Assembly: GCF_000321415.2 (NCBI RefSeq)
Contig: NC_019902.2
Location: 3,624,501 to 3,688,500, forward strand
Origin: Thioalkalivibrio nitratireducens DSM 14787
Lineage (GTDB): Bacteria > Pseudomonadota > Gammaproteobacteria > Ectothiorhodospirales > Ectothiorhodospiraceae
DNA: 64,000 nt
Reading direction: 5' to 3'
A model generated the notes under the pieces. It was not told the origin of the DNA. It searched no databases and worked only from the letters and a program-made list of their open reading frames with translations. This document shows positions 1 to 64,000 of the stretch, piece after piece. Position 1 is the first letter of the stretch, and each line of letters starts with the position of its first letter. The position numbers and the translations under genes are program-made.

Positions 1-145
1 ACGGGCTCAGGTATACCAGTGCGAACAAGGGTACAAACGGGATCCCCGCTCACCGGAGTATCTAACGCAATGGCGCAACGCATCGGGCAAGGTCGGAACC
101 ATGAAACGTTTCAACCCCGGTGAAGCGAAGAGCTTACGGACTAGG
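1..145 (+). other. Flank of the first IS; open frame running in from the left edge
   Basis: A plus-strand frame is open from base 2 through this flank and into the IS end, stopping near base 213. I do not recognise its product. On the minus strand this flank does not continue the AbiEii toxin interrupted at the other end of the IS, so the two IS flanks may not have been contiguous originally. A genuine partial gene is possible but unproven. Confidence 0.25.
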
Positions 146-193
146 CCTGCCCTTTACCCACAAGTTGCGCAGACCAGTCGATACGGGGCGGTG

Positions 194-1666
194 TCATTCG
201 ATTTCATCTCGTAAAGCGTAGGCAAAGGACATGGTGGTGAGTTTGGCGTAGCCGTGCCACATCAGCTGGTGGCCAGGCGGCGGATCGTGATTGCGGTTGG
301 TGTACCCACCGAGGATGGCGACTTCGCGGACAGCTGCCCGGAGGCTGCTGGGGCGAGGCCGGCGCCGGGACTGGGCGTAGTCGCCGAGCACCCGCAATTC
401 GACGTCCGAGAACAGCAGTTCCGGTGGCAGCTCCGGGGCCTCCCGTCCCAGCAGGGTCATCAGCATCACCCGCCAGGCGATGACCAGCCGGATCGCGATG
501 GCGCGTTCCAGGCGCTCGACGCTGTGATGGCCGAGTTCGTCGATCTTGCAACCCGATTTCAGCACCCGGTGCCAGTCCTCGATGCGCCAGCGCAGGCGGT
601 ACCAGCGCAGAATCTCGGCGGCCTGTTCGGCCGAGGCGACGGTCAGGGTGGTGAGCACGAACCACTCAAGCGGCTTTTCCCCTTTCGGCGGATCCCGTTC
701 CAGCGCGTGCACCACGGTCAGTTCCAGGGTGACCGGCTGATCGGCATCGGCGGGTGTGCCACGGAGCGTGATCGGGGTGTAGCGCAGTTCCAGTTCCGCG
801 GTCCGTGCCGCTCGGCCCAGGCGCTCGGGGCGCTTGCTGGTCTTGGTGCGCAGGCTCTGGCCATCGACCGGGAGTTCGACCGAGCCGCGGCTCGCCGTCG
901 CCCGGGCGACCTCGAACAGGCGCCGCCCGTCGGCAAGCCGGCGGTTGTGCTGGGCGCGGATCACCAGCTCCACCGCGGGGTGACGCTGCTGCTCGACATA
1001 GAGCTCGAACGCATCGGCCTCCCGGTCGGCGACACTGATCACCCGGGTATTGGGGAGGGTCGCCGCCAGTGCCGCTGCATCGCGCAGACCGGCGATCCAG
1101 CGGAAGCTCTTTTTCTCTTCCTGCGCCGGTTCCGCGTCGCCCCGCGGCTGCGGCGCCTCGAACTGCGCTTGCAGCACGCCCAGCGGCAGCCCGTCGGCGT
1201 TGACCGCCAGCGTCGAGTGCAGATGCAGCCCCAGACTCTCGGCACCGGTTTGGTTGCGGCCGATGACCCCGACGCCGCGCGTCTGCGGGCGGGTGGTGAA
1301 GTTCAGATCGGTGCCATCCTGCAGGCACAGCACCGTTGCCTGCGCCTGCATCCGGCGCTGCGTGCACGCCCGATGCGGCGCCAGGATATGCTCCGGCGTC
1401 ACGTCGGAGTCCTCCGGCTGGTCGATCAGCCGGTAGTAGCCCTTCACCGCCGCCCAGTCGTCGCGGGCCACCGCGGTAAAGGCGCGCAGCGGATCCTCCC
1501 CCTGGCGCCGGGCGCTGTCCACCAGCCGTTTCGTCAATCGCTTGTCCCCCAAGGGCGCACCCCCGAACTCGTGTTCAGCCCACTGCTGCGCATCCAGACC
1601 CTCGGCGGGTTCCAGCGGTGTGTCGCCCCGTGCCGGTGCCGGACCCACCCCAAGCGTGCGCGCCAA
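194..1666 (-). CDS. IS4-family DDE transposase
   Basis: A 490-residue transposase that cuts and joins the ends of the surrounding element. The family signature Y-x2-R-x3-E-x6-K is present as Y356, R359, E363 and K370 (YRLRWRIEDWHRVLK). Candidate catalytic aspartates are D117 (LQDGTD) and D214 (SVADREAD), with E363 completing the DDE triad. The N-terminal WAEHEFGG...DKRLTKRL segment matches the DNA-binding domain of Tn5/IS4-like enzymes. The annotated start is a TTG lying inside the upstream DUF4338 gene, in a -1 frame relative to it, so initiation here is doubtful. Translation may instead come by reinitiation or frameshifting from the upstream gene. The gene itself looks intact. Confidence 0.85.
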   Translation of the reverse strand: MARTLGVGPAPARGDTPLEPAEGLDAQQWAEHEFGGAPLGDKRLTKRLVDSARRQGEDPLRAFTAVARDDWAAVKGYYRLIDQPEDSDVTPEHILAPHRACTQRRMQAQATVLCLQDGTDLNFTTRPQTRGVGVIGRNQTGAESLGLHLHSTLAVNADGLPLGVLQAQFEAPQPRGDAEPAQEEKKSFRWIAGLRDAAALAATLPNTRVISVADREADAFELYVEQQRHPAVELVIRAQHNRRLADGRRLFEVARATASRGSVELPVDGQSLRTKTSKRPERLGRAARTAELELRYTPITLRGTPADADQPVTLELTVVHALERDPPKGEKPLEWFVLTTLTVASAEQAAEILRWYRLRWRIEDWHRVLKSGCKIDELGHHSVERLERAIAIRLVIAWRVMLMTLLGREAPELPPELLFSDVELRVLGDYAQSRRRPRPSSLRAAVREVAILGGYTNRNHDPPPGHQLMWHGYAKLTTMSFAYALRDEIE

Positions 1667-2517
1667 TCGGGTTCGAGTTCATAGAGATAGATCGCCTTGC
1701 GGGTCTCGGCCGCGGCGTGGCCCCGGTCCTGGCGCCCCCGCCCGCCGGTCTCGCCCACAAAACGCCAGTTCGACGCCCGCAGGCTGACCCCGGTGTGCGG
1801 AGGCTCGATGAAGGTCTCCACCAGCCAGGGACGATACCCATGGCAGGCCTCGAAGTCAGCCCCCAGCCGCCGCAACGCCCGACCCAGCGTCCACGACGCG
1901 AGGTTCCGGCAGGAAACGCCCGGACGCAACAGGAACCGGTTCAGTCCCACCACACGGTGTCGGTGGCGTTCCCGCAGCGCCGGATCCCAGCCGATCCAGG
2001 CATCGCGTGCGGCCAACTGCAACGCCGACGCCGCAAACCCCAGCGCCCCCAGCCAGCCCTGCGCCGAACCCACCAGATACCGCAGCTGCGCGCCCACCAG
2101 CGGCCCCATGCCGCGCGGGTGCTCGCGCGCCATCAGCTCATTCCAGAGCGCCCGGTGCTCGGCCGTGTCCACCCGTACCAGCGCCAGGCCCTCCAGCTCG
2201 GTGACCTCGCGGCCCACTCCCTGGGGTGCCGGCACCGCCACCCCCAGGCGCCGGCCCTGGCCCCCGCGCCCCGGGCTGCTGCACGCAGGCGGCAGCGTAA
2301 TCCGGCCCGCGCGCTCCAGCGCCCGCAGCGCCTTCAAGCAGCCCGCCCGCTGCGGCCGCCCACGCGCATCGAAGAAGCCCCAGGTGGTACAGATCTGATC
2401 CGCCAGCGCGGTGCGGTGCAGTTCCGGCGCTTCCCGGATCAGCGCCTGCACCCGAGCCAGGTTCGCCGGCGCGCTCAACGTGCGCTTGATCTGGCTCTGC
2501 TCCCACATGCCCGGCAC
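1534..2517 (-). CDS. DUF4338 (DruA-like) protein encoded inside the IS4-type element
   Basis: A 327-residue protein with the DUF4338 core: VGAQLRYLV (around 143-151), GWDPALRERH, NRFLL, NLASWTLGRALRRL, the ETFIEP motif, RASNW and TGGRGRQDR. DUF4338 is the family of DruA from the Druantia defence system, but here the gene lies between the terminal repeats of an IS and overlaps the transposase by about 130 bp, so an accessory transposition role is more likely than defence. Beyond about residue 285 (YELEPDWRA) the similarity stops and the frame merely overlaps the transposase. In relatives the two frames could be fused or joined by frameshifting. Start at residue 1 or 4 is uncertain. Confidence 0.75.
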   Translation of the reverse strand: MPGMWEQSQIKRTLSAPANLARVQALIREAPELHRTALADQICTTWGFFDARGRPQRAGCLKALRALERAGRITLPPACSSPGRGGQGRRLGVAVPAPQGVGREVTELEGLALVRVDTAEHRALWNELMAREHPRGMGPLVGAQLRYLVGSAQGWLGALGFAASALQLAARDAWIGWDPALRERHRHRVVGLNRFLLRPGVSCRNLASWTLGRALRRLGADFEACHGYRPWLVETFIEPPHTGVSLRASNWRFVGETGGRGRQDRGHAAAETRKAIYLYELEPDWRARLGWVRHRHGATHRWNPPRVWMRSSGLNTSSGVRPWGTSD

Positions 2518-2569
2518 GGTACCCGGCCGGCAGGCGTTTGTCCAGCACTAGATGTGGGTATAGGGCAGG

Positions 2570-3129
2570 ACTAGGAAGGTGCGGAACAGCGCGTCGGTCA
2601 GCCCTTCGTGTTCGTAGAGCAGCTTGATGTCGAACAGGTCGCGCGGGTGCTGGCGATCGACCGCCGCATGGAGTTTGCCACCGAACAAATCCTCAAATGA
2701 CACGACCTGGACGGCGGCATAGCCGAATTCATCTTCGACCGTTGGGGATACGGCGCGGCGTTCAGGATCGTGCACGACGCCGCGCATGACAGGTGAGATT
2801 TCAATCTTGACTTCGGCGCCGTCGAGCCGGGCTCGGATACGGGTGGCGCCGCCACCGCCGCCTTCGATGCGTTGCGCGCGGAGACGCGGAATGCCGGCGT
2901 TGGCCGCCTTCATGATCCTGTCGAGCGTCTCGTTGATCTCCCTCAGACTTTCCGCTCGGTCTTTGACCGGCAGGTAGGTCAGGTCGATATCTACCGACAG
3001 GCGCGGCATGTCGCGGTAGAACAGGTTGATGGCAGTGCCGCCCTTGAGCGCGAACACGGGTTCCGCCTCGATGAAGGGCAGCAGACGCATCAAAAGCGCT
3101 ACCTGTGCACCATAGACGTCACGGGCCAT
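2570..3129 (-). pseudogene. abiEii: AbiEii-type nucleotidyltransferase toxin, 3' end lost to IS insertion
   Basis: The toxin half of a type IV AbiE toxin-antitoxin/abortive-infection locus. AbiEii proteins are nucleotidyltransferases. The catalytic signatures are present: GGTAINLF near residue 30 and the D-x-D of VDIDLTY near residue 47. FGGKLHAAVDRQHPRDLFD is also typical of the family. The IS at 146-2569 cuts the gene at about residue 187, removing the C-terminal third, and the ORF then stops a few codons inside the IS. The start codon overlaps the antitoxin stop by 11 bp. The toxin is presumably inactive. Confidence 0.8.
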
Positions 3130-3937
3130 CGGTATCTCCCGTTGAGGCGTCGACGAATTCCGGGGGGACCATGATGCGGTAGCGCGGATGGATCTTGCCG
3201 CCCGTGATCAGGGCGCGGTCACCCGTACCGAGGTTGAAGTCGTCGGGGTCAAGGCGCTCGCGCCAGGCATGTTTGTGGCGGTCGGCGAAAACGAAGAACA
3301 GACGTCTGAGCTTGATCGTGCGGCAGCTCTGCAGCAGCGCCGCGAGCTGGCGAGGCCGCATCGTCGCCAGCCCCTCGAAAACCATGTCGAGGTTATGAAA
3401 ACTCTCATGCGCGGGCAGTTCGTCAAGTGCTTCGAGGATCGCGCGCTCCGGCGAGGATATTCGGAGCGTCCAGCCCCAGGGCAGAGTCGGGGCATTGCCG
3501 TTGCTGTATTCCGTCAGACCGAGCGACGGGTCATCGAACAGGGACAGGGGGCGGCTTATGAGCGGTGCGTCGAGGGTGAGGCGCGACAGCCACGTTGGTG
3601 TGTCGCTGCCGTAGATCCACACGGGCGGATGCGCGCCCAGCGGGAGATAGTGGCGGTAACCCTGGAGGTCAAGGGCGGACATGCCGCCGACATGGACTTG
3701 GTAACCCATGATTTTCTGGAGAGATAGGATGCAGCTCTTCCAGTCCGGAGGGACTGACTGCGGCGAGGGGCGACGGAAGACACCGCGCTCCAGCCGCTCC
3801 AGCCAGCCGCGATCTACGTATTTCCGGGTGAGGAACCGGCTGACGCCGTGGTTCTCCAGCCAGCGCGCATCCACCACAAAGCCGGCGGGAACAGCTTCCA
3901 AGACGCTCTTCAGCGTGTCCGATTTTTGTGCACTCAT
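3119..3937 (-). CDS. abiEi: AbiEi-type antitoxin, transcriptional regulator (type IV TA)
   Basis: A 272-residue AbiEi family protein. It has an N-terminal winged-helix segment (FVVDARWLENHGVSRF, RKYVDRGWLERLERGVFRR) and a C-terminal AbiEi domain with HVGGMSALDLQGY, ISSPERAILEALDELP and a basic region near LRRLFFVFADRHKHAW. Family members neutralise the nucleotidyltransferase toxin and repress their own operon. The M of MSAQKSD at 3937 is chosen because the longer upstream reading has no family character; an ATG at 3946 is an alternative. The gene appears intact although its partner toxin is cut, so the antitoxin is orphaned. Confidence 0.8.
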   Translation of the reverse strand: MSAQKSDTLKSVLEAVPAGFVVDARWLENHGVSRFLTRKYVDRGWLERLERGVFRRPSPQSVPPDWKSCILSLQKIMGYQVHVGGMSALDLQGYRHYLPLGAHPPVWIYGSDTPTWLSRLTLDAPLISRPLSLFDDPSLGLTEYSNGNAPTLPWGWTLRISSPERAILEALDELPAHESFHNLDMVFEGLATMRPRQLAALLQSCRTIKLRRLFFVFADRHKHAWRERLDPDDFNLGTGDRALITGGKIHPRYRIMVPPEFVDASTGDTDGP

Positions 3938-4400
3938 GGTACACATGATGGAGAAGAATCGAAGATTACGGCAAGTCTGCTTCGGACTTGCACGATTATG
4001 GGTACTTTCAGTACACGAATTGCGATGTCCAAAAAGAGTGCTGTCGCGCGTTTTGTCTCTGCCAAGGCTTCGGTAGGTCAGGTACCAAGCTTCGCGCCAT
4101 GCCCCGCGCAGCATTTGGCGAAATCGGGTCCTGCCCACGATTCAGAAGCGTGCATGCCTCGCCAGCCGGGGGTGAACCACCCCGAGGTTTCCGGAGGCGG
4201 GGTTTTCATGGGTCAGGCTACCTTTCTCAGAACTTCCCGGCTCTGATATCACCCCTCTTGCCGCGCCGGCCGTCGAAAACGATGCCCGCGATGGAGGTTT
4301 CCGGCCGTCCGCAGCGCACCAGTGGGGAGTCGTTCGTGAGCAATGGCTCGGCGGTCGCTCAGGGGCGGCTTCAGCCAGTGAGTTGTGCCTCATCGCGAAC
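3938..4400. other. Intergenic region between the AbiE locus and the DUF429 gene
   Basis: No coding sequence with family character was seen; open frames here are short and compositionally unconvincing. The stretch upstream of abiEi should hold its promoter and operator. I see no clear -35/-10 pair and no terminator that I would defend. Confidence 0.4.
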
Positions 4401-5039
4401 TCACACGACGTCCCCTGGACACCAGATCGCCGTATCGTCACCGCCGAGGGCCACGGTGCGTCCCGCACGGCACTCGACGCCTACCCGCGCGCAGACAAGC
4501 GCATCCAGTGCATCCTCGTACCGCTTCAGCGCCGATAGGCTCTTGATGATGGTCGGCTCCGGAAGCTCGAGACTCAGCCCCTCGAACACCTGGGCCAGCG
4601 CGTCGCGAATGGCGGTGAACTCGATCAGCAGGTTCCGGATCCGACCCGGCACCGGTTCGCCTAGCCAGTATTTCCTGGACTTGCTGACTTTCTACGGCAC
4701 CCGTTGCGAACGCGTGAGCAACGACAACAGAGCCGGATGCGGGTACACCTCGAGGAACTGCCGACCAACGGGCGATGGCGTTGCCGGCGTCGCCAGCTCG
4801 AAACCAGCCGCGGACAGCGCGTCTGAGATTCGAGCGCCCAGCGGCCCGGGCGTGCCAGGGTCGGCGAGTGGCCGGCGCACCAGCGGCTGCTGAGTTCCCG
4901 GAAAACGACTGGCGGACCAGTCGAGCACGATGCAGTGCCAACAGCCTCCTCGCTGCTGGACGAAGGCCACGCCGCTGCGCCGCGCAGCAGTCCATGCCGC
5001 ATCGATGGCGAGGATCGTTGGCTGAGGAGTCAGACGCAT
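4401..5039 (-). pseudogene. DUF429 (predicted RNase H-fold nuclease) gene with in-frame amber stop
   Basis: Two frames lie in the same register, separated by a single TAG at 4692-4694. The first encodes the DUF429 N-terminus (ILAIDAAWTAARRSGVAFV, EVYPHPALLSLL). The second resumes as KVSKSRKYW...GRIRN and reaches the family C-terminus (YEDALDALVCARVG, GDDTAIWCP). Family members read V-Y-K-V at this point, so a TAC to TAG change explains the break. The function of DUF429 proteins is not established to my knowledge. It is either a recent nonsense pseudogene or a sequencing error. It lies between AbiE and a TOTE-type gene. Confidence 0.7.
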
Positions 5040-5183
5040 GCCGGGCTGTGAGGGAAGGAAATATGCCCTTGCAGGGGCACCGCAACGCGCTTCGCCGTTG
5101 AAGCTCTAAGACTCGACGCCGCCTTCAGTCCGGCCCTGCGAATTGGCGCAAGGCACGGAGCAAAGTCGGTCGTAATCGTCGGC

Positions 5184-7541
5184 TCATGACACAACGGCCT
5201 CCGCAGCAATTCGGTAACCCATTGCCCGGTACCCCCGCTGGCGCTTGTCCCACATCCGCAGCACCGCCGGGTGGCCGGTATCCACGACGTCGATAATCCG
5301 CACGTCCGTCTTGCTGGCGTGCTCCCGGTGGAGGCGCCCAGCGTATTGCTGCAACGTACCCTTCCAGGAAACTGGCATGGCCAGCACCAGTGTATCGAGC
5401 GGTGGGTGGTCAAATCCCTCCCCGACCAGTTTTCCGGTAGCCAAAAGGACGCGCGGTGCATCGGGAGGCAGTGCGTTCAGATCGGCGATGAGGGCGGCCC
5501 GCTGTTTCTTTGACATCCGGCCGTGCAGCATGAACGGTTCAGGGATTTGACACGCCAAAGCAGCCATAATTGCGGCTAGGTGGTCGGTGCGCTCGGTTAA
5601 CACCAACACCTTACGACCCTGCTCAAACGCTTCTTTGATTACAATTGCAATGGCATCAGTCCGCGCCTGATCGTTAGCAAGATACCGGAACACGTCCTGA
5701 ATACCGGCCGTGGCCGGCAGTTCGATCCGGGTGCACCGTGAGTGTGGAAGAACCTTCAGGTCGTGAGGCGCTCCAAGTGGTTGGGCGGCGGTGTATCGAA
5801 TCGGCCCACATTGCATGAAGATGATCGGCTGTTGCCCATCTCGGCGGATGGGTGTTGCGGTAAGGCCGAGCACATACTTCGCCTTCGTTCGCTTCAGGAT
5901 GGCATCGAAGGAGACGGCGCCAACGTGGTGACACTCATCCACAATGACTTGGCCATAGTTTTCAACCAAGGAGTTGACCTCGCCCTGCCGGGATAGCGAC
6001 TGCATCACGGCTATGTCGATCTTGCCGGCGGGTTTGGCCTTCCCGCCGCTGATGGTACCGACCACCCCCTTGCCCTGGCCTAGAAAAACCTGCAGGCGCG
6101 CCTGCCACTGCTTGAGCAGCTCGGTGCGGTGCACCAGCACCAGCGTGTTGACGCCCCGGCGCGCGACCATCGCGGCGGCGGTGACTGTCTTGCCAAAGGC
6201 GATCGGAGCGCACAGCACGCCGGTATCATGCTGCAGCATGGCCGAGACGGCAGCCTCCTGATCGAGTCGCAGGGTTCCGAGGAAACTCACTGCAATGGCT
6301 TCACCACCAAAGCGCTCGTCGCGGAGATCACAGGAAATGCTGTTCTCACGCAGGAGGTCTAATGCGGCGTCGAGGCAGCCACGTGGTAAGGCGATATGCT
6401 GCGGATAGTTCTCCGCGCAGCCAATCACGCGCGGTTTATCCCACACCGATATCCGCATGGCCTGGGCCTTGTAGAACTCGGGGTTCTGGAAGGCGGCCAG
6501 ACGGACCAGGCGGTTGGCCAGTACCTGCGGCAGTTGGGCCTTTTCGAAGTAGACGAGATTGGCCAGCGTCACGGTCAGCGAGGTGGGCATAGTGCCCCCC
6601 AGCTTCTTGGGAGACGAACCCCGCTTCCACGGCGTGGCCAAGTCCTCATCGTCGATGAAGGTGACGTCCAATGGATGAATGCCACCGGTGGCCCGCAGGA
6701 TCGTGGGTTCGATGTCGTGCGCCGCCATCAGTTGGATGCCCGCCAGAAAGCCCCATTGATTGGCATACGGGCGCAGATCGGCATCGACGAATACGCTGCA
6801 GCCGTTTTCGCGAGGTTGCTTCTGCAGTGGCAGGGCGATCAGGTTGCCGAACCCGCCCTTGGGCATCGTGTCTTGATTCGGGAATAGCCGGTCATAGGAC
6901 TTCAGCTTCAGTTGTCGGGTGCGCGAGCAGGTGTGGCTGATGATGGCCGTGCCCAAGCGCCGAGCATCGCGTGCTGCGACGCGACTGGCGAAGAACACCC
7001 ACGCGTGCGCACCGTCGCCTGATCTGGAAATCTCCAACGCAGTCGGCACACCCAGTTCTTCGCAAGACTGCACGAAGGCGCGGGCATCATCGCGCCAATC
7101 GGCTTCGTCAAAATCGGCCGCCAAGAAGTAGCAGGTGTCGTCTTCCAGCAGTGGATAGACGCCGACCGTGTGCTCACCGGCCAGATGGTCGTAGATTACG
7201 GCATCGGAAAGTGGGATCAACAAACGATTGCTGCAGTTTCCGCACTTGATGCGTGGCTTTTCGCAGACCCCAGCTCGCCACTCATTCGCGCAGGCGGGCG
7301 CGTACCCGGCCTTGTCGCTGGTCTTGCTCTCCCAACGGATGGGGTAGACGTCCGTGCGCCCACGGAATAGGCGCCGGAACAGTGCGACTTTTTCAGCGGT
7401 GGAAAATTTGGACGATTCTGGCTCTCGAACCGCTGTAATGGGTGCCCACGGCAAACGCCATTCAATGCCGTGGGCTTCCAGCAACGCAATCAGTCGGGCG
7501 TTCTCGACCTGCAATGCGGCCAATTCACCGTGATCCGCCAT
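5184..7541 (-). CDS. TOTE-type AEP primase-SF2 helicase fusion
   Basis: A protein of about 785 residues. From the chosen ATG: a short leucine coiled coil (residues 5-25), a cysteine cluster (C84, C93, C100, C103), and an archaeo-eukaryotic primase domain with the D-x-D motif LAADFDEADW (D143, D145) and H179 in SGDGAHAWVFF. A superfamily 2 helicase follows, with Walker A FGKT (449-452), DECHH (535-539) and motif III GLTATP, then a helicase C-terminal domain ending with QQYAGRLHRE. This arrangement is that of the TOTE conflict-system primase-helicases, thought to act against invading DNA. The Walker A reads PIAFGKT, not the common PTGFGKT. A GTG start at 7583 is the alternative. Confidence 0.75.
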   Translation of the reverse strand: MADHGELAALQVENARLIALLEAHGIEWRLPWAPITAVREPESSKFSTAEKVALFRRLFRGRTDVYPIRWESKTSDKAGYAPACANEWRAGVCEKPRIKCGNCSNRLLIPLSDAVIYDHLAGEHTVGVYPLLEDDTCYFLAADFDEADWRDDARAFVQSCEELGVPTALEISRSGDGAHAWVFFASRVAARDARRLGTAIISHTCSRTRQLKLKSYDRLFPNQDTMPKGGFGNLIALPLQKQPRENGCSVFVDADLRPYANQWGFLAGIQLMAAHDIEPTILRATGGIHPLDVTFIDDEDLATPWKRGSSPKKLGGTMPTSLTVTLANLVYFEKAQLPQVLANRLVRLAAFQNPEFYKAQAMRISVWDKPRVIGCAENYPQHIALPRGCLDAALDLLRENSISCDLRDERFGGEAIAVSFLGTLRLDQEAAVSAMLQHDTGVLCAPIAFGKTVTAAAMVARRGVNTLVLVHRTELLKQWQARLQVFLGQGKGVVGTISGGKAKPAGKIDIAVMQSLSRQGEVNSLVENYGQVIVDECHHVGAVSFDAILKRTKAKYVLGLTATPIRRDGQQPIIFMQCGPIRYTAAQPLGAPHDLKVLPHSRCTRIELPATAGIQDVFRYLANDQARTDAIAIVIKEAFEQGRKVLVLTERTDHLAAIMAALACQIPEPFMLHGRMSKKQRAALIADLNALPPDAPRVLLATGKLVGEGFDHPPLDTLVLAMPVSWKGTLQQYAGRLHREHASKTDVRIIDVVDTGHPAVLRMWDKRQRGYRAMGYRIAAEAVVS

Positions 7542-7583
7542 CGAATCCACACTCAGCCAGAAGATTTGGTTATCCCCGCCCAC

Positions 7584-8102
7584 AATAGCGGGGTTTCAGA
7601 CTCCATACACATCGGCGGCCTGCTCATAGGCTGTCCCATCATGAACAATGTCAGTTTTACACGCCTGCGAACGGCAAGAAGAGTCACGTCGTGTGCCGTA
7701 TCGGTCCCGCGTGGCTCTTGACTACCAGCTCCAGCCTCTGCCAGCAGCGGCCGGCACTCGGCGGGCTTGGCCTGCGCGCGCAGCACCGGGTCCCCACGCA
7801 AGGGGGCAGGTCTCGCGTTGTAGCGGGCAGGCCACCCTTGCGCGTGCAACTGTCTGTGTATGGGTGACCGCTTTCGATCAGATTGCGGTGGCTCGCTGCC
7901 GCAGCCTGGGGGACGGGTAAGGGTCGGCTTCTGCCAGTGCCATGTTTGTGGGGCTGGGATCTCGACCCTGAGTCGCCATTGGCTACTGTGAGCCAGAGGC
8001 TCGTAACCGGCACGCTGCCGGCCGCCCCAGGAGCCGGTGATGGTGGCAGCGGTGGCGCTTGTCCCCGCCACGGTGATCTTCTACTCTGAGGTGGAGATGG
8101 AC
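7584..8102. other. Intergenic region, about 0.5 kb, no recognisable gene
   Basis: Nothing with family character in either strand. Open frames are low-complexity shadows rich in Arg, Pro and Ala. It probably contains the promoter of the DUF433/DUF5615 module near its right end, where GAGGTGGAG precedes the ATG at 8103 as a ribosome binding site. Confidence 0.35.
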
Positions 8103-8337
8103 ATGATGGTGACTCAAGTGAGCGAATTGCACCGAATCACGATCGATCCCGACGTCTGCGGAGGACGCCCATGCCTGCGGGGTCTACGCATTCGGTGTCC
8201 TGGACCTTCTGGCTTCCGGCGCCTCACACGAGGAGGTGCTTCAGGATTACCCCTATCTTGAACCGGAAGACATTGTTGCCGTTCTGGAGTACGCCGCCCG
8301 CCAGAGTGACCATCCTGTGCTGTCCGTTGTTGCCTGA
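8103..8337 (+). pseudogene. DUF433 antitoxin, frameshifted
   Basis: A DUF433 family antitoxin in two frames. The first half reads ITIDPDVCGGRPCLRGLRIR. After a frame change near 8195-8205 the rest reads LDLLASGASHEEVLQDYPYL...EDIVAVLEYAARQ and ends at a TGA overlapping the toxin ATG (TGATG). The expected linker between RIR and VLDLL is shortened, which suggests a deletion of a few bases that is not a multiple of three. DUF433 proteins pair with DUF5615 PIN-like toxins. If the lesion is real, the antitoxin is not made while its toxin frame is intact. Confidence 0.7.
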
Positions 8338-8669
8338 TGCGCTTTCTGGTGGACGCGCAACTGCCGCCGGCCCTTGCTCGGTGGCTGAGCGCCCAGGGCT
8401 GTCCAGCCGACCACGTCGCCGACCTCGGGATGGCAGAATCCCCGGATCGAGTGATTTGGGAGTGGGCAGCACAAGAGAGTGTGACGATTGTCACCAAGGA
8501 TGAAGACTTCGCCATCTGGCGAATCACCTCCAGTGCCGGGACGCCACGGGTCGTGTGGCTCAGAATGGGCAACACTCGCCGGTCGGAATTGCTGGCGCGC
8601 ATGGAAATTCTATTGCCTCGGGTTTTGGCCGCCCTGGAGGGCGGCGAGACGCTGATCGAAATTCGTTGA
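8337..8669 (+). CDS. DUF5615 PIN-like toxin
   Basis: A 110-residue protein of the DUF5615 (Mut7-C/PIN-like) family, predicted RNase toxin of the DUF433-DUF5615 module. Acidic positions typical of PIN-like nucleases are visible: D6 in MRFLVDAQLP, the HVADLGMAESPD segment and VTKDEDFAIW. Its ATG overlaps the DUF433 stop, indicating translational coupling. The frame is intact while the antitoxin gene is broken; either the toxin is silent or inactive, or the antitoxin lesion is an artefact. Confidence 0.75.
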   Translation: MRFLVDAQLPPALARWLSAQGCPADHVADLGMAESPDRVIWEWAAQESVTIVTKDEDFAIWRITSSAGTPRVVWLRMGNTRRSELLARMEILLPRVLAALEGGETLIEIR

Positions 8670-9146
8670 TGGCGCTGGAGATCACGCGTAGCACCTCTGT
8701 GGGCGTAGTCCTCTTGAATTGCCCGTTGACCTGACCAGCCTTCAAGGAGTTCTGAGGGCTGCACTTATGGGCTGATGCCGGAGAGAACTACGAGCATTCC
8801 GAAGATGGCGAAATCCAGAGGCTGGCAACCGATCCATAGCGGCCCCTCGTCGCCGCGTGCCGGGCGACCGGTTCGGGTCGTGAAGAGTCGAATCCGGATA
8901 CGTGCGTACCTCGGTGGCTTCCCGGTGTGTGCGGTTACCCGCGTGCTCTGGACCTGAGCGGGCATTCCGGCGCCGGTTATTTCTGCCCTCCGGGCGGGTG
9001 GCTGTGCCTCCTGCCCACGGGGTCTCACGTCAGAGTGTGTCGGGTTTGCATGGGGCGTCGCATCGCAGTCGTAGGGGGTGTCCCCGCTGCGAACCATTTT
9101 GACGCACCGACCCGGAGAATGATCTCCACCCCCGAAGGAGATCCCC
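8670..9146. other. Intergenic region, about 0.5 kb
   Basis: No gene recognised. Overlapping open frames are not supported by motifs. At the right edge, CCCCGAAGGAG at about 9131-9141 is the ribosome binding site of the ATPase fragment that follows. Confidence 0.3.
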
Positions 9147-9470
9147 ATGCGCCGCCGCCGACTTTCTCGCTCATCCGCACCGCCAGGCGACCTGCTCCCC
9201 ATCGTCCGTCTCTGGCTGCTCCGAATGCTGGTGCCGCTCGGCGGCCACCGCGAGTTCGTTGCCGCGCACGGTCTGATGAACGACGCACTGGCCGAGGCGC
9301 TCGGTCTCGGCGAATGGGTCGACCCGACGGGGCCGGAGTACGACCCGCGCGCGGTGCGCCTGGCGCTGCGGTCGCTGCACGCCGCGGCCGAACGCAGCCG
9401 GAAGCGCGCGACGGTGCCCGAACGCCTGCGCGCGAACACCGCCCGCCTGCGGCACGATCTGCGCATCGGG
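9147..9470 (+). pseudogene. N-terminal fragment of a large AAA ATPase
   Basis: About 108 residues match the start of a family of AAA ATPases I know from many proteobacteria (LLPIVRLWLLRMLVPLGGHREFV, then DALAEALGLGEWVD and a helical RLRHDL segment). The normal protein is much longer and carries its Walker motifs further on; none is present here. Near base 9470 the sequence passes abruptly into a TRAP permease gene, so a deletion has joined two unrelated genes. GAAGGAG precedes the ATG. Confidence 0.6.
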
Positions 9471-10351
9471 CACGCTCGGGCAGATCATCCCGCCGAGCTT
9501 GGTGCTGCTGATGCTGGCCGACACGATGAACCTGTCGGTCGGCAGCCTGTTCGCCGCGGCGCTGATTCCCCGGACTGATGCAGGCCACGCTGTACGTTGT
9601 CTACCTGCTGGTGCTCGCCTGGCTTTCCAGCGCCGACGTGCCCGCGATCGACGCGGCCGAAAGGGCGCAGATGAGCCGCGAGCAACTCTGGAAGGATCTG
9701 TTTACCGCGGTGCTTCCCCCCGGGATCCTGGTTGCCGCGGTGCTCGGGTCGATCATCGCGGGCATCGCCGCACCGACCGAGGCGGCGGCAGTCGGCGCGG
9801 TCGGGGCCATCGTGGTGGCGATGATCATGCGCCGGCTGAGCTGGCCGGTGTTCAGCGACGCGGTGCTGTCGACCGTGCGCATCACCGCGATGGTGTTTTT
9901 CGTGCTGAGCGCCTCGCAGGTGTTCGCACTGGCGTTCCGCGGCCTCGACGGCGAGTTCCTGATCGAGGCAATGTTCGACTGGGTGCCGGGCGGAGCCTAC
10001 GGCACGCTGCTGTTCATGCTGCTGTTGATCTTCCTGCTCGGCTTCTTTCTCGAGTGGATCCAGATCACCTACATCGCAGTGCCGCTGTTCCTCCCCTTTC
10101 TGGCCGGCTACCCCGAATTCTCGATGGTCTGGATCGCGATCCTGATCGCCATGAACCTGCAGACGTCGTTCCTCACCCCACCCTTCGGCTGGTCGCTGAT
10201 CTTCATGAAGGGGGTTGCACCCCCGGGCATCCGGACCACCGAGATCTACCGCGGCGCAATCCCGTTCGTGATCATCCAGCTGGCCGCATTGGCGCTGCTG
10301 ATCGTGTTTCCCGGCATCGCGCTCTGGCTGCCTGACGCGATCGGCTGGTAG
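9468..10351 (+). pseudogene. dctM: TRAP dicarboxylate transporter large permease (DctM), 5'-truncated and frameshifted
   Basis: C-terminal part of a TRAP-type DctM permease, the membrane channel that imports organic acids with a periplasmic binding protein. It begins at GTLGQIIPPSLVLLM without the first 130 or so residues. Near 9572 the frame shifts: CCCC where CCC would give I-P-G-L-M, then continues QATLYVVYLL to the end through several hydrophobic helices (IIAGIAAPTEAAAVGA, LLIFLLGFFLEWIQITYIAVP). The small permease and binding protein are absent. It is non-functional on two counts. Confidence 0.8.
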
Positions 10352-10470
10352 AGCTGGCCCCAACCGAACTGATTGCGCCGAGAGTTCAGGCGAGAGCGGA
10401 TGTGCGAGGGCGCTGGCGGGCCACATCCACAACGCCCTCCCAGGGCGGGCAAAGCCCGCTGTGACCAACC

Positions 10471-10498
10471 AAAAAAACCGGGCGCGAATGCGCCCGGG
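10471..10498 (-). terminator. Rho-independent terminator of the porin gene
   Basis: On the minus strand an 8-bp GC stem (CCGGGCGC/GCGCCCGG) with loop ATTC is followed by seven Ts. It lies about 70 bases past the porin stop. Confidence 0.9.
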
Positions 10499-10565
10499 AA
10501 CCACCGATGTCGAGTCCTGGGAGACTTTGTGATCGGTGCGCAAAACCTGTTGGAGGGGTAAGGAT

Positions 10566-11585
10566 CTAGAAGTCGTAGCGGATACCCAGCTGCAATGCGG
10601 TCGCAGTCTCGCCAATGGGATTTCCTTGGCTCGGACCGCCGCCCTGCATCCAGGGGTTCAACGCCGAGTTGTCATCGTTGTTCATCACACCCAGATTGAG
10701 CTGGATCCGCAGATCCCTGTCTATGCGACGTTCAAGTCCAAAAGCGTACAGCGTTGCATCGGAATCCTGTGCATCGGAGTCCAGATGAAAGACATGCCCA
10801 CGGATGTACCAGTCCGGAGCGAACTGGAATTGCGCCGCCAGACCAAAGGCATCTGCCTCGTCACGACCGTCGGCTTCGGTGTTCTGATACAGCGCGCCGA
10901 TTTCGAAGGTCGGTGAGACCTTATACGCCAGCACCAAGCGCACCGCGTCGACGTTATCACTAGCGTCATTGCGTTGTTGCTCATACGCAAGCGCGCCCGT
11001 GAAGCCACCTTGCCTAAAGGTAAGGGCCGTGCTGAATCCGTCATCCGCATCGGCACGCGTGTCCTGTTGGCCACGGTCAGTGGAATATTGCACATCCCAT
11101 CTCAGACCGCCGAGGCTGGGGGTCCGGTAGTGGAGACTGTTGCGGAAGCGCTCATCGAAGCGTCCATGCTGGCGCGTACGCGTAATGTTACGAAGGTCCC
11201 CGACCTGGTCCCCGAAGAAATTCACCGGGCCACGGGCGCGCTTGAATGGGGTATCGAAGCGGCCAACGCGTAGCATGCCCCAGTCCGAGCCCTTGAAGCC
11301 CACGAAGGTGTCCCGGGTCGTGAAGGTCTCGCCCTCACTGGAGTCGAAATCGATTTGCTGCTCGATCTGAAAGATCCCCACGAACTGATCGCTCCATTCA
11401 CGCTCACCCTTGAAGCCCAGGCGGCTGGAACGGCTCACAACGTCGATTTCGCTGAAATCGTTGCCATCGTCCAGGAAATCGACCGACACGTTTGCACGAC
11501 CATAGATCGTCCAGTCAGCGGCAACGATAGTGGGGACAGTCAAGCCCGCGGCCAACATGCCAATAAGGATCTTCTTGCGATTCAT
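10566..11585 (-). CDS. Outer-membrane porin (Gram-negative general porin type)
   Basis: A 339-residue trimeric-porin-like protein. The signal peptide MNRKKILIGMLAAGLTVPTIVAA is cleaved before DWTIYGRANVS, the usual first strand. SSRLGFKGERE, GSDWGMLRVGRFDTPFK and alternating beta-strand composition follow, and the protein ends LGIRYDF with the C-terminal Phe required for outer-membrane assembly. GGAG eleven bases upstream fixes the ATG at 11585. It has its own terminator and an AT-rich palindrome-bearing upstream region, so it is monocistronic. Substrate unknown. Confidence 0.9.
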   Translation of the reverse strand: MNRKKILIGMLAAGLTVPTIVAADWTIYGRANVSVDFLDDGNDFSEIDVVSRSSRLGFKGEREWSDQFVGIFQIEQQIDFDSSEGETFTTRDTFVGFKGSDWGMLRVGRFDTPFKRARGPVNFFGDQVGDLRNITRTRQHGRFDERFRNSLHYRTPSLGGLRWDVQYSTDRGQQDTRADADDGFSTALTFRQGGFTGALAYEQQRNDASDNVDAVRLVLAYKVSPTFEIGALYQNTEADGRDEADAFGLAAQFQFAPDWYIRGHVFHLDSDAQDSDATLYAFGLERRIDRDLRIQLNLGVMNNDDNSALNPWMQGGGPSQGNPIGETATALQLGIRYDF

Positions 11586-11707
11586 TTTCAATTCTCCAGT
11601 CTGTGAGGGAGGCGCTGTCAAGCACCGATGACGTTCTCGACAGGGCCGTAGACTGAAGGTCCGGAGTTGCTCTGAAGTTACGATCCTAAGAAGTTTTGAT
11701 AAAAAAA

Positions 11708-11731
11708 CAACATTTGTTGCAATTGAGCAAC
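11708..11731. promoter_or_regulatory. Overlapping palindromes upstream of the porin gene (possible operator)
   Basis: CAACATTTGTTG (11708-11719) overlaps GTTGCAATTGAGCAAC (11716-11731), next to an A7 run, in an AT-rich patch unusual for this window. It lies about 125-145 bases upstream of the porin ATG. A regulator binding site is an inference. Confidence 0.35.
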
Positions 11732-11804
11732 ATATCGACGATGCGAACTAGGCGAGTCGCTCACCCTCGCGTCAACAAGTGAGTGCGCCCGGCAGGGCGC
11801 ACCG

Positions 11805-11839
11805 AAAAAAAGCGGCCCCGATGATACCCACGGGGCCGC
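11805..11839 (-). terminator. Rho-independent terminator of the PhoX-type gene
   Basis: On the minus strand a 9-bp perfect stem (GCGGCCCCG/CGGGGCCGC) with a 10-base loop is followed by T7. It lies about 80 bases after the phosphatase stop codon. Confidence 0.9.
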
Positions 11840-11917
11840 CTGTTTCACCTCGATGGATGACGTCGCTGAGGAAACGCGCAATGGCCAGCGCTTCCAAAAC
11901 AGAACCTCGACGCGGGG

Positions 11918-14047
11918 TCAGGTACCGATCACGCCACCGTCATCCTTCGTGATCACGACCGTGGCCGAACGGCCGTAGTGATTGCCGCCGAGCGGCCAGT
12001 TGCCCTTGCCCGCAATATCGCCGCTGGCGAAATCAGCGGCCGAGACCGTCGCACCCGGATGCTGCTGGTTGATGAACAGGGTGCGCTGATCCGACGTCGA
12101 AATCACGCCGGTGATTTCCTGGCCCAGGCTGCCGGTCAGGAAGCGGCGGATCTCGCCGGTGAACGGGTTCGCGGCCAGCATGCCGTTATTGCCCATCATG
12201 GCATAGACCGGGCTGACGTTCATGACCGACTCGCTCATGTCCATCTGGATCCAGATACGGCTGTCCGGATCGATCCAGAGGCCATCGGGCGAGCTGAAGA
12301 TGTTGTCTCCGGTCAACGGGTTGCCCGCGCCATCCACGCCACCGGAAATCGGATCACCCGAAGCATCCCCTGCCATCGCGAAGATATCCCAGGTAAAGGT
12401 AGTGGCCGCGGGGTTGTTGTCGTCCTCGCGCCAGCGAATGATGTGGCCGTGGGGGTTCGGGCCGCGGGGGTTGGCCGAGTCGGTCTGGCCTTCGCTGCGG
12501 CTCGTGTTGTTGGTCAACGTAAAGTAGACCTCACCGCTGTTGGGATCCACCGCCCCCCATTCCGGACGATCCATCGGAGTCGCACCGACCCGGTCCGCGG
12601 CAAGGCGGGTGTTGACCAGCACATCGGCCTGGCTGTGGAAACAGGTGCAGTCCGGATCCTCGCCCTGGTTGATCGGCTGAGGAACCAACAGACCCTGACC
12701 CCAGATCAGCGGCAGCCATTCGCCGGTACCGTCCTCGTGGAACCTGGCCACATACAGCGTCCCCGAATCGAGCAGATGGCCGCCGGCAGTGGCGCGGTGA
12801 TATGGCTGGGCGGAGACGAACTTGTAGATGTACTCGTTGCGCGCGTCGTCACCGGAGTAGAGCACGACGGGCTGCCCTTCCACTGCCGGCTGGAACACTA
12901 CGCCCTCGTGGGCGAAGCGGCCAAGGTGGGTGCGCTTGATCGGGACGCTGGACGGACCGAACGGATCGATTTCGACGACCCAGCCGAAGGCGTTCGGCTC
13001 GTTGCGATAATCGTCGCTTGCCGAGGCAGCGAGCGGGGCGGCATTGAACCGCGCGTAGGCCTCCTGGTTGCTGGCCGGATCGGCATCGGCCAGCTCCCAG
13101 CCGTAGCGACTGATGCCAGCGCGCACGCCGTAGCGCTGGTGCTCGCGCGGTTGATCGTCGCCACTGTTGTCCCGGTTGCGGAAGTACCCGGCCCAGTTCT
13201 CCTCACAGGTCAGGTAGGTGTTCCAGGGAGTCACGCCGTGCGCGCAGTTGTTGATGGTGCCGCGGGTCATCGTCCCGTCGGGGCTGAATTTGGTTCGCAC
13301 GAAATCGGTGCCGCGCACCGGCCCGCGAATTTCCATCGGCGTCAGCGCCGTCACGCGGCGGTTGCGCGCGTCGGCCACGACGGCCCAGGTTCCGTTCACC
13401 TGCTTCTGGACGCGCAGCACGGAGACGCCGTGGCCGTTCATTTCCGTCAGCACTTCATCCGCCACGCGCCGGACCGAGCCCCCATCCATGTAGGTCGGAA
13501 CCTGACTCCGGGTCAACTCCTGACCGATCGCCGACGCGTGCATGTAGCGCGGTTCGACATACTCGTGGTTCATCACCAGCAGGCCATCCGTGGAACTGCC
13601 CTCGTAGGGATCCGTGGCCTCGATCGGGAAAAAGTGCATGCCGTCGTGGTGCGATCCGATGGCATCGCCCTGCTGTGCCCCGGTCAGCGGCAGATCGTAG
13701 AGGATCCCCGGGTTGCTGACCGAACGTCCCCACTCGGCAAGCACCTGAGTGCTGTACCCAGGGGCCACATGCACCGTGTCGTCCTCGCTGACCGGGATGG
13801 CTTCAAAGCCGAGCAGCATCGGCGACTCGCGGCCTGCACCCGAACTCGATCCGGATCCGCAGCCCTGGAGCGCGGCCGAACCGAACAGCCCGGCGATCGC
13901 CGCTGAGAGACTGCCCTTCAGGACTGTCCGACGGTTCATGCGAGCGGTCAGGATCTGCTGGAAGTGGGGCGCCTGGCTCGGGTTGCTCATGGGCTCGTCG
14001 CCATCGCCATGATCGATCGGTTGCCCGCGTACAAGGTTCCTGCTCAT
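11918..14047 (-). CDS. PhoX-family phosphatase (DUF839), Tat-exported
   Basis: A 709-residue PhoX/DUF839 protein; these are Ca/Fe-dependent periplasmic alkaline phosphatases. The twin-arginine signal is NRRTVLKGSLSAAIAGLFG at about residues 38-56, followed by a Gly/Ser linker with a Cys. Family segments visible are LVMNHEYVEPRYMH, CAHGVTPWNTYLTCEENWAGYF, YKFVSAQPYHR and the C-terminal SPDGLWIDPDSRIWIQMDM. GGAGAG precedes the ATG. It stands alone between terminators. I looked for a Pho box upstream and found none I would defend. Substrate preference cannot be read from sequence. Confidence 0.85.
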   Translation of the reverse strand: MSRNLVRGQPIDHGDGDEPMSNPSQAPHFQQILTARMNRRTVLKGSLSAAIAGLFGSAALQGCGSGSSSGAGRESPMLLGFEAIPVSEDDTVHVAPGYSTQVLAEWGRSVSNPGILYDLPLTGAQQGDAIGSHHDGMHFFPIEATDPYEGSSTDGLLVMNHEYVEPRYMHASAIGQELTRSQVPTYMDGGSVRRVADEVLTEMNGHGVSVLRVQKQVNGTWAVVADARNRRVTALTPMEIRGPVRGTDFVRTKFSPDGTMTRGTINNCAHGVTPWNTYLTCEENWAGYFRNRDNSGDDQPREHQRYGVRAGISRYGWELADADPASNQEAYARFNAAPLAASASDDYRNEPNAFGWVVEIDPFGPSSVPIKRTHLGRFAHEGVVFQPAVEGQPVVLYSGDDARNEYIYKFVSAQPYHRATAGGHLLDSGTLYVARFHEDGTGEWLPLIWGQGLLVPQPINQGEDPDCTCFHSQADVLVNTRLAADRVGATPMDRPEWGAVDPNSGEVYFTLTNNTSRSEGQTDSANPRGPNPHGHIIRWREDDNNPAATTFTWDIFAMAGDASGDPISGGVDGAGNPLTGDNIFSSPDGLWIDPDSRIWIQMDMSESVMNVSPVYAMMGNNGMLAANPFTGEIRRFLTGSLGQEITGVISTSDQRTLFINQQHPGATVSAADFASGDIAGKGNWPLGGNHYGRSATVVITKDDGGVIGT

Positions 14048-14236
14048 CGTGTCTCTCCAGGGTCAGAGGGAGGGGGGTTAAAGACCCCGCGAGCCTATCC
14101 CTGGAAAATGATCGACTGATGGCGATTCGACTACACCGGCATTTCAGATCACCCGTCGCAGTCAAGGCCCCCCGGCGATGCAACCCCGATCCTGCATCGG
14201 CCGGCGGCCATCACCCGCGCCGTCGCGCCGGCCCCG

Positions 14237-14948
14237 TCAACCGTGAAGGAAGAACAGCAGCGTGGTAATGGCACCGACGGCCACGATCAGGTTGCGCAGC
14301 ACCGGCGGTGGCAGCCTGCGGCCGACGCCTGCCCCGGCCAGCCCTCCCGCCGTGGCGCCCAGCGCCATCGGCCACACCGCGGCCCAGTCGATGATCCCGC
14401 CGACCGCGTAGACCGACACCGCGATCAGTGTGAGCACCGCCGACAGCAGGTTCTTGAGGCCGTTGGCGATGCGCAGATCGTCGACGCCCAGCAGCCGGAA
14501 CAGCGCCAGCATCACGATGCCCATGCCGCCGTTGAAGTAGCCGCCGTACGCGCATACGGCCACGACTCCGGCCCGCGCGCGGGCACCCCCCGCGCCGCTG
14601 CCCCGCGGCAGCCACCGCTGCAGCGCGGGACCGAGCGCAAACAACAGGGTCGCGAACAGCAGCAGCCATGGGATGATGCCCCGGAACGCGGCGTCGCTGG
14701 TGGCCAGAAGCAGCGCCGCGCCGGCAGCCCCACCGACCGTCCCGAGCACGAGGACCGCGGCCAGCGACAGGCCCACCGGCGCCCGCATCAGGTCGCGGTA
14801 ACTCCATGCGCTGGCGATGTAGCCGGGCAGCAGCGCGGCCGTTCCGGTCGCGTTCGCCGCAACCGGCGGGACACCCACGAAGACCAATGCCGGCAGCGTC
14901 AGAAAGCTGCCGCCTCCCGCCAGCGCGTTGAAAGAAGGATAGGAAATC
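14237..14948 (-). pseudogene. TauE/SafE-family permease, N-terminus missing
   Basis: A sulfite/sulfonate exporter-like membrane protein. The frame carries FNALAGGGSFLTLPALVF, VNATGT-like AANATGTAALLP, GGYFNGGMGIVML and ANGLKNLLSAVLTL, all family hallmarks, with about seven hydrophobic helices. The residues that should precede FNALAGGG, including the first helix, are absent: upstream the frame has no start and meets a stop near 14995. The first in-frame ATG-like start (14887) would remove the GGGS motif as well. It is probably a truncated pseudogene rather than a short active permease. Confidence 0.65.
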
Positions 14949-15769
14949 CAACCGCCTTCGCCGCAATATCCCTTCGCCCCGGGGGCCTGTCAAGTCGCAA
15001 CGAAGCCCCGTCGGAGCAGCGTCGGCAGCCCATCCGGCCGAAATCGGCCCGCCAAGGGGTGGCGAGACGGTTTTTCCGGTGGGCGATGGGTTGGGTTGTG
15101 GAAAGCGGGCAACGGCGGGGCCGGCAGCCCAGGGGGGCTGCTTTACCAGGACACCCGCTGGGTGCGACACGAAGTCGCACGCTTATTTATCATGGAGATA
15201 GATCTGATGTTCAGCCATCAGTCCCCTATCGGGACGTGCGCTGGGGGTAACCCCGGGGTGCGGAGCTCCCGAGACAACGTAGCCGCCGTCCTCGGACGGG
15301 TCACCAAACCGCGAGGCCAGGTGATGACTGCCAGCCCCAAGGCGATCAGGAGCTAGGGGTGCGAGGCACGGCTAACCCAGGTGAACCGTCGTTCAACCGT
15401 CGTTATGTCCAACATGCCAAAGGGGCTGTCTAGGCATGAACCAAAAGGTACGCAGTCCGGTCGGGTCGTTCTAGTGTCGCCCCGCGCTGACATCGCACTG
15501 CCGGCGGAAAGACGGAGCCTACACCTCGCAGGAGTGGTAAGCGTGTGGAACGTGGTAAGCCCCAACGAGCCCACAGGGACCGTGGAACGTGACCCGCGAG
15601 GGTCGCCGGTGCTCGCGGGGGTAAAGGATGCCGGAGAAAGCGAATGCCGCCCCGTAACCGGGCGGATAGGGGTTCCGACTTTGCCCCACTCGAAAGAGCG
15701 CCCACTTCCGGCGGGTCTTGGATCACGAGAAAGGCCGAGGAAAGGCTACACCCGAGGGTTTCTTAGACG

Positions 15770-17218
15770 ATGAACGCCATCGGCTTCATTGAAGGCCCTC
15801 TGGACGCCCCGCTACCGTGGAACCGGATCAACTGGGACACGGTACGTCGGAACGTCAGCCGATTACAAGCCCGTATCGTGAAGGCGGTGCGCGCAGGCCG
15901 GTGGCACCGGGTTCGGTCGCTACAGCGCCTGCTTCGGAGGTCGCTCGGGGCCAAGTTATTGGCCGTTCGGCGGGTGACCTCCAATCAAGGGAAGAATACG
16001 GCTGGGATCGACGGCATCGTCCTGAAAACTCCAGCTCAGAAGTGGCAGCAAGCCCAAGCGTTACACCATCCAGACTATCGGCCCCTGCCCGTCAGACGGA
16101 TCTACATCCCCAAGAAGAATGGAAAGAAAAGAGCCCTCGGTATCCCGGCGCAATCGGACCGGGCCGAACAGGCTCTCGATCTGCTGGCACTGGACCCGGT
16201 GTCGGAAACCCTCGCGGATTCGTGCTCTTACGGCTTCCGGAAAGAACGAACCCCAAAGGACGCGATGCAGCGATGCTTCCTGTCACTGGCGAAACGTTCC
16301 AGCGCGGAATGGATTCTGGAAGGGGACATCCGGGCGTGCTTCGATGCCTTCGATCACGACTGGCTCATCGAGCACACCCCAACCGATCAAGGACGACTCC
16401 GGGCATGGCTGAAATCCGGGTTCATGGAGCAGAGACGCATCTTCCCCACGGAACGGGGCACGGCCCAAGGGGGCATCATTTCCCCGACGGTCGCGAACAT
16501 GGTTCTGGACGGATTGGAAGGCCGCATCCGCGCCCGCTTCAAGCGGCGCGGCAAGGTCAACCTGATCCGGTTCGCGGATGACTTCGTGATCACCGGCGAA
16601 AGCCGGGCGATCCTCGAAAACGATGTCACGCCATTGGTCACGGAATTTCTGCACGAACGCGGACTGGTCCTCGCTCCGGAAAAGACCCGCATCGTCCATA
16701 TCGACGACGGGTTCGACTTCCTCGGGTTCCGCTTCCGCAAGTACGGTGGAAAGCTTCTGATCAAGCCGTCACGTGCCAGCATCAGCCACATTCACGGGAA
16801 AGTGAAGACGATCCTCCAAACCGGCCAGCAATGGCCGCAGTCGGAGATCATCCGAACCCTCAACCCCGTTCTCCGGGGGTGGGGAAACTATTACCGGAAC
16901 GTGGCCAGCAAAGCGGTCCTTCTGGGACTCGACCAACGCATCTGGCGCCTGACCTGGAACTGGGCGCGTCGCCGGCATCCACAGAAGAACCACGAGTGGA
17001 TCCGGAAACGATACTTCCCCCGCCAAGGCTCGCGGCGGTGGATCTTCAACGACGGCTGTCACACTCTGGTCTCGCTCGGCTACATCCCCATTCGGCGGCA
17101 TGTGCTCGTGCGTTCCGGAACCAACCCGTACGATCCGCAGGACGCGGATTATTTCCGGCAACGGCGCGCGGCAAACCGCGCGTATCCGAGCCACGATGGG
17201 TTGGCCAATGTCCGGTGA
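15770..17218 (+). CDS. ltrA: Group II intron reverse transcriptase/maturase
   Basis: A 482-residue intron-encoded protein. RT motifs in order: RIYIPKKNGKKRALGIP, a palm segment with EGDIRACFDAFDH, GTAQGGIISPTVANMVL, and the catalytic box RFADDFVITG (the Y of YADD replaced by F, which occurs in this family), then the maturase X domain with LRGWGNYYRN. No HNH cysteine motif is visible at the C-terminus. The protein would assist splicing and reverse-transcribe the intron into new DNA sites. The reading frame is intact, so mobility is plausible. Confidence 0.9.
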   Translation: MNAIGFIEGPLDAPLPWNRINWDTVRRNVSRLQARIVKAVRAGRWHRVRSLQRLLRRSLGAKLLAVRRVTSNQGKNTAGIDGIVLKTPAQKWQQAQALHHPDYRPLPVRRIYIPKKNGKKRALGIPAQSDRAEQALDLLALDPVSETLADSCSYGFRKERTPKDAMQRCFLSLAKRSSAEWILEGDIRACFDAFDHDWLIEHTPTDQGRLRAWLKSGFMEQRRIFPTERGTAQGGIISPTVANMVLDGLEGRIRARFKRRGKVNLIRFADDFVITGESRAILENDVTPLVTEFLHERGLVLAPEKTRIVHIDDGFDFLGFRFRKYGGKLLIKPSRASISHIHGKVKTILQTGQQWPQSEIIRTLNPVLRGWGNYYRNVASKAVLLGLDQRIWRLTWNWARRRHPQKNHEWIRKRYFPRQGSRRWIFNDGCHTLVSLGYIPIRRHVLVRSGTNPYDPQDADYFRQRRAANRAYPSHDGLANVR

Positions 17219-17274
17219 CAACGACCACCATTCTCCCTCACGGCCGGGTGCCTCACGGCGCCTTATCAAGGCTG

Positions 17275-17308
17275 GAGCCGTGTGCGATGAAAGTTGCAAG
17301 CACGGTTC
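17275..17308 (+). ncRNA. Group II intron domain V
   Basis: A 34-base catalytic hairpin starting GAGCCGTGTGCGATGAAAG with a GAAA tetraloop, the AGC triad at the base of the stem and a two-base bulge on the 3' side. This is the active-site helix of the ribozyme. Confidence 0.9.
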
Positions 17309-17349
17309 TTAGGGGGCGGGGCGGCGGCAACGTCGCCCTGCTACCCGAC

Positions 17350-17580
17350 TCGTACTCGTACTCCGGCGCGGGCTAAGCGCAGGGTCTGCCGGCGGAGCAT
17401 ACCTCGGCGTCGATGCCGATACCGAATCCTCGGACCAACCCGAAGGCCGGTGCGCTTGGGCGATGGGGCCGGGACGGCGGGTTCGCACCTGCTGTCTATG
17501 AAGACGATACGCCGTGACGGTCTACTCTCGGTTGGAAAGGGGGCACTCCGGCATCCCCGGCGACGGCCCGGTCTGGGTCG
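17350..17580 (-). repeat. 231-bp dispersed repeat, copy A (interrupted by intron and recombinase element)
   Basis: Similar by eye (roughly 85-90%) to 34555-34786. On the minus strand both copies encode the same C-terminal peptide, FGLVRGFGI-I-D..CSAG followed by PAPEYEYD; copy B reads on to QCW and a stop. Copy A has an in-frame stop near 17376 and is bounded exactly by the group II intron (left) and a tyrosine-recombinase element (right). Parent protein not recognised. Confidence 0.7.
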
Positions 17581-17888
17581 TTATGCAAAGTCCTCGATTA
17601 TGGAAAGTGGCGGGAGACACCGCGCGCCAACCGCTGGAGCAGAGCGGCTGGCGTACGGGGTGGCCTTTTCATAATCACAGGGTCTTGAGGAAGTCGATGA
17701 GTGAGTCAGGGGCCCGGTAGCGTTGGATTCTGGCGTCGGGTTCGTGGATCCTGGCCAAGGCACGTTCCTTCATGGCCAGGTCGGCCTCGACGTATTGATG
17801 GGTCGGCACCGGGCTCTCGTGGCCCAGCCAGAGAGCGATGACGCTGATGTCGACACCGGCCTGCAAGAGGTGCATGGCTGTGGTATGC

Positions 17889-17914
17889 CGACTATGTCTT
17901 CAGCGACATAGTCG
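17889..17914. other. 10-6-10 palindrome, candidate tyrosine-recombinase crossover site
   Basis: CGACTATGTC, six bases TTCAGC, then GACATAGTCG: two perfect 10-bp inverted arms around a 6-bp spacer, the geometry of tyrosine-recombinase core sites. The half-site GACTATGTC/GACATAGTC recurs in both inverted ends of the miniature element and near 17992-18000. Confidence 0.5.
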
Positions 17915-18326
17915 ACACTATCTACCCTTCCTGACTATGTCTTGCACACGGCCGCCGGCCGCGTGTTGAGCGGACTTGCGCGTGAGATGCTCGACATAGT
18001 CTTGGACCCTTCGCACAGCCCCGCTGGGGCAAGGAGGTCCGCCATGAGGGTCGTCATCAACAGCCAAGTCGTCCTATCACGAGCTCCGGAAGAGCCGGTT
18101 GCTCCGTATCTGGGCCGGTTTGCTGCATCGCTGGATACCACCGGGTACTCGGCGAGGTGAATTCCCGCCAAGTCCTGCAGTTCGTGGACTTTCTCAACAG
18201 GCTGTAGACCCCGCCCAACTATGTCGGGTGAGCGCGCGGCATCTGGGCGGCGCAACCAACGGAATCGCGCTACGGCAGGCCGCGCGCGCTTCACAAGACA
18301 TAGTCAGGAAGGGTAGATAGTGTCGA
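17889..18326 (+). mobile_element. Miniature element nested in the recombinase gene
   Basis: A 33-bp perfect inverted repeat (17912-17944 and 18294-18326, with CTATCTACCCTTCC and GACTATGTC) bounds about 0.4 kb. The left end has an additional palindrome at 17889-17914. Inside, on the plus strand, an ORF from 18043 (RBS AAGGAGG) reads VVLSRAPEEPVAPYLGRF and SLDTTGY, resembling the N-terminus of a different tyrosine recombinase, and stops at 18160. This looks like an internally deleted, non-autonomous derivative of a recombinase-based element. No target duplication found. Confidence 0.6.
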
Positions 18327-19392
18327 AGTGCATGCGACCCCGAATGTGGGATCCCGGATCGCCGATACGCTCGCATGATGATCTTCCGCACCGCGTTCGC
18401 CGTACAGGGCCCACCGCGTGGCGCTTGAGGGCTGACAAAGATAGCCGAACTCGCGCTCGGAGGACGCTCGTGCTGCAGATAGTCCGCAAGCGCTTGCCCG
18501 GTCTCGACCGGCAGGGGAAGAATGTCCTGCCGAAACGACTTCGTGCCCCTCAGTGTTACCATCCCAGCCTGCCAGTCAATGGCGTCGATCTTCAGGCAGG
18601 CGATCTCTCCAGACCGCAACCCCAAATCCAGCGCGCAGCGAACCATGGCATACCCGCGCTTCGGCCACCGTGGGGCAAACCTGAAGGAGCTCAGGAGCTG
18701 CTCGACCTCTTCCACCGTCAACACACGCGGCAAAACCGCGAGCTTCCAGTGCGCGGGTGACGAAATGACAGCGGCCAGTGGACTGGACTGACGGCATCGC
18801 CGCACATGCTTCGATAACGGAGATAGCTGCGCAGCCCCGCGGCCAAACGGGATGCGTTGGAAGGCGTTCGACGTGCGGCCAGTTGGTCGGCCAGAAACTG
18901 GCGCACATCGTCTGGTTGCAGTCGGGCCATGTCGACGCCGCCATCTCCAAACTTCTGCCGCAAGAGTGGGCGCACCACACCCAGGCTGCCCTGCCGACTA
19001 CCCGGCGACAGCCCACGCAGGTCCCGGAGGTACGTGTCGTAGTGCTCCAGTTCTTCGTCGACATGGCGGATCGATACGCCGGCGGACGATCGGCCGAGTC
19101 AGGCCATTCAATATCTCTGCTCATGAGGGTCTCCCGAGGTTCAACTACCCTTCCAGAAGACCCCCAAAATTATGTCAAGCTCTCCGCCGACCTACTGCCG
19201 CCGATCCCGCTTCCTGCCGCGCTCCGAGTCGCTACCGCGGCACCCACTTTCCATAATCGAGGACTTTGCATAACGGCCCTGAACGGCCAGCCAGCCCTTA
19301 ATGCTAAGCGGCTAGTCCAAACTCCGGGCACCCAAAGCAGCCAACGAACGACATTCCCTCACGGATTCAACCGCCCCACCTATCCCGCGCCG

Positions 19393-19490
19393 GCATAACG
19401 CCGCCAACACGCGCAGCTCTCTTGGTGAAAGCGACGCCGCAACAATAAAAGGCTCCTCGTAATCCTGTGTGCGAGGAAAGGGGGTTGGGC
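19393..19490 (-). repeat. attC-like site after the first RibD-fold gene
   Basis: On the minus strand the gene's TAG is followed directly by CCCAAC (GCCCAAC core including the preceding G) and, 98 bases on, by GCGTTATGC. Terminal boxes are GCCCAAC (R'') and GTTATGC (R'); the inner arms are only partly complementary. The arrangement is that of an integron gene-cassette recombination site. Confidence 0.45.
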
Positions 19491-20086
19491 TACGCCTTGC
19501 GTACTGGGTACCGCAAGTGTGTAACCCCGACGCCTGCGGTCACTGTCGGGTTGCCGAGAAGGGCTGGCCCGCCGGCGAGGTGGTCGAAGAGTCGGACTCC
19601 CGAACCAAGAAGAACCGCCCCAATGTCGATGGAGAGTTCATCGAGGAGTCCAGCATTCAGCAACTGCTGGATAACGTCCGCCCCATGGACGCCAACCGAC
19701 TTTCCGCCAGCGGCGGCTTTGGCTTGGCTCACGGCGCTTTCGACGCCGTCAGTCACGAAGTGGACCGTTGAGTTGGGTCGGGGCCATCCGTCGGGGATCT
19801 GGTGAGTAAGTACGAATGCTGGCCCCCAGGTGTGATTTCCGTTCCAGCCTTGGGCGATCTCGAACGTGCGTCGACCGGTGAGAACGGAACCCAGTTCGGC
19901 CCAGAGATCGCGAAGGTGCTGGGCGCTCGGCCCGGACACCTTGAATGTCATGGGGTCAGACCCTCCTGTCGCGAGCTCGATGTCTCCCGAGTGGAAGTAC
20001 CAGTCGAACACTTCGGCCACGCCATCGTTGAGGTCGGCAACATAACCGTCGATCGACATGGACATGATTGCTACAACCTTCGACAT
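19490..20086 (-). CDS. Dihydrofolate-reductase-like (RibD C-terminal fold) protein, cassette-like
   Basis: A 198-residue RibD/DHFR-fold oxidoreductase-like protein. It has the opening VVAIMSMSIDGYVAD, a nucleotide-binding segment GSVLTGRRTFEIAQGW, FVLTHQIPDGWP and VHGADVIQQLLNAGLLDEL near the C-terminus. Substrate unknown; the family includes riboflavin reductases and many uncharacterised proteins, and trimethoprim resistance should not be assumed. AGAGGAAT eight bases upstream fixes the ATG at 20086. The stop codon abuts an attC-like site and another lies between it and the next gene upstream, so it looks like a mobile gene cassette. Confidence 0.75.
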   Translation of the reverse strand: MSKVVAIMSMSIDGYVADLNDGVAEVFDWYFHSGDIELATGGSDPMTFKVSGPSAQHLRDLWAELGSVLTGRRTFEIAQGWNGNHTWGPAFVLTHQIPDGWPRPNSTVHFVTDGVESAVSQAKAAAGGKSVGVHGADVIQQLLNAGLLDELSIDIGAVLLGSGVRLFDHLAGGPALLGNPTVTAGVGVTHLRYPVRKA

Positions 20087-20152
20087 TGCGTTATTCCTCT
20101 GGAGAAGTGGAGACCGCGTCCCGAGGACGCGTGCTGTCCTCCCGGATCGGCC

Positions 20153-20211
20153 GCCCACGCTCAGACTCAACGGCAGCGCGCCGCGCCGTCCCTAGCAGGC
20201 CATTGTTGGGC
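20153..20211 (-). repeat. attC-like site between the two RibD-fold genes
   Basis: Minus strand: GCCCAAC at 20211-20205, an inner pair of complementary arms (GGACGGC and GCCGTTGAG), then GCGTGGGC at 20160-20153, a degenerate R' box lacking one T relative to GCGTTGGGC. It lies about 20 bases after the stop of the upstream gene. Confidence 0.45.
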
Positions 20212-20228
20212 GGCATCGAGAAGCCGGG

Positions 20229-20801
20229 CTACGTTACGTAGGTCAGACGAACCATGCCCGATTTCAGCGGCTTGGCTTCAATGAACTTCAGCGCATGACG
20301 CTCTTTTACGGCCTTGAATAGCGCCTTTCCTTCCCCCAGAACAATGGGCGTTACGACTAGCCGGATCTCATCGACCATCCCTGCGTTCATCAGGCTGGAA
20401 ACCAGGGTCGCACCGCCGACGGCATGCATATCCTTGCCAGGCTGTTGCTTCATCTTGCGGATTTCCTCCACGTCCCGAACGATTCGCGTGTTCTTCCAAT
20501 CGACCCGGTCCAATGTCCGGGACAGGACGATATGGGGTGTCTGCTCGGCAAACTGCGCATACTCGATCTCGCCCTTCGTAGCCACCCGGCCGGTCAGGGG
20601 CAACACGCCCGCGGGGTCGGCAAGAATGGCCCGCCAGTATTGCTCATAACCTGGGTACATCCTGCGGCCCAGGATGCACGTGTCGATCTGAGGGAGAAGA
20701 TCAAAGGGATCCTCCCATGTCTCTATCCAATCCAAATCTCCGTTCGGTCCCTCGATCAATCCGTCCACCGACACAACCAGCGCCGCTATGATCCTTCTCA
20801 T
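20229..20801 (-). CDS. Dihydrofolate-reductase-like (RibD C-terminal fold) protein, second copy of the fold
   Basis: A 190-residue RibD/DHFR-fold protein with RIIAALVVSVDGLIEGPNG, a CILGRRMYPGYEQYW nucleotide-loop segment, DMHAVGGATLVSSLMNAGMVDE and LVVTPIVLGEGKALF. It is clearly distinct in sequence from its neighbour at 19490-20086, so it is not a recent duplication. GGAG precedes the ATG by seven bases. A GTTGGGC box at 20921-20915 on the minus strand would mark the 5' edge of the cassette. Function unknown. Confidence 0.75.
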   Translation of the reverse strand: MRRIIAALVVSVDGLIEGPNGDLDWIETWEDPFDLLPQIDTCILGRRMYPGYEQYWRAILADPAGVLPLTGRVATKGEIEYAQFAEQTPHIVLSRTLDRVDWKNTRIVRDVEEIRKMKQQPGKDMHAVGGATLVSSLMNAGMVDEIRLVVTPIVLGEGKALFKAVKERHALKFIEAKPLKSGMVRLTYVT

Positions 20802-21208
20802 CTCAGGTCTCCATTCAACCAGCTCTGCAGTCCCGGGCTACCGACCGCCTTGCCGGCTCGCCTCGGACCTATCAAGTAGACGAAGGGGAGTCGGAGAAAT
20901 CGACAGCGGGTAACGCCCAACCGCTTTGCGTTTGTGCGACGTGCGCACGGAATGGGGGGGCAGCTCAGGCTGGTCGGAGCCCCACGGCATCGCGGACGGC
21001 GTAGATGCCCACGAAGGTGAGGTTGCGTGGTCGCTTCTCGAGAACCATGTCACAAGTGTGCAGCGGCACCTTCCCCGTCCTGTGCGGCTGCCATTAGGTG
21101 TCGGCAGACCGGCGGGTTGCGGACTTCCGGGCCCATGTTTTTGCCGGCTGCGCCGGGGCGACCCGAGTCATCTACGGAGCGCGCGCTTGCCCCCCGCGAT
21201 CGAGTCGG
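20802..21208. other. Intergenic region with a GTTGGGC cassette-boundary box
   Basis: GCCCAAC at 20915-20921 (GTTGGGC on the minus strand) is followed outward by a short GTGCG/CGCAC hairpin, possibly part of another attC. On the minus strand a short open stretch ending at about 20976 (PRNLTFVGIYAVRDAVGLRPA) looks like a C-terminal remnant I do not recognise. No intact gene. Confidence 0.35.
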
Positions 21209-22570
21209 TCACCCTGGCAGGCTACCGTTGTGTGAATCTGGTCCCGCCCCTACCCGTCGCGCGCGGGCGAGCAGCAGGCGCTGTTCGGCCCCGTTACCGG
21301 AATGTTCGGCGGCCAGTCGGAACGCGGTCGCAGCAGCCGCCCGCTTGCCACAACGTTCCAGCAGGTCGCCGCGCACCGCGTGCAACGGTACGTAGCTGTC
21401 GAGTTTCTGGGCGTTGACGGCGTCGTCTAGGGCGGCCAGCACCCGAGCCGGATCGTCGAACTGGGCGGCCGCCTGGGCTTCGTGGATACGCGCGGCCAAT
21501 GATCCGGTGGTCGCGAACAACGTCGCGTAGTGCGCCGCAATCTGGCGCCAGTCGGTGTCAGCGAACGTCGGCGCAGTCGCATGACAGGCGGCGATCGCGG
21601 CCTCCAGGCGAAACGGCCCCGGCACGGCATCCGGCCCGGAATCCTGGGCCAGGGCGAGCGTGTTGGCCCGCGCCAGTGCGGCGAGGCCACGGCGAATCCC
21701 GCCACGATCCCATTTTCGGCGATCCTGATCCTTCAGCAGCACCGGGTGACCGTGTTCGTCCATGCGCGCGGCCAGCCTCGCACCGTGAAGTTCGATCAAG
21801 GCGAGCAGCGCCTGTGTCTCGGCGTCATCCGCAGCGGCCTGCGCCAATACGCGCGCCATGCGCCGGGCCACATGGCAAAGGTCGGGCCGCATCCAGTCGT
21901 CGCGCTGGCTGGCCACGTGGCCCTCCGTGAAAATCAGGTAGATGACCTCGCGTACCGAGCCGAGGCGCTCGCGGCATTCGGCGACGGACGGTTTTTCGAA
22001 ACGGATGTTCGCCTCGGCGAGCTTGCGCTTGCCGCGCACGATACGCTGCGCGATGGTCGCTTCGGGAACCAGAAAGGCGCGCGCCAGCGCGGCGTTGTTG
22101 AACCCACCGATGGTGCGCAAGGCCAGTGCGCAACGGGTGTCGGCGGAGAGGACCGGGTGGCAGGCAATGAACAGCAGGGCCAGCGCATCGTGGCGGGCGT
22201 CGTCGTTGAACTGTGGAGTCGAGCGGGCGATATGGCTGCGGGCGATCTCGCGGCCGTAGTCGCCGATCAGTGCGTCGCCCCGGTGTTCGCGGCGCAGGTG
22301 GTCGATCGCACGGTTGCGCGCCGTGCGCAGCAGCCACGCCGTCGGATGCTCGGGCACCCCGCGCGTTGGCCAGTGTTCCAGCGCGGCGATCAGTGCGTCC
22401 TGGGCGGCGTCCTCGGCGCGCTGGAAGTCGCCGGTCCAGCGCACGAGCGCCGTAACGATGCGGCCCGCATCCAGACGCCAGATCGCCTCGATCCGGCGGC
22501 GGAGCTGGTGCACGCCAATCGGATCGTGGGAGGAATCGCCGGGAGGATCGATGTGGTCGCTGCCGGTCAC
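21209..22570 (-). CDS. ECF42-type RNA polymerase sigma factor with C-terminal extension (DUF6596)
   Basis: A 453-residue sigma-70 family protein. The sigma2 region contains AEDAAQDALIAALEHW and PTAWLLRTARNRAIDHLRR. The sigma4 region contains ALALRTIGGFNNAALARAFLVPEATIAQRIVRGKRKL. A long C-terminal helical/TPR-like extension of about 250 residues follows. This layout is group ECF42, which is known to sit beside DGPF/YCII genes and to be controlled through the extension and not by a classical anti-sigma factor. Here it is the last gene of a minus-strand operon with YCII, VOC and PhnB-like genes. Confidence 0.85.
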   Translation of the reverse strand: MTGSDHIDPPGDSSHDPIGVHQLRRRIEAIWRLDAGRIVTALVRWTGDFQRAEDAAQDALIAALEHWPTRGVPEHPTAWLLRTARNRAIDHLRREHRGDALIGDYGREIARSHIARSTPQFNDDARHDALALLFIACHPVLSADTRCALALRTIGGFNNAALARAFLVPEATIAQRIVRGKRKLAEANIRFEKPSVAECRERLGSVREVIYLIFTEGHVASQRDDWMRPDLCHVARRMARVLAQAAADDAETQALLALIELHGARLAARMDEHGHPVLLKDQDRRKWDRGGIRRGLAALARANTLALAQDSGPDAVPGPFRLEAAIAACHATAPTFADTDWRQIAAHYATLFATTGSLAARIHEAQAAAQFDDPARVLAALDDAVNAQKLDSYVPLHAVRGDLLERCGKRAAAATAFRLAAEHSGNGAEQRLLLARARRVGAGPDSHNGSLPG

Positions 22571-22636
22571 CGCTCCACCTGTACTCCGAAACCGCCCCAG
22601 AACAGCGCCGGGCGTCGAACGGCGTTGCTGGCCTGC

Positions 22637-23554
22637 CTACCGGCCATCGTAGGCACCTCGCAGGGCAGCGAGATCGCACTTCTTCATTTCGAGAACGGCC
22701 TGGGTCACCCGGTTCACCCGCTCCTGATCCGGGTCCTGCATCATGGTGGATAGTTCCTCAGGAACGATCTGCCAGGAAAGCCCGTATCGATCCTTGAGCC
22801 ATCCGCACTCTTCGGCCTCCGGGACGGCCGAAAGCCTTTCCCAGAGCGCATCGATCTCGTTCTGATCGGCACAGTTCACCACGAACGAAATGGCCTCGTT
22901 GAAGGCGAAATCGTGCTTGTGGGCGCTGTCCATGGCGGCGAACCACTGGTCCTCAAGCATGAAGTCGGTGAACATCACCGCGCCCTCCCGGTCTGGCTCC
23001 GCGCCGGCGGGGTAGCGAACGATCTGCCCTCGGCGCGAATTCCCGAACAGCGAGAGGTAGAACTCGGAGGCTGCCTCCGCGTGGCCATAGACATCCCCGA
23101 CAAACAGCAGCGACGGAATGATCGGTGGCCGTTCCTCGCCCTCCGGGTTGGTGAGAACGAGTTGCCACGATAGCCCGAATCTGTCCTGAATCCAGCCGTA
23201 GCGCTCGCTGAACGGATACCGGTCGAGTGGCATCAATACCTTCCCACCCTCGGAGAGCCTCGCCCAGACCTCGTCGATACGTGTTCCCGCGTCGTCGTCT
23301 TGTGCAGGATCGAAGTTGACCATGAACGAAATCGACGGGTTGAAGCGGAACAGGGGTCCCGCGCTGATCGCCATGAACGCGTATCCCCGCAGGCTGAACG
23401 ACACCACGTCGCAATCTCCGGACGGTGTGTCATGCAAAGTGGTGACGTTCGCAATACCGGAATCGGGAAAGACCGAGCAATAGAAGCCGACGGCTTCCCG
23501 GGCTTCCTGGTCAAACCAGAGGTGTGGGATGATCTTTTGCTGCATCTCGGTCAT
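22637..23554 (-). CDS. Two-domain PhnB-like VOC-superfamily protein
   Basis: A 305-residue protein with two copies of the 3-demethylubiquinone-9 3-methyltransferase/PhnB-like VOC domain. The repeats begin KIIPHLWFDQEAREAVGFYCSVF and PSLLFVGDVYGHAEAASEFYLSLF. Each ends with the E.YGW..D.FGLSWQ signature (RYGWIQDRFGLSWQ and CGWLKDRYGLSWQ). Enzymatic activity is unproven for most members. AAGGAG seven bases upstream supports the start. It is a member of the ECF42-linked operon and presumably a target or companion of the sigma factor. Confidence 0.8.
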   Translation of the reverse strand: MTEMQQKIIPHLWFDQEAREAVGFYCSVFPDSGIANVTTLHDTPSGDCDVVSFSLRGYAFMAISAGPLFRFNPSISFMVNFDPAQDDDAGTRIDEVWARLSEGGKVLMPLDRYPFSERYGWIQDRFGLSWQLVLTNPEGEERPPIIPSLLFVGDVYGHAEAASEFYLSLFGNSRRGQIVRYPAGAEPDREGAVMFTDFMLEDQWFAAMDSAHKHDFAFNEAISFVVNCADQNEIDALWERLSAVPEAEECGWLKDRYGLSWQIVPEELSTMMQDPDQERVNRVTQAVLEMKKCDLAALRGAYDGR

Positions 23555-23667
23555 CGTCTTGCTCCTTGTCCCAATGATTGATCGCGGGTACAGGGCGCCG
23601 TGCGGGCGGCTTGGTCACTCGGGCGGTTGGCGCGGGGGCCTGCCGTGAGTTGCGTCGGAGAATTCCG

Positions 23668-23766
23668 CGAGGCGTCGGGTTCGAGAAAGGCGCGATACAC
23701 GCGCTCGGGCGGCGCGCGCAGAATGCGATGAAGGCGGACGCTGCGATCAGTGGTGCCAGTAGACAT
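23668..23766 (-). pseudogene. SRPBCC/AHSA1 protein, N-terminal remnant
   Basis: The first 33 residues (VRLHRILRAPPERVYRAFLEPDA) are the start of an Aha1-like SRPBCC domain, which in related ECF42/DGPF operons is a full gene of about 150 residues. After that the frame runs into unrelated residues and stops, so the rest has been deleted. It lies in the expected place between the YCII and PhnB-like genes. Confidence 0.6.
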
Positions 23767-23819
23767 GACAGATTTCCTCCGGGTTCGGATGACGGACGGG
23801 AGCGATCACGGCACAGCCT

Positions 23820-24176
23820 TCAGCGCAGGTGGCAGGGCGCGCATTCGCGCACCTCGACCGTCGCGAAACGTGCAGCCGGGCAGCGCGCGGCCCACTCGAT
23901 GGCTTCGTTGCGGTCGGCGCAGTCGATCAGGAAGAACCCACCGATCATCTCCCGGGATTCGACGAACGGACCGTCGATGAAGCGGGTCTTGGCCTCGCGG
24001 CTGCGGACGCGCACACCGTGGCGGTCGGGGCGCAGCGATTCGCTGGCGAGCAACTGGCCACGGGCGTCGAGTTCAGCGCCGAAGGCGAGCATTTCGGCGT
24101 ACAGCGCCTGGCCTTCCGCTTCGCTGCGGGCGTCGCGGTCGTTGTGTTCTTCGAGGATCAGCAGCAGGAAATTCAT
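23820..24176 (-). CDS. YCII-related DGPF-domain protein
   Basis: A 118-residue YCII/DGPF domain protein. The name-giving motif is present (FIDGPFVESREMIGGFFLI), with MNFLLLILEE at the start and a C-terminal ARFATVEVREC. DGPF genes are the usual genomic partners of ECF41/ECF42 sigma factors; their biochemical role is unclear. GAGGA upstream supports the ATG at 24176, and the gap to the preceding VOC gene is only 11 bases. Confidence 0.85.
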   Translation of the reverse strand: MNFLLLILEEHNDRDARSEAEGQALYAEMLAFGAELDARGQLLASESLRPDRHGVRVRSREAKTRFIDGPFVESREMIGGFFLIDCADRNEAIEWAARCPAARFATVEVRECAPCHLR

Positions 24177-24187
24177 CGGGGGTGTCC

Positions 24188-24571
24188 TCAGCGCATCGAA
24201 TGCAGGCCAAAGCGATTGCCGTCCGGATCGCGCGCGACGACGCAGAAGCCGTATTCTCCGATCGCTTCCTTTGGAGTCTCGATCGAGCCGCCGGCGCCGG
24301 CGACGCGTTCGGCCTCGACCCCACAGTCGTCGCAGGCGAAGTAGACCATGCTGCCGCCGGGGCCGACCGGGTTCTCCGGCCCCTGCACCAGCGCACCGGC
24401 GCACTCGGGCAGCTCTTCGTCCATCGCAAACATCCAAACCTCGGCGGTTGGCGCGAAGGCGCTGGTATCGGCGCGCGTGAGCGTCACGCCCAACACGGCT
24501 GGGTAGAACGCGCGGGCGCGGGCGATGTCCTGCGTCGGAATTTCGAACCAGACGACTGGGTTGGCGGCCAT
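24188..24571 (-). CDS. VOC-family (glyoxalase-like) protein
   Basis: A 127-residue single VOC domain: NPVVWFEIPTQDIARARAFY at the start, GGSMVYFACDD, then ETPKEAIGEYGFCVVARDPDGNRFGLHS at the end. These resemble glyoxalase/bleomycin-resistance proteins, but no specific substrate can be assigned. AGGAGATAT places the ATG at 24571. It is the first gene of the operon that ends with the ECF42 sigma factor. Confidence 0.8.
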   Translation of the reverse strand: MAANPVVWFEIPTQDIARARAFYPAVLGVTLTRADTSAFAPTAEVWMFAMDEELPECAGALVQGPENPVGPGGSMVYFACDDCGVEAERVAGAGGSIETPKEAIGEYGFCVVARDPDGNRFGLHSMR

Positions 24572-24945
24572 GACGATATCTCCTGTGGCTGGATGGGGCG
24601 CACGGGACCGGTCAACCAGTCCCTTTGAACTGTAGACGAACGGAAATCGGGGGAATCGACATCGGGTACAGATTGGGCAGGATTCGATGTCGTCAGCGTA
24701 CCCGTGGGGAACGTCGGCTCTGCGCCCCACGACACGGGGCCGCAAGGGGTCGACCGCGGTCCGTTCCACTGTCACAGCAGGTTCGGGACGGGGATTCGAT
24801 GGGCGACCACGACTAGCTTCCTGCGCGTTTAGCATCGACAGTCTTCAGGGGCTGGGCAGGGGACGGTGCAGATTGAACGCGCACTGTTGTCAGGTCGATT
24901 AAGTGGTACTCTGGTCTGGTCGAAACAGCACGGAGTCGTCTCCTG
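24572..24945. other. Divergent intergenic region
   Basis: It separates the ECF42 operon (minus) from a Phd/ParE module (plus), so both promoters should be here. I see no convincing sigma-70 or ECF promoter boxes and no gene. Confidence 0.35.
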
Positions 24946-25215
24946 ATGCGCGTGAAATTCTCCGAGGACGTGGTTCCTTTGACCGATCTCAAGGTCAACC
25001 CGGGTCGTGTAATCAAACACGTCAACGAGGCACGCCGCCCACTGCTCCTCACCAGTCGTGGCCGCGGTGTGGCGGTCGTTCAGTCCATCAGCGACTACGA
25101 ACTGGCAGAGGAGGAACGCGCCTTCATGCGGGCCGTGGTTGCGGGATTGGCGGATCTGGATACGGGACGCGAAGTATCCCTGGCGGAGGCCAGAAACAGA
25201 CTGGGGTTGCCATAG
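24946..25215 (+). CDS. Phd/YefM-family antitoxin
   Basis: An 89-residue Phd/YefM-like antitoxin: MRVKFSEDVVPLTDLKVN at the DNA-binding N-terminus, RPLLLTSRGRGVAVVQSISDYE in the core, and a charged helical C-terminus that should wrap the toxin. It is followed after four bases by a ParE-type toxin, forming a type II module that represses its own promoter. Confidence 0.85.
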   Translation: MRVKFSEDVVPLTDLKVNPGRVIKHVNEARRPLLLTSRGRGVAVVQSISDYELAEEERAFMRAVVAGLADLDTGREVSLAEARNRLGLP

Positions 25216-25219
25216 CTGT

Positions 25220-25516
25220 ATGGCCGCGGCCAGCATCCACCTCGCCGAATCGGCGTTGGACGACTTGCATGGAATCATCGATTGGCATGTTGAACAGAAC
25301 GTCCCCGACGTCGGCCACCGGTTGGTCCGCGATATCCTCGAGCAAATCGAGGTGCTTGCCGACCACCCCGATGCCGGGCGTGTGGTTCCGGAGTTCGGCC
25401 AACCCTTTCTGCGCGAACTGATCCGCCCACCGGTTCGAATCGTCTACCGGAGGGATCAGGAATCAGTCCGTATCGTCAGGGTTTGGCGCAGCGAACGCCT
25501 GCTGCGCCTGCCGTAG
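25220..25516 (+). CDS. ParE/RelE-family toxin
   Basis: A 98-residue ParE/RelE-fold toxin: SIHLAESALDDLHGIIDWH, GHRLVRDILEQIEVLADHP, GRVVPEFGQPFLRELIRPPVRIVYR and a C-terminal IVRVWRSERLLR. ParE relatives inhibit gyrase and RelE relatives cleave mRNA; the sequence does not decide which. The ATG at 25220 lies four bases after the antitoxin stop. Both genes appear intact. Confidence 0.85.
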   Translation: MAAASIHLAESALDDLHGIIDWHVEQNVPDVGHRLVRDILEQIEVLADHPDAGRVVPEFGQPFLRELIRPPVRIVYRRDQESVRIVRVWRSERLLRLP

Positions 25517-25841
25517 CAGGACCTTCTTCCGAGGACAGGACGGTGCGCTCACGCGGGATATTGGACCCCGCGTATCCAGCCTCTCCAGGGCAAGATCAAC
25601 GCTGAGCAAGAGGGTTGCCAAGGGGTGGCGGCTCCTCACATTGCAGCAGACCCTCGTCGGCGCACGCTGGCTGCCCGCTTCGGGTCGGGTTGAGACACCC
25701 GATGACCGCCGATGGCAGTAGTCGGCCCTGAGCTGTCACTCGAACGTGATTCGCGAGCGACAGGTAAGGATCGCGCTCCAGACGACGGTGCCGAGCATGG
25801 GTCAGCAACTGATCAATTTCCACTCCCGATGACGAGGAGCC
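25517..25841. other. Intergenic region with a dispersed degenerate repeat
   Basis: No gene. The stretch around 25676-25700 (GGGTCGGGTTGAGACACCCG) resembles 27964-27985 and 45319-45338, marking a family of degenerate intergenic repeats that elsewhere in the window adjoin IS91 remnants. Confidence 0.4.
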
Positions 25842-26681
25842 TCAATAAATAGACAGGCTCTGAAGCCACATCCTCCTTTCCTTTCGAATTTCTTCACTCT
25901 TTCTTTCGAAATCGCTTCCCTCCCAGTTATAAATACCAAACTCTTGATGCCTGCCTATCCTAAAAACTCCATTAAATAATATCCGATCTTGCTCTACGTA
26001 TGCTTGTAGTAAATGGACGCGCCAACCTTGTTCCCATAGCTGCCCATACTTTTCTCGAAAATCGTTATACGTCCATCCGAAAACACGATCCTCGGCGACA
26101 GCGCTTTTTCGCCAGACCGCATTCCACAGCTCGCCACCATTAGGATGCATATAGGCTTGAAGCAAGTGCAGTCGCCAGGTCTTTGTACGTAGTTCCGTGT
26201 CCTTTGCAAAGAAATCGTCTCGCTTCCAGGCAAATACACCGTATTCCTCGACTTTGCTTCCCCGCCAAACAGCGTTCCAAAGTTCCCTCCCATCAGGAGC
26301 ACGGTAGGCTTGAAGAAGATGTAACCGCATATCCCCAGACCTTAACTCTGCATCCCTTGCCAAAAAATCCTTTCGTTCCCATCCAAAAACGGCAGTTTCT
26401 CTCCAGGTTCCCGGACGCCACACTGCCGTCCATTGCTCCCCCCCCCCAAACCGCGAAATGTGAGCCTGGACAATTTGTAATCGCATACTTTTTTCGCGAA
26501 GCTCAAGATATTTAGACCAAAAGTCGTCCCGCGTCCATCCGTAGATCGCATAGTCTCGGCCGCGCCTCTCGCTCCAGATCGCTGTATACAATGGCTCCCT
26601 CTCAGCAACTGAGAGACCCGCAGCGGCTGCTGCGATCGGAACTAGATCAGAACTAAAATCTCCTGAAAACGCGCAAATCAC
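25842..26681 (-). CDS. Bacterial tandem repeat (BTRD1-like) protein
   Basis: A 279-residue protein built almost entirely of five or so repeats of about 48 residues. Each has an LWNAVWR-type strand, a y-G-w-xx-ddF-xx-k segment and a MRLHLLQAY-type strand; examples are ELWNAVWRGSKVEEYGVFAW and ELWNAVWRKSAVAEDRVFGW. This matches the bacterial tandem repeat domain 1 seen in secreted or surface proteins and polyglycine-hydrolase-like enzymes. The start is a GTG; no signal peptide is obvious. The gene is markedly AT-richer than its neighbours, a sign of recent transfer. Function unknown. Confidence 0.65.
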   Translation of the reverse strand: MICAFSGDFSSDLVPIAAAAAGLSVAEREPLYTAIWSERRGRDYAIYGWTRDDFWSKYLELREKSMRLQIVQAHISRFGGGEQWTAVWRPGTWRETAVFGWERKDFLARDAELRSGDMRLHLLQAYRAPDGRELWNAVWRGSKVEEYGVFAWKRDDFFAKDTELRTKTWRLHLLQAYMHPNGGELWNAVWRKSAVAEDRVFGWTYNDFREKYGQLWEQGWRVHLLQAYVEQDRILFNGVFRIGRHQEFGIYNWEGSDFERKSEEIRKERRMWLQSLSIY

Positions 26682-26958
26682 ATGCGCACTGGAACATCTG
26701 CGTACTTAACGGGATCTGACTCATGCCCGGCAAGTTCTCGGAGGCCCATTGACGCTTGGACAGACAGTCTTGGCCGCTTGTTATTAATCCGCGCTCTCTC
26801 GCCAATACAAGTAAGGTTACTACCCGCCAAAAATTTGGACTCGTGAGGAAAATACCGCATTTAGGATCATTCTTAAACAAATTAATTATACCGTTGACAA
26901 TACTATTCCCTGTATCAATTATGTTTTCCTTAATCCATTTCCAGACCATTTTTATCAC
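26653..26958 (-). CDS. Small hypothetical protein upstream of the tandem-repeat gene
   Basis: A 101-residue frame overlapping the start of the repeat protein by 29 bases. The N-terminus (KMVWKWIKENIIDTGNSIV) is amphipathic, followed by a short hydrophobic stretch FWRVVTLLVLA. No family recognised. It shares the low GC of its neighbour, which suggests the two entered together. It could be a fragment of a longer leader or secretion partner. Confidence 0.4.
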   Translation of the reverse strand: MIKMVWKWIKENIIDTGNSIVNGIINLFKNDPKCGIFLTSPNFWRVVTLLVLARERGLITSGQDCLSKRQWASENLPGMSQIPLSTQMFQCACDLRVFRRF

Positions 26959-27521
26959 TCCGATAAGTGGAATCGCCTCGATCGGGACAGTGGCATATTC
27001 CGCGCCAACACGACATTTTATTCCGCCTGACCGTCATCGGTGATTTCGTTGTAAGATGAACGTTTTATAGCGTTGGCCCGGACTTCGCGGTCACGTTCCC
27101 GGGACCCAGGTCTCGATTCCTTGAATCCTATTCAACTCGCTGGGATGCTTTCGGGTCCGATGGATACCTTCCCCAGAACCAATGTTATGGAGACATTGAG
27201 GTGGTCAACCGGGGCCGTTCCATGGTTGACACGCTAGAAACCAGCCATCGTGCAGCCGAGCCGCCGGGGTGGAAACCCAGACTGAACCGTTTACCGAAAG
27301 CATAGAACAAAAGAACGCGCGTTTCTCGTCTGGATATAGGGCCAATGCAAGGAAGGCGATGGGCCAGCCATCCGTGTAGGTTCTGACGGAAACCCGCGGA
27401 TATTCGCCGCGGAGCCTGTGGAGACGATTTAGGTAATGCCGCGTCGTAGGGCATGCCGCAAGCAGTGAATGGATCGGCGGCAGGATCACGACTGGCTGAC
27501 AGGGCGACCGGCGTTGGTGGA
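26959..27521. other. Intergenic region, AT-rich at left, no gene
   Basis: It contains the likely promoter of the repeat-protein pair near 26960-27070, where A/T runs cluster. Beyond 27100 the composition returns to high GC, and the ORFs there are shadows of the integrase remnant that follows. Confidence 0.35.
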
Positions 27522-27690
27522 TCAGCACTCGGTACGCGCGGGCCTCTCGAGCGCGTCATCCACCTCGGCGCCAAGGTATCTGACGGTACTCTCAAGTTTG
27601 CGGTGACCAAGCAGGAGTTGCACGGCGCGCAAGTTTTTCGTACGCCGGTAGAGGAGTGTCGCCTTGGTCCGGCGCACAGAATGCGTGCCA
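27522..27690 (-). pseudogene. Tyrosine recombinase C-terminal remnant
   Basis: Minus-strand frame reading GTHSVRRTKATLLYRRTKNL, RAVQLLLGHRKLESTVRYLG and VDDALERPARTEC followed by a stop. It contains the R of SVRRTK, the H of LGH and the final Y of RYLG, typical of the last 50 residues of an integrase. Nothing upstream continues it. A related remnant is at 45905-46055 on the other strand. Confidence 0.75.
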
Positions 27691-27715
27691 CACTCCTGAG
27701 GGCGGGATCATCCCG

Positions 27716-27925
27716 TCAATCGAACAAACTAGATTGCGGCGGCGCCCGACAAGGCGGCCGCCATGGGCCGTTGGCTTCGGTCGTGTTCTTCTCCATGTGG
27801 GTGAGGATCGTCTCGATGACGTCGGGATCCTCGATACAGGCGATGATCCGCACCGCACCGCCGCAGGCTGCGCAGGACTGGATGTCGATGCCTAAGACCG
27901 ACTTCGGACGTCAGGTTTGCGACCG
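27716..27925 (-). pseudogene. IS91-family transposase C-terminal remnant
   Basis: Frame reading IDIQSCAACGGAVRIIACIED, PDVIETILTHM and a terminal PPCRAPPQSSLFD, the conserved tail of IS91 Y2 transposases. The catalytic part is missing. DNA from here to about 28030 resembles 45110-45330, so the remnant and its flank are duplicated in the window. Confidence 0.7.
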
Positions 27926-28123
27926 ACTCCAGCCACCCCTCCATTCCCACTGACCGCCCCCTTCGGGGCGGGTCGAGACACCCGCTGACCGCTGGCGGTC
28001 CTGAGCCGCCGCCCAGCCCCTCATCCTGAGCGACCGGTCCGAATACCGTTCCGGACACGCCCAAAGCAGCCCACGAACCAAATTTGATCGCGGTTTCAAC
28101 CGTCCAATTCATCCCGCGCTTCC

Positions 28124-28186
28124 GCATAACGCTCGCGCTCAGGGGCGGCCGCGTAGAGGCCGTCCCGCCGGTGCGCGTTGTTGGGC
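28124..28186 (-). repeat. attC-like site after the zinc-ribbon gene
   Basis: Minus strand: immediately after the gene's TAG comes GCCCAAC (28186-28180), then imperfectly paired arms (AACGCGCACC... with GGGACGGCC on one side, GGCCGCCCC...GCGAGCGTT on the other), ending with GTTATGC (28130-28124). At 63 bp, the size, box order and position are as in integron cassettes. Confidence 0.55.
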
Positions 28187-28573
28187 CTAATCATCTTTCT
28201 TCTGCGGACCATGGAGGCTTTGATCGTCAAGAGGGCCCTCGACGTCTTTAACCACAGTGCCGTCGGTAAGTGTCACCTTTTTCTTGTAGGTCCTTGCACG
28301 TTTATCAACCACTTGCTCGATATGAGCAACCGTTCCGTCTACGCTCAGGCTCCCGCCCACCTTCATAGTTGAGCTGGTTCCCCTTGCATCTTTTGCCTTC
28401 ATCGACATTTGGTCAAAACAGGTAACCTTCTTCTCAACGGTAACCTCGGCGCGAATGCCAGAGCCGCCGCAGGACGGACATGGTTGGTGCTCTGCGGCCA
28501 CGAAACGACGGGTGTCTCCCTCTGAATCGAAAAGAAGGTCGCCGCATTTGCCGCAATAAAAGGTGCCTGTCAT
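28187..28573 (-). CDS. Zinc-ribbon/DnaJ-type cysteine-pair protein, cassette-like
   Basis: A 128-residue protein with an N-terminal YCGKCG pair and a CPSCGGSG pair, the latter resembling the DnaJ zinc-finger repeat, so one zinc site is likely. A beta-rich segment (STMKVGGSLSVDG, KKKVTLTDGTVVKDV) follows. Family not recognised. The ATG lies seven bases after a GTTGGGCCTAAC boundary box and the stop abuts an attC-like site, so gene plus site form a compact cassette of about 450 bp. Confidence 0.6.
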   Translation of the reverse strand: MTGTFYCGKCGDLLFDSEGDTRRFVAAEHQPCPSCGGSGIRAEVTVEKKVTCFDQMSMKAKDARGTSSTMKVGGSLSVDGTVAHIEQVVDKRARTYKKKVTLTDGTVVKDVEGPLDDQSLHGPQKKDD

Positions 28574-28740
28574 GTCGTTAGGCCCAACGGCATATTAGCC
28601 CGCGTCGTCAGTATTGGTAACAGTGCTCGCGCGGCCGATTGTCTGAGCGGCCGATTCAGCATAGCACTGAAGCGCGACAGCGATTTCCGGGCAGGATGCC
28701 CGCCACTCGTAACAACGATGGTTCATATGTCAGTCTTTCC

Positions 28741-30118
28741 CTAGAAGGCGGCCAGCCCGCGCAGGTCCATCTTCTCCAGATAGGCGATCTTCTCGACCTC
28801 GGCTGCCGATCCCGAGACCTGCACCAGTACGCCGCCCACCATGCCCTGAATCTCCCCATCCGGGCTAACTGCAAAGTTGACTCGGTTGATCCGGCGCACC
28901 TGGCCCATCATCCCCGTCAACGCGGGATTCGCGAACATCGCCGCCATCGGACTTTCCGCCAGCAGTTGGATGTCGACCTGCACCCCGTCCGGGCTGGCGT
29001 ACGTTGCTTCGGCGGTCATGCCGCCGCCAAACATCATCGCCGCGTGTGTCTGGGTTTCACCGAGCGTTCGGGTCCACTCCGGAAGCGCTTCCGGAAGGAA
29101 CTGTGCCAACCCGGCGGCATGGGTGTTGGCGGCGCGATTCCAAGCCGCGCGCGCAGCTTCCGGGGTGAACCCTTGCTCCTTACCATACCGGCGGACGAAT
29201 TCGTCGCTCACCAAGCCGGTAGACCATCTTTGCCGAGTGCAGACCGTCGGCCAGCAAGGCATCGGTCGCCTCGAAAGTGAGGGTCAGCCTGAAGACACGC
29301 TGGACCGCCTTGAGTTCGGTCCGGAAGGACGGATCCTTCGCGAGCGAACCAAACTCATCCTCGCGTTCGCTCAGAAACTCGTCCACCGATGTGCGCAGCA
29401 GGTCGAACTCCGCTTGCTTTTCGATTATTCGTCCCAGTTCCTTGGCATGCCTGATGCCACGAACCTGTTCATTGGCCAGCGCCCGCTCAAGCCCGCCGGC
29501 GAAAGCCGCTGTGGGGAACGCCTCGCGAAACTGGCGCTCCAGCATCTTCGCGGAGATCTCTGCCTCCGGGACCTCCGTTCCGGTCGGATCCTTGAGGTCA
29601 AGCGGGAGTGTCACTTCGCGCGCTTGGTGCTTGCGCTGGACCAGATCCACTCGTTCGTGCGTGCTGCGCTTGGTGAGCGTGCGGATATCCTCCGGCCGGC
29701 GGACATTGAACACCTCCTTGATCATTCTGACCACGGAGAAGTCTCCCCGCGTCAAGTCAGCCAGTTGATTTGAGGCGCACAGGTCCGCAACCTCTGCGAC
29801 CTCGAAAGTGGGGGCCTGCTCCAGGACCGCCAGAAACTCCGGTGTCAAGGCCCGATGCTGCTGGAACAACCGCGCAAACCTGGCCTGTTTGTCTGCACCG
29901 TCGATCCCGGCGTCTTGCAGCGCCACCCTGAGAAACGTCCCGGCCGCCTTCTGTTGGGCGACGAATTGCACAGCGTATTCGGCATCCGCGCGCGCAGCGG
30001 GGACGTCACCCGCTTCGTATGCCTCAAGCGCGGAGCGCAGCGCATCCGCAACCTCATCGGCCATCGCTGGGGCACACGGCATGAACAGAACAACGAGGCA
30101 TAGGAATAAGCGGCGCAT
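28741..30118 (-). pseudogene. Secreted-protein gene with a Tc-toxin-like segment spliced in; one frameshift
   Basis: The 5' part encodes a signal peptide (MRRLFLCLVVLFMPCAPAMA) and DALRSALEAYEAGDVPAARADAEYAV...QQKAAG. The 3' part encodes GLAQFLPEALPEWTRTLG through MDLRGLAAF. Together these match a short exported protein family of about 200 residues. Between them lie about 260 residues (RFARLFQQHRALTPEFLAVL, FRLTLTFEATDALLADGLHS, EFVRRYGKEQGFTPEAARAA) resembling the N-terminal region of TcA/VRP1-type toxin proteins. An extra base near 29208 shifts frame within the insert. GCSGCCGGG occurs at both junctions. AGAGGGG precedes the ATG. Confidence 0.65.
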
Positions 30119-30776
30119 GATGGGAATCCCCTCTCGTTTTCTGGCCTTGTCTGACTCGAATCCTAGACGATCGAGCGCCCGAAAGAGGCACCGCTGAATG
30201 ATCCCAGGGACGTGAAGCGGTATTGGGTAATGTGGCCACCTAAAACACGGCACTTCGCCGAGATCCAGAAAGCCTCTGGTCATCGGACCTGCCCCAGTGG
30301 CACCATCACGCTCGAGCGAAACGCCGGCTCTCGACCCGATCATGGCGGTCCACTTTGTATTGGGCTGCAGCCGCTCAACCGTCTAGGCTAATTGCCCGCT
30401 CGGGGTCCGATGCTGTCCCAAGGTCCTGGATCTACCGGGGTCCCCCACAGGGGTATCTTGGTACAGAAAGGTCCCCGGCGGCATGGCGCCCCCCGACCTC
30501 GACGAACTGTGTTTGGGTCTGCTGTGGACGCTCGGCTGGGCGAATCGCCGGTGTGGCCAAGAACAGCTACAGCCGAATCACCGATTTCGGCGACGGCATC
30601 GTGCGGCCGGCGATGCTCGAGACCACCAGTCCGCTGCAGCGGAAGGGGCCGCAGGCCGCCATCCGCCATCCGGCGCCGGGGTTTCCGCAGGCGCCGGGAG
30701 GCGCGAACGCCGCGTGGCGGATGACGCTGCGCTCTTCCGTACGGGTTACCCGGCACGCGACACGGGTTTTGTCACG
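30119..30776. other. Intergenic region with a dispersed repeat copy
   Basis: No intact gene. A plus-strand stretch near 30552-30640 reads VAKNSYSRITDFGDGIVRPA and may be a protein remnant. 30648-30751 is a diverged copy of the palindromic repeat at 59935-60049 (shared CCGCCATCCGGCGCC and GTGGCGGATGACGCTGCGCT). Confidence 0.5.
30648..30751. repeat. Dispersed palindromic repeat, copy 1
   Basis: Shares the left CATCCGCCATCCGGCGCC and right TGGCGGATGACGCTGCGCT blocks with 59935-60049; the outer GTAGGGCGG tips are degraded here. Confidence 0.7.
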
Positions 30777-32378
30777 TCAATCGCGGCCGACGCGGAACCT
30801 TTGCGGATCGATTCCGTGCTTCTTCAGCTTCTGATGCACTGCACGAGGACTGATTCCAATCTGCCGCGCGACTGCGCTGACGTTTCCGCCATTTTCCTCG
30901 AGTGCCAGCCGGATCAGCTGCCCCTCGGTATGCATGGCTGCCTGCTTCGTAACGTCTCTCAGACTGACCACCTGGGCTGCACCTTGCGAGCGACGGCGTG
31001 CCGGCTGTCCATCGAGCGCCAGGGACTCGATCACGCGACCCCGGGAGAACAGAAAGCTGCGCTCCAGAACGTTTTCCAGTTCACGTACGTTGCCCGGCCA
31101 TGGATGCACCATCATCTGTGTCCAGGCCCGCTCCCCCAGGATCTTGCGGGTTCCGCCATAGCGCGCCGCCAGGCGCCGCAGGAAACTCTGCGTCAGTGCC
31201 GTCAGGTCGTCACGCCGGTCTCGTAACGGGGGAATGACGATGGGCACCACGTTCAACCGGTAATACAGGTCCTGCCGGAACTGGCCAGCGGCCACGCGAT
31301 CGGCGAGTTCCTGGTTCGATGCCGCGACGATACGTACGTTCGCGCGCATCGTGTGTCGGCCGCCGACACGTTCGAACTCGTTCCCCTGCAGAACCCTCAG
31401 CAGCTTCGCCTGTGCGGAGATCGGCAGGCTGTCAATCTCGTCGAGGAACAGCGTACCCCCCTCCGCACGCTCGAAATAGCCGTGGTGGACATCGTATGCT
31501 CCAGTGAAGGCCCCTTTCTCGTGTCCGAACAACGCGCTTTCGATCAGCTCCTGCGGAATGGCGCCGCAATTGACGGCAACGAGTTCATGGGCGTTCCGGT
31601 CGCTCAGCGTGTGCACCAGGCGCGCGATCACCTCTTTGCCGACACCGGTCTCGCCGCTGATCAGGACCGTCGCCAGCGTGGGCGCGACCAGTTCAGCGAC
31701 GTCGATCGCGCGCTGCATCGCCGCGCTCTCGGCGACGATCTGCTGGCCACGAGCATCCGTCCGAGGCTGCTCCGCAGAGGTGGTGGCACACCAGGTCTGC
31801 GCGGCATGGGCGGTGGCCTGGACGCGGGCTTTGCCGCTCCTGGGTCGACTGACCAGAACCCCTTCCTCGTACCGATACTCGTCGCCTTCGATGTCGGCCG
31901 ACCGGGTCGGATCGACATGGATGCAGACCTCGCAGTGCGAATCACCGACGGCGATCCGACGGCGCAGGTCCACCTTGGCGTAGCCGAAGTTCCGTGCAGC
32001 GATTCCACCGAAAACGCTCGCAGTCATGCGGCACAGCTCCGGGGCATTCTGAACCGTGGTACCGAATGGACAGCGCGAATTGACGACGCGCACCATGCCC
32101 GGATCGCCGGACGCCCGCGAGAAGTTGCCGCCGATCTGGTTCTTGATGCCGAGGATAATGTCGGTGTACCCGTCGAAGTCGATCGGGCCATCAAGGCCGA
32201 GCTGTTGGCGACAGATCTGCTCGAGGCAGGGCCCCGCCGTCAGCCCCAGCGACTCGACGTAGCCCACGCTGGTCTCACATTCACGGCAACCCATCTGGCC
32301 TGCGGTCCGCAGGCTTTGGGTGACAAACATCTGGAGAAAACCGACCGGGCTGAGCGTCGGCGAGTTCTGCTTCGGCAC
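30777..32378 (-). CDS. Sigma-54-dependent activator with MetOD1-like sensor domain
   Basis: A 533-residue enhancer-binding protein. The N-terminal sensor (residues about 20-180) has SRCPFG, PELCRMTASVFGGIAARNFG and HCEVCIHV, resembling the Metanogen output domain 1 (MetOD1), a cysteine-bearing ligand or redox sensor. The AAA+ domain has GETGVGKE, GHEKGAFTGAYD (the sigma-54-contacting GAFTGA loop), GGTLFLDEID and RQDLYYRLNVVP. A C-terminal Fis helix-turn-helix is NVSAVARQIGISPRAVHQKL. It is the last of four minus-strand genes behind a -24/-12 promoter, the natural target for this protein. Confidence 0.85.
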   Translation of the reverse strand: MPKQNSPTLSPVGFLQMFVTQSLRTAGQMGCRECETSVGYVESLGLTAGPCLEQICRQQLGLDGPIDFDGYTDIILGIKNQIGGNFSRASGDPGMVRVVNSRCPFGTTVQNAPELCRMTASVFGGIAARNFGYAKVDLRRRIAVGDSHCEVCIHVDPTRSADIEGDEYRYEEGVLVSRPRSGKARVQATAHAAQTWCATTSAEQPRTDARGQQIVAESAAMQRAIDVAELVAPTLATVLISGETGVGKEVIARLVHTLSDRNAHELVAVNCGAIPQELIESALFGHEKGAFTGAYDVHHGYFERAEGGTLFLDEIDSLPISAQAKLLRVLQGNEFERVGGRHTMRANVRIVAASNQELADRVAAGQFRQDLYYRLNVVPIVIPPLRDRRDDLTALTQSFLRRLAARYGGTRKILGERAWTQMMVHPWPGNVRELENVLERSFLFSRGRVIESLALDGQPARRRSQGAAQVVSLRDVTKQAAMHTEGQLIRLALEENGGNVSAVARQIGISPRAVHQKLKKHGIDPQRFRVGRD

Positions 32379-32462
32379 GTTCCTGACCTCGCTTCGAGAA
32401 GACCCTCGATCTACAGAACACCTGCCGCATCCGACCCCGTGCAGGCGCGCGGAAAGCCGATC

Positions 32463-32891
32463 TCAGCTGGTCGTGCAGCCGTTTTCACCGCAGTGTCGAC
32501 AATAGCGACAGAAGTAGGCGTTCGCGGAATGGGCGGCAACCAGAACCACCCCGCCCGCAACAGTTGCGATGATCTCGGCAGATTCACTCAACAGACCGTC
32601 AGGCGTGGTCACCCCCAGTGAAATCAGCACGAAACCCGCGATGGCCGTCGCGACCACTTGCCACCGCCGATGTCGCAGATACCCGGGCCAGAAGGCCAAC
32701 AGGCCAATGCCAAGGATCGCCAGCGCGAGCAGGGCGTGCGTCGGCTCTTCGAGAGCCCCGAGTACTGGCAGGAAGACCACCAGTGCCGGGGTCACCAAGC
32801 AGTGCAACACACACAGCGTGGATGCGCCGATACCGGCCAGGTCCCACGGTCGGCGTTGCAACGTTTCGCTTACGAGTATAGTCACGAACAT
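32463..32891 (-). CDS. MerC-like small membrane protein
   Basis: A 142-residue protein with four hydrophobic helices: GIGASTLCVLHCLVTPALVV, LLALAILGIGLLAFW, VVATAIAGFVLISLG and IATVAGGVVLVAAHS. The C-x3-H-C of helix 1 recalls MerC mercury transporters, and the C-terminus is rich in Cys (YFCRYCRHCGENGC). In its operon context, between a CS2-hydrolase-like gene and a sigma-54 activator, mercury transport is only one option; import of a small neutral or thiol-reactive sulfur compound, or metal handling, are others. Confidence 0.6.
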   Translation of the reverse strand: MFVTILVSETLQRRPWDLAGIGASTLCVLHCLVTPALVVFLPVLGALEEPTHALLALAILGIGLLAFWPGYLRHRRWQVVATAIAGFVLISLGVTTPDGLLSESAEIIATVAGGVVLVAAHSANAYFCRYCRHCGENGCTTS

Positions 32892-32935
32892 TCTCCCTCA
32901 TGGTTTCTGTCGTCGACGGCGAGAGCCGCCATCGG

Positions 32936-33151
32936 TCAGGGGCAGCAGCGGCAGCCCTTGCCACACTGCGGCAAGGACCGGGCCGCCCGCTCTCGGCCAC
33001 GTGCCATGGCACCGTGTACAGCCGGCGCGGCCAAAATGACACGCCCGGTTCTCGACCCGCACAGCGGACAAGGCGGGGCGGGCGCCAGGATGGCGTGCGT
33101 GGCCTCGAGACGATTCCCGCAGGTTGAACATTGATAGTCGTAGGTCGGCAT
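32936..33151 (-). CDS. FmdB-type zinc-ribbon protein
   Basis: A 71-residue protein starting MPTYDYQCSTCGNRLEA with a second CPLCGS pair, the FmdB/CxxC-CxxC single-strand zinc-ribbon family first noted as regulators beside formamidase genes. The C-terminus ends in QCGKGCRCCP, adding five cysteines. An upstream in-frame start at 33166 lacks family character. It sits 79 bases after the hydrolase-like gene and 44 before the MerC-like gene in the same direction, so it is co-transcribed. Confidence 0.75.
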   Translation of the reverse strand: MPTYDYQCSTCGNRLEATHAILAPAPPCPLCGSRTGRVILAAPAVHGAMARGRERAARSLPQCGKGCRCCP

Positions 33152-33230
33152 CAGCAGCCCTCCCACAGGCGGTTCGTCGACCGGACGGCCCGGTCGCGCG
33201 AGGCGCCGGGCCGGACAATGGGAACGTGGT

Positions 33231-33884
33231 TCAGGCCCAGCGTGGCGGCTGTGCGCCCTGGACCCCCATGGTGCCGGTCGAGTACTGGGTGCGCGCCCTT
33301 GCCTCCTTGTCGGTGGTGGGTGCGCGCAGCCGCCGGAACTCGGTCTCCCAGACCCAGCCGCTGATCACGATGTCGTCCGGAATCAGCGGATGGTTCTTGA
33401 GGTATTCGACCGTTTTCAGACAGGTCTCATCGACGTCGTCCATCATGCCGATCCACTTTCCGAACGCTCCCGGTGCCAGGCTCAGTTCGGGCAGGGACGG
33501 GTCGACCGGCACGCTGTCGACATCGATCCCCTTGGCCTGCAGTGCCGCTACAAGGTCATTGCCGTTGGCCGAGAGCATTCCGCACCCCGTGTGCTGCAGG
33601 ACCACGATCTCCCTGGTGCCGAAGAAATTGATCGTCAGCATCGCGGAGCGGATGGCATCACCGGTCACGATGCCACCGGCGTTGCGAAACAAATGCGCAT
33701 CTCCGCCACCGACCGGCGTGTCGGCGCGTATTCCCAGCGCCTCGTCGACGGGCAAACGTTCGTCCATGCAGGCAAGCACCCAGAGGCGCCGCATGTTGGG
33801 CCCCTCGGCTCCATACTGACGGCGGTTCTCCCACTTGGTGTATTCGTCGACTCGCGCCGTGAGTTGCTCTTTCAATGTCGTCAT
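33231..33884 (-). CDS. Beta-carbonic-anhydrase-fold protein resembling CS2/COS hydrolases
   Basis: A 217-residue beta-carbonic-anhydrase-fold enzyme. Zinc ligands are C39, H98 and C101, with the D41-R43 dyad in CMDER. FRNAGGIVTGDAIRS and TINFFGTREIVVL follow. The remainder (SPDPSLPE-like VDPSLPELS, FGKWIGMMDDV, LKNHPLIPDDIVISGWVWE, RRLRAP) matches my memory of carbon disulfide hydrolase from Acidianus far better than canonical carbonic anhydrases. It would convert CS2 and/or COS to H2S and CO2. It is the first gene of the operon, with an adjacent sigma-54 promoter. Activity is an inference; a plain carbonic anhydrase is the alternative. The GGAGG-type site GGGAGGAAG supports the ATG. Confidence 0.7.
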   Translation of the reverse strand: MTTLKEQLTARVDEYTKWENRRQYGAEGPNMRRLWVLACMDERLPVDEALGIRADTPVGGGDAHLFRNAGGIVTGDAIRSAMLTINFFGTREIVVLQHTGCGMLSANGNDLVAALQAKGIDVDSVPVDPSLPELSLAPGAFGKWIGMMDDVDETCLKTVEYLKNHPLIPDDIVISGWVWETEFRRLRAPTTDKEARARTQYSTGTMGVQGAQPPRWA

Positions 33885-33952
33885 CAGTGCTTCCTCCCGG
33901 GTGAATTCTTCTGCCGCGGTACGCAATCGGTTGCGCCCCGTGCCCAAGGTTC

Positions 33953-33969
33953 AAGCAATCAGCGCGCCA
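33953..33969 (-). promoter_or_regulatory. Sigma-54 (-24/-12) promoter of the CS2-hydrolase-like operon
   Basis: Minus strand TGGCGCG-CTGA-TTGCT against the consensus TGGCACG-N4-TTGCW, one mismatch and exact spacing. It lies about 70 bases upstream of the start codon. The fourth gene of the operon encodes a GAFTGA-containing sigma-54 activator, which makes a chance match less likely. Confidence 0.7.
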
Positions 33970-33989
33970 GGATGGCTTTTTCTGTACAA

Positions 33990-34554
33990 ACAATCAGTTA
34001 CCATCTTCCACGAAATGGCGGGCAGGGCTCTCGTGTCCCGCCTGTTCGCGGCTGTCCCGATTAAGCCCCGGATTTCCTGAAAGATTTGTCCTCAGAAGCG
34101 AGATTTCGCAGTGCGAACCAACGCTTCGCGGCCGCGCCTCCGGCAACGGCACCATCGGGAACCTGCGAGGCCCGTCCGGGAACGCGTTCGACGGCCTCCA
34201 TGACGCATCCGCTCTCGGCCTGCAGGGGTCAACGCGCGCTACACCTGGTGGTGAACGCTTCCGGTGGGAATGGACCCGATCGCGCGGCGCCTGCACTCGC
34301 CCGCAGGCCCAGGGACTGAGCCCAGACGAACTGTGTTCGGCAGGGGAGAGGGAATGGGACCGTCGCTCCTTGCCGTGGCAGCGCGCCGCAGCCGCGCCCC
34401 TGGAGGTTCGCGAGCACAGGGTGGCAACGGATCGTTGCGCCTGGACCGCTCTTAAGCCGTCATACAGGGGGAACCCGATCCCCGCTGCCACGAACGGTGT
34501 CCCGAGCGAGCCGATGTCCGGACAGAATCCATCGGAGACCCCTTACCAGCACTG
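33990..34554. other. Intergenic region upstream of the sigma-54 promoter
   Basis: No gene recognised; open frames are shadows. The first 150 bases would be where the activator binds; TGTCCCG occurs twice (34037, 34054), but I do not claim a binding site. Confidence 0.3.
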
Positions 34555-34786
34555 GTCGTACTCGTACTCCGGCGCGGGCTGGGCGTAGGGTTTGCCGGCG
34601 GAGCATGCCTCGACGTCGATGGCGATCCCGAATCCTCGGACCAACCCGAAGGCCCGTGCGCTTGGGCGATGGGGGCCGGGACGGCGGGTTTGCCCCTGCC
34701 GTCTATGAAGACGATACGCCGTAGCGGTCTGCTCTCCGCTGGAAAGGGGGCACTCGGGCGTCCCCGGCGACCGTCCGGTGTGGGTC
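34555..34786 (-). repeat. Dispersed repeat, copy B (uninterrupted)
   Basis: Similar to 17350-17580. On the minus strand it ends a coding frame FGLVRGFGIAIDVEACSAG...PAPEYEYDQCW followed by TAA near 34542. The upstream part of that gene is missing, and one frame change is needed to connect it to RIVFIDGRGKPAVPAP. The product is not recognised. The group II intron sits in copy A at the D codon of EYEYD. Confidence 0.7.
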
Positions 34787-34938
34787 GGTTCCGCCGCGTC
34801 GCGCCCTATCGACTAAACCAGCTCGGAGAGGTCATAGAGACCCCTTCTTGCATCACATAGGTGCCGGCACGCGGATACCAGCGCCCGCGTCGTCATACGG
34901 GGCAAGGCGACACGGCGACCACCGAAATTACACGCCTG
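34787..34938. other. Short non-coding stretch
   Basis: Nothing recognised. It is downstream of the hypothetical gene at 34939 on the minus strand; no clear terminator seen. Confidence 0.3.
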
Positions 34939-35856
34939 TCAGCTGTTTGCCTCGGAGTGTGGTCGGCTCTCGGGCACATCTGGCAAGCCCCTGAGGAAGA
35001 TCACATCGTGGCGGTGGTTGACGTACGCCTCGAACACGAACTCGGGCCAGTAGTCTCGCGCGGGACCCCACTTCATGTGCCGTTCGTAGGCGGCGGTCCG
35101 CTTCTCGGCCGTTTCGTGCGGCAACGTCCGCTCAAAGTAGGCCAGCCAGTCGCGCTCGCCCGGGTCGATCAACACGTAGGGAGTCGTGAAGACGACGTGT
35201 TCGTCCAAGCCGGCAAACGGGGGCGGGAACACACGCGCATACCAGAGTTCCCCAAACCGTCCCTGATAACCCGACGGACAGATAGCCTTGCAGATGCGGT
35301 TGGTCACCAGCTCGCGCAGGAGAATCTTGTCGTTGTCGAGACCCTCGTGGACGTATACCGCCATCCGGGAGTCCTGCATGAGGCCGATCACCCGCAGCAG
35401 ATCCTCGTGCATGCCGAACATCTTCCCGACCGCCATGGTCGTCGTCCCGAGGGTCTCCCGGCCCAGCCCGATACCGGCGTCGAAGAACGCCCAGCAGGTG
35501 AAGAACGAGAGGGTGAGCGGGCTCATCGGTGGGCCGCTCGGCGCGTACTCGTCCTGGGCGTTTTCGAATAGCCGGGCGAAACGGTCCATCTCGGGCAGCA
35601 TCATGAGTTGTTCTGCCATCACCGAGGTCTGATTCTGGGCGTACACGTAGATCGCGTGGGCAGGATGGTAGTCAGCCAGCGTCTCACGACTCGCGACGGT
35701 CTTCTGCAGGGCCTCGGCGTTCTTACTGCCTTCCCTTACGGCACTGAGATCGACGACTTTCGCTCCAGCGTAGCCGCGCATCTTCCTGATGAGCCGGTCG
35801 GCGATGGGCCGGCGTGTGGCGGCCTTCTTGGCGGTCGGCTTCATCTTCCTGGTCAT
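34939..35856 (-). CDS. Conserved hypothetical protein, about 305 residues
   Basis: Not recognised. The N-terminal 35 residues are very basic (KMKPTAKKAATRRPIADRL). The rest is mixed helical, with LTLSFFTCWAFFDAGIGLG as the most hydrophobic segment and a tyrosine- and tryptophan-rich C-terminal third (GELWYARVFPPPF, DYWPEFVFEAYVNHRHD). It reads like a soluble protein. The ATG at 35856 is preferred over a TTG two codons earlier. It is third of three same-strand genes (with 35875-37080 and 37147-37779) with gaps of 18 and 66 bases, probably one transcript. Confidence 0.6.
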   Translation of the reverse strand: MTRKMKPTAKKAATRRPIADRLIRKMRGYAGAKVVDLSAVREGSKNAEALQKTVASRETLADYHPAHAIYVYAQNQTSVMAEQLMMLPEMDRFARLFENAQDEYAPSGPPMSPLTLSFFTCWAFFDAGIGLGRETLGTTTMAVGKMFGMHEDLLRVIGLMQDSRMAVYVHEGLDNDKILLRELVTNRICKAICPSGYQGRFGELWYARVFPPPFAGLDEHVVFTTPYVLIDPGERDWLAYFERTLPHETAEKRTAAYERHMKWGPARDYWPEFVFEAYVNHRHDVIFLRGLPDVPESRPHSEANS

Positions 35857-35874
35857 GGGCAACGCAGCCAGAGT

Positions 35875-37080
35875 TCAGTCTTCATCAATTACCCATGCCG
35901 AGCGCGCGCGGACGTCGGGCAGGAGGAAACGGATGCCCTGGTTGTCCGACGGGTTCATCCAGAGCAGGCGCTCGAACACCTGCTCGGTCTCTTCCCAGCG
36001 CTTGAGCCGCCAAAGGCATAGCCCGTAGCCCTGCATGCAGCGCAGGAAGGGCCGATTGTCGATGAGGCCCCAGGCGAGCACACCGTCGAAGTCCGCGCCC
36101 AACGACGCCTCGCCGATGCGAACACCGACCTCGTAGTGGTTGATCGCCCAGTCAGGACTGCTCTGGAAATGCAGGTTGCCCAGATGCGCATGGGCGTCGA
36201 GGCAGCGAAGATCCACCTCGAGCAGATGGGCGAGAATGTCCTGCGCTCCGGCCGTGTCGCCCGCCTGCTTCAGGTCATTCGCCGCAAGGATCGGGTCGGA
36301 GTCCAAGTCATCCGGATTGCGGCCCGGCAGCACCTGCTCCATCTCAAACATCGGTCGCGGTCCGCGCGCGATGATCGGCTTGGCCCAGTCGTCGATGGGC
36401 TGGTCTCCCTCGCCCCAGTACGCTTCGGCTGGGTTCCAGGCTCCGAAGTCGTTCAGCGCAAGGGGAATGAGGCCCAGAGCGGCGGCGTCGATGCGAGCGG
36501 AAATGATCTTCCCGGACAGGTACGGGTGGCCGTTGTGGCGCCAGTACTTGTTCGCCTGCACCGTGACGACCTGGCCGGGCACCACCCCGTACAGGGATCC
36601 CACGCGCAGGGTGATCACCCGTTCGCTCCCGATAAGCCGGCAGCGCGCAGCCCGCTCTTTCACCGCAACCACGACCAGATCCACGGGCTTCGCGAGGTCG
36701 ATGTCCTCGTCGCTCGCCTTGTGGCGCCGCACTTTCAACCCTGAGCCGCTTGCTGGCTGCTGGGCCCCGGCTGGCTGCACACCGAGCCAGGCGCAGTACG
36801 CAGCAAAATAGGGATAGCCGGCGGCGTCGGGTGCGAGCTGGATATCGGCAAAGGTGACGCGATGCTCGGTGCCGTCCTCGCGAAGGCAGCGGGCAGTCAG
36901 ACCCCGGCGGGGATTGCCATCGTAGTCGACGGCGATGAGCGAGAGCGGCTCCCCGACGACGTGAACATCCATCGGCAGATTAAGGCCCTCCTCAATGCCT
37001 TCACGCAACGCCCATAGCTGCTCATCGTCGCCATGAGCATCGACGAGCATCCCTTCCAGCAGGGTATCTACCTCCGTCAC
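35875..37080 (-). CDS. Hypothetical protein with C-terminal TPR-like helices
   Basis: A 401-residue protein. The N-terminal half is beta-rich and acidic (LPMDVHVVGEPLSLIAVDYD, GLTARCLREDG). The middle contains VITLRVGSLYGVVPGQVVTV, suggestive of a small beta-barrel. The C-terminal third has TPR-like repeats (ANDLKQAGDTAGAQDILAHL, DAHAHLGNLHFQSSPDWAI, GYGLCLWRLKRWEETEQVF). No catalytic motif is evident. A scaffold or protein-interaction role is likely. Middle gene of a three-gene cluster of unknown function. Confidence 0.6.
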   Translation of the reverse strand: MTEVDTLLEGMLVDAHGDDEQLWALREGIEEGLNLPMDVHVVGEPLSLIAVDYDGNPRRGLTARCLREDGTEHRVTFADIQLAPDAAGYPYFAAYCAWLGVQPAGAQQPASGSGLKVRRHKASDEDIDLAKPVDLVVVAVKERAARCRLIGSERVITLRVGSLYGVVPGQVVTVQANKYWRHNGHPYLSGKIISARIDAAALGLIPLALNDFGAWNPAEAYWGEGDQPIDDWAKPIIARGPRPMFEMEQVLPGRNPDDLDSDPILAANDLKQAGDTAGAQDILAHLLEVDLRCLDAHAHLGNLHFQSSPDWAINHYEVGVRIGEASLGADFDGVLAWGLIDNRPFLRCMQGYGLCLWRLKRWEETEQVFERLLWMNPSDNQGIRFLLPDVRARSAWVIDED

Positions 37081-37146
37081 GTCACCGCCCGAGGGGTTGG
37101 AGTCGTCGAAAGCGACGCAGAGCGCAAACGAAACGTTACCGTGTTC

Positions 37147-37779
37147 TTACTCATCGGATGCCACAAGAAAATTGAAGTTTCCGGTGCCGCATACCCGGTC
37201 GAGCTGCTTGACGATGCGCGTCGCCTGCGGAACCGACTCGCTCGGCCCACGAATATAGAAGGGCTTCCCATGCTGTCCATAGGCGAACGCTGTCGGGCAG
37301 GCTTGGGCATCGACGTCGCAAAAGATTCCCTTCGCGTTCCGATAGTCGGCATGGGGAGAAAACCCCAGCGTATCGGCATAGCGCACGGCGCCCTCGATCA
37401 GCTTTCGAACACACGCCGGGTGCAGGCTTTCGAACTCCTGGAGCCCGTTTATTTCGATGAACCTGGACTTCAGCCTGCGTTCGTAGTCGAGCGCGCTCCT
37501 GACGTCGAATAACGCGTCTTTCACTCCCAGGCAGAAGACATCGACAAGGAACACGCTGGCTGCGATCATTCCCTCTGGTGTCCGTCGCGCCCAAATGACG
37601 GAGCCCAAACCGGTATCGAACAAAGCGTCAGGCACCAGGCATTCGTGCACGGGGAACTGGGCGTAACTCGACGCCACCGGCATCGCGGCTGCAACATCCC
37701 CCGCGGGTCGGGCCGTCAGCTTCCGTTTCTTTTTCTTGTTCGCCAGTTTCTTCTGGCGCCGTTGCTCGCTGATCGCCAT
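37147..37779 (-). CDS. Conserved hypothetical protein, 210 residues
   Basis: Not recognised. It starts with a lysine-rich tail (RRQKKLANKKKKRKL), then VHECLVPDALFDTGLGSVIW and MIAASVFLVDVFCLGVKDA, a helical region, a segment with aspartates (HADYRNAKGIFCDVDAQACP) and ends FNFLVASDE. No signal peptide or membrane helix. First gene of a three-gene minus-strand cluster. Confidence 0.55.
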   Translation of the reverse strand: MAISEQRRQKKLANKKKKRKLTARPAGDVAAAMPVASSYAQFPVHECLVPDALFDTGLGSVIWARRTPEGMIAASVFLVDVFCLGVKDALFDVRSALDYERRLKSRFIEINGLQEFESLHPACVRKLIEGAVRYADTLGFSPHADYRNAKGIFCDVDAQACPTAFAYGQHGKPFYIRGPSESVPQATRIVKQLDRVCGTGNFNFLVASDE

Positions 37780-38090
37780 TCGCTGGACCCGGCGCGCTGC
37801 CTATGTGGTTTCCGAGCGGCAGTATCGCCACGGCAGGCGTTACCGGCAAGTCAATAGATCCCCGTACGCTCCCAACCGGTTCGCATCGCAAGCAAGAGTC
37901 TTCTCCGAGCCGGCGGGGAGACCTACTGGATAATGGCATGCGGATGGCGGCCACCCGCTCGACAGCCGACCCACATGCGCCCCACGGCACCCGTCCGCTC
38001 TGGGTCGACTCAAGACCCTCGCATCACGCGCCTTTCCGCGACCCGGCGCAAAGCTTCGTCCGGCGGCCACCCGACCAACACGCACCCGAA
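37780..38090. other. Intergenic region
   Basis: No gene recognised in 0.3 kb; it should contain the promoter of the three-gene cluster on the minus strand. Confidence 0.3.
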
Positions 38091-38358
38091 TCATTTCGCG
38101 ATTGAGTAGGTCCCGCTGACGTCGAGGACGATGTCACCATGGGGCGGGAATCCCTGGCCGACAAAGGTGCCACTGCCGGCAATACCCTGATACCGCCCGG
38201 TACCGGCCTCGAGTATGAACTCACCGGTCTGGCGTCCCGCCGGGTCGCCGCCACCGGTGAATCGTCCGACCTTGGTGGTGCCATCAGGAAACCGGTAGAC
38301 CGCGTATCCGCGGTAGTGCGTTTCGGTGCCGCTTCGCTCGAACGTGATCCATGCGTTC
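38091..38358 (-). pseudogene. Secreted hypothetical protein, C-terminal half split off by the IS66-type element
   Basis: The minus-strand frame reads WITFERSGTETHYRGYAVYR, FPDGTTKVGRFTGGG and a C-terminal GTGRYQGIAGSGTFVG then DVSGTYSIAK with a TGA stop at 38091-38093. Removing the IS and one 8-bp duplication joins this to the signal-peptide half at 40767-41013 as ...ATVSAWITFERSG in frame. The beta-rich C-terminus recalls small secreted beta-barrel proteins; family not identified. Confidence 0.75.
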
Positions 38359-38415
38359 GTATGACTTTAGCTGCCTGAAACGGTTGGCGCCGGATGCGCC
38401 GAGGGGTGGGGTGTC

Positions 38416-39798
38416 TCAGGCGGCCTGGGCGGCCGGTGCGGGCCGGACGAGTTCGAGGGGTTTCCCAGCGATGGCAGCCTCGGTCAGACGGCGCACGAAG
38501 GCAAGCGGCTCGTGTCCTTGCAGTTCGCCGGTGCGGAACAGGGACAGCAGCAGGGCGTGCGTTTCGGCACCCGCTTCGGAGCGGTTCTGCTGGCAGACCT
38601 TGCGGGTGAGCACGGGCTTGCGCATCTCTTGCTCGCCGCGGTTGTTGGTGGGCGGCAGGTCATCATGATCCAGGAAGGTCAGCAGTTCGCCGCGGAAGTT
38701 GCCCAGGCGTTTGACCAAGCGCATGGCATCTTTATCCTGGAACGAGGTGGCGATCAGTTCGTCGAGGCGTTGGTGCAGGCGTCGTTTGCGGCGTTGGTAG
38801 ACGCTCGGTTCCAGTTCGGGGCGGCGCAGCTTCAGCCGGATCGCATCCTGGAACAGGCGTTGGATGCGGCGCCGGGTGTCGCGCCAGGGAATCGAGGTAT
38901 TGCGTTGATCGACCCGGCGCAGTTCGGCGAACAAGTGGAACAGGCAGCGTTGTTTGGCCCAGGTCTCGACCGCGTTGTAGGCGGCGTAGAAGTCACAGAC
39001 CAGCAAACCGTCGAAGATTTCGCCCAGAACGGCCAAGACCACCGCGGCATTGCGCCGGCGTTCGATCCGGAAATAGGCCAGGTCTTCGGTGCAGAAGGCC
39101 CAGAGCCAGTGGGTGGTGCCGTTGACCCGCCAGCCGGTTTCGTCGGCGTGCAGAACACCGGCCTGGCGGATGGCCTGCTCCAGCTGCACCCCGTAGGGCG
39201 CCAGGGTCTCCCCGAGCCGGATCCAGGACTGGGTGAGTCCGCCGGCACTGACGCGCAGCCCGAACAGCTGCTGGAGAATGGTGACCAAGTTGCCCACGCT
39301 GATGCCGAGACGGTAATGCAGCCAGGCGCTGTAGATGACGAGGTTCAGGCCGAGCGTCGCGCGCGGCAGCGCCGCAGTGACCGTGGGCGTGACGATCTTG
39401 CGGCAGTGACCACACCAGTGGCCGTGGACGGTGTGCGCATGGGTCTTGACGGTTCCCGGTTCCAGATCCTCGATGAGGCGGGTGTGGGAGCGGACGGCGG
39501 GCCCGACCGGGTGTCCGCAGTCAGGACAGGTCTCGAGCCGGTGTTCCACCTGCGCGTCGATGGTCTGCGGTACCGGCCGGCAAGCCCCGTGATGACCCGC
39601 CTTGCGCCCGGGCTTGCGTCGGCGCCGTGGCGCCGCCGGCTTCTGGAACGAGGCGATCGTCGCCGAGGGTTGCAGCGGGTCTGCGTCGGGGGCCGACTGC
39701 CGGTCCCACTGCTCGGCCTTGTGCGCGAGTTCGAGGATCTTGGCCACGGCCACCTCGCGCGGCCCGTCGAGCAGCGCACAGGCCTCCTCGCGGGTCAT
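38416..39798 (-). CDS. IS66-family DDE transposase
   Basis: A 460-residue IS66 TnpC-type transposase. The N-terminal zinc-binding part has CPDCGHPVG and WCGHCRKIV pairs. The DDE core has LHADETGWRVNG, FDGLLVCDFYAAYN, CLFHLFAEL and LPPTNNRGEQEMR (N-N-x-x-E, the last catalytic glutamate). The start is taken at MTREEACALLDG (39798), where the preceding DUF4338 frame ends with an ATGG overlap; the longer frame upstream has no family character. Reading frame intact. Confidence 0.85.
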   Translation of the reverse strand: MTREEACALLDGPREVAVAKILELAHKAEQWDRQSAPDADPLQPSATIASFQKPAAPRRRRKPGRKAGHHGACRPVPQTIDAQVEHRLETCPDCGHPVGPAVRSHTRLIEDLEPGTVKTHAHTVHGHWCGHCRKIVTPTVTAALPRATLGLNLVIYSAWLHYRLGISVGNLVTILQQLFGLRVSAGGLTQSWIRLGETLAPYGVQLEQAIRQAGVLHADETGWRVNGTTHWLWAFCTEDLAYFRIERRRNAAVVLAVLGEIFDGLLVCDFYAAYNAVETWAKQRCLFHLFAELRRVDQRNTSIPWRDTRRRIQRLFQDAIRLKLRRPELEPSVYQRRKRRLHQRLDELIATSFQDKDAMRLVKRLGNFRGELLTFLDHDDLPPTNNRGEQEMRKPVLTRKVCQQNRSEAGAETHALLLSLFRTGELQGHEPLAFVRRLTEAAIAGKPLELVRPAPAAQAA

Positions 39799-40698
39799 GG
39801 TTCCAGCAGCGCCGGCCGCCAGCGGCGCGTCAGCGGCCGCACCCAGACGTCCTTGGACACGGCATGTGCCCGGTAGGCATTGCCGCGCTTGGCATGGCCC
39901 GGGTCTGGCCCAGGCACTGCCAGTTGGCCGCCCGATAGCAGGTGCCGGCAAAGCGCGCCGGATCGACGAAGGTCTCCGCCAGCACGATGCGTTGCCCCAC
40001 CCGGGCCTGCCACGCGGCGGCAAGCCCGCGCAGCGACTGCCCCAGCACCTTCGAGGCCAGATGCTCTACACGCACCCACGGCAGGATCAGAAAGCGGACG
40101 TTGTTCACCACCCCGACCAGACGCTGGCGCCGCAGCTCGGGCGTCCAGCCGATCCAGCGGTCCCGACAATCGACCTTCCAGGCGGCACTGGCCAACCCAG
40201 GCAGGCCACCACCTGCCCGTCGAGCCACACCAATTGCTTGAGGTACGCGCCCACTAGCTTGGGACGCCCCAGGTAATGGTGGTGATGAACCAGATAATCC
40301 CAGAGGTAGCGCTCAGGTCCCTCAGCCGTGCGGATCTCGAGCACCCCATAGGCATCCACCCGCCCGGCCAGCGGCCGCTCCTCGAACAGCGGCCGTTGCC
40401 GATAATCCGGGACCGCGTGATTGTTCTTCTCTTGCAGCCGCGGCGGCAACTGGATGTGCCCGGCCTCTTCCAGGCGCAGCAGCAGATCCCGCGCGGCGTA
40501 TTCCTTGAGCGCCCCGTTCGCCTGCCGCCAGTCCCACCCCTCACACAGTCGTCGGGCGATCGCGCTGCGACCGCGGGCCGCTCCCTGTGCCGTGGCCGCC
40601 TGCGCGATCTGCGCGCGAATCGTCGCGAGATCCTCGGCACGCACATCGCGGCCTCGGTAACGCAGCAGCACCCTGTCGCTCTGTCCCATGGGCACCAC
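39795..40698 (-). pseudogene. DUF4338 (DruA-like) gene of the IS66-type element, two frameshifts
   Basis: Three consecutive frames carry one DUF4338 protein: 40698 to about 40200 (ATAQGAARGRSAIARRLCEG, HHHHYLGRPKLVGAYLKQL), then to about 39905 (WKVDCRDRWIGWTPELRRQR, VVNNVRFLILPWVRVEHLA, AETFVDPARFAGTCYRAANW), then to 39795 (YRAHAVSKDVWVRPL). It overlaps the transposase start. The domain matches DruA of Druantia, but its place between IS ends mirrors the IS4-type element at 146-2569. Confidence 0.75.
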
Positions 40699-40766
40699 AC
40701 GCTACCAGCAGATGCGCCGTGACGCCAGCCCCCTGTGCCACTTTTTTCAGGCAGCTAAAGTGATAC

Positions 40767-41013
40767 ATGCGCTCACCGTCGCGAGGTCACCGTCGTCATA
40801 GAACGCGAAGCCACGCTGGCGCATCAGCCCAACGGCATGGCCATCATGCCCTTCGATCGGCTCGAGTGACGCATCAACGGTCACGAAGGCCTCCCGCCAG
40901 GCGATTTCCCGTTCTTCGCCTGCGAGGGACAGATGCGCCGGCAGCAACAGGAGCAGAACCGCGACGGCCCGAAGCACACGCGCTCCCAAACACGCGTTCT
41001 TGAGCGGATTCAT
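40767..41013 (-). pseudogene. Secreted hypothetical protein, N-terminal half
   Basis: ATG at 41013 with GGAGG five bases upstream. A signal peptide (LRAVAVLLLLLPAHLSLAGE) is followed by AWREAFVTVDASLEPIEG and FYDDGDLATVSA, where the IS66-type element interrupts. It pairs with 38091-38358. Confidence 0.75.
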
Positions 41014-41374
41014 AGTGGCCTCCAACTGTTACCAGTCGATCCCAGCGGGGACGATCAGCGCGGCCGGGGATCTCAACTCGCAGACAACACACCCATTGGT
41101 CCGGGCAAAGCGCTGCCCTGCTCTTGCATGGTCGCGGGTCGAACCTCGATCGCCATGTTGCCAAGCCTATCAGGGAACGCGGGGTGAATCGCGACACATC
41201 CCGGCGCATTCCTGCGTTGGTGCCTCACCCCCTGCAGGCGACAGCAGATCCTAGATGCGAGGATGTACTTGCCACCTCTGGACCAGATCTTCCTGGAACA
41301 CCACTTCGCCGCTGGACTACCGTTGGCACAGGTATGCGCCGCTTCCCTGCCCTTCGCGCCCAGGAGCAAGACCG
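41014..41374. other. Divergent intergenic region
   Basis: It separates the split secreted-protein gene (minus) from the DUF4389 gene (plus). No gene or clear promoter seen. Confidence 0.3.
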
Positions 41375-41662
41375 ATGAATTCGACCCAACACCCCGCGCT
41401 GCCGCGCCCGGAAAAGCTTTGGCTGCATGGCCTGATCATGCTGGTTCTCGTGATGCTGGTGAATCTCGCGCAGACCGTGCTGGGGATCTGCGCAATCCTC
41501 CAGTTCCTCTGGATGCTGTTCGCGAAGGAGCGGAACGCCGCTATCGCCCGCTTCGGTCAGGGCATCGCACATTGGCTGGCGGTGACGGCCCGCTTCCTCA
41601 CCGGCGAGTCCGATGAGCGCCCGTTCCCGTGGACGCAATGGATGCCATCGGACACCGATTGA
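41375..41662 (+). CDS. DUF4389 membrane protein
   Basis: A 95-residue protein with one long hydrophobic stretch (WLHGLIMLVLVMLVNLAQTV followed by ICAILQFLWMLF) and the FARGQGIAHW-like motif ARFGQGIAHWLAVTARFLTG of DUF4389. It ends PFPWTQW, also typical. It is an inner-membrane protein of unknown role. AGGAGCAAGACCG precedes the ATG at 41375. Confidence 0.8.
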   Translation: MNSTQHPALPRPEKLWLHGLIMLVLVMLVNLAQTVLGICAILQFLWMLFAKERNAAIARFGQGIAHWLAVTARFLTGESDERPFPWTQWMPSDTD

Positions 41663-42008
41663 GGGAAACCGGTCGGCTTGGCGCCTGATTGCCGCCTCCG
41701 ATCCCTCCTCGGCGACTGCCCGGTTTGGGTCGCCAAGAGACAGCCACTGGCAGGGGTCGGCTCATAGCGGGCAACAACCGCGCGCACGGTTCTGTCCGCA
41801 ACCTGCTCGAACGCGCCCCCCCGCGGCACTGTGGCGACACCGCGCAGCGCGCCACGAAATCGGTTGCCCGGGACATCGTCGTCTCGCCCGAGACCTGAAC
41901 CGGGGCCGCGATGTTAGTCGCCGGGCTCGCGATGGCCGGGGCGGCTCCGCCGCAGCTGTGCCCCGCAGGCGCAGTGCGCGGGATTGCCCTGGATCTTACC
42001 GGCACTTC
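41663..42008. other. Intergenic region
   Basis: No gene recognised; ORFs on both strands are compositional shadows. Downstream of both flanking genes (converging), so terminators are expected, but none is clear. Confidence 0.3.
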
Positions 42009-42389
42009 CTACCGAAGAACCCGAATCTCGATATCGAGATTGAGCCGGACCCACGCCCGGTCGGCGGTGATCACCGGCAACCCCTTGTCCATCGCCAGCG
42101 CCAAACAGGCCCGATCGGCAAGCGACAGCCCATGATTCCGGGTATGGGACCAGAGCCATGCAGCCGTCTCGGCCTGCTGCGGCGTGAAGGGCTCGAAGCT
42201 CACCCCCACCTCGGTGAATTCCTGCCGCATCCCTGCGACATCCACGCCCCGTTGTAGCGATTTCTGCAGGACCTCCGACCAATTCACGGCAGAGACGCGG
42301 GCGCCCTCCAGAGCTGGAGAGACCTCCTCCCCACCCGGTTCATCATGCAGGAACGCCAGAAGAGCCGAGGCATCGAGAACCGCGCTCAC
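42009..42389 (-). CDS. vapC: VapC-type PIN-domain toxin
   Basis: A 126-residue PIN ribonuclease toxin. Acidic residues of the active site are visible: D6 (VLDASALLAFL), E39 (NWSEVLQK), D92 (LSLADRACLALA) and D110 (PVITADRAW). These toxins cleave RNA. Its ATG overlaps the antitoxin stop by four bases (ATGA), so the two are translationally coupled. Confidence 0.9.
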   Translation of the reverse strand: MSAVLDASALLAFLHDEPGGEEVSPALEGARVSAVNWSEVLQKSLQRGVDVAGMRQEFTEVGVSFEPFTPQQAETAAWLWSHTRNHGLSLADRACLALAMDKGLPVITADRAWVRLNLDIEIRVLR

Positions 42390-42649
42390 TGCTCCCGGAC
42401 TTCCCGCGCTGCTTCCGCACGCCGTTCGGCGATCAGTTCCTCCGCCAGTCGAACATCCCCAGGTATGTGCCGAAACCGGTCGCGCAATCTCTTTTCGACG
42501 GTCTCTCGACGCTCCAGTACCAGACTTTCACCGACCGTTCGGGCGACCAATCGGTCTCCGGGCTTCAGCTTCAGCGCCTTGCGCAGGCCGGCCGGTATCA
42601 CGATCCGGCCCTGGGCGCCAACCTGAACCTCGTTCTCAGCGACTGCCAT
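42386..42649 (-). CDS. vapB: AbrB/SpoVT-type antitoxin (VapB)
   Basis: An 87-residue swapped-hairpin AbrB-type antitoxin: VQVGAQGRIVIPAGLRKALK at the DNA-binding fold, LKPGDRLVARTVGESLVL next, then a charged helix (RRETVEKRLRDRF) for toxin binding. AAGGA stands six bases before the second ATG (42649) but abuts the first (42655), so 42649 is preferred. Forms a type II module with the PIN toxin. Confidence 0.85.
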   Translation of the reverse strand: MAVAENEVQVGAQGRIVIPAGLRKALKLKPGDRLVARTVGESLVLERRETVEKRLRDRFRHIPGDVRLAEELIAERRAEAAREVREQ

Positions 42650-42655
42650 ATGCAT

Positions 42656-42894
42656 TCCTTATGTTCCACGCTTGACAAAGTGTGGCACCCTTGCTTTCTA
42701 GTGTCCACTCCCAAGCCATCCGGACATGGACGGTGATAACGCGATAGCGAGCATGACTATGACGTCCGTCTAATGTACTGCCGGAAGCTTGGTCGTCTCA
42801 GGACTGGCCATTGCCCCCTGGGAAACGCATGCGCGCGAATCCCGTCCGGAGTTTGATCTTGTCCGGTCGCTGACGACTCACGTCCGTCGGACGG
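42656..42894. other. Intergenic region
   Basis: It contains the presumed vapBC promoter (CTTGACAAAGTGTGG near 42670 on the plus strand is suggestive but oriented the other way). No gene. Confidence 0.3.
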
Positions 42895-43361
42895 CTCAGG
42901 GTCGCCACGCGACAGTCGTCATCGTGCCTCGGACATCCGCGCCACGGCCGAGACCAGCACGTCTGCGACGCACCGCGCGTCCCATCATGCGGGGCCTCGG
43001 CCGCCATCCGGCGCATGGCGCGGATCATCGGACCGTTGCCGGCGCCCTCCATGTCGCGCGCAACGGCGGCCTGGCGGAGGAAGGCGGCGAACGGATCGGA
43101 CCCGTCGCGGGGGGGACGAAAAGCGAGACCGTCCGTATTTCCGAATTCCCCCGCGTTGTAGATTGTCCTGCCTTCCTTGATCGTCTCGACGACGGTGAGT
43201 TGGTCGAGGGTTTCAGGGTCCATCGCCGTCGGATCCTCCGAGAGAATCACGAGGTCGGCGAGCTTCCCGGGCACCAGCGAACCCTTTTGGTCGGAACTCA
43301 CGACCCCGCCGCACTCGCCCACTGCTTCGTGCCCGGCCAGGCAAGCGTGTTCACGAACCAA
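42895..43361 (-). pseudogene. Amidohydrolase (YtcJ-like) C-terminal remnant
   Basis: Frame with KGSLVPGKLADLVILSEDP, LTVVETIKEGRTIYNAG and FAAFLRQAAVARDMEGAGNG, the end of an amidohydrolase-family metal-dependent hydrolase. The catalytic histidines and most of the protein (normally above 500 residues) are missing, and the residues before about 43301 are unrelated. A decayed fragment. Confidence 0.65.
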
Positions 43362-43388
43362 CGCCGCGAAACCTGCTCCAATAGAGGT

Positions 43389-43934
43389 ATGAAAAACCGT
43401 TACCCTGCGTTGTCGCGCCGCCGCCTGCTGGCAGGACTGTCCCTTGCCCTGCCAGCGTTATGGTTGGGCGGCTGTCGGAGAGAGCCGGTCGGCGCGCAAG
43501 ACAACCGCCCCTTCGAGCCGCTGGATCTGAGCGACCGGCAATGGCGCGAGATCCTTACCCCGGAGCAATACCGCGTACTGCGCCGCGACGGCACCGAACC
43601 GGCCTTCTCCAGCCCGCTGGACAAGGAGTGGCGCGACGGCACCTACGTGTGCGCCGGCTGCAACCTGGCGCTGTTCGCCAGCGCTCACAAGTATGATTCC
43701 GGCACCGGCTGGCCGAGTTTCTGGCAGCCGATCAATGACGAGCACCTCGGCACCCAACGTGATTTCAAGCTGATCATTCCGCGCACCGAGTATCACTGCG
43801 CGCATTGCGGCGGGCACCAGGGCCATGTCTTCAACGACGGGCCCGATCCGACCGGCCAGCGCTGGTGCAACAACGGCGTGGCGCTGAACTTCGTCCCCAA
43901 GGGCAACCCCCTGCCGGAGCTTCGCGAGGCCTGA
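43389..43934 (+). CDS. msrB: Exported methionine sulfoxide reductase B
   Basis: A 181-residue MsrB that reduces methionine-R-sulfoxide in proteins. The N-terminal SRRRLLAGLSLALPALWLGG followed by C suggests Tat- or lipoprotein-type export. The core has YVCAGCNLALF and YHCAHCGGHQGHVFNDGP (two zinc CxxC pairs) and the catalytic RWCNNGVALNFVP, where the Cys precedes NNGVALNF as in some forms (usually RYCINSASL). It is followed directly by an exported MsrA, giving a periplasmic repair pair for both sulfoxide isomers. AGAGG lies very close to the ATG. Confidence 0.85.
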   Translation: MKNRYPALSRRRLLAGLSLALPALWLGGCRREPVGAQDNRPFEPLDLSDRQWREILTPEQYRVLRRDGTEPAFSSPLDKEWRDGTYVCAGCNLALFASAHKYDSGTGWPSFWQPINDEHLGTQRDFKLIIPRTEYHCAHCGGHQGHVFNDGPDPTGQRWCNNGVALNFVPKGNPLPELREA

Positions 43935-44011
43935 TGGCGCTTGCGCCGGGCGCTCCGGAAAGCGCTGTCGCCTCGACTGAAATTGACACCAACCCACGTC
44001 GAGACGCAGTA

Positions 44012-44671
44012 ATGATGCCAACCCTGTTTCATCTCGCAACCGTTCGCTTGGGCCATCGCGTCATTGTCCTGGCCGCCCTCGCCGGCTCACTTCTTCTCGC
44101 GGCGTCGCTCGCCGGCGCAGCCAATGACGCCGAGGACAACCTGGCGCGGGCGACGTTTGCCGGCGGCTGCTTCTGGTGCATGGAACCGCCCTACGACGAC
44201 CTCGGTGGTGTCGTCGAAACCATCTCGGGCTTCAGCGGCGGGCACGTATCGAACCCAGCCTACGAGGACGTGGTCCGAGGCGGCACCGGGCATCGGGAAG
44301 TGGTGCAGGTCGTCTTCGATCCCGAGGTCATCGACTACGCCGAGCTGCTGCACGTCTTCTGGCGAAACGTGGACCCGTTCGATGATGGTGGCCAGTTCTG
44401 CGACCGCGGCGATGCCTACCGTACCGCCATCTTCGCCCACAGCGATGAGCAGATGAAACAGGCCCGCGGCTCACTCGAAAGATTCGAGCAGTCCGGGCGC
44501 TTTGACCAAGCCATCGTTACACCGATTCTCGAGTTCGAGAACTTTTACGCGGCCGAGGACTACCACCAGGGCTACTACCGGAAAAACCCGGTGCGCTACA
44601 AGTTCTATCGCTGGCGCTGCGGTCGCGACGATCGCCTTGAAGAAATCTGGGGCGACGAAGCCGGCGGCTGA
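44012..44671 (+). CDS. msrA: Exported methionine sulfoxide reductase A
   Basis: A 219-residue MsrA reducing methionine-S-sulfoxide. The catalytic motif is ATFAGGCFWCMEPPYDDL; GFSGGHVSNPAYEDVVRGGT, LHVFWRNVDPFDDGGQFCDRG and EDYHQGYYRKNP follow. The start at 44012 gives a signal peptide (VIVLAALAGSLLLAASLAGA) at the very N-terminus. An ATG at 43934, overlapping the msrB stop as TGATG, would make a longer leader and would imply translational coupling; I cannot exclude it. C-terminal RWRCGR carries a possible resolving Cys. Confidence 0.85.
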   Translation: MMPTLFHLATVRLGHRVIVLAALAGSLLLAASLAGAANDAEDNLARATFAGGCFWCMEPPYDDLGGVVETISGFSGGHVSNPAYEDVVRGGTGHREVVQVVFDPEVIDYAELLHVFWRNVDPFDDGGQFCDRGDAYRTAIFAHSDEQMKQARGSLERFEQSGRFDQAIVTPILEFENFYAAEDYHQGYYRKNPVRYKFYRWRCGRDDRLEEIWGDEAGG

Positions 44672-45057
44672 CCCCTACGGCAAGGCTTCCCTGGAGAATA
44701 CGCCGGCGCATTCGTCAATGTGCTGCGTGGTCGCCTTGACGGGGCGCCCCGGCAATGCGCTCCTCGAGGCGCACTTCGATATCTACCGCAATGCGGAGTA
44801 TAGGAAGAATGGATCGCCTTTTGGCTCGGCGCAAGTCCGGCCCTGCCAGTCGGTTCTAGCATGCCTTGGCCCGTCCGGTCGGGCGTCGATCTGGTCTGAG
44901 ACGCCCCACGGAGCGTCGCACCAGGCACGAATCCCGCGAACCCGCGTGTTCGCCGCGCTGTTCTTCGGTGCATGCCGGCACCGTGGCCAGTCGAACCCGT
45001 GGCCGCGCCGCCGGCATCGGAGCCTTGAGGTGATCGTTGGGAAACCCGGTCGGCCCA
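44672..45057. other. Intergenic region, no gene
   Basis: Open frames on both strands lack family motifs. The right part grades into the IS91 remnant. Confidence 0.3.
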
Positions 45058-45264
45058 ATAGACGGCAGCCAGCAGGGAGGGCGTATCAAAGCGTCCAGCT
45101 TCAGGGCTTTCGCATCGAGATGGGTGAAAGATCTCTTCGATCACCGTCAGATCCTCGATGCAGGCAATCATCCGTATGGCTCCACGGCAGGTCCGGCAGG
45201 ACCGCATATAGATCCAGAGAACTGGTTCCGAACGTCAGATTTACGTCCGACTCCAGCCACTCTC
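45058..45264 (-). pseudogene. IS91-family transposase C-terminal remnant, second copy
   Basis: Minus-strand frame reading MRSCRTCRGAIRMIACIEDL, TVIEEIFHPSR, corresponding to the CxxCGG..R.IACIEDP..I..I tail of IS91 transposases; frame changes follow near ALIRPPCW. DNA here and just beyond it resembles 27775-28030. Confidence 0.6.
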
Positions 45265-45904
45265 CCATCACCGCTGACTGGCCTGGGTGGACTTCAGCCG
45301 CTCACACCGAGCTCCGGGGAGGCCGCTCAGGGTCGGGTAGAGACAGCCAACGGCCCTGAGGAGCAGCGCGTTCCGGATGAGTGAGGGACTCCGACTGAGC
45401 GCGTACGTGACGCCCAAAGTGATCTGACCGGTATGCGACGGGCCGACGACGGTGCAGATTGAGAGTTGCGCCCGCAGCATGAGCCATGATTTGCGCCATG
45501 CGCACACTGTGCGTAGAGGGTGCATGAAATGCAGGTCGTGTAAGGAGGTTCTTCGTCGTTTCGAGTGGATTTGAGAGCTCGGGATCGGACTCGGGTTACC
45601 GACCCACGGCTTAGGCATACGGCGAGCAAACCCGCTGAGGCGGCTGCCGAAATCCGTAACGCACAAGGGGCGGCGCGTGGAGCGCCACCCCTCGAGTGGT
45701 CCCCGTCAACTTACCGCAGCTACGGTTCGGGGGGCGCGTCCGCGTTGCTGCTGAACGTGCCGGTGGCCGGGAGTCCCTCCTTGAGTGCCGCTCCGTCGGC
45801 CAGCGAGACCATTCCGGACGGGATCATCACCAGGCTGCCGGAACCGTCGTGACCAGAGTCTATGGTGCAGGAGGCGCGACCTTCCCACCCGACCATGCAG
45901 AGGC
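45265..45904. other. Intergenic region with degenerate repeats
   Basis: 45319-45338 is a copy of the GGTCGGGT-GAGACA repeat also at 25676 and 27964. A minus-strand stretch ending near 45722 (GSLVMIPSGMVSLADGAALK, GTFSSNADAPPEP) may be a protein remnant; not recognised. Confidence 0.35.
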
Positions 45905-46055
45905 CGGGCCAAGGCGACACTGGTCTACCGCAGGACCCAGAACCTGCGGGCCGTACAACTCCCGATGGGTCACAGAAAGGCTTGAAGATACAGCCCGGTA
46001 TCTTGGCATCAAGGTGGATGACGCGCTGAAGATGGCAGAACGTACCGAGTGCTGA
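45905..46055 (+). pseudogene. Tyrosine recombinase C-terminal remnant, second copy
   Basis: Plus-strand frame reading RAKATLVYRRTQNLRAVQLP, GHRK, then after a frame change ARYLGIKVDDALKMAERTEC and a stop. It parallels the remnant at 27522-27690, including the final ...RTEC ending. Confidence 0.75.
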
Positions 46056-46188
46056 TCTGGCAACACTGGTCCGTGTTTCTCTCGCCAGGGGCGTTGATGC
46101 CCCCCGGCCCAGATTCCCCGCGATCCAGGTCCCCGGTTCCTGCGGCAGCAGTTCCCGTCGAGGCGCCTGCAGCCAGGGGCTGCTGTGC

Positions 46189-47067
46189 CTAAGCCGATGG
46201 CCCGTGCGGACCCCTGGGCACTCCGGCTCCAAGCAATGCAGGCTCGAGCAAGTGATGCCGGACGACAACGACCAGGGTACTCGCGGCCACGAACACACTC
46301 AGTTCCCGCCCCAGCGGATACCCCGGATCGAAAACGACGAGCAATACCCCGGCTGCACCCACGAAGAATGCCAGCGTGGCCAGGTAGACCCACGGATGGC
46401 GCCCCCAGGGAAACCGCTCGGCGATCCGGATCGACAACCATGCGCCCACGAGGCCGAGGCCGCTGCCCAGCACTACGTCGAGCGGCCAATGGGCACCGAC
46501 AGCGACGCGGCTGATCGCCACCAGTGCCGCGCCCGCCAGCACCATAAGGCGCAGAAGCCCGGAGCGCAGGAAATACATGGCGACACCGGCGACCAGAAAC
46601 ACCGCCAGCGCGTGCCCGGACGGCGGTCCCTGGGAGTGCAGTTCGGGCCCGATCAGTCGGAAGCTGCCGGATTCGAGCAGCGCGGCCGGACGCGGCAGGT
46701 CGAGCAGCCCCTTTGGCACGTGGGTAAGGATGCCGGCCACAATCACGCCCAGGAAGAAAACCCAGAGGATCTGCGGGTGACGCCGCGCGACGAACAGCAC
46801 CAGCACCCCCAGCACCAGTCCATCCCCGGCGCTGCTGAGCAGCCCCCAGAAGGCGTCGGGCAACCACTCCAGCGCCCCGTTCAGGAACAGGAAACCTGCG
46901 AAGGGGCCGCCCAGGTACCAGATCACCGCCGCGAGCGCGATGGCCACCGCCCCGCCACCGAGCAACCAGCGGTCTCCGGACGCCGACCGCATGCCGCCTG
47001 GTTCGGGCCACAGGCGGTCCAGTTCCCGACGCATGCGCTCGATTCCGCGAACGTCATGCGCCGTCAC
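46189..47067 (-). CDS. PAP2-family membrane phosphatase
   Basis: A 292-residue membrane protein with the three PAP2 phosphatase motifs: KGLLDLPRP, PPSGHALAVF and SRVAVGAHWPLDVVLG, spread among about six to eight hydrophobic helices. Such enzymes dephosphorylate undecaprenyl pyrophosphate or phosphatidic acid-type lipids. Its start overlaps the end of the adjacent glycosyltransferase gene by 14 bases, linking it to lipid-carrier recycling or lipid A/envelope modification in the same operon. Confidence 0.85.
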   Translation of the reverse strand: MTAHDVRGIERMRRELDRLWPEPGGMRSASGDRWLLGGGAVAIALAAVIWYLGGPFAGFLFLNGALEWLPDAFWGLLSSAGDGLVLGVLVLFVARRHPQILWVFFLGVIVAGILTHVPKGLLDLPRPAALLESGSFRLIGPELHSQGPPSGHALAVFLVAGVAMYFLRSGLLRLMVLAGAALVAISRVAVGAHWPLDVVLGSGLGLVGAWLSIRIAERFPWGRHPWVYLATLAFFVGAAGVLLVVFDPGYPLGRELSVFVAASTLVVVVRHHLLEPALLGAGVPRGPHGPSA

Positions 47068-48649
47068 AGCGCCCTCCTTCCCGAAGCACTTTCAGCAGCA
47101 CGATCCCGCCCTCGTGATACAGAATGTCCAGCTCACAATCCGGATATGCCGCGGCAATGTCGGCCACCGCGTGCGACCGCGTCACCGCGACCTCGCCGGG
47201 TACGGGCATCCGGCGCTCGGTGGCCATGCCACGGTACACGCTGAAGCTCGGCATGTTGATGCTGTAGGCCACCACGTCGGCCTGCAGGTCGCGCGCGATC
47301 TCTGCCGCTTCGCGCACTGGACCCTGTTGGATCGCGGCCACCGCGGGAATGAAGGTCGTGGTCAACGCGAGCGCCTGCAGCGCCGCAATCGCAATCAATC
47401 GGTGCCATATCTGCAGCTGCCGCACCCAGACGATCGTGAACGCGGCCACCGTGAACGCCAGAATCGACACCAGGTAACGCCCGTCGAGAATCGCCAGCCC
47501 GCGCTCGGCGAGTTCCACCTCGTAAGCCCGGTCCAGTTGCCCGGCGGCGAATGCCAGCATCCAGGGCATGGCGAGCATCAGCGCGAACAGCAGGAGTGCG
47601 GGCAGGAACGCCAGCCACTGGCTGCGCAGCTGGTCCCGGTGCATCGCGAGCACCAGCAACAGCGGCGTGACTCCATAGAGGATGTAATGCGGTAACTGGG
47701 TGCTGGAAAGCGAGAACAGAACGAATACGACGCCGAACCAGATCCAGGCGAGGCGTTCCAGGCCCCGGGGCCGCTGACGCCAGCGGCGCAGCGCCGAGAT
47801 CATCCAGCCGGCGAACGGGGACAGCACCAGCGGCAGCACCACTAGATAGTAGAACACACTGCCGCCATGGCCCTCGCGGGTCTCGAGGAAGCGCAGCAGA
47901 TTGTGTTCCACGAAAAAACCGTAGAAGAAGTCGGCACCTTCCTGCGCGAGGATCAGCAGATACCAGGGCAGCGCGACCACCAGGAACACCGCCCACCCGC
48001 GCAAGTCGAACGCGGCGCGCAGCCACTCCCGCCACCGACCTTCGGATGCGAAGAATGCCAGGCTCGCCAGCAGCGGGATCACGACTGCGACCGGGCCCTT
48101 GGTGAGGAAGCCCAGGCCCATCCAGAGGTAGGCACGCAGCAGGATCGAACGGCGCGGAGCCTCCTGCCAGCGGGCAATCTCCAGGAAGGTCAGCGCCAGC
48201 CACAGGTTCAGCCAGGCATCGGCCGTTGCGGCACGGCCGATGACCATGGAACCGGCGGCGAGCGCAATGAGCAGTGCCGCGGCAGCGGCACCCGGCGTGC
48301 CGAGCCGGCCCCGGGCAAACGCGAAGACCGCGACGACCCAGATGGAGGCGGCGAGCGCGGACGGCAGGCGGAACGCGAACTCCCGCGCGCCGAACAGCTG
48401 CACCGCGAGTGCCTGCATCCAGTAACTGAAGATCGGCTTGTCGTAGCGCGGGCGTCCGTCGAGCCAGGTCGCGAGGTAATTGCCACTCGCCATCATCTCG
48501 CGAGTGGCCTGCGCAAAGGCTCCCTCGTCGAGGTCGAACAGCGGCCAGGCCCCGAGGCGAAAAAAGAATGCCAGCAGGATCGCAGCGGCCACCGCCAGCC
48601 ACCACCCCACCTCGCCGGGCAGGGCCGGCAGCCGCCGGCGCTCAGGCAT
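47054..48649 (-). CDS. ArnT/PMT-like membrane glycosyltransferase (GT39/GT83 type)
   Basis: A 531-residue polytopic glycosyltransferase. The extracytoplasmic catalytic motif is present near the start: WPLFDLDEGAFAQATREM (DE), followed by RPRYDKPIFSYWMQ, GRAATADAWLNLWLAL and LTKGPVAVVIPLL, then many hydrophobic helices. These enzymes transfer sugar from a polyprenyl-phosphate donor to lipid A or proteins. The start at 48649 (MPERRRLPALPGE) overlaps the upstream GT2 gene by eight bases; the GT2 is the likely maker of its donor. Confidence 0.85.
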   Translation of the reverse strand: MPERRRLPALPGEVGWWLAVAAAILLAFFFRLGAWPLFDLDEGAFAQATREMMASGNYLATWLDGRPRYDKPIFSYWMQALAVQLFGAREFAFRLPSALAASIWVVAVFAFARGRLGTPGAAAAALLIALAAGSMVIGRAATADAWLNLWLALTFLEIARWQEAPRRSILLRAYLWMGLGFLTKGPVAVVIPLLASLAFFASEGRWREWLRAAFDLRGWAVFLVVALPWYLLILAQEGADFFYGFFVEHNLLRFLETREGHGGSVFYYLVVLPLVLSPFAGWMISALRRWRQRPRGLERLAWIWFGVVFVLFSLSSTQLPHYILYGVTPLLLVLAMHRDQLRSQWLAFLPALLLFALMLAMPWMLAFAAGQLDRAYEVELAERGLAILDGRYLVSILAFTVAAFTIVWVRQLQIWHRLIAIAALQALALTTTFIPAVAAIQQGPVREAAEIARDLQADVVAYSINMPSFSVYRGMATERRMPVPGEVAVTRSHAVADIAAAYPDCELDILYHEGGIVLLKVLREGGRCDGA

Positions 48650-49685
48650 CGGCCGCACCCGGCGGGCTGCCGCCGCCGCTGGAAGGCCGCTCGCCGTGTT
48701 GGCCGGGGGGCTCGCTGCCCGGGGCCAGCAGGTACGACGGGGCACGGGGCGACTCGAAATAGGTTCGCGCCAGCAGCTCGGCAAGAACCCCGGTGGTCAG
48801 AAACTGGATACTGAACACCAGTGCCAGCACCCCGAACAGCAGCAGCGGCCGATCACCGATGTCCTGCCCGAAACCGAGCTTCGCGATCAGCAGCCAGGCC
48901 ATGATCGCAGTGCCGATCACCCCGAAAGCGATGCCGATCGACCCGAAGAAATGGCCGGGACGTGCGCGGTAGCGCAGGAAAAAGAAAACGGCCAGCAGGT
49001 CGGGCAGCACGCGGAAGGCGCGCGAGAGCCCGTACTTGGAACGCCCGCCGGTGCGCGGGCGGTGATGGACCGGGGTCTCGCCGATTCGCGACGGCGCAGT
49101 CACGCCCGCGATCCAGACCGGAATGAAGCGGTGCATCTCGCCGAACAGGCGGATCCGCCGCAGCACTTCGCCGCGAAAGACCTTCGTGCCACAGCCATAG
49201 TCGCGGATACGCACCCCGGTCACCCGACGGATCAGCGCGTTGGCGATCTTCGAGGGCAGCAACCTGAGGAAATACCCATCCTGACGGTTGCGGCGCCAAC
49301 CCGTCAGCAGGTCCAAGTCGCGTTCCAGCAGTTCGTCCACCATGCGCGGCAGGTCGGCCGGATCGTTTTGCAGATCGCCGTCCAGCATCGCGATCAATTC
49401 GCCCCGGCTGGCGTCGATTCCGGCCTGCAGGGCGGCCGTCTGGCCGAAGTTGCGGCGCAGCCGCAACACCCGGATGCGCTCCGGCACTGTTGCCGCCTTG
49501 CGTTCCAGCCGCTCCGCGGTACCGTCGTCGCTGCCGTCGTCGACGCACAGCAACTCCCACATACCGCGGTAGTCGCCGAGCACCGTGGTCACTTCTTCCA
49601 CCAGTTTCTCGGCATTCTCCGCCTCGTTGAAGAACGGCACGATCACGGACAGGAAAGGCGCTGGCGGTGGGACGGGTTCGGACAT
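48642..49685 (-). CDS. GT2 polyprenyl-phosphate glycosyltransferase (DPM/ArnC-like)
   Basis: A 347-residue glycosyltransferase family 2 protein: LSVIVPFFNEAENAEKLVEE, LCVDDGSDDGT (DxD region), FGQTAALQAGIDASRGE, MLDGDLQNDPADLP, then RDYGCGTKVFRGE and two C-terminal membrane helices (IGIAFGVIGTAIMAWLLIA, FGVLALVFSIQFLTTGV). It should make a polyprenyl-phosphate-linked sugar in the cytoplasm for the adjacent GT39-type enzyme. Confidence 0.9.
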   Translation of the reverse strand: MSEPVPPPAPFLSVIVPFFNEAENAEKLVEEVTTVLGDYRGMWELLCVDDGSDDGTAERLERKAATVPERIRVLRLRRNFGQTAALQAGIDASRGELIAMLDGDLQNDPADLPRMVDELLERDLDLLTGWRRNRQDGYFLRLLPSKIANALIRRVTGVRIRDYGCGTKVFRGEVLRRIRLFGEMHRFIPVWIAGVTAPSRIGETPVHHRPRTGGRSKYGLSRAFRVLPDLLAVFFFLRYRARPGHFFGSIGIAFGVIGTAIMAWLLIAKLGFGQDIGDRPLLLFGVLALVFSIQFLTTGVLAELLARTYFESPRAPSYLLAPGSEPPGQHGERPSSGGGSPPGAADA

Positions 49686-49733
49686 GCGCAGGGGTTCGGC
49701 GTGGAGGAACCGCCGATTATACGCAGCCGACCG

Positions 49734-50870
49734 CTACAGGGAGGACTCGCTGGGCGACGATCGGACCCCGCGGTGCGGCAACAGCGCGGCCACCGCGCCG
49801 AGCAGCACCGACACGCCCAGCAGAAACAGATGCAGCACCACGGCCGCGTGCAGCGCCGCTGCGGCATCCAGCCCGGTAAACGCAAGTGCCGCGGCCACCG
49901 CCGCCTCGAAGGTGCCGGCACCGGCCACCCCCTGAATCGGCGACAGGGCCGCGATCTCGGCGGCTCCGATCGCCACCAGCGCTTGCAGCGGTTCGAGGCC
50001 GGCGACGGCGCCGGCAATGACTGCCAGCGAAAGCCATTTGGCGCTCCAGGCCGCCAGCGTCAGCAGGTACACCCGCCCCAGCCGGGACGGCAGCAGCCGC
50101 AGCGGCCAGCTCACCGCCCTCAGCCAGGCGGCACCGCCAGCCGCCCACGGCAACAGCACCCGGGGCGCGACAGCAAGCCCCGCCCACCCGGCCGCAGCGA
50201 GGGCCGCGAGCACCAGCGCCGCCAGCGCGGGGCCGTACAGCAACCATGTCAGGGCCGCGAGCCCCAGCGTCGCCATCGCGACGAGGTCGTGCAGACGGAT
50301 CGCGACCAGTAGGGCCACGCCACGCCCGAGCGGAACATCGCAATGGCGGCGCATCAGCAGCGGGAGAGCTGCCTCGCCGGCACGGGCCGGCACGAGGTTG
50401 ATCGCCGCCAGGTGCAATGCGGTGATCCGAAACCAGGATAGCGGCGTGGCCCGGGCCTCGAGCCCGCCGGCCACGGTGGCCAGGCGGATCGCGCGCAGGC
50501 TGTAACTCAGCAGCGCAAGCCCGCCCCCCAGCGCCAGCAGCTGCGGCGGCACACCGCGCCAGGCAGCCCAGATCTCGGCCCAGCCCACCAGCCACTGGAC
50601 CGCCACCACGACGGCCAGCGCGAGCACAACGCCGACCGTCCAGTGCAGCCACCGAAAACGCTGGCGGGTCGGCTCGACCCTAGCGGCGTCTTCTCCAAGC
50701 CCAACGGCCGGGGGGCGGAGTGGGTCGGGCGGGTTCCGTGCAGACCTCGCGCCGTTCCCGCGCAGCCCGTCGTCACGGTCCACACCGGAACGAGCCCCCG
50801 GAGACGACCCGGGCGACGACCCGGGCGACAGCCATTTCGGTCGCAAACGTCGGACAGGCATCCCCGGCAC
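49734..50870 (-). CDS. LPG-synthase-type integral membrane protein (UPF0104/AglD2-like)
   Basis: About 310-378 residues with six to eight hydrophobic helices and the family signatures SLRAIRLATVAGGL, FRITALHLAAINLVPARAGE, LLVAIRLHDLVAMATLG and AEIAALSPIQGVAGAGTFE. Relatives are flippase-like transmembrane domains next to glycosyltransferases. The true start is uncertain: the first 65 residues of the open frame are low-complexity and overlap nothing conserved, so translation may begin close to the WLHWTVGVVLALAV helix. Same-strand neighbour of the two glycosyltransferases. Confidence 0.7.
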   Translation of the reverse strand: MPGMPVRRLRPKWLSPGSSPGSSPGARSGVDRDDGLRGNGARSARNPPDPLRPPAVGLGEDAARVEPTRQRFRWLHWTVGVVLALAVVVAVQWLVGWAEIWAAWRGVPPQLLALGGGLALLSYSLRAIRLATVAGGLEARATPLSWFRITALHLAAINLVPARAGEAALPLLMRRHCDVPLGRGVALLVAIRLHDLVAMATLGLAALTWLLYGPALAALVLAALAAAGWAGLAVAPRVLLPWAAGGAAWLRAVSWPLRLLPSRLGRVYLLTLAAWSAKWLSLAVIAGAVAGLEPLQALVAIGAAEIAALSPIQGVAGAGTFEAAVAAALAFTGLDAAAALHAAVVLHLFLLGVSVLLGAVAALLPHRGVRSSPSESSL

Positions 50871-50872
50871 CC

Positions 50873-51502
50873 CTACCGCGTTCCGGGCCCATCACCAATG
50901 TCTCGGACGCGAAACCACGCGGCGATGCTGGCGCGCCAGCGCCGCGTCGGCAACACCGCATGAGGCACCGTCTGGCTCAGGAACAGCACCATCGTTCCGG
51001 CCTCGGGAAGGATATGCTCGACGATCTGGCCCCGGGCATCATGGATCGCCAAAGTGCCTCCCTGTGACCTTCGCCAATGCCGGTTGAGATAGAGCACCGC
51101 CGACAGCCGACGCGGATTGTCCTGTTGGAACGCATCCAGGTGGCACTCGTACCCAGTGCCCGGCGGGTACAATGCGAAGTGGGCCTCCACTTCGAACAGC
51201 CCCAGCATCAGCGCCCGATTGATACGAATTCGAAGATCCTCGAGGCGTTCGAGAAACTCTCGCTGCGCCGCTGTGGAACCGTCCAGCCAGCGGATCCAGT
51301 CGCCCCGGACCGCATCCAGCACGCGACGCTGCCGGCCACGGCCGATCCCGGCGCGGCGCATTCCGACGAGCCCGGCGCGATGGACCTCGTCGCGCAGCGC
51401 CGCGACCAGGCCCGGGTCGAAGAATCGCGGCAACACCACCCATCCACGCGATGCCAGGGCATCGCCGGGTTCGGCGTCCGAACGACAGCCCGTCGTTTCC
51501 AC
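50873..51502 (-). CDS. 2OG-Fe(II) oxygenase (prolyl 4-hydroxylase-like)
   Basis: A 209-residue 2-oxoglutarate/Fe(II) dioxygenase. Iron ligands: H and D of YECHLDAF, H of VPHAVLP; the R of RWRASIAAWFR binds 2-oxoglutarate. An N-terminal GWVVLPRFFDPGLVAALRDE is typical. The GTG start at 51502 has GGAG eight bases upstream. In the raw reading this gene appears fused to the preceding CinA-like gene because of the frameshift in the latter; they are separate. Confidence 0.8.
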   Translation of the reverse strand: METTGCRSDAEPGDALASRGWVVLPRFFDPGLVAALRDEVHRAGLVGMRRAGIGRGRQRRVLDAVRGDWIRWLDGSTAAQREFLERLEDLRIRINRALMLGLFEVEAHFALYPPGTGYECHLDAFQQDNPRRLSAVLYLNRHWRRSQGGTLAIHDARGQIVEHILPEAGTMVLFLSQTVPHAVLPTRRWRASIAAWFRVRDIGDGPGTR

Positions 51503-51561
51503 GCGTAGCGCTCCAGAGGAAGGAAGGTGGCCCGCGACTGCCGCGAAACCCGCAGCCCGTA

Positions 51562-52351
51562 CTATACCGAGGGCGGGGTGCCGCCGGACAGCCATTCGAT
51601 CTCGTGCTCGCCGGCGACGAGGCCCCCAGCCACCAGCGCTTGCCGGAGTTCCTCGAAGGCCGCCGCGACCGGTGCCGGGGCCCCGCGCACCCCGAGTTCC
51701 ACACGCGGCACGTCGCCGACGCTGCCCGGCAGGCTGGAAATGCGCAGTTCGGGATACCGCGCCTCGAAGTCGTTCAGCAGCGGCACCAGCCGGCTTTCGG
51801 GAATCCCGTGCACCCTTAGCGACCGTTCCACCGGCGCCTGCGCCGGCGCCAGGCGGGCCAGATACTCGGCGAGCACCCAGCGCGCCATCGGCTCGGCCAT
51901 CACCGGGAAACCGGGCACGCAGAAGTGGCGCTCGCAGTGAAAACCCGGGACACCGTTCACGGGATTCGGGATCAGCCCGCCCCCCCCCCGGCAGATCGGC
52001 CATCAACACCCGGTTCGGATAGGCCTCGGCGCCGAACCGCCCCTCGAGCAGCGCGACGAACTCCGGGTGGCGCACCAGCGGGCGTCCCAGTGCCCGGGCC
52101 AGACAGGCCCGGGTGCGGTCGTCGGGGGTGGCGCCGATCCCGCCGAAACTGAAGACCCAGGCATCGCGGCGGGTCGTCTCGCGGAAGGTAGCGGTCAGCA
52201 GCCCGGCATCGTCGCCGACGATGCGCACCCAGGCGAGTTCCAGACCCCGTTCGGCGAGCGCCGCGATCAGCGCGGCCTGGTGGCGATCCCGGCGCTTGCC
52301 GCTCAGCAGTTCGTCGCCAATGATCACTGCCCCGATCTCGGTCTCTGCCAT
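51562..52351 (-). pseudogene. CinA/MoCF-like molybdopterin-binding-domain protein, frameshift at a G10 tract
   Basis: The protein starts TEIGAVIIGDELLSGKRRD with AWVFSFGGIGATPDDRTR, the MoCF_biosynth fold of CinA N-termini. After LPGGG the frame is lost at ten Gs (plus-strand C10 at 51980-51989). With nine it continues GLIPNPVNGVPGFHCERHFC and VMAEPMARWVLAEYL through to GGTPPSV. Family members of this type bind or process nucleotides (pyrophosphatase/deamidase activities in CinA). It could be a phase-variable tract, a fixed mutation or a sequencing error. Confidence 0.75.
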
Positions 52352-52368
52352 GGGCACGGAAGCCAGCC

Positions 52369-53463
52369 CTATCGGGGCGCGCCGAGTTCCAGCGCGCGCT
52401 GGCGGGCGTCGGCGAGCCGCTCGCGGTCGTTGTCGAGCGTATCGAGCCAGGGCCGGAGGTTGCGCAGGATCAGGTCGGACAGGAAATCCAGGTGGTCCGG
52501 CCGGTCGTTGAGGGCCGGGATGTAGGCGAAATGCTCGCCGCCGGCGTCCAGGAAGATCTCCCGGTTTTCGTCGCCGATCTCCTCCAGGGTTTCCAGGCAG
52601 TCAGCGGAGAACCCGGGGCAGATCACCTCGACGCTTTTCACCCCTTGCGCCGGAAGCGCCGCCAGGGTCTCGTCGGTGTAGGGGCGCAGCCACTCCTCGC
52701 GGCCGAATCGCGACTGGAAGCTGACCTGCCAGCGTCCATCTTCCAGCCCGAGTGCCTGTGCCAGCGCATGGCCGGTGGCATGGCAGAAGCAGTGGTAGGG
52801 GTCGCCGGCCAGCAGGTAGCGCCGAGGCACTCCGTGAAACGACATGATCAGCCGTTCCGCGCGGCCGTGCTGGTCCCAGTGCTCCTGCACGCTGGCCGCG
52901 AGCGCATTAATGTAACCCGCCTCACGCTCGTAGCCGGAGAGGAAGTGGAGATCCGGGGCCCAGCGCCAGCGCCTCAGCTCCTCCGACACGGCATCGAGCG
53001 TCGATGCGGTGGTACTCGCGGAATACTGTGGGTACAGCGGCAGCACCAGCACTTTGCGCACGTTCTCCGCGCGCAGTTCGTTCAACGCGTCCGGTATCGA
53101 CGGGTTGCCGTAGCGCATGCCCACCGCAACGGGGATCTGCTCCGCCTCCAGCTGCGCAAGGCGCCGGCGAATACCCTCCGCCTGGCGCTGGGCGATCACC
53201 AGCAGCGGGGATCCTTCCTGGGTCCATACGGAGGCATACTTTCGGGCGCTGCGCCGAGGCCGGATGTTCAGGATCACGCCATTCAGGATCAGCCACCACA
53301 GCGGCCTCGGCACCTCGACCACGCGAGGATCCCAGAGAAACTGTTTCAGATATCGGCGCAGCGCCTTCGGCGTAGGTGCATCGGGAGTGCCCAGATTCGT
53401 GACCAGCACACCGACCCGGGCCGGGCTGCCATGCGTGTAGTCGGCTTCACCAAGGTATTTCAC
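52369..53463 (-). CDS. hemH: Ferrochelatase
   Basis: A 364-residue ferrochelatase inserting Fe2+ into protoporphyrin IX, the last step of haem synthesis. Motifs: GVLVTNLGTPDAPTPKALRR, LPLYPQYSASTTAS, the catalytic SFHGVPRRYLLAGDPYHC, VSFQSRFGREEWLRPYT and CPGFSADCLETLEEI with conserved catalytic Glu. Full length, intact, followed by the CinA-like gene 17 bases on. Confidence 0.95.
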   Translation of the reverse strand: MKYLGEADYTHGSPARVGVLVTNLGTPDAPTPKALRRYLKQFLWDPRVVEVPRPLWWLILNGVILNIRPRRSARKYASVWTQEGSPLLVIAQRQAEGIRRRLAQLEAEQIPVAVGMRYGNPSIPDALNELRAENVRKVLVLPLYPQYSASTTASTLDAVSEELRRWRWAPDLHFLSGYEREAGYINALAASVQEHWDQHGRAERLIMSFHGVPRRYLLAGDPYHCFCHATGHALAQALGLEDGRWQVSFQSRFGREEWLRPYTDETLAALPAQGVKSVEVICPGFSADCLETLEEIGDENREIFLDAGGEHFAYIPALNDRPDHLDFLSDLILRNLRPWLDTLDNDRERLADARQRALELGAPR

Positions 53464-53557
53464 GGGTTTCCCTCAAGGGTGGATACCAGGGACGGGGATC
53501 GAGCGCGGCTGAAACCTCCGCTCGTCGCGCCGCCGACTCAAGGAAGCGCTTGCCAAT

Positions 53558-53648
53558 TCGTCATCGCGCGGAGCGAAGCGACGCGGGGATCCATAAGACA
53601 CTGATTTCTTGGGTCCACCTGGATTTCCGCGCTTCGCTCACAATGACG
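53558..53648. repeat. Palindromic GCGAAGCGA-type dispersed repeat
   Basis: Inverted arms CGTCATCGCGCGGAGCGAAG (left) and CGCTTCGCTCACAATGACG (right, reverse complement CGTCATTGTGAGCGAAGCG) with inner GGATCC-like arms, about 90 bp. It resembles the CGTCATTGCGAGGAGCGAAG repeats common in many bacterial genomes. It overlaps the last few codons of the HNH gene. Confidence 0.65.
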
Positions 53649-54273
53649 GGGCGCTTTGTTCAGTGTTTCCGTAATCAGCGCTTCCCCGGGATTGCCGCAG
53701 GCGGTCACGCAGCGGGCTGCTGCGCGGGAAATGCGCCTGCAGAAAGTCCATCTGGTCGGCGAGCACACGGCGCCCCTTCAGATACACGTACTCCGCGTGC
53801 GTGGGCCGGAACGGGATCGCCAGCAGCTGCATCCCCGCCTGCTCCGGGGTCCGTCCGGCCTTGTGGTTGTTGCAGCGCTTGCATGCGGTGACAACGTTGG
53901 TCCAGCTATCCTCCCCCTGCTGGCTCAGAGGCGTCACATGATCCCGGGACAGGTCGTGCGCGGGGAAATGGCTACCGCAATACAGGCACATGTGGGCGTC
54001 GCGGCGGAACAGCGTGCCGTTGTTCAGGGGCGGTACGTAGCCCTTGTGGAGCGCACGATTGGTTCCATGCGTGGCGACGATGGAGTTGACCTCGACGACC
54101 GAGCGACACCCGGTCCGCGCGCTGATCCCGCCACGCACGCGGTACAGCAGGCTGCCGCAGGTGTAGGCCACCTGCCCGCCATGGTAAAGACGGACCGCCT
54201 GCTGGTAATCGATCCACTCCAGCGGCATTCCCGAAGCGTCCGTACGCAGAACCTGCTGTTGCAGCGGCACCAT
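53638..54273 (-). CDS. HNH endonuclease
   Basis: A 211-residue HNH nuclease: CLYCGSHFPAHDLSRDHVTP, NVVTACKRCNNHKAGRTPEQ give the two zinc CxxC pairs and the H-N-H residues. The N-terminal VPLQQQVLRTDASGMPLEWI is shared by a widespread single-gene family. GGGAG precedes the ATG at 54273. The last residues (SAPSL and the stop) are read from a palindromic repeat, so the original C-terminus may have been replaced. Confidence 0.85.
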   Translation of the reverse strand: MVPLQQQVLRTDASGMPLEWIDYQQAVRLYHGGQVAYTCGSLLYRVRGGISARTGCRSVVEVNSIVATHGTNRALHKGYVPPLNNGTLFRRDAHMCLYCGSHFPAHDLSRDHVTPLSQQGEDSWTNVVTACKRCNNHKAGRTPEQAGMQLLAIPFRPTHAEYVYLKGRRVLADQMDFLQAHFPRSSPLRDRLRQSRGSADYGNTEQSAPSL

Positions 54274-54549
54274 GGGGGGCTCCCAAGTCTCGCCTGAACT
54301 CGCAGGACAATAAACACGCGCGGGTCGGAATGCAATTTCTGCACCGGTACACGCCACCGGGCTGCTTCCCGGCCGACCGAGACCGGCCTGTCGGCGCGGC
54401 AGGCCTTTCGGTCAGGTTTAAGCCAGTGGTCGATTCCGCTACACTCCCCCGTCGCTTTTGCCGTGGCGCACCAACCCGGTGCGACGGCCACATTCAGAGA
54501 ACGATCCGCCAGAGCGGCCCGCAGCAGCCCGGGCCCGGGGAGAGAGCGC

Positions 54550-55680
54550 ATGCCAGTCAGATTGTCCGTGCCGAAGGAAACCGCGAGCGGCGAGCGTCGG
54601 GTAGCCCTGGACCCGGCCGTGGCCGCGCGCCTCGGCAAGATGGGTGTGTCGGTACAGATCGAACGGGGTGCCGGTCTGGCCGCGCGCTTCCCGGATGGCG
54701 CCTATTCCGGAGTGGACCTCCTGGACGGCAACGCCGTGTACTCGCAAGCCGATGTCATGGTGCGGGTCGCACCGCCCACGGCCGCCGAGGTGGAGAAGCT
54801 CCCGGAGGGCTCAACCCTGGTCGGCCTCTTCCACGCCCATCGCAGCCCCGAAGTGGTGGCCGCGCTGCAGACCCGAAAGATCCTCAGCTTCGCGATGGAA
54901 CTGATCCCGCGCATCTCGCGCGCGCAGAGCATGGACGCGCTGTCCTCTCAGGCGGCCGTGGCCGGGTACAAGGCGGCGCTGATGGGGGCCGACCTGTCGT
55001 GCCGCTTCTTCCCGATGCTGACCACCGCCGCCGGCACCATCCGCCCGTCGAAGGTGGTCGTGATCGGAGCCGGGGTCGCCGGCCTGCAGGCGATCGCCAC
55101 CGCCCGCCGCCTGGGGGCGATGGTCGAGGCCTACGATGTGCGTTCCGCGACCAAGGAGCAGGTCGAATCGCTCGGCGCCAAGTTCCTGGATCTGGGCGTG
55201 AAGGCCGAGGGTGAGGGCGGCTACGCGCGGGAGCTGACCGAGGAAGAGAAAAAACAGCAGCAGCAGGCGCTGGCCGCCTACATCGCGAAGGCCGACGTGC
55301 TGATCACGACCGCGGCAATCCCCGGGCGCCCGTCTCCGAAGCTGATCCCGGCGTCGATGGTCGAGGGAATGAAGGCTGGCGCGGTCATCGTCGATCTGGC
55401 CGCCGAGGGCGGCGGCAACTGCGAACTGACCCGGCCCGGCGAGACCATCGAACACGGCGACGTGATCATCCACGGACCGTTGAACATCGCCTCGCAGGTC
55501 GCGCTGCACGCATCCGAAATGTACGCGAAGAACGTGCTCAATTTCCTGAGCCCGATGCTCAAGGATGGCGAGTTCCACCCCGACTGGGACGACGAGGTCA
55601 TCGCCAGCAGCTGCCTGACCCGGGACGGCGAGATCGTCCACGCCCCCACCCGCGAAGCGATCCAGGGAGACGCATCATGA
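54550..55680 (+). CDS. pntAA: NAD(P) transhydrogenase alpha-1 subunit (soluble domain I)
   Basis: A 376-residue NAD(H)-binding subunit of proton-translocating transhydrogenase. MPVRLSVPKETASGERRVAL at the start, VVVIGAGVAGLQAIATARRL (Rossmann), VEAYDVRSATKEQVESLGAK and GAVIVDLAAEGGGNCELT. GGGGAGAG precedes the ATG at 54550; a longer frame from 54463 is not family-like. The stop overlaps the pntAB start (ATGA). Confidence 0.95.
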   Translation: MPVRLSVPKETASGERRVALDPAVAARLGKMGVSVQIERGAGLAARFPDGAYSGVDLLDGNAVYSQADVMVRVAPPTAAEVEKLPEGSTLVGLFHAHRSPEVVAALQTRKILSFAMELIPRISRAQSMDALSSQAAVAGYKAALMGADLSCRFFPMLTTAAGTIRPSKVVVIGAGVAGLQAIATARRLGAMVEAYDVRSATKEQVESLGAKFLDLGVKAEGEGGYARELTEEEKKQQQQALAAYIAKADVLITTAAIPGRPSPKLIPASMVEGMKAGAVIVDLAAEGGGNCELTRPGETIEHGDVIIHGPLNIASQVALHASEMYAKNVLNFLSPMLKDGEFHPDWDDEVIASSCLTRDGEIVHAPTREAIQGDAS

Positions 55681-55967
55681 TCGAGGGTTTTGTCGCGCTG
55701 TACATCTTCATGCTCGCGGCCTTCACCGGCTACGAGGTGATCTCCAAGGTGCCGGTGATCCTGCATACACCGCTGATGTCGGGCTCCAACTTCGTCCACG
55801 GCATCGTACTCGTCGGCACGATGGTGGCACTGGGACACGCGGCTACCCCGCTGGAGCAGCTCATCGGCTTCGTCGCGGTGATTCTCGCCGCCGGTAACGC
55901 GGTCGGCGGCTATGTGGTGACCGAACGCATGCTGGAGATGTTCAAGACCAGCAAGGGAGACAAGTAA
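55677..55967 (+). CDS. pntAB: NAD(P) transhydrogenase alpha-2 subunit (membrane)
   Basis: A 96-residue subunit with three hydrophobic helices (VALYIFMLAAFTGYEVIS, FVHGIVLVGTMVALGHA, LIGFVAVILAAGNAVGGYVV). It forms part of the proton channel with PntB. The split of PntA into AA and AB is common in this kind of bacterium. It overlaps both neighbours by 1-4 bases. Confidence 0.95.
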   Translation: MIEGFVALYIFMLAAFTGYEVISKVPVILHTPLMSGSNFVHGIVLVGTMVALGHAATPLEQLIGFVAVILAAGNAVGGYVVTERMLEMFKTSKGDK

Positions 55968-57361
55968 TGGGCCTGGTCGTCACCATCATCAACGTCGCCT
56001 ACTTCGTTGCGGCGATCCTGTTCATCGTCGGCCTGAAGCAGATGTCGTCGCCGACCACCGCGCGGCGCGGCATCGTCTGGGCCGGTGCCGGCATGGTCAT
56101 CGCGACCGTGGTCACCTTCGCCCACCCCGAACTTGAGGGTACGGTCAACTACCTGCTGATCATCCTCGGGATCGCGATCGGCGGCGGCCTGGCGTGGTGG
56201 AGCGGCAAGCGGGTCGCGATGACCGACATGCCACAGATGATCGCGCTGTACAACGGCATGGGCGGCGGCGCCGCGGCCGGAATCGGCGCGATCTACCTGC
56301 TGCAGGCCGAGCCCGGTGCCTCCGACGTGGTGCTCACGATCGCGGTGCTCGGCTCGCTGATCGGCTCGGTCGCATTCTCCGGCTCGATGGTCGCGTTCGC
56401 GAAGCTGCAGGGCCTGATGGACAAGACCGTGCACTTCCCGGCGCAGCAGTGGGTGAACCTCGCGGTGTTCGCGATCACTCTACTGCTGGGGCTGTCGCTC
56501 GCGCTCAGCGGCGGCGATGTGAACGGTTTCGTACTGCTGCTGTTCTTCGTGCTCGCGCTCGCCTTCGGCGTGATGATGACGCTGCCGATCGGTGGCGCCG
56601 ACATGCCGGTGGTGATCTCTCTGTACAACGCATTGACCGGGCTCGCGGTCGGCTTCAAGGGCTTCGTGCTCGACAACCCGGCACTGATGATCGCCGGGGT
56701 CGTAGTCGGTGCCGCCGGCACGCTGCTGACCCAGCTGATGGCCAAGGCGATGAACCGCAAGCTCTCGAACGTGCTGTTCAAACAGTTCGGCGGCGGCGGG
56801 GGCGGCGAGGCCGAGGCGGTCACCGGCAGCCTGAAGCCGATCGAGGCGCCGGACGCCGGCATCATGATGGCCTTTGCGAGCAAGGTGATCATCGTGCCCG
56901 GATACGGCATGGCGGTGGCGCAGGCCCAGCACAAGATCTGGGAGCTGACACAGTTGCTGATCGAGCGTGGGGTCGCGGTGAAATTCGCGATCCACCCGGT
57001 CGCGGGCCGCATGCCCGGCCACATGAACGTGCTGCTGGCCGAAGCCGGCGTTCCCTATGACATCATCTACGACCTCGACGAGATCAACAACGAGTTCAAG
57101 ACTGCCGACGTCGCGATGGTCATCGGTGCGAACGACGTGGTGAACCCGATCGCCCGCACCGACCCGGACAGCCCGATCTACGGGATGCCGATCCTGAACG
57201 CTGACCAGGCCAGGAACGTGATCGTGGTCAAGCGGGGACGCGGCGCCGGGTTCTCGGGCATCGAGAACCACCTGTTCTACGCCGACAACACGCGCATGCT
57301 CTACGGCGACGGCCAGAAGGTTGCATCGGAACTGATTTCCGCGATCAAGGAGATCAGCTGA
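55967..57361 (+). CDS. pntB: NAD(P) transhydrogenase beta subunit
   Basis: A 464-residue NADP(H)-binding subunit. About eight to nine membrane helices (IAIGGGLAWWSGKRVAMTDM, PQMIALYNGMGGGAAAGIGA, FAITLLLGLSLALSGGDVNG) are followed by the domain III fold KVIIVPGYGMAVAQAQHKI, FAIHPVAGRMPGHMNVLLAE, VMVIGANDVVNP-like VAMVIGANDVVNP and KRGRGAGFSGIENHLFY. Intact; a terminator follows. Confidence 0.95.
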   Translation: MGLVVTIINVAYFVAAILFIVGLKQMSSPTTARRGIVWAGAGMVIATVVTFAHPELEGTVNYLLIILGIAIGGGLAWWSGKRVAMTDMPQMIALYNGMGGGAAAGIGAIYLLQAEPGASDVVLTIAVLGSLIGSVAFSGSMVAFAKLQGLMDKTVHFPAQQWVNLAVFAITLLLGLSLALSGGDVNGFVLLLFFVLALAFGVMMTLPIGGADMPVVISLYNALTGLAVGFKGFVLDNPALMIAGVVVGAAGTLLTQLMAKAMNRKLSNVLFKQFGGGGGGEAEAVTGSLKPIEAPDAGIMMAFASKVIIVPGYGMAVAQAQHKIWELTQLLIERGVAVKFAIHPVAGRMPGHMNVLLAEAGVPYDIIYDLDEINNEFKTADVAMVIGANDVVNPIARTDPDSPIYGMPILNADQARNVIVVKRGRGAGFSGIENHLFYADNTRMLYGDGQKVASELISAIKEIS

Positions 57362-57389
57362 ATCGGGGACACCCCCGTTGTCGGCTCAG

Positions 57390-57419
57390 GGCCCGGGCAT
57401 GTCCCGGGCCTTGCGTTTT
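57390..57419 (+). terminator. Terminator of the pnt operon
   Basis: Perfect 8-bp stem GGCCCGGG/CCCGGGCC with a five-base loop, followed by TTGCGTTTT, about 30 bases after the pntB stop. Confidence 0.8.
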
Positions 57420-57626
57420 CTGGGGACCGGTTGCGGTTATGCACAAGACCGGTGCAACCTGCCGGCGTACCCAGGATAGAGCAGGTTGCTATCGCCACCC
57501 CCGATAAACATCCCACAAGTGTCTGTTTTTATTGGACCTAGCGACTCTGGGCATTTTTTAACCAGATTGACACATCCCCTTGCAGAACCTGGGGTTCAGG
57601 CCGATACCCCGATTCTTTCCACAAAG

Positions 57627-57649
57627 TTATCCACAGCTTTCGTGGATAA
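57627..57649. promoter_or_regulatory. Inverted pair of DnaA-box-like sequences upstream of priA
   Basis: TTATCCACA at 57627-57635 (perfect DnaA box) and, reversed, TTATCCACG at 57649-57641. Together they form a 9-bp stem with a seven-base loop, 35 bases before the priA start. DnaA binding or an mRNA hairpin are both possible. Confidence 0.5.
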
Positions 57650-57683
57650 CTCACCTGCCCCCCGGATCCCGTAGACTGCCCTT

Positions 57684-59879
57684 ATGCCGCAGGAAACCTT
57701 CGTCCGGGTCGCGATCGACCGCCCACTCGACCGGCTGTTCGACTACCGCTGCCCGCCGGAGCTTCGGCCGCTCCCGGGACAGCGGGTCCGCCTGCCGTTC
57801 GGGCGCACCGACACGGTCGGGGTGGTGATGGAATCGGTGGAGACCCCGGCAGTCGCGTCCTCCCGGATCCGGGCCCTAGGCGCCCTGATCGATCCGGATC
57901 CCGTGCTGACCGCACCGTTGCTGGAACTGCTGCGCTTCACCGCCCGCTACTATCACCATCCGCTGGGCGAGGTCGTGCTCAACGCGCTGCCGCCGGCACT
58001 CCGGCGGGGCGCCCCCCTGCCGGATCCGCGCGTTCCCGAATCTCTTTGGCGTGCCGATATCGACGCAGACCAGCCCCGGCGCATCGGGCCGCGCCAGCAG
58101 GCGACGATCGACGCGCTGCGCGAGGCCCGGGCTCCGCTGACCCGCGACGCGCTGAACGATCTCACCGGGCTGGGATTGCGCCGGGCGGAGCTGGAGCGCA
58201 TGGCCGCTCGCGGGCTTCTTGCGGCGGAGCCCGCAGCCTCGGGAACCCCCGAACCCTCGGAGGACGGCGGCCCGGCAGTGCCCTTGACCCCGGAGCAGCG
58301 CGATGCCATCGCCGAGATCATTGGCCAGACGGGCCGGCCCACGGTATTTCTGCTCGACGGTGTGACCGGCAGTGGCAAGACCGAGGTGTACCTGGAAGCC
58401 GCCGCCCGGAGCCTCGCCCGGGGCGGACAGGTGCTGATCCTGATTCCCGAGATCGCGTTGACCCCGCAGCTGATCCAGCGTGTCAGCCGGCGCTTTCCGG
58501 GACAGGTCGCGGCGCTGCATTCGGGGCTGGCCGCGGGGGAACGCCTGCGCGCCTGGGACGATGCACGGCGCGGCGAACGCCCCCTGCTGCTCGGTACCCG
58601 ATCGGCGCTGTTCACCCCGCTCCCGCGGCTGGGACTGATCATCGTCGACGAGGAGCACGACCCCGCCTACAAGCAACAGGACGGCCTGCACTACCATGCC
58701 CGCGATCTCGCAATCCTGCGTGGGCATATCGAGTCGCTGCCGGTGGTGCTGGGGTCGGCCACGCCGACGCTGGAGACGCTGGAGAAGGCTCGCAGCGGAC
58801 GCTACCGCCACCTGCGCCTCGGCACGCGTCCCGACGGCTCCCGGCCGCCCGCGGTGAATTGCCTGGACACCCGTGTCCACGCGACCGACGAAGGTCTCAG
58901 CGCCCCGATGCTCGACGCCATGCGCAGGACGCTGGCACAGGGGCGCCAGTGCTTCATCCTGCTGAACCGGCGGGGCTTTGCCCGGGTACTCACCTGCGAC
59001 CACTGCGGCTGGGTGGCCGATTGCCCGCGCTGCGACGCGCATCTCACCGTCCATGCCTCGATCCGGCGTTCGATCTGCCACCTCTGCGGGTTCACCCAGC
59101 CGCTGACCGAATCCTGCCCGCAATGCGGGCAGCCGCTGCGCCACCTCGGGGTGGGAACCCAGCGCCTGGAACGGGCTCTGTCCCGGCATTTTCCGGACAC
59201 GCCGCTGATGCGCCTGGACCGCGACAGCATCCGGCGCCGGGGCGCCCTCGAACGGAGCCTGGAAACGATCCGCGCGATGGACGCGGGGATCGTCGTCGGC
59301 ACCCAGATCCTCGCGAAGGGCCACGACTTTCCGAGGGTCGGGCTGGTGGGCATCATCGACGTCGACCAGGGCCTGTTCAGTTCGGATCTGCGCGCCGCCG
59401 AGCAGACCCTGCAACTCGTGCTACAGGCCGCCGGCCGCGCGGGCCGTGCCGGAGATCCCGGCGAGGTCTTGATCCAGACCGGGCACCCGGAACACCCGCT
59501 GATGCGCGCGCTGCGCGCCGGGGACTATGCGGCCATGGTCGGACCGCTGCTCGACGAGAGGCGCCATTCGGGAATGCCGCCGTACGGATACCTGGCGCTG
59601 GTCCGGGTCGACGGCCCCGGCCCAGAGGCAACCCAGCGCCAGGCCGAGGAGATGGCGCGCGAGCTGCGCCGCCACGCGCGCGAGGTGCGCGTTCTGGGTC
59701 CGGCGCCCGCGCCACGGCACCGGGTGAATCGCCGGTACCGCGAGCAGATTCTGCTGGCGAGTAGCCGCCGGGCCACCTTGCATCACACCCTTGGCGAGAC
59801 ACGGCGCCACTGGGAAGAGCACCCGCCCCCGCGCAACCTGCGCATCAGCATCGACGTCGACCCGATCACCCTCGCCTGA
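57684..59879 (+). CDS. priA: Primosomal replication helicase PriA
   Basis: A 731-residue replication-restart helicase. The N-terminal 3'-DNA-binding domain is FVRVAIDRPLDRLFDYRCPP. Helicase motifs: GVTGSGKTEVYLEA, IPEIALTPQLIQR, IIVDEEHDPAYKQQ, GSATPTLETLE. Zinc-binding cysteines occur in CDHCGWVADCPRCDAH and CHLCG...CPQCGQ, and QAAGRAGRAGDPGEVLIQT closes the helicase core. Full length. Confidence 0.95.
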   Translation: MPQETFVRVAIDRPLDRLFDYRCPPELRPLPGQRVRLPFGRTDTVGVVMESVETPAVASSRIRALGALIDPDPVLTAPLLELLRFTARYYHHPLGEVVLNALPPALRRGAPLPDPRVPESLWRADIDADQPRRIGPRQQATIDALREARAPLTRDALNDLTGLGLRRAELERMAARGLLAAEPAASGTPEPSEDGGPAVPLTPEQRDAIAEIIGQTGRPTVFLLDGVTGSGKTEVYLEAAARSLARGGQVLILIPEIALTPQLIQRVSRRFPGQVAALHSGLAAGERLRAWDDARRGERPLLLGTRSALFTPLPRLGLIIVDEEHDPAYKQQDGLHYHARDLAILRGHIESLPVVLGSATPTLETLEKARSGRYRHLRLGTRPDGSRPPAVNCLDTRVHATDEGLSAPMLDAMRRTLAQGRQCFILLNRRGFARVLTCDHCGWVADCPRCDAHLTVHASIRRSICHLCGFTQPLTESCPQCGQPLRHLGVGTQRLERALSRHFPDTPLMRLDRDSIRRRGALERSLETIRAMDAGIVVGTQILAKGHDFPRVGLVGIIDVDQGLFSSDLRAAEQTLQLVLQAAGRAGRAGDPGEVLIQTGHPEHPLMRALRAGDYAAMVGPLLDERRHSGMPPYGYLALVRVDGPGPEATQRQAEEMARELRRHAREVRVLGPAPAPRHRVNRRYREQILLASSRRATLHHTLGETRRHWEEHPPPRNLRISIDVDPITLA

Positions 59880-59934
59880 GATCTCGGGATTAACTCTCAT
59901 GGCGCACGCGGCCACCCCCGATGATGAAAGAGGC

Positions 59935-60049
59935 GTAGGGCGGAAAAGGCCGAAGGCCGTCATCCGCCATCCGGCGCCCCGGGGATGCTGCGGGCGCCTG
60001 GGCACTGGGAACGCCGTGTGGCGGATGACGCTGCGCTATTCCGCCCTAC
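59935..60049. repeat. Dispersed palindromic repeat, copy 2 (MITE-like)
   Basis: Outer arms GTAGGGCGGAAAAGG and, at the right end, ATTCCGCCCTAC; inner arms GTCATCCGCCA and TGGCGGATGAC. 115 bp, largely self-complementary. A diverged copy is at 30648-30751. Confidence 0.75.
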
Positions 60050-60176
60050 GGGACTAACCTGGTGTTCCGAAAGGCGTGATTATTCGGGAGCCCTGTTGCC
60101 TGCGGTGGCCGTGCCCACTCGAGCGGCGCTTGCGGTTAGAATAGCGGGCTATTTGGAACAACCGGTTACCACGGCC

Positions 60177-61937
60177 TTGAAAGAAACGCTCGTCCAAGCG
60201 CTGGAGACGGCGCTCGCACAGCTGGTGCAGGAAGGCACCCTCCCCCCGGACCACGGCGTCGAGGTGCAATTGACCCGCGCCCGCGAGCGCGAGCACGGCG
60301 ATTTCGCAACCAACCTTGCGATGCAACTGGCGCGGCCCGCCCGCCGCAAGCCGCGCGAGATCGCCGAACGCATCGCGGCGGCGCTGCCCGATGTGGCAGG
60401 GCTGGCCGCAGTCGAGGTCGCCGGCCCCGGGTTCATCAACTTCCGGCTCGCCGACGACGCGCGCTTCGCGGTCCTCGCGGCCATCGCCGATGGCGGCGCC
60501 GATTACGGCCGATCGAACGTCGGTCAGGGGCAGCGCGTGCAGGTGGAGTTCGTGTCGGCCAACCCGACCGGCCCGCTGCATGTGGGTCACGGTCGCGGCG
60601 CGGCCTACGGAGCGACGGTTGCCGACCTGCTCGCGTTCTGCGGTTTCGACGTGACACGCGAATACTACGTGAACGACGCCGGGCGGCAGATGAACATCCT
60701 GGCGGCAAGCGTGTGGCTGCGCTACCTCCAGAAACGCGGCGTACAGCTGCCGTTTCCGGCCAACGGCTACCGGGGCGAGTACGTCAACGCGATCGCCGAC
60801 GACCTCGCGGTGCTGCTGAACGATGCCGGCGTGCATCCTGCCGACGCGGTGCTGCGCGATCTGCCGGCGGACGAACCCGATGGGGGCGACAAGGAGGCCT
60901 ACATCGATGCCGTGGTCGAACGCGCCCGGGAACTGCTCGGTCCGACGCTGTACCGGCAGTTCTTCGACCATGGTCTGAACGCGATCCTCGACGACATCCG
61001 CGACGACCTCGGCGCGTTCGGTGTGCACTATCAGAACTGGTTCTCCGAACGCAGTCTTGCGGATTCCGGAGCCATCGACGCCGCGGTCGCGCTGCTGCAG
61101 GAACGTGGTGCGCTCTACGAGGACAACGGCGCGCTCTGGTTCCGCTCCACCGAGTACGGCGACGACAAGGACCGCGTGGTGCGCCGCGAGAACGGCGACT
61201 ACACCTATTTCGCGTCCGACATCGCCTACCACCGCGACAAGTTCGAGCGCGGCTTCGACCGCATCATCAACGTCTGGGGTGCAGACCATCACGGCTACGT
61301 TGCCCGCGTGCGGGCCGCGCTGCGCGCGCTGGGCCTCGACGACGCGCGTCTGGACGTGCTGCTGGTCCAGTTCGCGATCCTGTACCGCGGCACCGAGCGG
61401 GTGCAGATGTCGACGCGTTCCGGCAGTTTCGTGACGCTGCGGGAACTGCGCGACGAGGTGGGCTCCGATGCGGCACGCTTTTTCTACGTGCAGCGCCGCT
61501 GCGAACAGCACCTGGATTTCGACCTGGAACTGGCGAAGACCCAGTCCAACGACAACCCGATGTACTACATCCAGTACGCCCATGCGCGCATCGCCAGCGT
61601 GCAGCGCCAGGCGGCCGAGCGCGGGCTGTCCGCCGCCGCCGCGAACGGCCCCGAAGTGTCCCGCCTGACGCTGGACCCGGAGACGGACCTGCTGACCCGG
61701 CTGGACCGCTTTCCCGAACTCGTGGCGACCGCCGCGCTCGCGCACGAACCGCACCAGCTGGCCCAGTACCTTCGCGACCTCGCGGCAGGCTTCCACGCCT
61801 ATTACAACGCGGTGCCGTTCATGAATGCCGAGGATCAGGAACTGATCGGGGCACGGCTGGCGCTGATCGGCGGCATCCGGCAGGTGCTTGCGAACGGTCT
61901 GGGCCTGCTCGGTGTCCGTGCTCCCGAGAGCATGTAG
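60177..61937 (+). CDS. argS: Arginyl-tRNA synthetase
   Basis: A 586-residue class I aminoacyl-tRNA synthetase. The HIGH-type motif is [52 protein letters not shown] and [16 protein letters not shown], and [14 protein letters not shown] in place of KMSKS (KMSKR is often degenerate in ArgS). A DALR anticodon-binding domain is at the C-terminus. The start is a TTG ([14 protein letters not shown]) at 60177, the position that matches family N-termini; no good ribosome binding site precedes it. A TAGAAT box at 60137 suggests a promoter just upstream. Confidence 0.95.
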
Positions 61938-62034
61938 CCCACAGATCGCAGCGCTTGCGCGCCACCCGCTTTCCGGCGCTGCGGGACCGCGGAACGGCCG
62001 CGCCGGCAAACTCAAGATCGGTTAGGATTTCAAC

Positions 62035-62634
62035 ATGGCCCAGGCACGCAAGGTCCGGCGCAGGCCGGCCCCGCAACACGGCAGCCGTCCGATTCCCGGA
62101 TGGGTCTGGCTGCTCGCGGGCATGCTGGTCGGTCTGGCCGTCGCGGCGGTGTTCTACCTGCAGGGCGCGGACCGGATGGGGCAGGATCCCGGCTGGCTCA
62201 CCCAGGGCGAGACGGCCACTCCGGCGCCCCCGGCCCAGGAACCGAGGCCCGAGCCCGTCCCGCAGGATCGCACCCGCTTCCAGTTCTACGAGCTGCTGCC
62301 CCAGGATGAGGTACGGGTACCGCCTCCGCCGGCGCCCACGACTCCCCGGGTCGCCACCCCCGAACCGGCTCCGACCCCGGAAAGCCGCTCCGAACCCCAG
62401 GGCCGCGTGCTCTTGCAGACCGGCTCGTTCCGGCGGTACGCGCAGGCCGACGAGATGAAAGCGCGGCTGGCGATGATGGGGCTGCAGGCGAACATCCGCG
62501 AGGTCCAAGTAAACGGGCAGACGTTCCACCGGGTGTACCTGGGACCGTTCGACAGCGACGCCCAGGTCAACCGCACCCTGGAGCGACTGCGGCGCGAGAA
62601 CATCGAGGCCCTGCGCCTGCCCGCCTCCGGCTGA
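62035..62634 (+). CDS. SPOR-domain (FtsN-like) protein
   Basis: A 199-residue inner-membrane protein. A short basic N-terminus, one helix (WVWLLAGMLVGLAVAAVFYL), a Pro-rich periplasmic linker and a C-terminal SPOR domain (VLLQTGSFRRYAQADEMKAR, FHRVYLGPFDSDAQVNRTLE) that binds denuded peptidoglycan. It is located after argS as in many gammaproteobacteria, where the gene is called ftsN-like. The stop overlaps the hrpA start (TGATG). Confidence 0.9.
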   Translation: MAQARKVRRRPAPQHGSRPIPGWVWLLAGMLVGLAVAAVFYLQGADRMGQDPGWLTQGETATPAPPAQEPRPEPVPQDRTRFQFYELLPQDEVRVPPPPAPTTPRVATPEPAPTPESRSEPQGRVLLQTGSFRRYAQADEMKARLAMMGLQANIREVQVNGQTFHRVYLGPFDSDAQVNRTLERLRRENIEALRLPASG

Positions 62635-64000
62635 TGACCACTCCGGCGCCGCCTGCGCCGGTCCGGGAGCTGGAAGCGCGGATCCCGGACCTTCTTCGCC
62701 GCGACGAGGCCGCGCTGCGCACGCTGCTGGACCGCGCCACACGGCGCCTCGCGCGCGAGCAACCGGCGGACCGCCTGCTCGCGCAGGCCGCGCGTTACCT
62801 CGACGAAGCCCTGCTGCGGGCGGAGGCGTTCCGCGCGACGCTGCCCGAGCCCCGCTACGCGGACGACCTGCCCATTCATGCCGCGCGCGAGCGCATCGTC
62901 GCGACGATCCAGAACCACGCGGTCACGGTGCTGTGCGGCGAGACCGGATCCGGCAAGACCACGCAACTGCCGAAGCTCTGCCTGGATGCAGGGCGCGGCC
63001 GCCGGGGACGGGTCGGGCACACCCAGCCGCGCAGGATCGCCGCCCGATCGGTGGCGGCGCGCATCGCCGAGGAACTGGGGTCGGAGGTCGGCGCCGCGGT
63101 CGGGTACAAGGTGCGCTTCAATGATCAGACGGGCCCCGACACCCACATCAAGCTGATGACCGACGGAATCCTGCTCGCGGAACTGCGCCAGGACCCCGAC
63201 CTGCTCGGCTACGACACGCTGATCATCGACGAAGCCCACGAACGCAGCCTGAACATCGACTTCCTGCTGGGCTATCTGAAAAGGCTGCTGCCGCGCCGGC
63301 CGGATCTGCGCCTGATCATCACCTCGGCGACGCTGGATCCGGAACGGCTGGCCGCTTTCTTCGGCGACGCGCCGATCCTGGAAGTCCCGGGGCGCGCCTG
63401 GCCGGTCGAGGTTCGCTACCGCCCGCTGCAGGCACCCGACGACGACCCCTCCCGGGAACCCGCCGCCGGCAGCCGCCCCGAACGCGACCTGTTCGACGGC
63501 ATCGCCGACGCAGTCGCCGAGTGCTGCCGCGAAGGCCCTGGCGACATCCTGGTGTTCCTGCCCGGCGAGCGCGAAATCCGCGACGCGGCGCTGCGCCTGC
63601 GCCGCGAACAGCCGGCGCATACCGAGATCCTGCCGCTGTACGCCCGGCTCTCGGCGGCGGAGCAGAGCCGGGTATTCCGGCCCCACCCCGGCCGGCGCAT
63701 CGTGCTCGCGACCAACGTCGCGGAAACCGCGCTGACGGTGCCCGGCATCCGCTTCGTGATCGACACCGGGCTGGCGCGGATCTCGCGCTATTCCTGGCGC
63801 TCGCGGGTACAGCGGCTGAGCCTGGAGCCGGTCGCACAGGATTCCTGCAACCAGCGCGCCGGCCGCTGCGGACGCCTGGGCCCCGGCATCTGCTACCGGC
63901 TGTTCAGCGACGAGGACTACGCGCTGCGGCCCGAACACTCGGACCCGGAGATTCTGCGCTCGAACCTGGCCGCGGTGATCCTGCAGATGGCGGCGCTGGG
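62634..64000 (+). CDS. hrpA: ATP-dependent RNA helicase HrpA, 5' part (runs off the window)
   Basis: The first 455 residues of a DEAH-box helicase; HrpA is about 1300 residues. Motifs: VTVLCGETGSGKTTQLPKLC (Walker A), TQPRRIAARSVAARIAEELG, LIIDEAHERSLNIDFLLGYL (DEAH), IITSATLD, GDILVFLPGEREIRD, RIVLATNVAETALTVPGIRF and NQRAGRCGRLGPGICYRLFS. The ATG overlaps the SPOR-gene stop. No interruption in the visible part. Confidence 0.95.
   Translation, partial: MTTPAPPAPVRELEARIPDLLRRDEAALRTLLDRATRRLAREQPADRLLAQAARYLDEALLRAEAFRATLPEPRYADDLPIHAARERIVATIQNHAVTVLCGETGSGKTTQLPKLCLDAGRGRRGRVGHTQPRRIAARSVAARIAEELGSEVGAAVGYKVRFNDQTGPDTHIKLMTDGILLAELRQDPDLLGYDTLIIDEAHERSLNIDFLLGYLKRLLPRRPDLRLIITSATLDPERLAAFFGDAPILEVPGRAWPVEVRYRPLQAPDDDPSREPAAGSRPERDLFDGIADAVAECCREGPGDILVFLPGEREIRDAALRLRREQPAHTEILPLYARLSAAEQSRVFRPHPGRRIVLATNVAETALTVPGIRFVIDTGLARISRYSWRSRVQRLSLEPVAQDSCNQRAGRCGRLGPGICYRLFSDEDYALRPEHSDPEILRSNLAAVILQMAAL

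Follow-up and report, generated by a model that had tools for sequence, protein, structure and literature searches.

Organization of the locus

The window, a stretch of 64,000 nucleotides from Thioalkalivibrio nitratireducens DSM 14787, probably a soda-lake sulfur oxidizer, contains four genes transcribed in the same direction on the minus strand (30777-33884) with intergenic gaps of 79, 44, and 84 bases. An earlier note on this DNA had described such a cluster, consisting of a hydrolase, a zinc ribbon with a Cys-rich tail, a MerC-like membrane protein with a Cys-rich tail, and a GAFTGA-containing activator with a Cys-bearing MetOD1-like sensor, and all of these parts were located. The first gene (33231..33884) encodes a 217-residue protein, a predicted CS2/COS hydrolase homologous to clade-D beta-carbonic anhydrases (beta-CAs). 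It is followed by a 71-residue FmdB-type zinc ribbon (32936..33151) that matches Zn_ribbon_8 (E 5.2e-12) and TIGR02605 (E 3.7e-12) and carries two CxxC motifs, an APAxHGxMARGR motif, and the Cys-rich tail CGKGCRCCP. The third gene (32463..32891) encodes an accessory MerC-like membrane protein of 142 residues with a Cys-rich C-terminal tail (PF03203, E 1.3e-24).

The last gene (30777..32378) encodes a 533-residue sigma-54 activator, in which a MetOD1/V4R-like sensor domain (31779..32378; MetOD1 PF18546, E 1.3e-9) is joined to an AAA+ sigma-54 interaction domain with the GAFTGA motif (residues 214-380, 31239..31739; PF00158, Sigma54_activat, E 9.8e-68) and a Fis-type helix-turn-helix, HTH_8 (residues 485-521, 30816..30926; PF02954, E 2.2e-10). 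PoxR, DmpR, and MopR, which are phenol-responsive sigma-54 activators, have the same layout of V4R-like sensor, AAA+ domain, and Fis helix-turn-helix. Unlike these, the window activator has a sensor of the MetOD1 type, and its presumed target is the gene for a beta-CA-type hydrolase.

Relationship of the 217-residue protein to CS2 hydrolases

The best PDB match of the 217-residue protein by phmmer is the CS2 hydrolase 3TEN (E 2e-46), while the best carbonic anhydrase (E 3.5e-21) is 25 orders of magnitude worse and the best COS hydrolase reaches E 5e-16. This agrees with the earlier claim that the C-terminal half of the protein is closer to CS2 hydrolase than to carbonic anhydrase. A profile search of the PDB again places 3TEN first (3.6e-80). 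In a phylogeny, 44 CS2-hydrolase-type rows, including 3TEN, stand apart from 10 carbonic anhydrase and COS hydrolase rows with a support of 82/99, on a branch with a bootstrap of 82 in a tree that has long branches and partial PDB rows; the 217-residue protein falls with 3TEN, outside the canonical carbonic anhydrases. Foldseek also ranks 3TEN first, with a TM-score of 0.5, but the fold model is of moderate confidence (pLDDT 77) and adds little beyond that ranking. Taken together, these results support the prediction of a CS2-hydrolase-type beta-CA homologue.

Residues C39, D41, R43, H98, and C101 are invariant in alignments of 16 and 38 rows. By analogy with beta-CAs, C39, H98, and C101 would be the zinc ligands; D41 and R43 form the Asp-Arg dyad. 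The Acidianus sp. A1-3 CS2 hydrolase (3TEN/3TEO) has the same zinc-site residues and the same Phe-Phe motif, F87-F88 in the window protein. Compared with 3TEN, the window protein is extended at its C terminus and contains two insertions, one of two residues and one with the sequence TPVGGG. The same three kinds of addition are reported for the CS2 hydrolase of Acidithiobacillus thiooxidans S1p (Smeulders 2013), which reportedly has a TPAGGG insertion, a two-residue PD insertion, and a longer C-terminal tail. The Phe-Phe motif is kept in the hydrolases of 96/96 related loci, and the accessible part of Berben 2019 calls it characteristic of CS2 hydrolase (PMC6382920).

The same genome encodes a second homologue, L002, at a separate site. 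It is close to the COS hydrolase of Thiobacillus thioparus THI115 and groups with that enzyme's structure (3VQJ) at 100/98. The THI115 enzyme, assigned to clade D in the available portion of PMC8209446, shares the beta-CA fold with the window protein, but its match is far weaker than that of 3TEN (E 5e-16 vs 2e-46) and it groups with L002 instead.

A putative CS2 hydrolase has already been listed for Tv. nitratireducens ALEN 2 in the accessible part of Berben 2019 (PMC6382920). It is very probably the gene in the window, because that strain was the sole carrier among 75 Thioalkalivibrio genomes and we find the hydrolase in 1/47 genomes of the host's family. According to the same excerpts, use of CS2 within the genus has been reported for Tv. 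paradoxus alone, which does so at low rates and lacks the gene; for the CS2 hydrolase they describe neither an operon nor a promoter, a regulator, or a partner. Our literature search, mostly at the level of listed records, found no description of the regulation or expression partners of CS2/COS hydrolase genes. The earlier view that this gene set is undescribed thus stands for the control system and the partner protein, but not for the hydrolase, which is in print.

Conservation of the module

We compared 96 related loci, 89 of them distinct, all selected by their hydrolase. The FmdB subfamily is present in 90/96, the sensor in 88/96, a sigma-54 promoter in 85/96, and a GAA-N7-TTC dyad in 89/96; all four occur together in 83/96. 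Co-occurrence was then counted in 369 genomes of the class. With a subfamily model cut-off of E <= 1e-20, FmdB is found in exactly 11 genomes, the same 11 that hold both hydrolase and activator, and the hydrolase itself is found in 13. Association with the hydrolase has a Fisher p of 2e-19 for the FmdB subfamily and a p of 8e-17 for the activator, both uncorrected for kinship. Hydrolase, one FmdB subfamily, and activator are therefore a conserved module, far above chance. The role of the FmdB zinc-ribbon family is poorly known; this subfamily gives a member of the family one specific partner enzyme.

The MerC-like protein was rejected as a member of the common module, being present in only 21/96 loci, confined among these to the window's clade. 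It is an optional, clade-specific extra, and a ZIP transporter fills its slot in three other loci. Hence, of the four genes that had been proposed as a unit, the hydrolase, FmdB, and activator recur across the 96 loci, while MerC lies outside the core.

Four hydrolases (L016, L017, L028, and L029) are clearly without the module, and two more on short contigs (L104 and L076) probably are. Conversely, in 3/14 activator-bearing genomes the hydrolase is absent and the same type of activator, with its dyad, lies beside another beta-CA; therefore the signal could be other than CS2. Genes for sulfide handling are near the hydrolase in part of the loci. No encoded relative was found in viral contigs. 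Among plasmids, 17 records have a match, two of them at 60-80% identity; the Methylobacter plasmid carries the module, and in the Mycobacterium plasmid the hydrolase is solitary.

A candidate sigma-54 promoter and enhancer

Upstream of the hydrolase gene is a candidate -24/-12 promoter, TGGCGCGCTGATTGCTT (TGGCGCG-CTGA-TTGCTT; 33953..33969, minus strand), which matches 12/13 consensus positions, with GG at 33968/33967 and GC at 33956/33955. The region delimited in the earlier note ends at 33969, the first base of this promoter. Sites scoring at least 10 are present in 85/96 loci vs 55/1920 shuffles. A candidate enhancer (upstream activating sequence), GAAGCGTTGGTTCGCACTGCGAAATCTCGCTTC (34095..34127, minus strand), lies 126-158 bp upstream of the promoter and consists of two GAA-N7-TTC dyads in tandem at a spacing of 20 bp. 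The dyad, discovered and counted in the same loci, occurs in 89/96 of them vs 64/480 shuffles, and the N7 spacing has 107 occurrences vs 5.7 in shuffles. When one mismatch at most is allowed, the four-element array is found in 69/96 loci vs 4/480 shuffles, and the exact tandem array has a single match in its own 4.0 Mb genome. Conservation of both elements supports the proposed sigma-54 control of the operon. A recognition-helix motif of the regulators was found in 36/83 in a first version and 80/83 in a looser one, and was not used as support. The pairing of a sigma-54 promoter with a tandem GAA-N7-TTC enhancer at hydrolase genes appears to be a new element.

The sensor domain

PF18546 matches 37/37 sensor members scanned, and Cys103, Cys116, and Cys149 are invariant in 84/84 aligned sequences, four partial rows being excluded. 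The model of the sensor (pLDDT 85.5) has, by Foldseek, the Bet3/H-NOX/PoxR-sensor type of fold; the PoxR sensory domain is among the matches, albeit weakly (E 9e-3). A sequence search of the PDB gave no solved homologue at E below 0.7. According to the portion of PMC5847659 available, MetOD1 and the V4R domains of PoxR and MopR have a common cluster of three conserved Cys. The modeled fold thus points to a V4R-like sensor with three invariant Cys.

Proposed mechanism and alternatives

We propose, with a probability of about 0.72, that the locus is an inducible operon for the hydrolysis of the toxic gas CS2, and probably COS, under a sensor-activator, a sigma-54 promoter, and an enhancer. The V4R-like sensor would detect CS2 gas or a product derived from it. 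The activator, presumably bound to the two tandem dyads, would remodel sigma-54 RNA polymerase at the -24/-12 promoter, and the induced operon would yield the hydrolase (CS2 + 2 H2O -> CO2 + 2 H2S), together with its dedicated FmdB-type ribbon and, in the window's clade, the MerC-like protein. Ribbon and membrane protein, MerC here and ZIP in some methanotrophs, may supply or insert zinc during sulfide production. The protein family, conservation of the module, promoter, and enhancer motif are read from sequence, and the fold class of the sensor from a model, while we infer binding of the activator to the motif, the ligand, the substrate preference, and the metal role of FmdB and MerC. The benefit could be energy, in the form of sulfide for a sulfur oxidizer, or detoxification.

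In ammonia oxidizers and methanotrophs, the module may instead serve to protect copper monooxygenases from CS2, an explanation we hold only tentatively. The hydrolase is found in 35/125 genomes of the family of one carrier, G366, vs 13/369 in the class sample, and genes for sulfide handling are near it in several genomes of that family, which is probably Nitrosomonadaceae, judging by the three ammonia monooxygenase (AMO) copies and the locus layout of G366. However, 90/125 genomes of the same family lack the hydrolase, and across the 369 genomes of the class no association with AMO was found (1/10 AMO-bearing genomes vs 12/359 others, p 0.30). Nor would it apply to the window's organism, since that has no AMO match.

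It is somewhat less likely that COS is the natural substrate and the activity on CS2 incidental. CS2 hydrolases reportedly convert COS too (Smeulders 2013), but the genome has L002 as a separate homologue of the Thiobacillus COS hydrolase, and the window protein retains the Phe-Phe motif that excerpts of PMC6382920 assign to CS2 hydrolase.

It is improbable that the operon encodes a regulated carbonic anhydrase serving inorganic carbon or pH needs, with a sensor that reads CO2/bicarbonate or a metal. The beta-CA fold and zinc-site residues are consistent with this, as are the second type of beta-CA beside the same activator type in three genomes and the many carriers that are, judging by name, autotrophs. 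However, the best PDB entry of this kind trails 3TEN by 25 orders of magnitude, and the accessible part of PMC8209446 gives negligible or no CO2 hydration for the Acidianus and A. thiooxidans CS2 hydrolases and the T. thioparus COS hydrolase. Even less probable is an operon for mercury or zinc homeostasis with the CA-like protein in a secondary role: MerC, ZIP, the FmdB ribbon, the Cys-rich tails, and the three-Cys cluster of the sensor would fit it, but among loci all picked by their hydrolase MerC occurs in 21/96 and ZIP in 3/96, and no mer gene besides MerC was found among the 10 proteins scanned at 28187-37779, around the operon, nor any among eight neighbor proteins scanned at other loci.

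Implications

Returning to the proposed CS2-inducible operon, what is new is the conserved module of hydrolase, FmdB, and activator, the promoter with its dyad, the V4R-like sensor, and the activator beside another beta-CA. A further, speculative reading, which we regard as less likely than the operon itself, is that a three-Cys V4R-like pocket binds the gas or an adduct as a dedicated CS2 (or COS) sensor and acts through the conserved tandem GAA-N7-TTC enhancer to control a small regulon of beta-CA-type hydrolases, with the FmdB subfamily as the hydrolase-specific partner for metal insertion; sulfur oxidizers would thereby feed on CS2, and ammonia oxidizers and methanotrophs would survive it. 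With the activator, enhancer motif, and promoter defined, a CS2/COS reporter could be built, and the same three elements may serve as a marker for hydrolases and their regulons in metagenomes. Given that CS2 inhibits ammonia monooxygenase, according to the title of a 1990 paper, they could also offer a testable explanation for the presence of a CS2 hydrolase in some nitrifiers and methanotrophs.

A CS2-hydrolase-type enzyme in a four-gene operon

The operon consists of four minus-strand genes, encoding a beta-CA-fold hydrolase of 217 aa (33231-33884), an FmdB-type ribbon of 71 aa (32936-33151), a MerC-like membrane protein of 142 aa (32463-32891) and a sigma-54 activator of 533 aa (30777-32378). 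The earlier note described them as co-directional with gaps of 44-84 bases, and this is borne out by gaps of 79, 44 and 84 bases. It also placed the C-terminal half of the beta-CA-fold protein nearer to CS2 hydrolase than to carbonic anhydrase, and phmmer, profile and tree agree for the protein. The top PDB match is the CS2 hydrolase of Acidianus sp. A1-3 (3ten, E 2e-46), followed by the carbonic anhydrases 3las (3.5e-21), 5ztp (1.1e-19) and Rv1284 (1.9e-16); the COS hydrolase of Thiobacillus thioparus THI115 (3vqj) gives 5.4e-16 in the same phmmer search. A 16-row hydrolase profile, which included a piece of 3ten itself, returned 3ten at 3.6e-80 and the runner-up at 7.9e-32. In a 54-row maximum-likelihood tree, 44 CS2-hydrolase-type rows, 3ten included, separate from 10 carbonic anhydrase or COS hydrolase rows at 82/99 (ultrafast bootstrap/SH-aLRT, as for all support pairs here). 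This dividing branch is good but not final, given the long branches of several rows and the incompleteness of the PDB ones. Zinc-site residues are invariant across the alignments, and Phe-Phe is present in the hydrolase of 96/96 loci. Foldseek with a predicted model of moderate confidence (pLDDT 77) also ranked 3ten first, at a TM-score of 0.5.

The C-tail of the window hydrolase is longer than that of 3ten, and TPVGGG is an insert relative to it. The characterised CS2 hydrolase of A. thiooxidans S1p reportedly has insertions of the same kinds (Smeulders 2013). A second beta-CA homologue lies elsewhere in the window genome (L002, G000:C1:2353586-2353828); it is COS hydrolase-like and clusters with 3vqj at 100/98. 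The hydrolase of a Mycobacterium paragordonae plasmid (L016:8001-8843) is extended at its C-terminus by what looks, by eye, like a YHS metal-binding domain.

Conservation of the module

A scan of 84,980 species genomes yielded 229 pattern stretches, 224 of them encoding relatives; the best 80 of the 224 were used, and more distant relatives are therefore under-sampled. With the window, three plasmid records and 12 whole-genome loci, these make up 96 loci, 89 of which are distinct over -300 to +1500. The four genes were expected to recur elsewhere. This holds for the hydrolase with FmdB (90/96) and the activator, detected by its sensor (88/96), but not for MerC, found in 21/96, its slot being occupied by ZIP in 3/96. 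FmdB, sensor, a sigma-54 promoter-type site and a GAA-N7-TTC dyad occur all together in 83/96 loci. Among the best 80 of 224 scan loci, the counts are 78 for FmdB, 76 for the sensor, 17 for MerC, 2 for ZIP and 72 for FmdB, sensor, promoter and dyad together. In the tree, MerC accompanies all 14 rows of the clade to which the window belongs (99/96) and none of the 24 in its sister clade (97/92). The FmdB tail takes two forms, CGKGCRCCP-like in the aligned MerC-bearing loci and mostly a His-containing HGPGCxC in the others (alignment A4).

The activator gene sits downstream of the hydrolase and on its strand in 52/96 loci, plus 3 more past 3.5 kb, and upstream and divergent, the Nitrosomonas arrangement, in 28/96; it is upstream on the same strand in 2/96 and downstream on the opposite strand in 3/96. 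It was not found in 8/96 loci: L016 (the Mycobacterium plasmid), L017 (a haloarchaeon), L104 (Pseudonocardia), L028, L029, L076, L064 and L041. All of these except L064 and L041 lack FmdB too. The downstream DNA remaining is 415 bases in L104, 1025 in L064 and 2804 in L076, so these are not clean absences.

Predicted sigma-54 control

The 350 bp upstream of each hydrolase gene were searched for promoters with GG-N10-GC and 10 or more of the 13 consensus positions. Such sites occur in 85/96 loci, compared with 55/1920 Markov shuffles, and that of the window (33953-33969) scores 12 of 13. Upstream of the promoter, GAA-N7-TTC, a motif discovered and counted in the same loci, occurs 107 times across 66 regions that passed a crude redundancy filter, where shuffles predict 5.7. 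The next-highest spacing of the 0-19 tested is N12 (15 vs 6.3 expected); TTC-N7-GAA occurs 56 times against 5.8 in those regions. At least one dyad lies within 500 bp in 89/96 loci (64/480 shuffles). Two dyads in tandem form a four-element array, perfect in 30/96 loci (0/480 shuffles) and with one mismatch in 39/96 (4/480). Its start is some 158 bp upstream of the promoter among the window's kin and 97-98 bp upstream in most Nitrosomonas-type loci. The perfect array of the window (34095-34127) is the only one in its genome. The promoter and dyad predicted from sequence support the sigma-54 control proposed in the earlier note, and we infer that the activator binds the GAA-N7-TTC dyads.

In a class-wide set of 369 genomes, 13 have the hydrolase, 14 have the sensor within a long ORF (521-631 aa, E < 1e-60), and 11 have both hydrolase and activator. 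A 39-protein FmdB model at E <= 1e-20 hits exactly these 11, the next genome scoring 2e-12; the FmdB subfamily therefore tracks the hydrolase, not the sensor. Fisher p values against the hydrolase, with kinship ignored, are 2e-19 for FmdB and 8e-17 for the activator.

Three genomes have the activator without the hydrolase: G181 (L148), G293 (L147) and G294 (L149). There a different type of beta-CA is found close by, similar to the one on Synechococcus plasmid pANL; the two genes are directly divergent in G293 and G294, and in G181 a single methyltransferase-like gene separates them. By this beta-CA, G181 and G293 have two tandem dyads, and G294 one dyad and an imperfect second, each followed by promoter-like sites. 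The G181 and G293 regulators contain GAFTGA and the CPFG Cys region; in the G294 regulator, a scripted search detected no GAFTGA. A cupin of G181 resembles, by eye, that of a Methylobacter operon. Loci L150-L160 encode stand-alone sensor-like proteins of 172-242 aa, directly followed in 10/11, L154 being unclear, by what by eye is a large PAS-type sensor kinase-like ORF, apparently a separate two-gene signalling pair.

The sensor domain

MetOD1 matches all 37/37 sensor domains scanned, and Cys103, Cys116 and Cys149 are invariant in 84/84 aligned sensors, four partial rows being left out. The predicted model (pLDDT 85.5) resembles Bet3/TRAPP (best E 1.2e-4) and H-NOX, and more weakly the phenol sensor PoxR (E 9e-3, TM 0.51). 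Passages of an archaeal signalling census (PMC5847659) describe a cluster of three conserved Cys common to MetOD1, the PoxR and MopR V4R domains, and the C-S bond-cleaving ATC hydrolase. Because of the model's likeness and the Cys cluster held in common with the PoxR/MopR V4R, the domain likely senses a ligand.

Genome setting and novelty

The window occupies 3624501-3688500 of a single contig of 4,002,350 bases, and the hydrolase gene is present in 1/47 genomes of its family. Two dispersed repeat pairs were observed in the window, 17350-17580 with 34556-34787 (90% over 232 columns) and 30639-30745 with 59940-60052 (81% over 113 columns). One copy of each sits just outside an operon end, so that both ends are flanked. 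These repeats, with the absence of the hydrolase gene from the 46 further genomes of the family that were examined, hint at horizontal gain. Elsewhere in the window are an IS66-family transposase upstream of the operon (38416-40023), a group II intron reverse transcriptase/maturase (15770-17218) and a TOTE conflict-system protein with an AEP-TOTE primase domain and helicase (5184-7583).

According to passages of Berben et al. 2019 (PMC6382920), Tv. nitratireducens ALEN 2 alone among 75 Thioalkalivibrio genomes encodes a putative CS2 hydrolase, one that bears Phe-Phe, and its growth on CS2 was never tested; Tv. paradoxus, the sole member with reported CS2 use, at low rates, is without the gene. 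Since 1/47 genomes of the window's family has the gene, the window very probably comes from this strain, and its enzyme would then already have been reported. The earlier note knew of no description of the gene set. Our literature search found none of the hydrolase's regulation or of the set; because subscription papers were mostly outside its reach, this absence is not proof. We conclude that an already known type of enzyme comes here with a regulatory and partner module that is well supported and new.

Possible physiological role

Neighbouring protein clusters were counted within -6 to +8 kb of the hydrolase in the 96 loci, as raw counts with Pfam run on one representative each, so members may have just one domain in common. 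A BLH-phosphatase and Pyr_redox_2 cluster, which we read as SQR-like, recurs in 20/96 loci, DsrE and TauE in 9/96 each, and metallo-beta-lactamase in 6/96. Such sulfide-handling neighbours fit an H2S-producing enzyme.

It is attractive to think that in ammonia oxidisers the module shields the cell from CS2. The gene is in 35/125 genomes of one family (that of G366), taken for Nitrosomonadaceae from its ammonia monooxygenase copies and locus layout, and this monooxygenase is reportedly inhibited by CS2, judging by the title of a 1990 paper. However, a class-wide association is not seen, the hydrolase being present in 1/10 monooxygenase-bearing and 12/359 other genomes. In the organism that carries the window, probably a sulfur oxidiser, the simpler guess is that sulfide from CS2 would serve as an electron donor.
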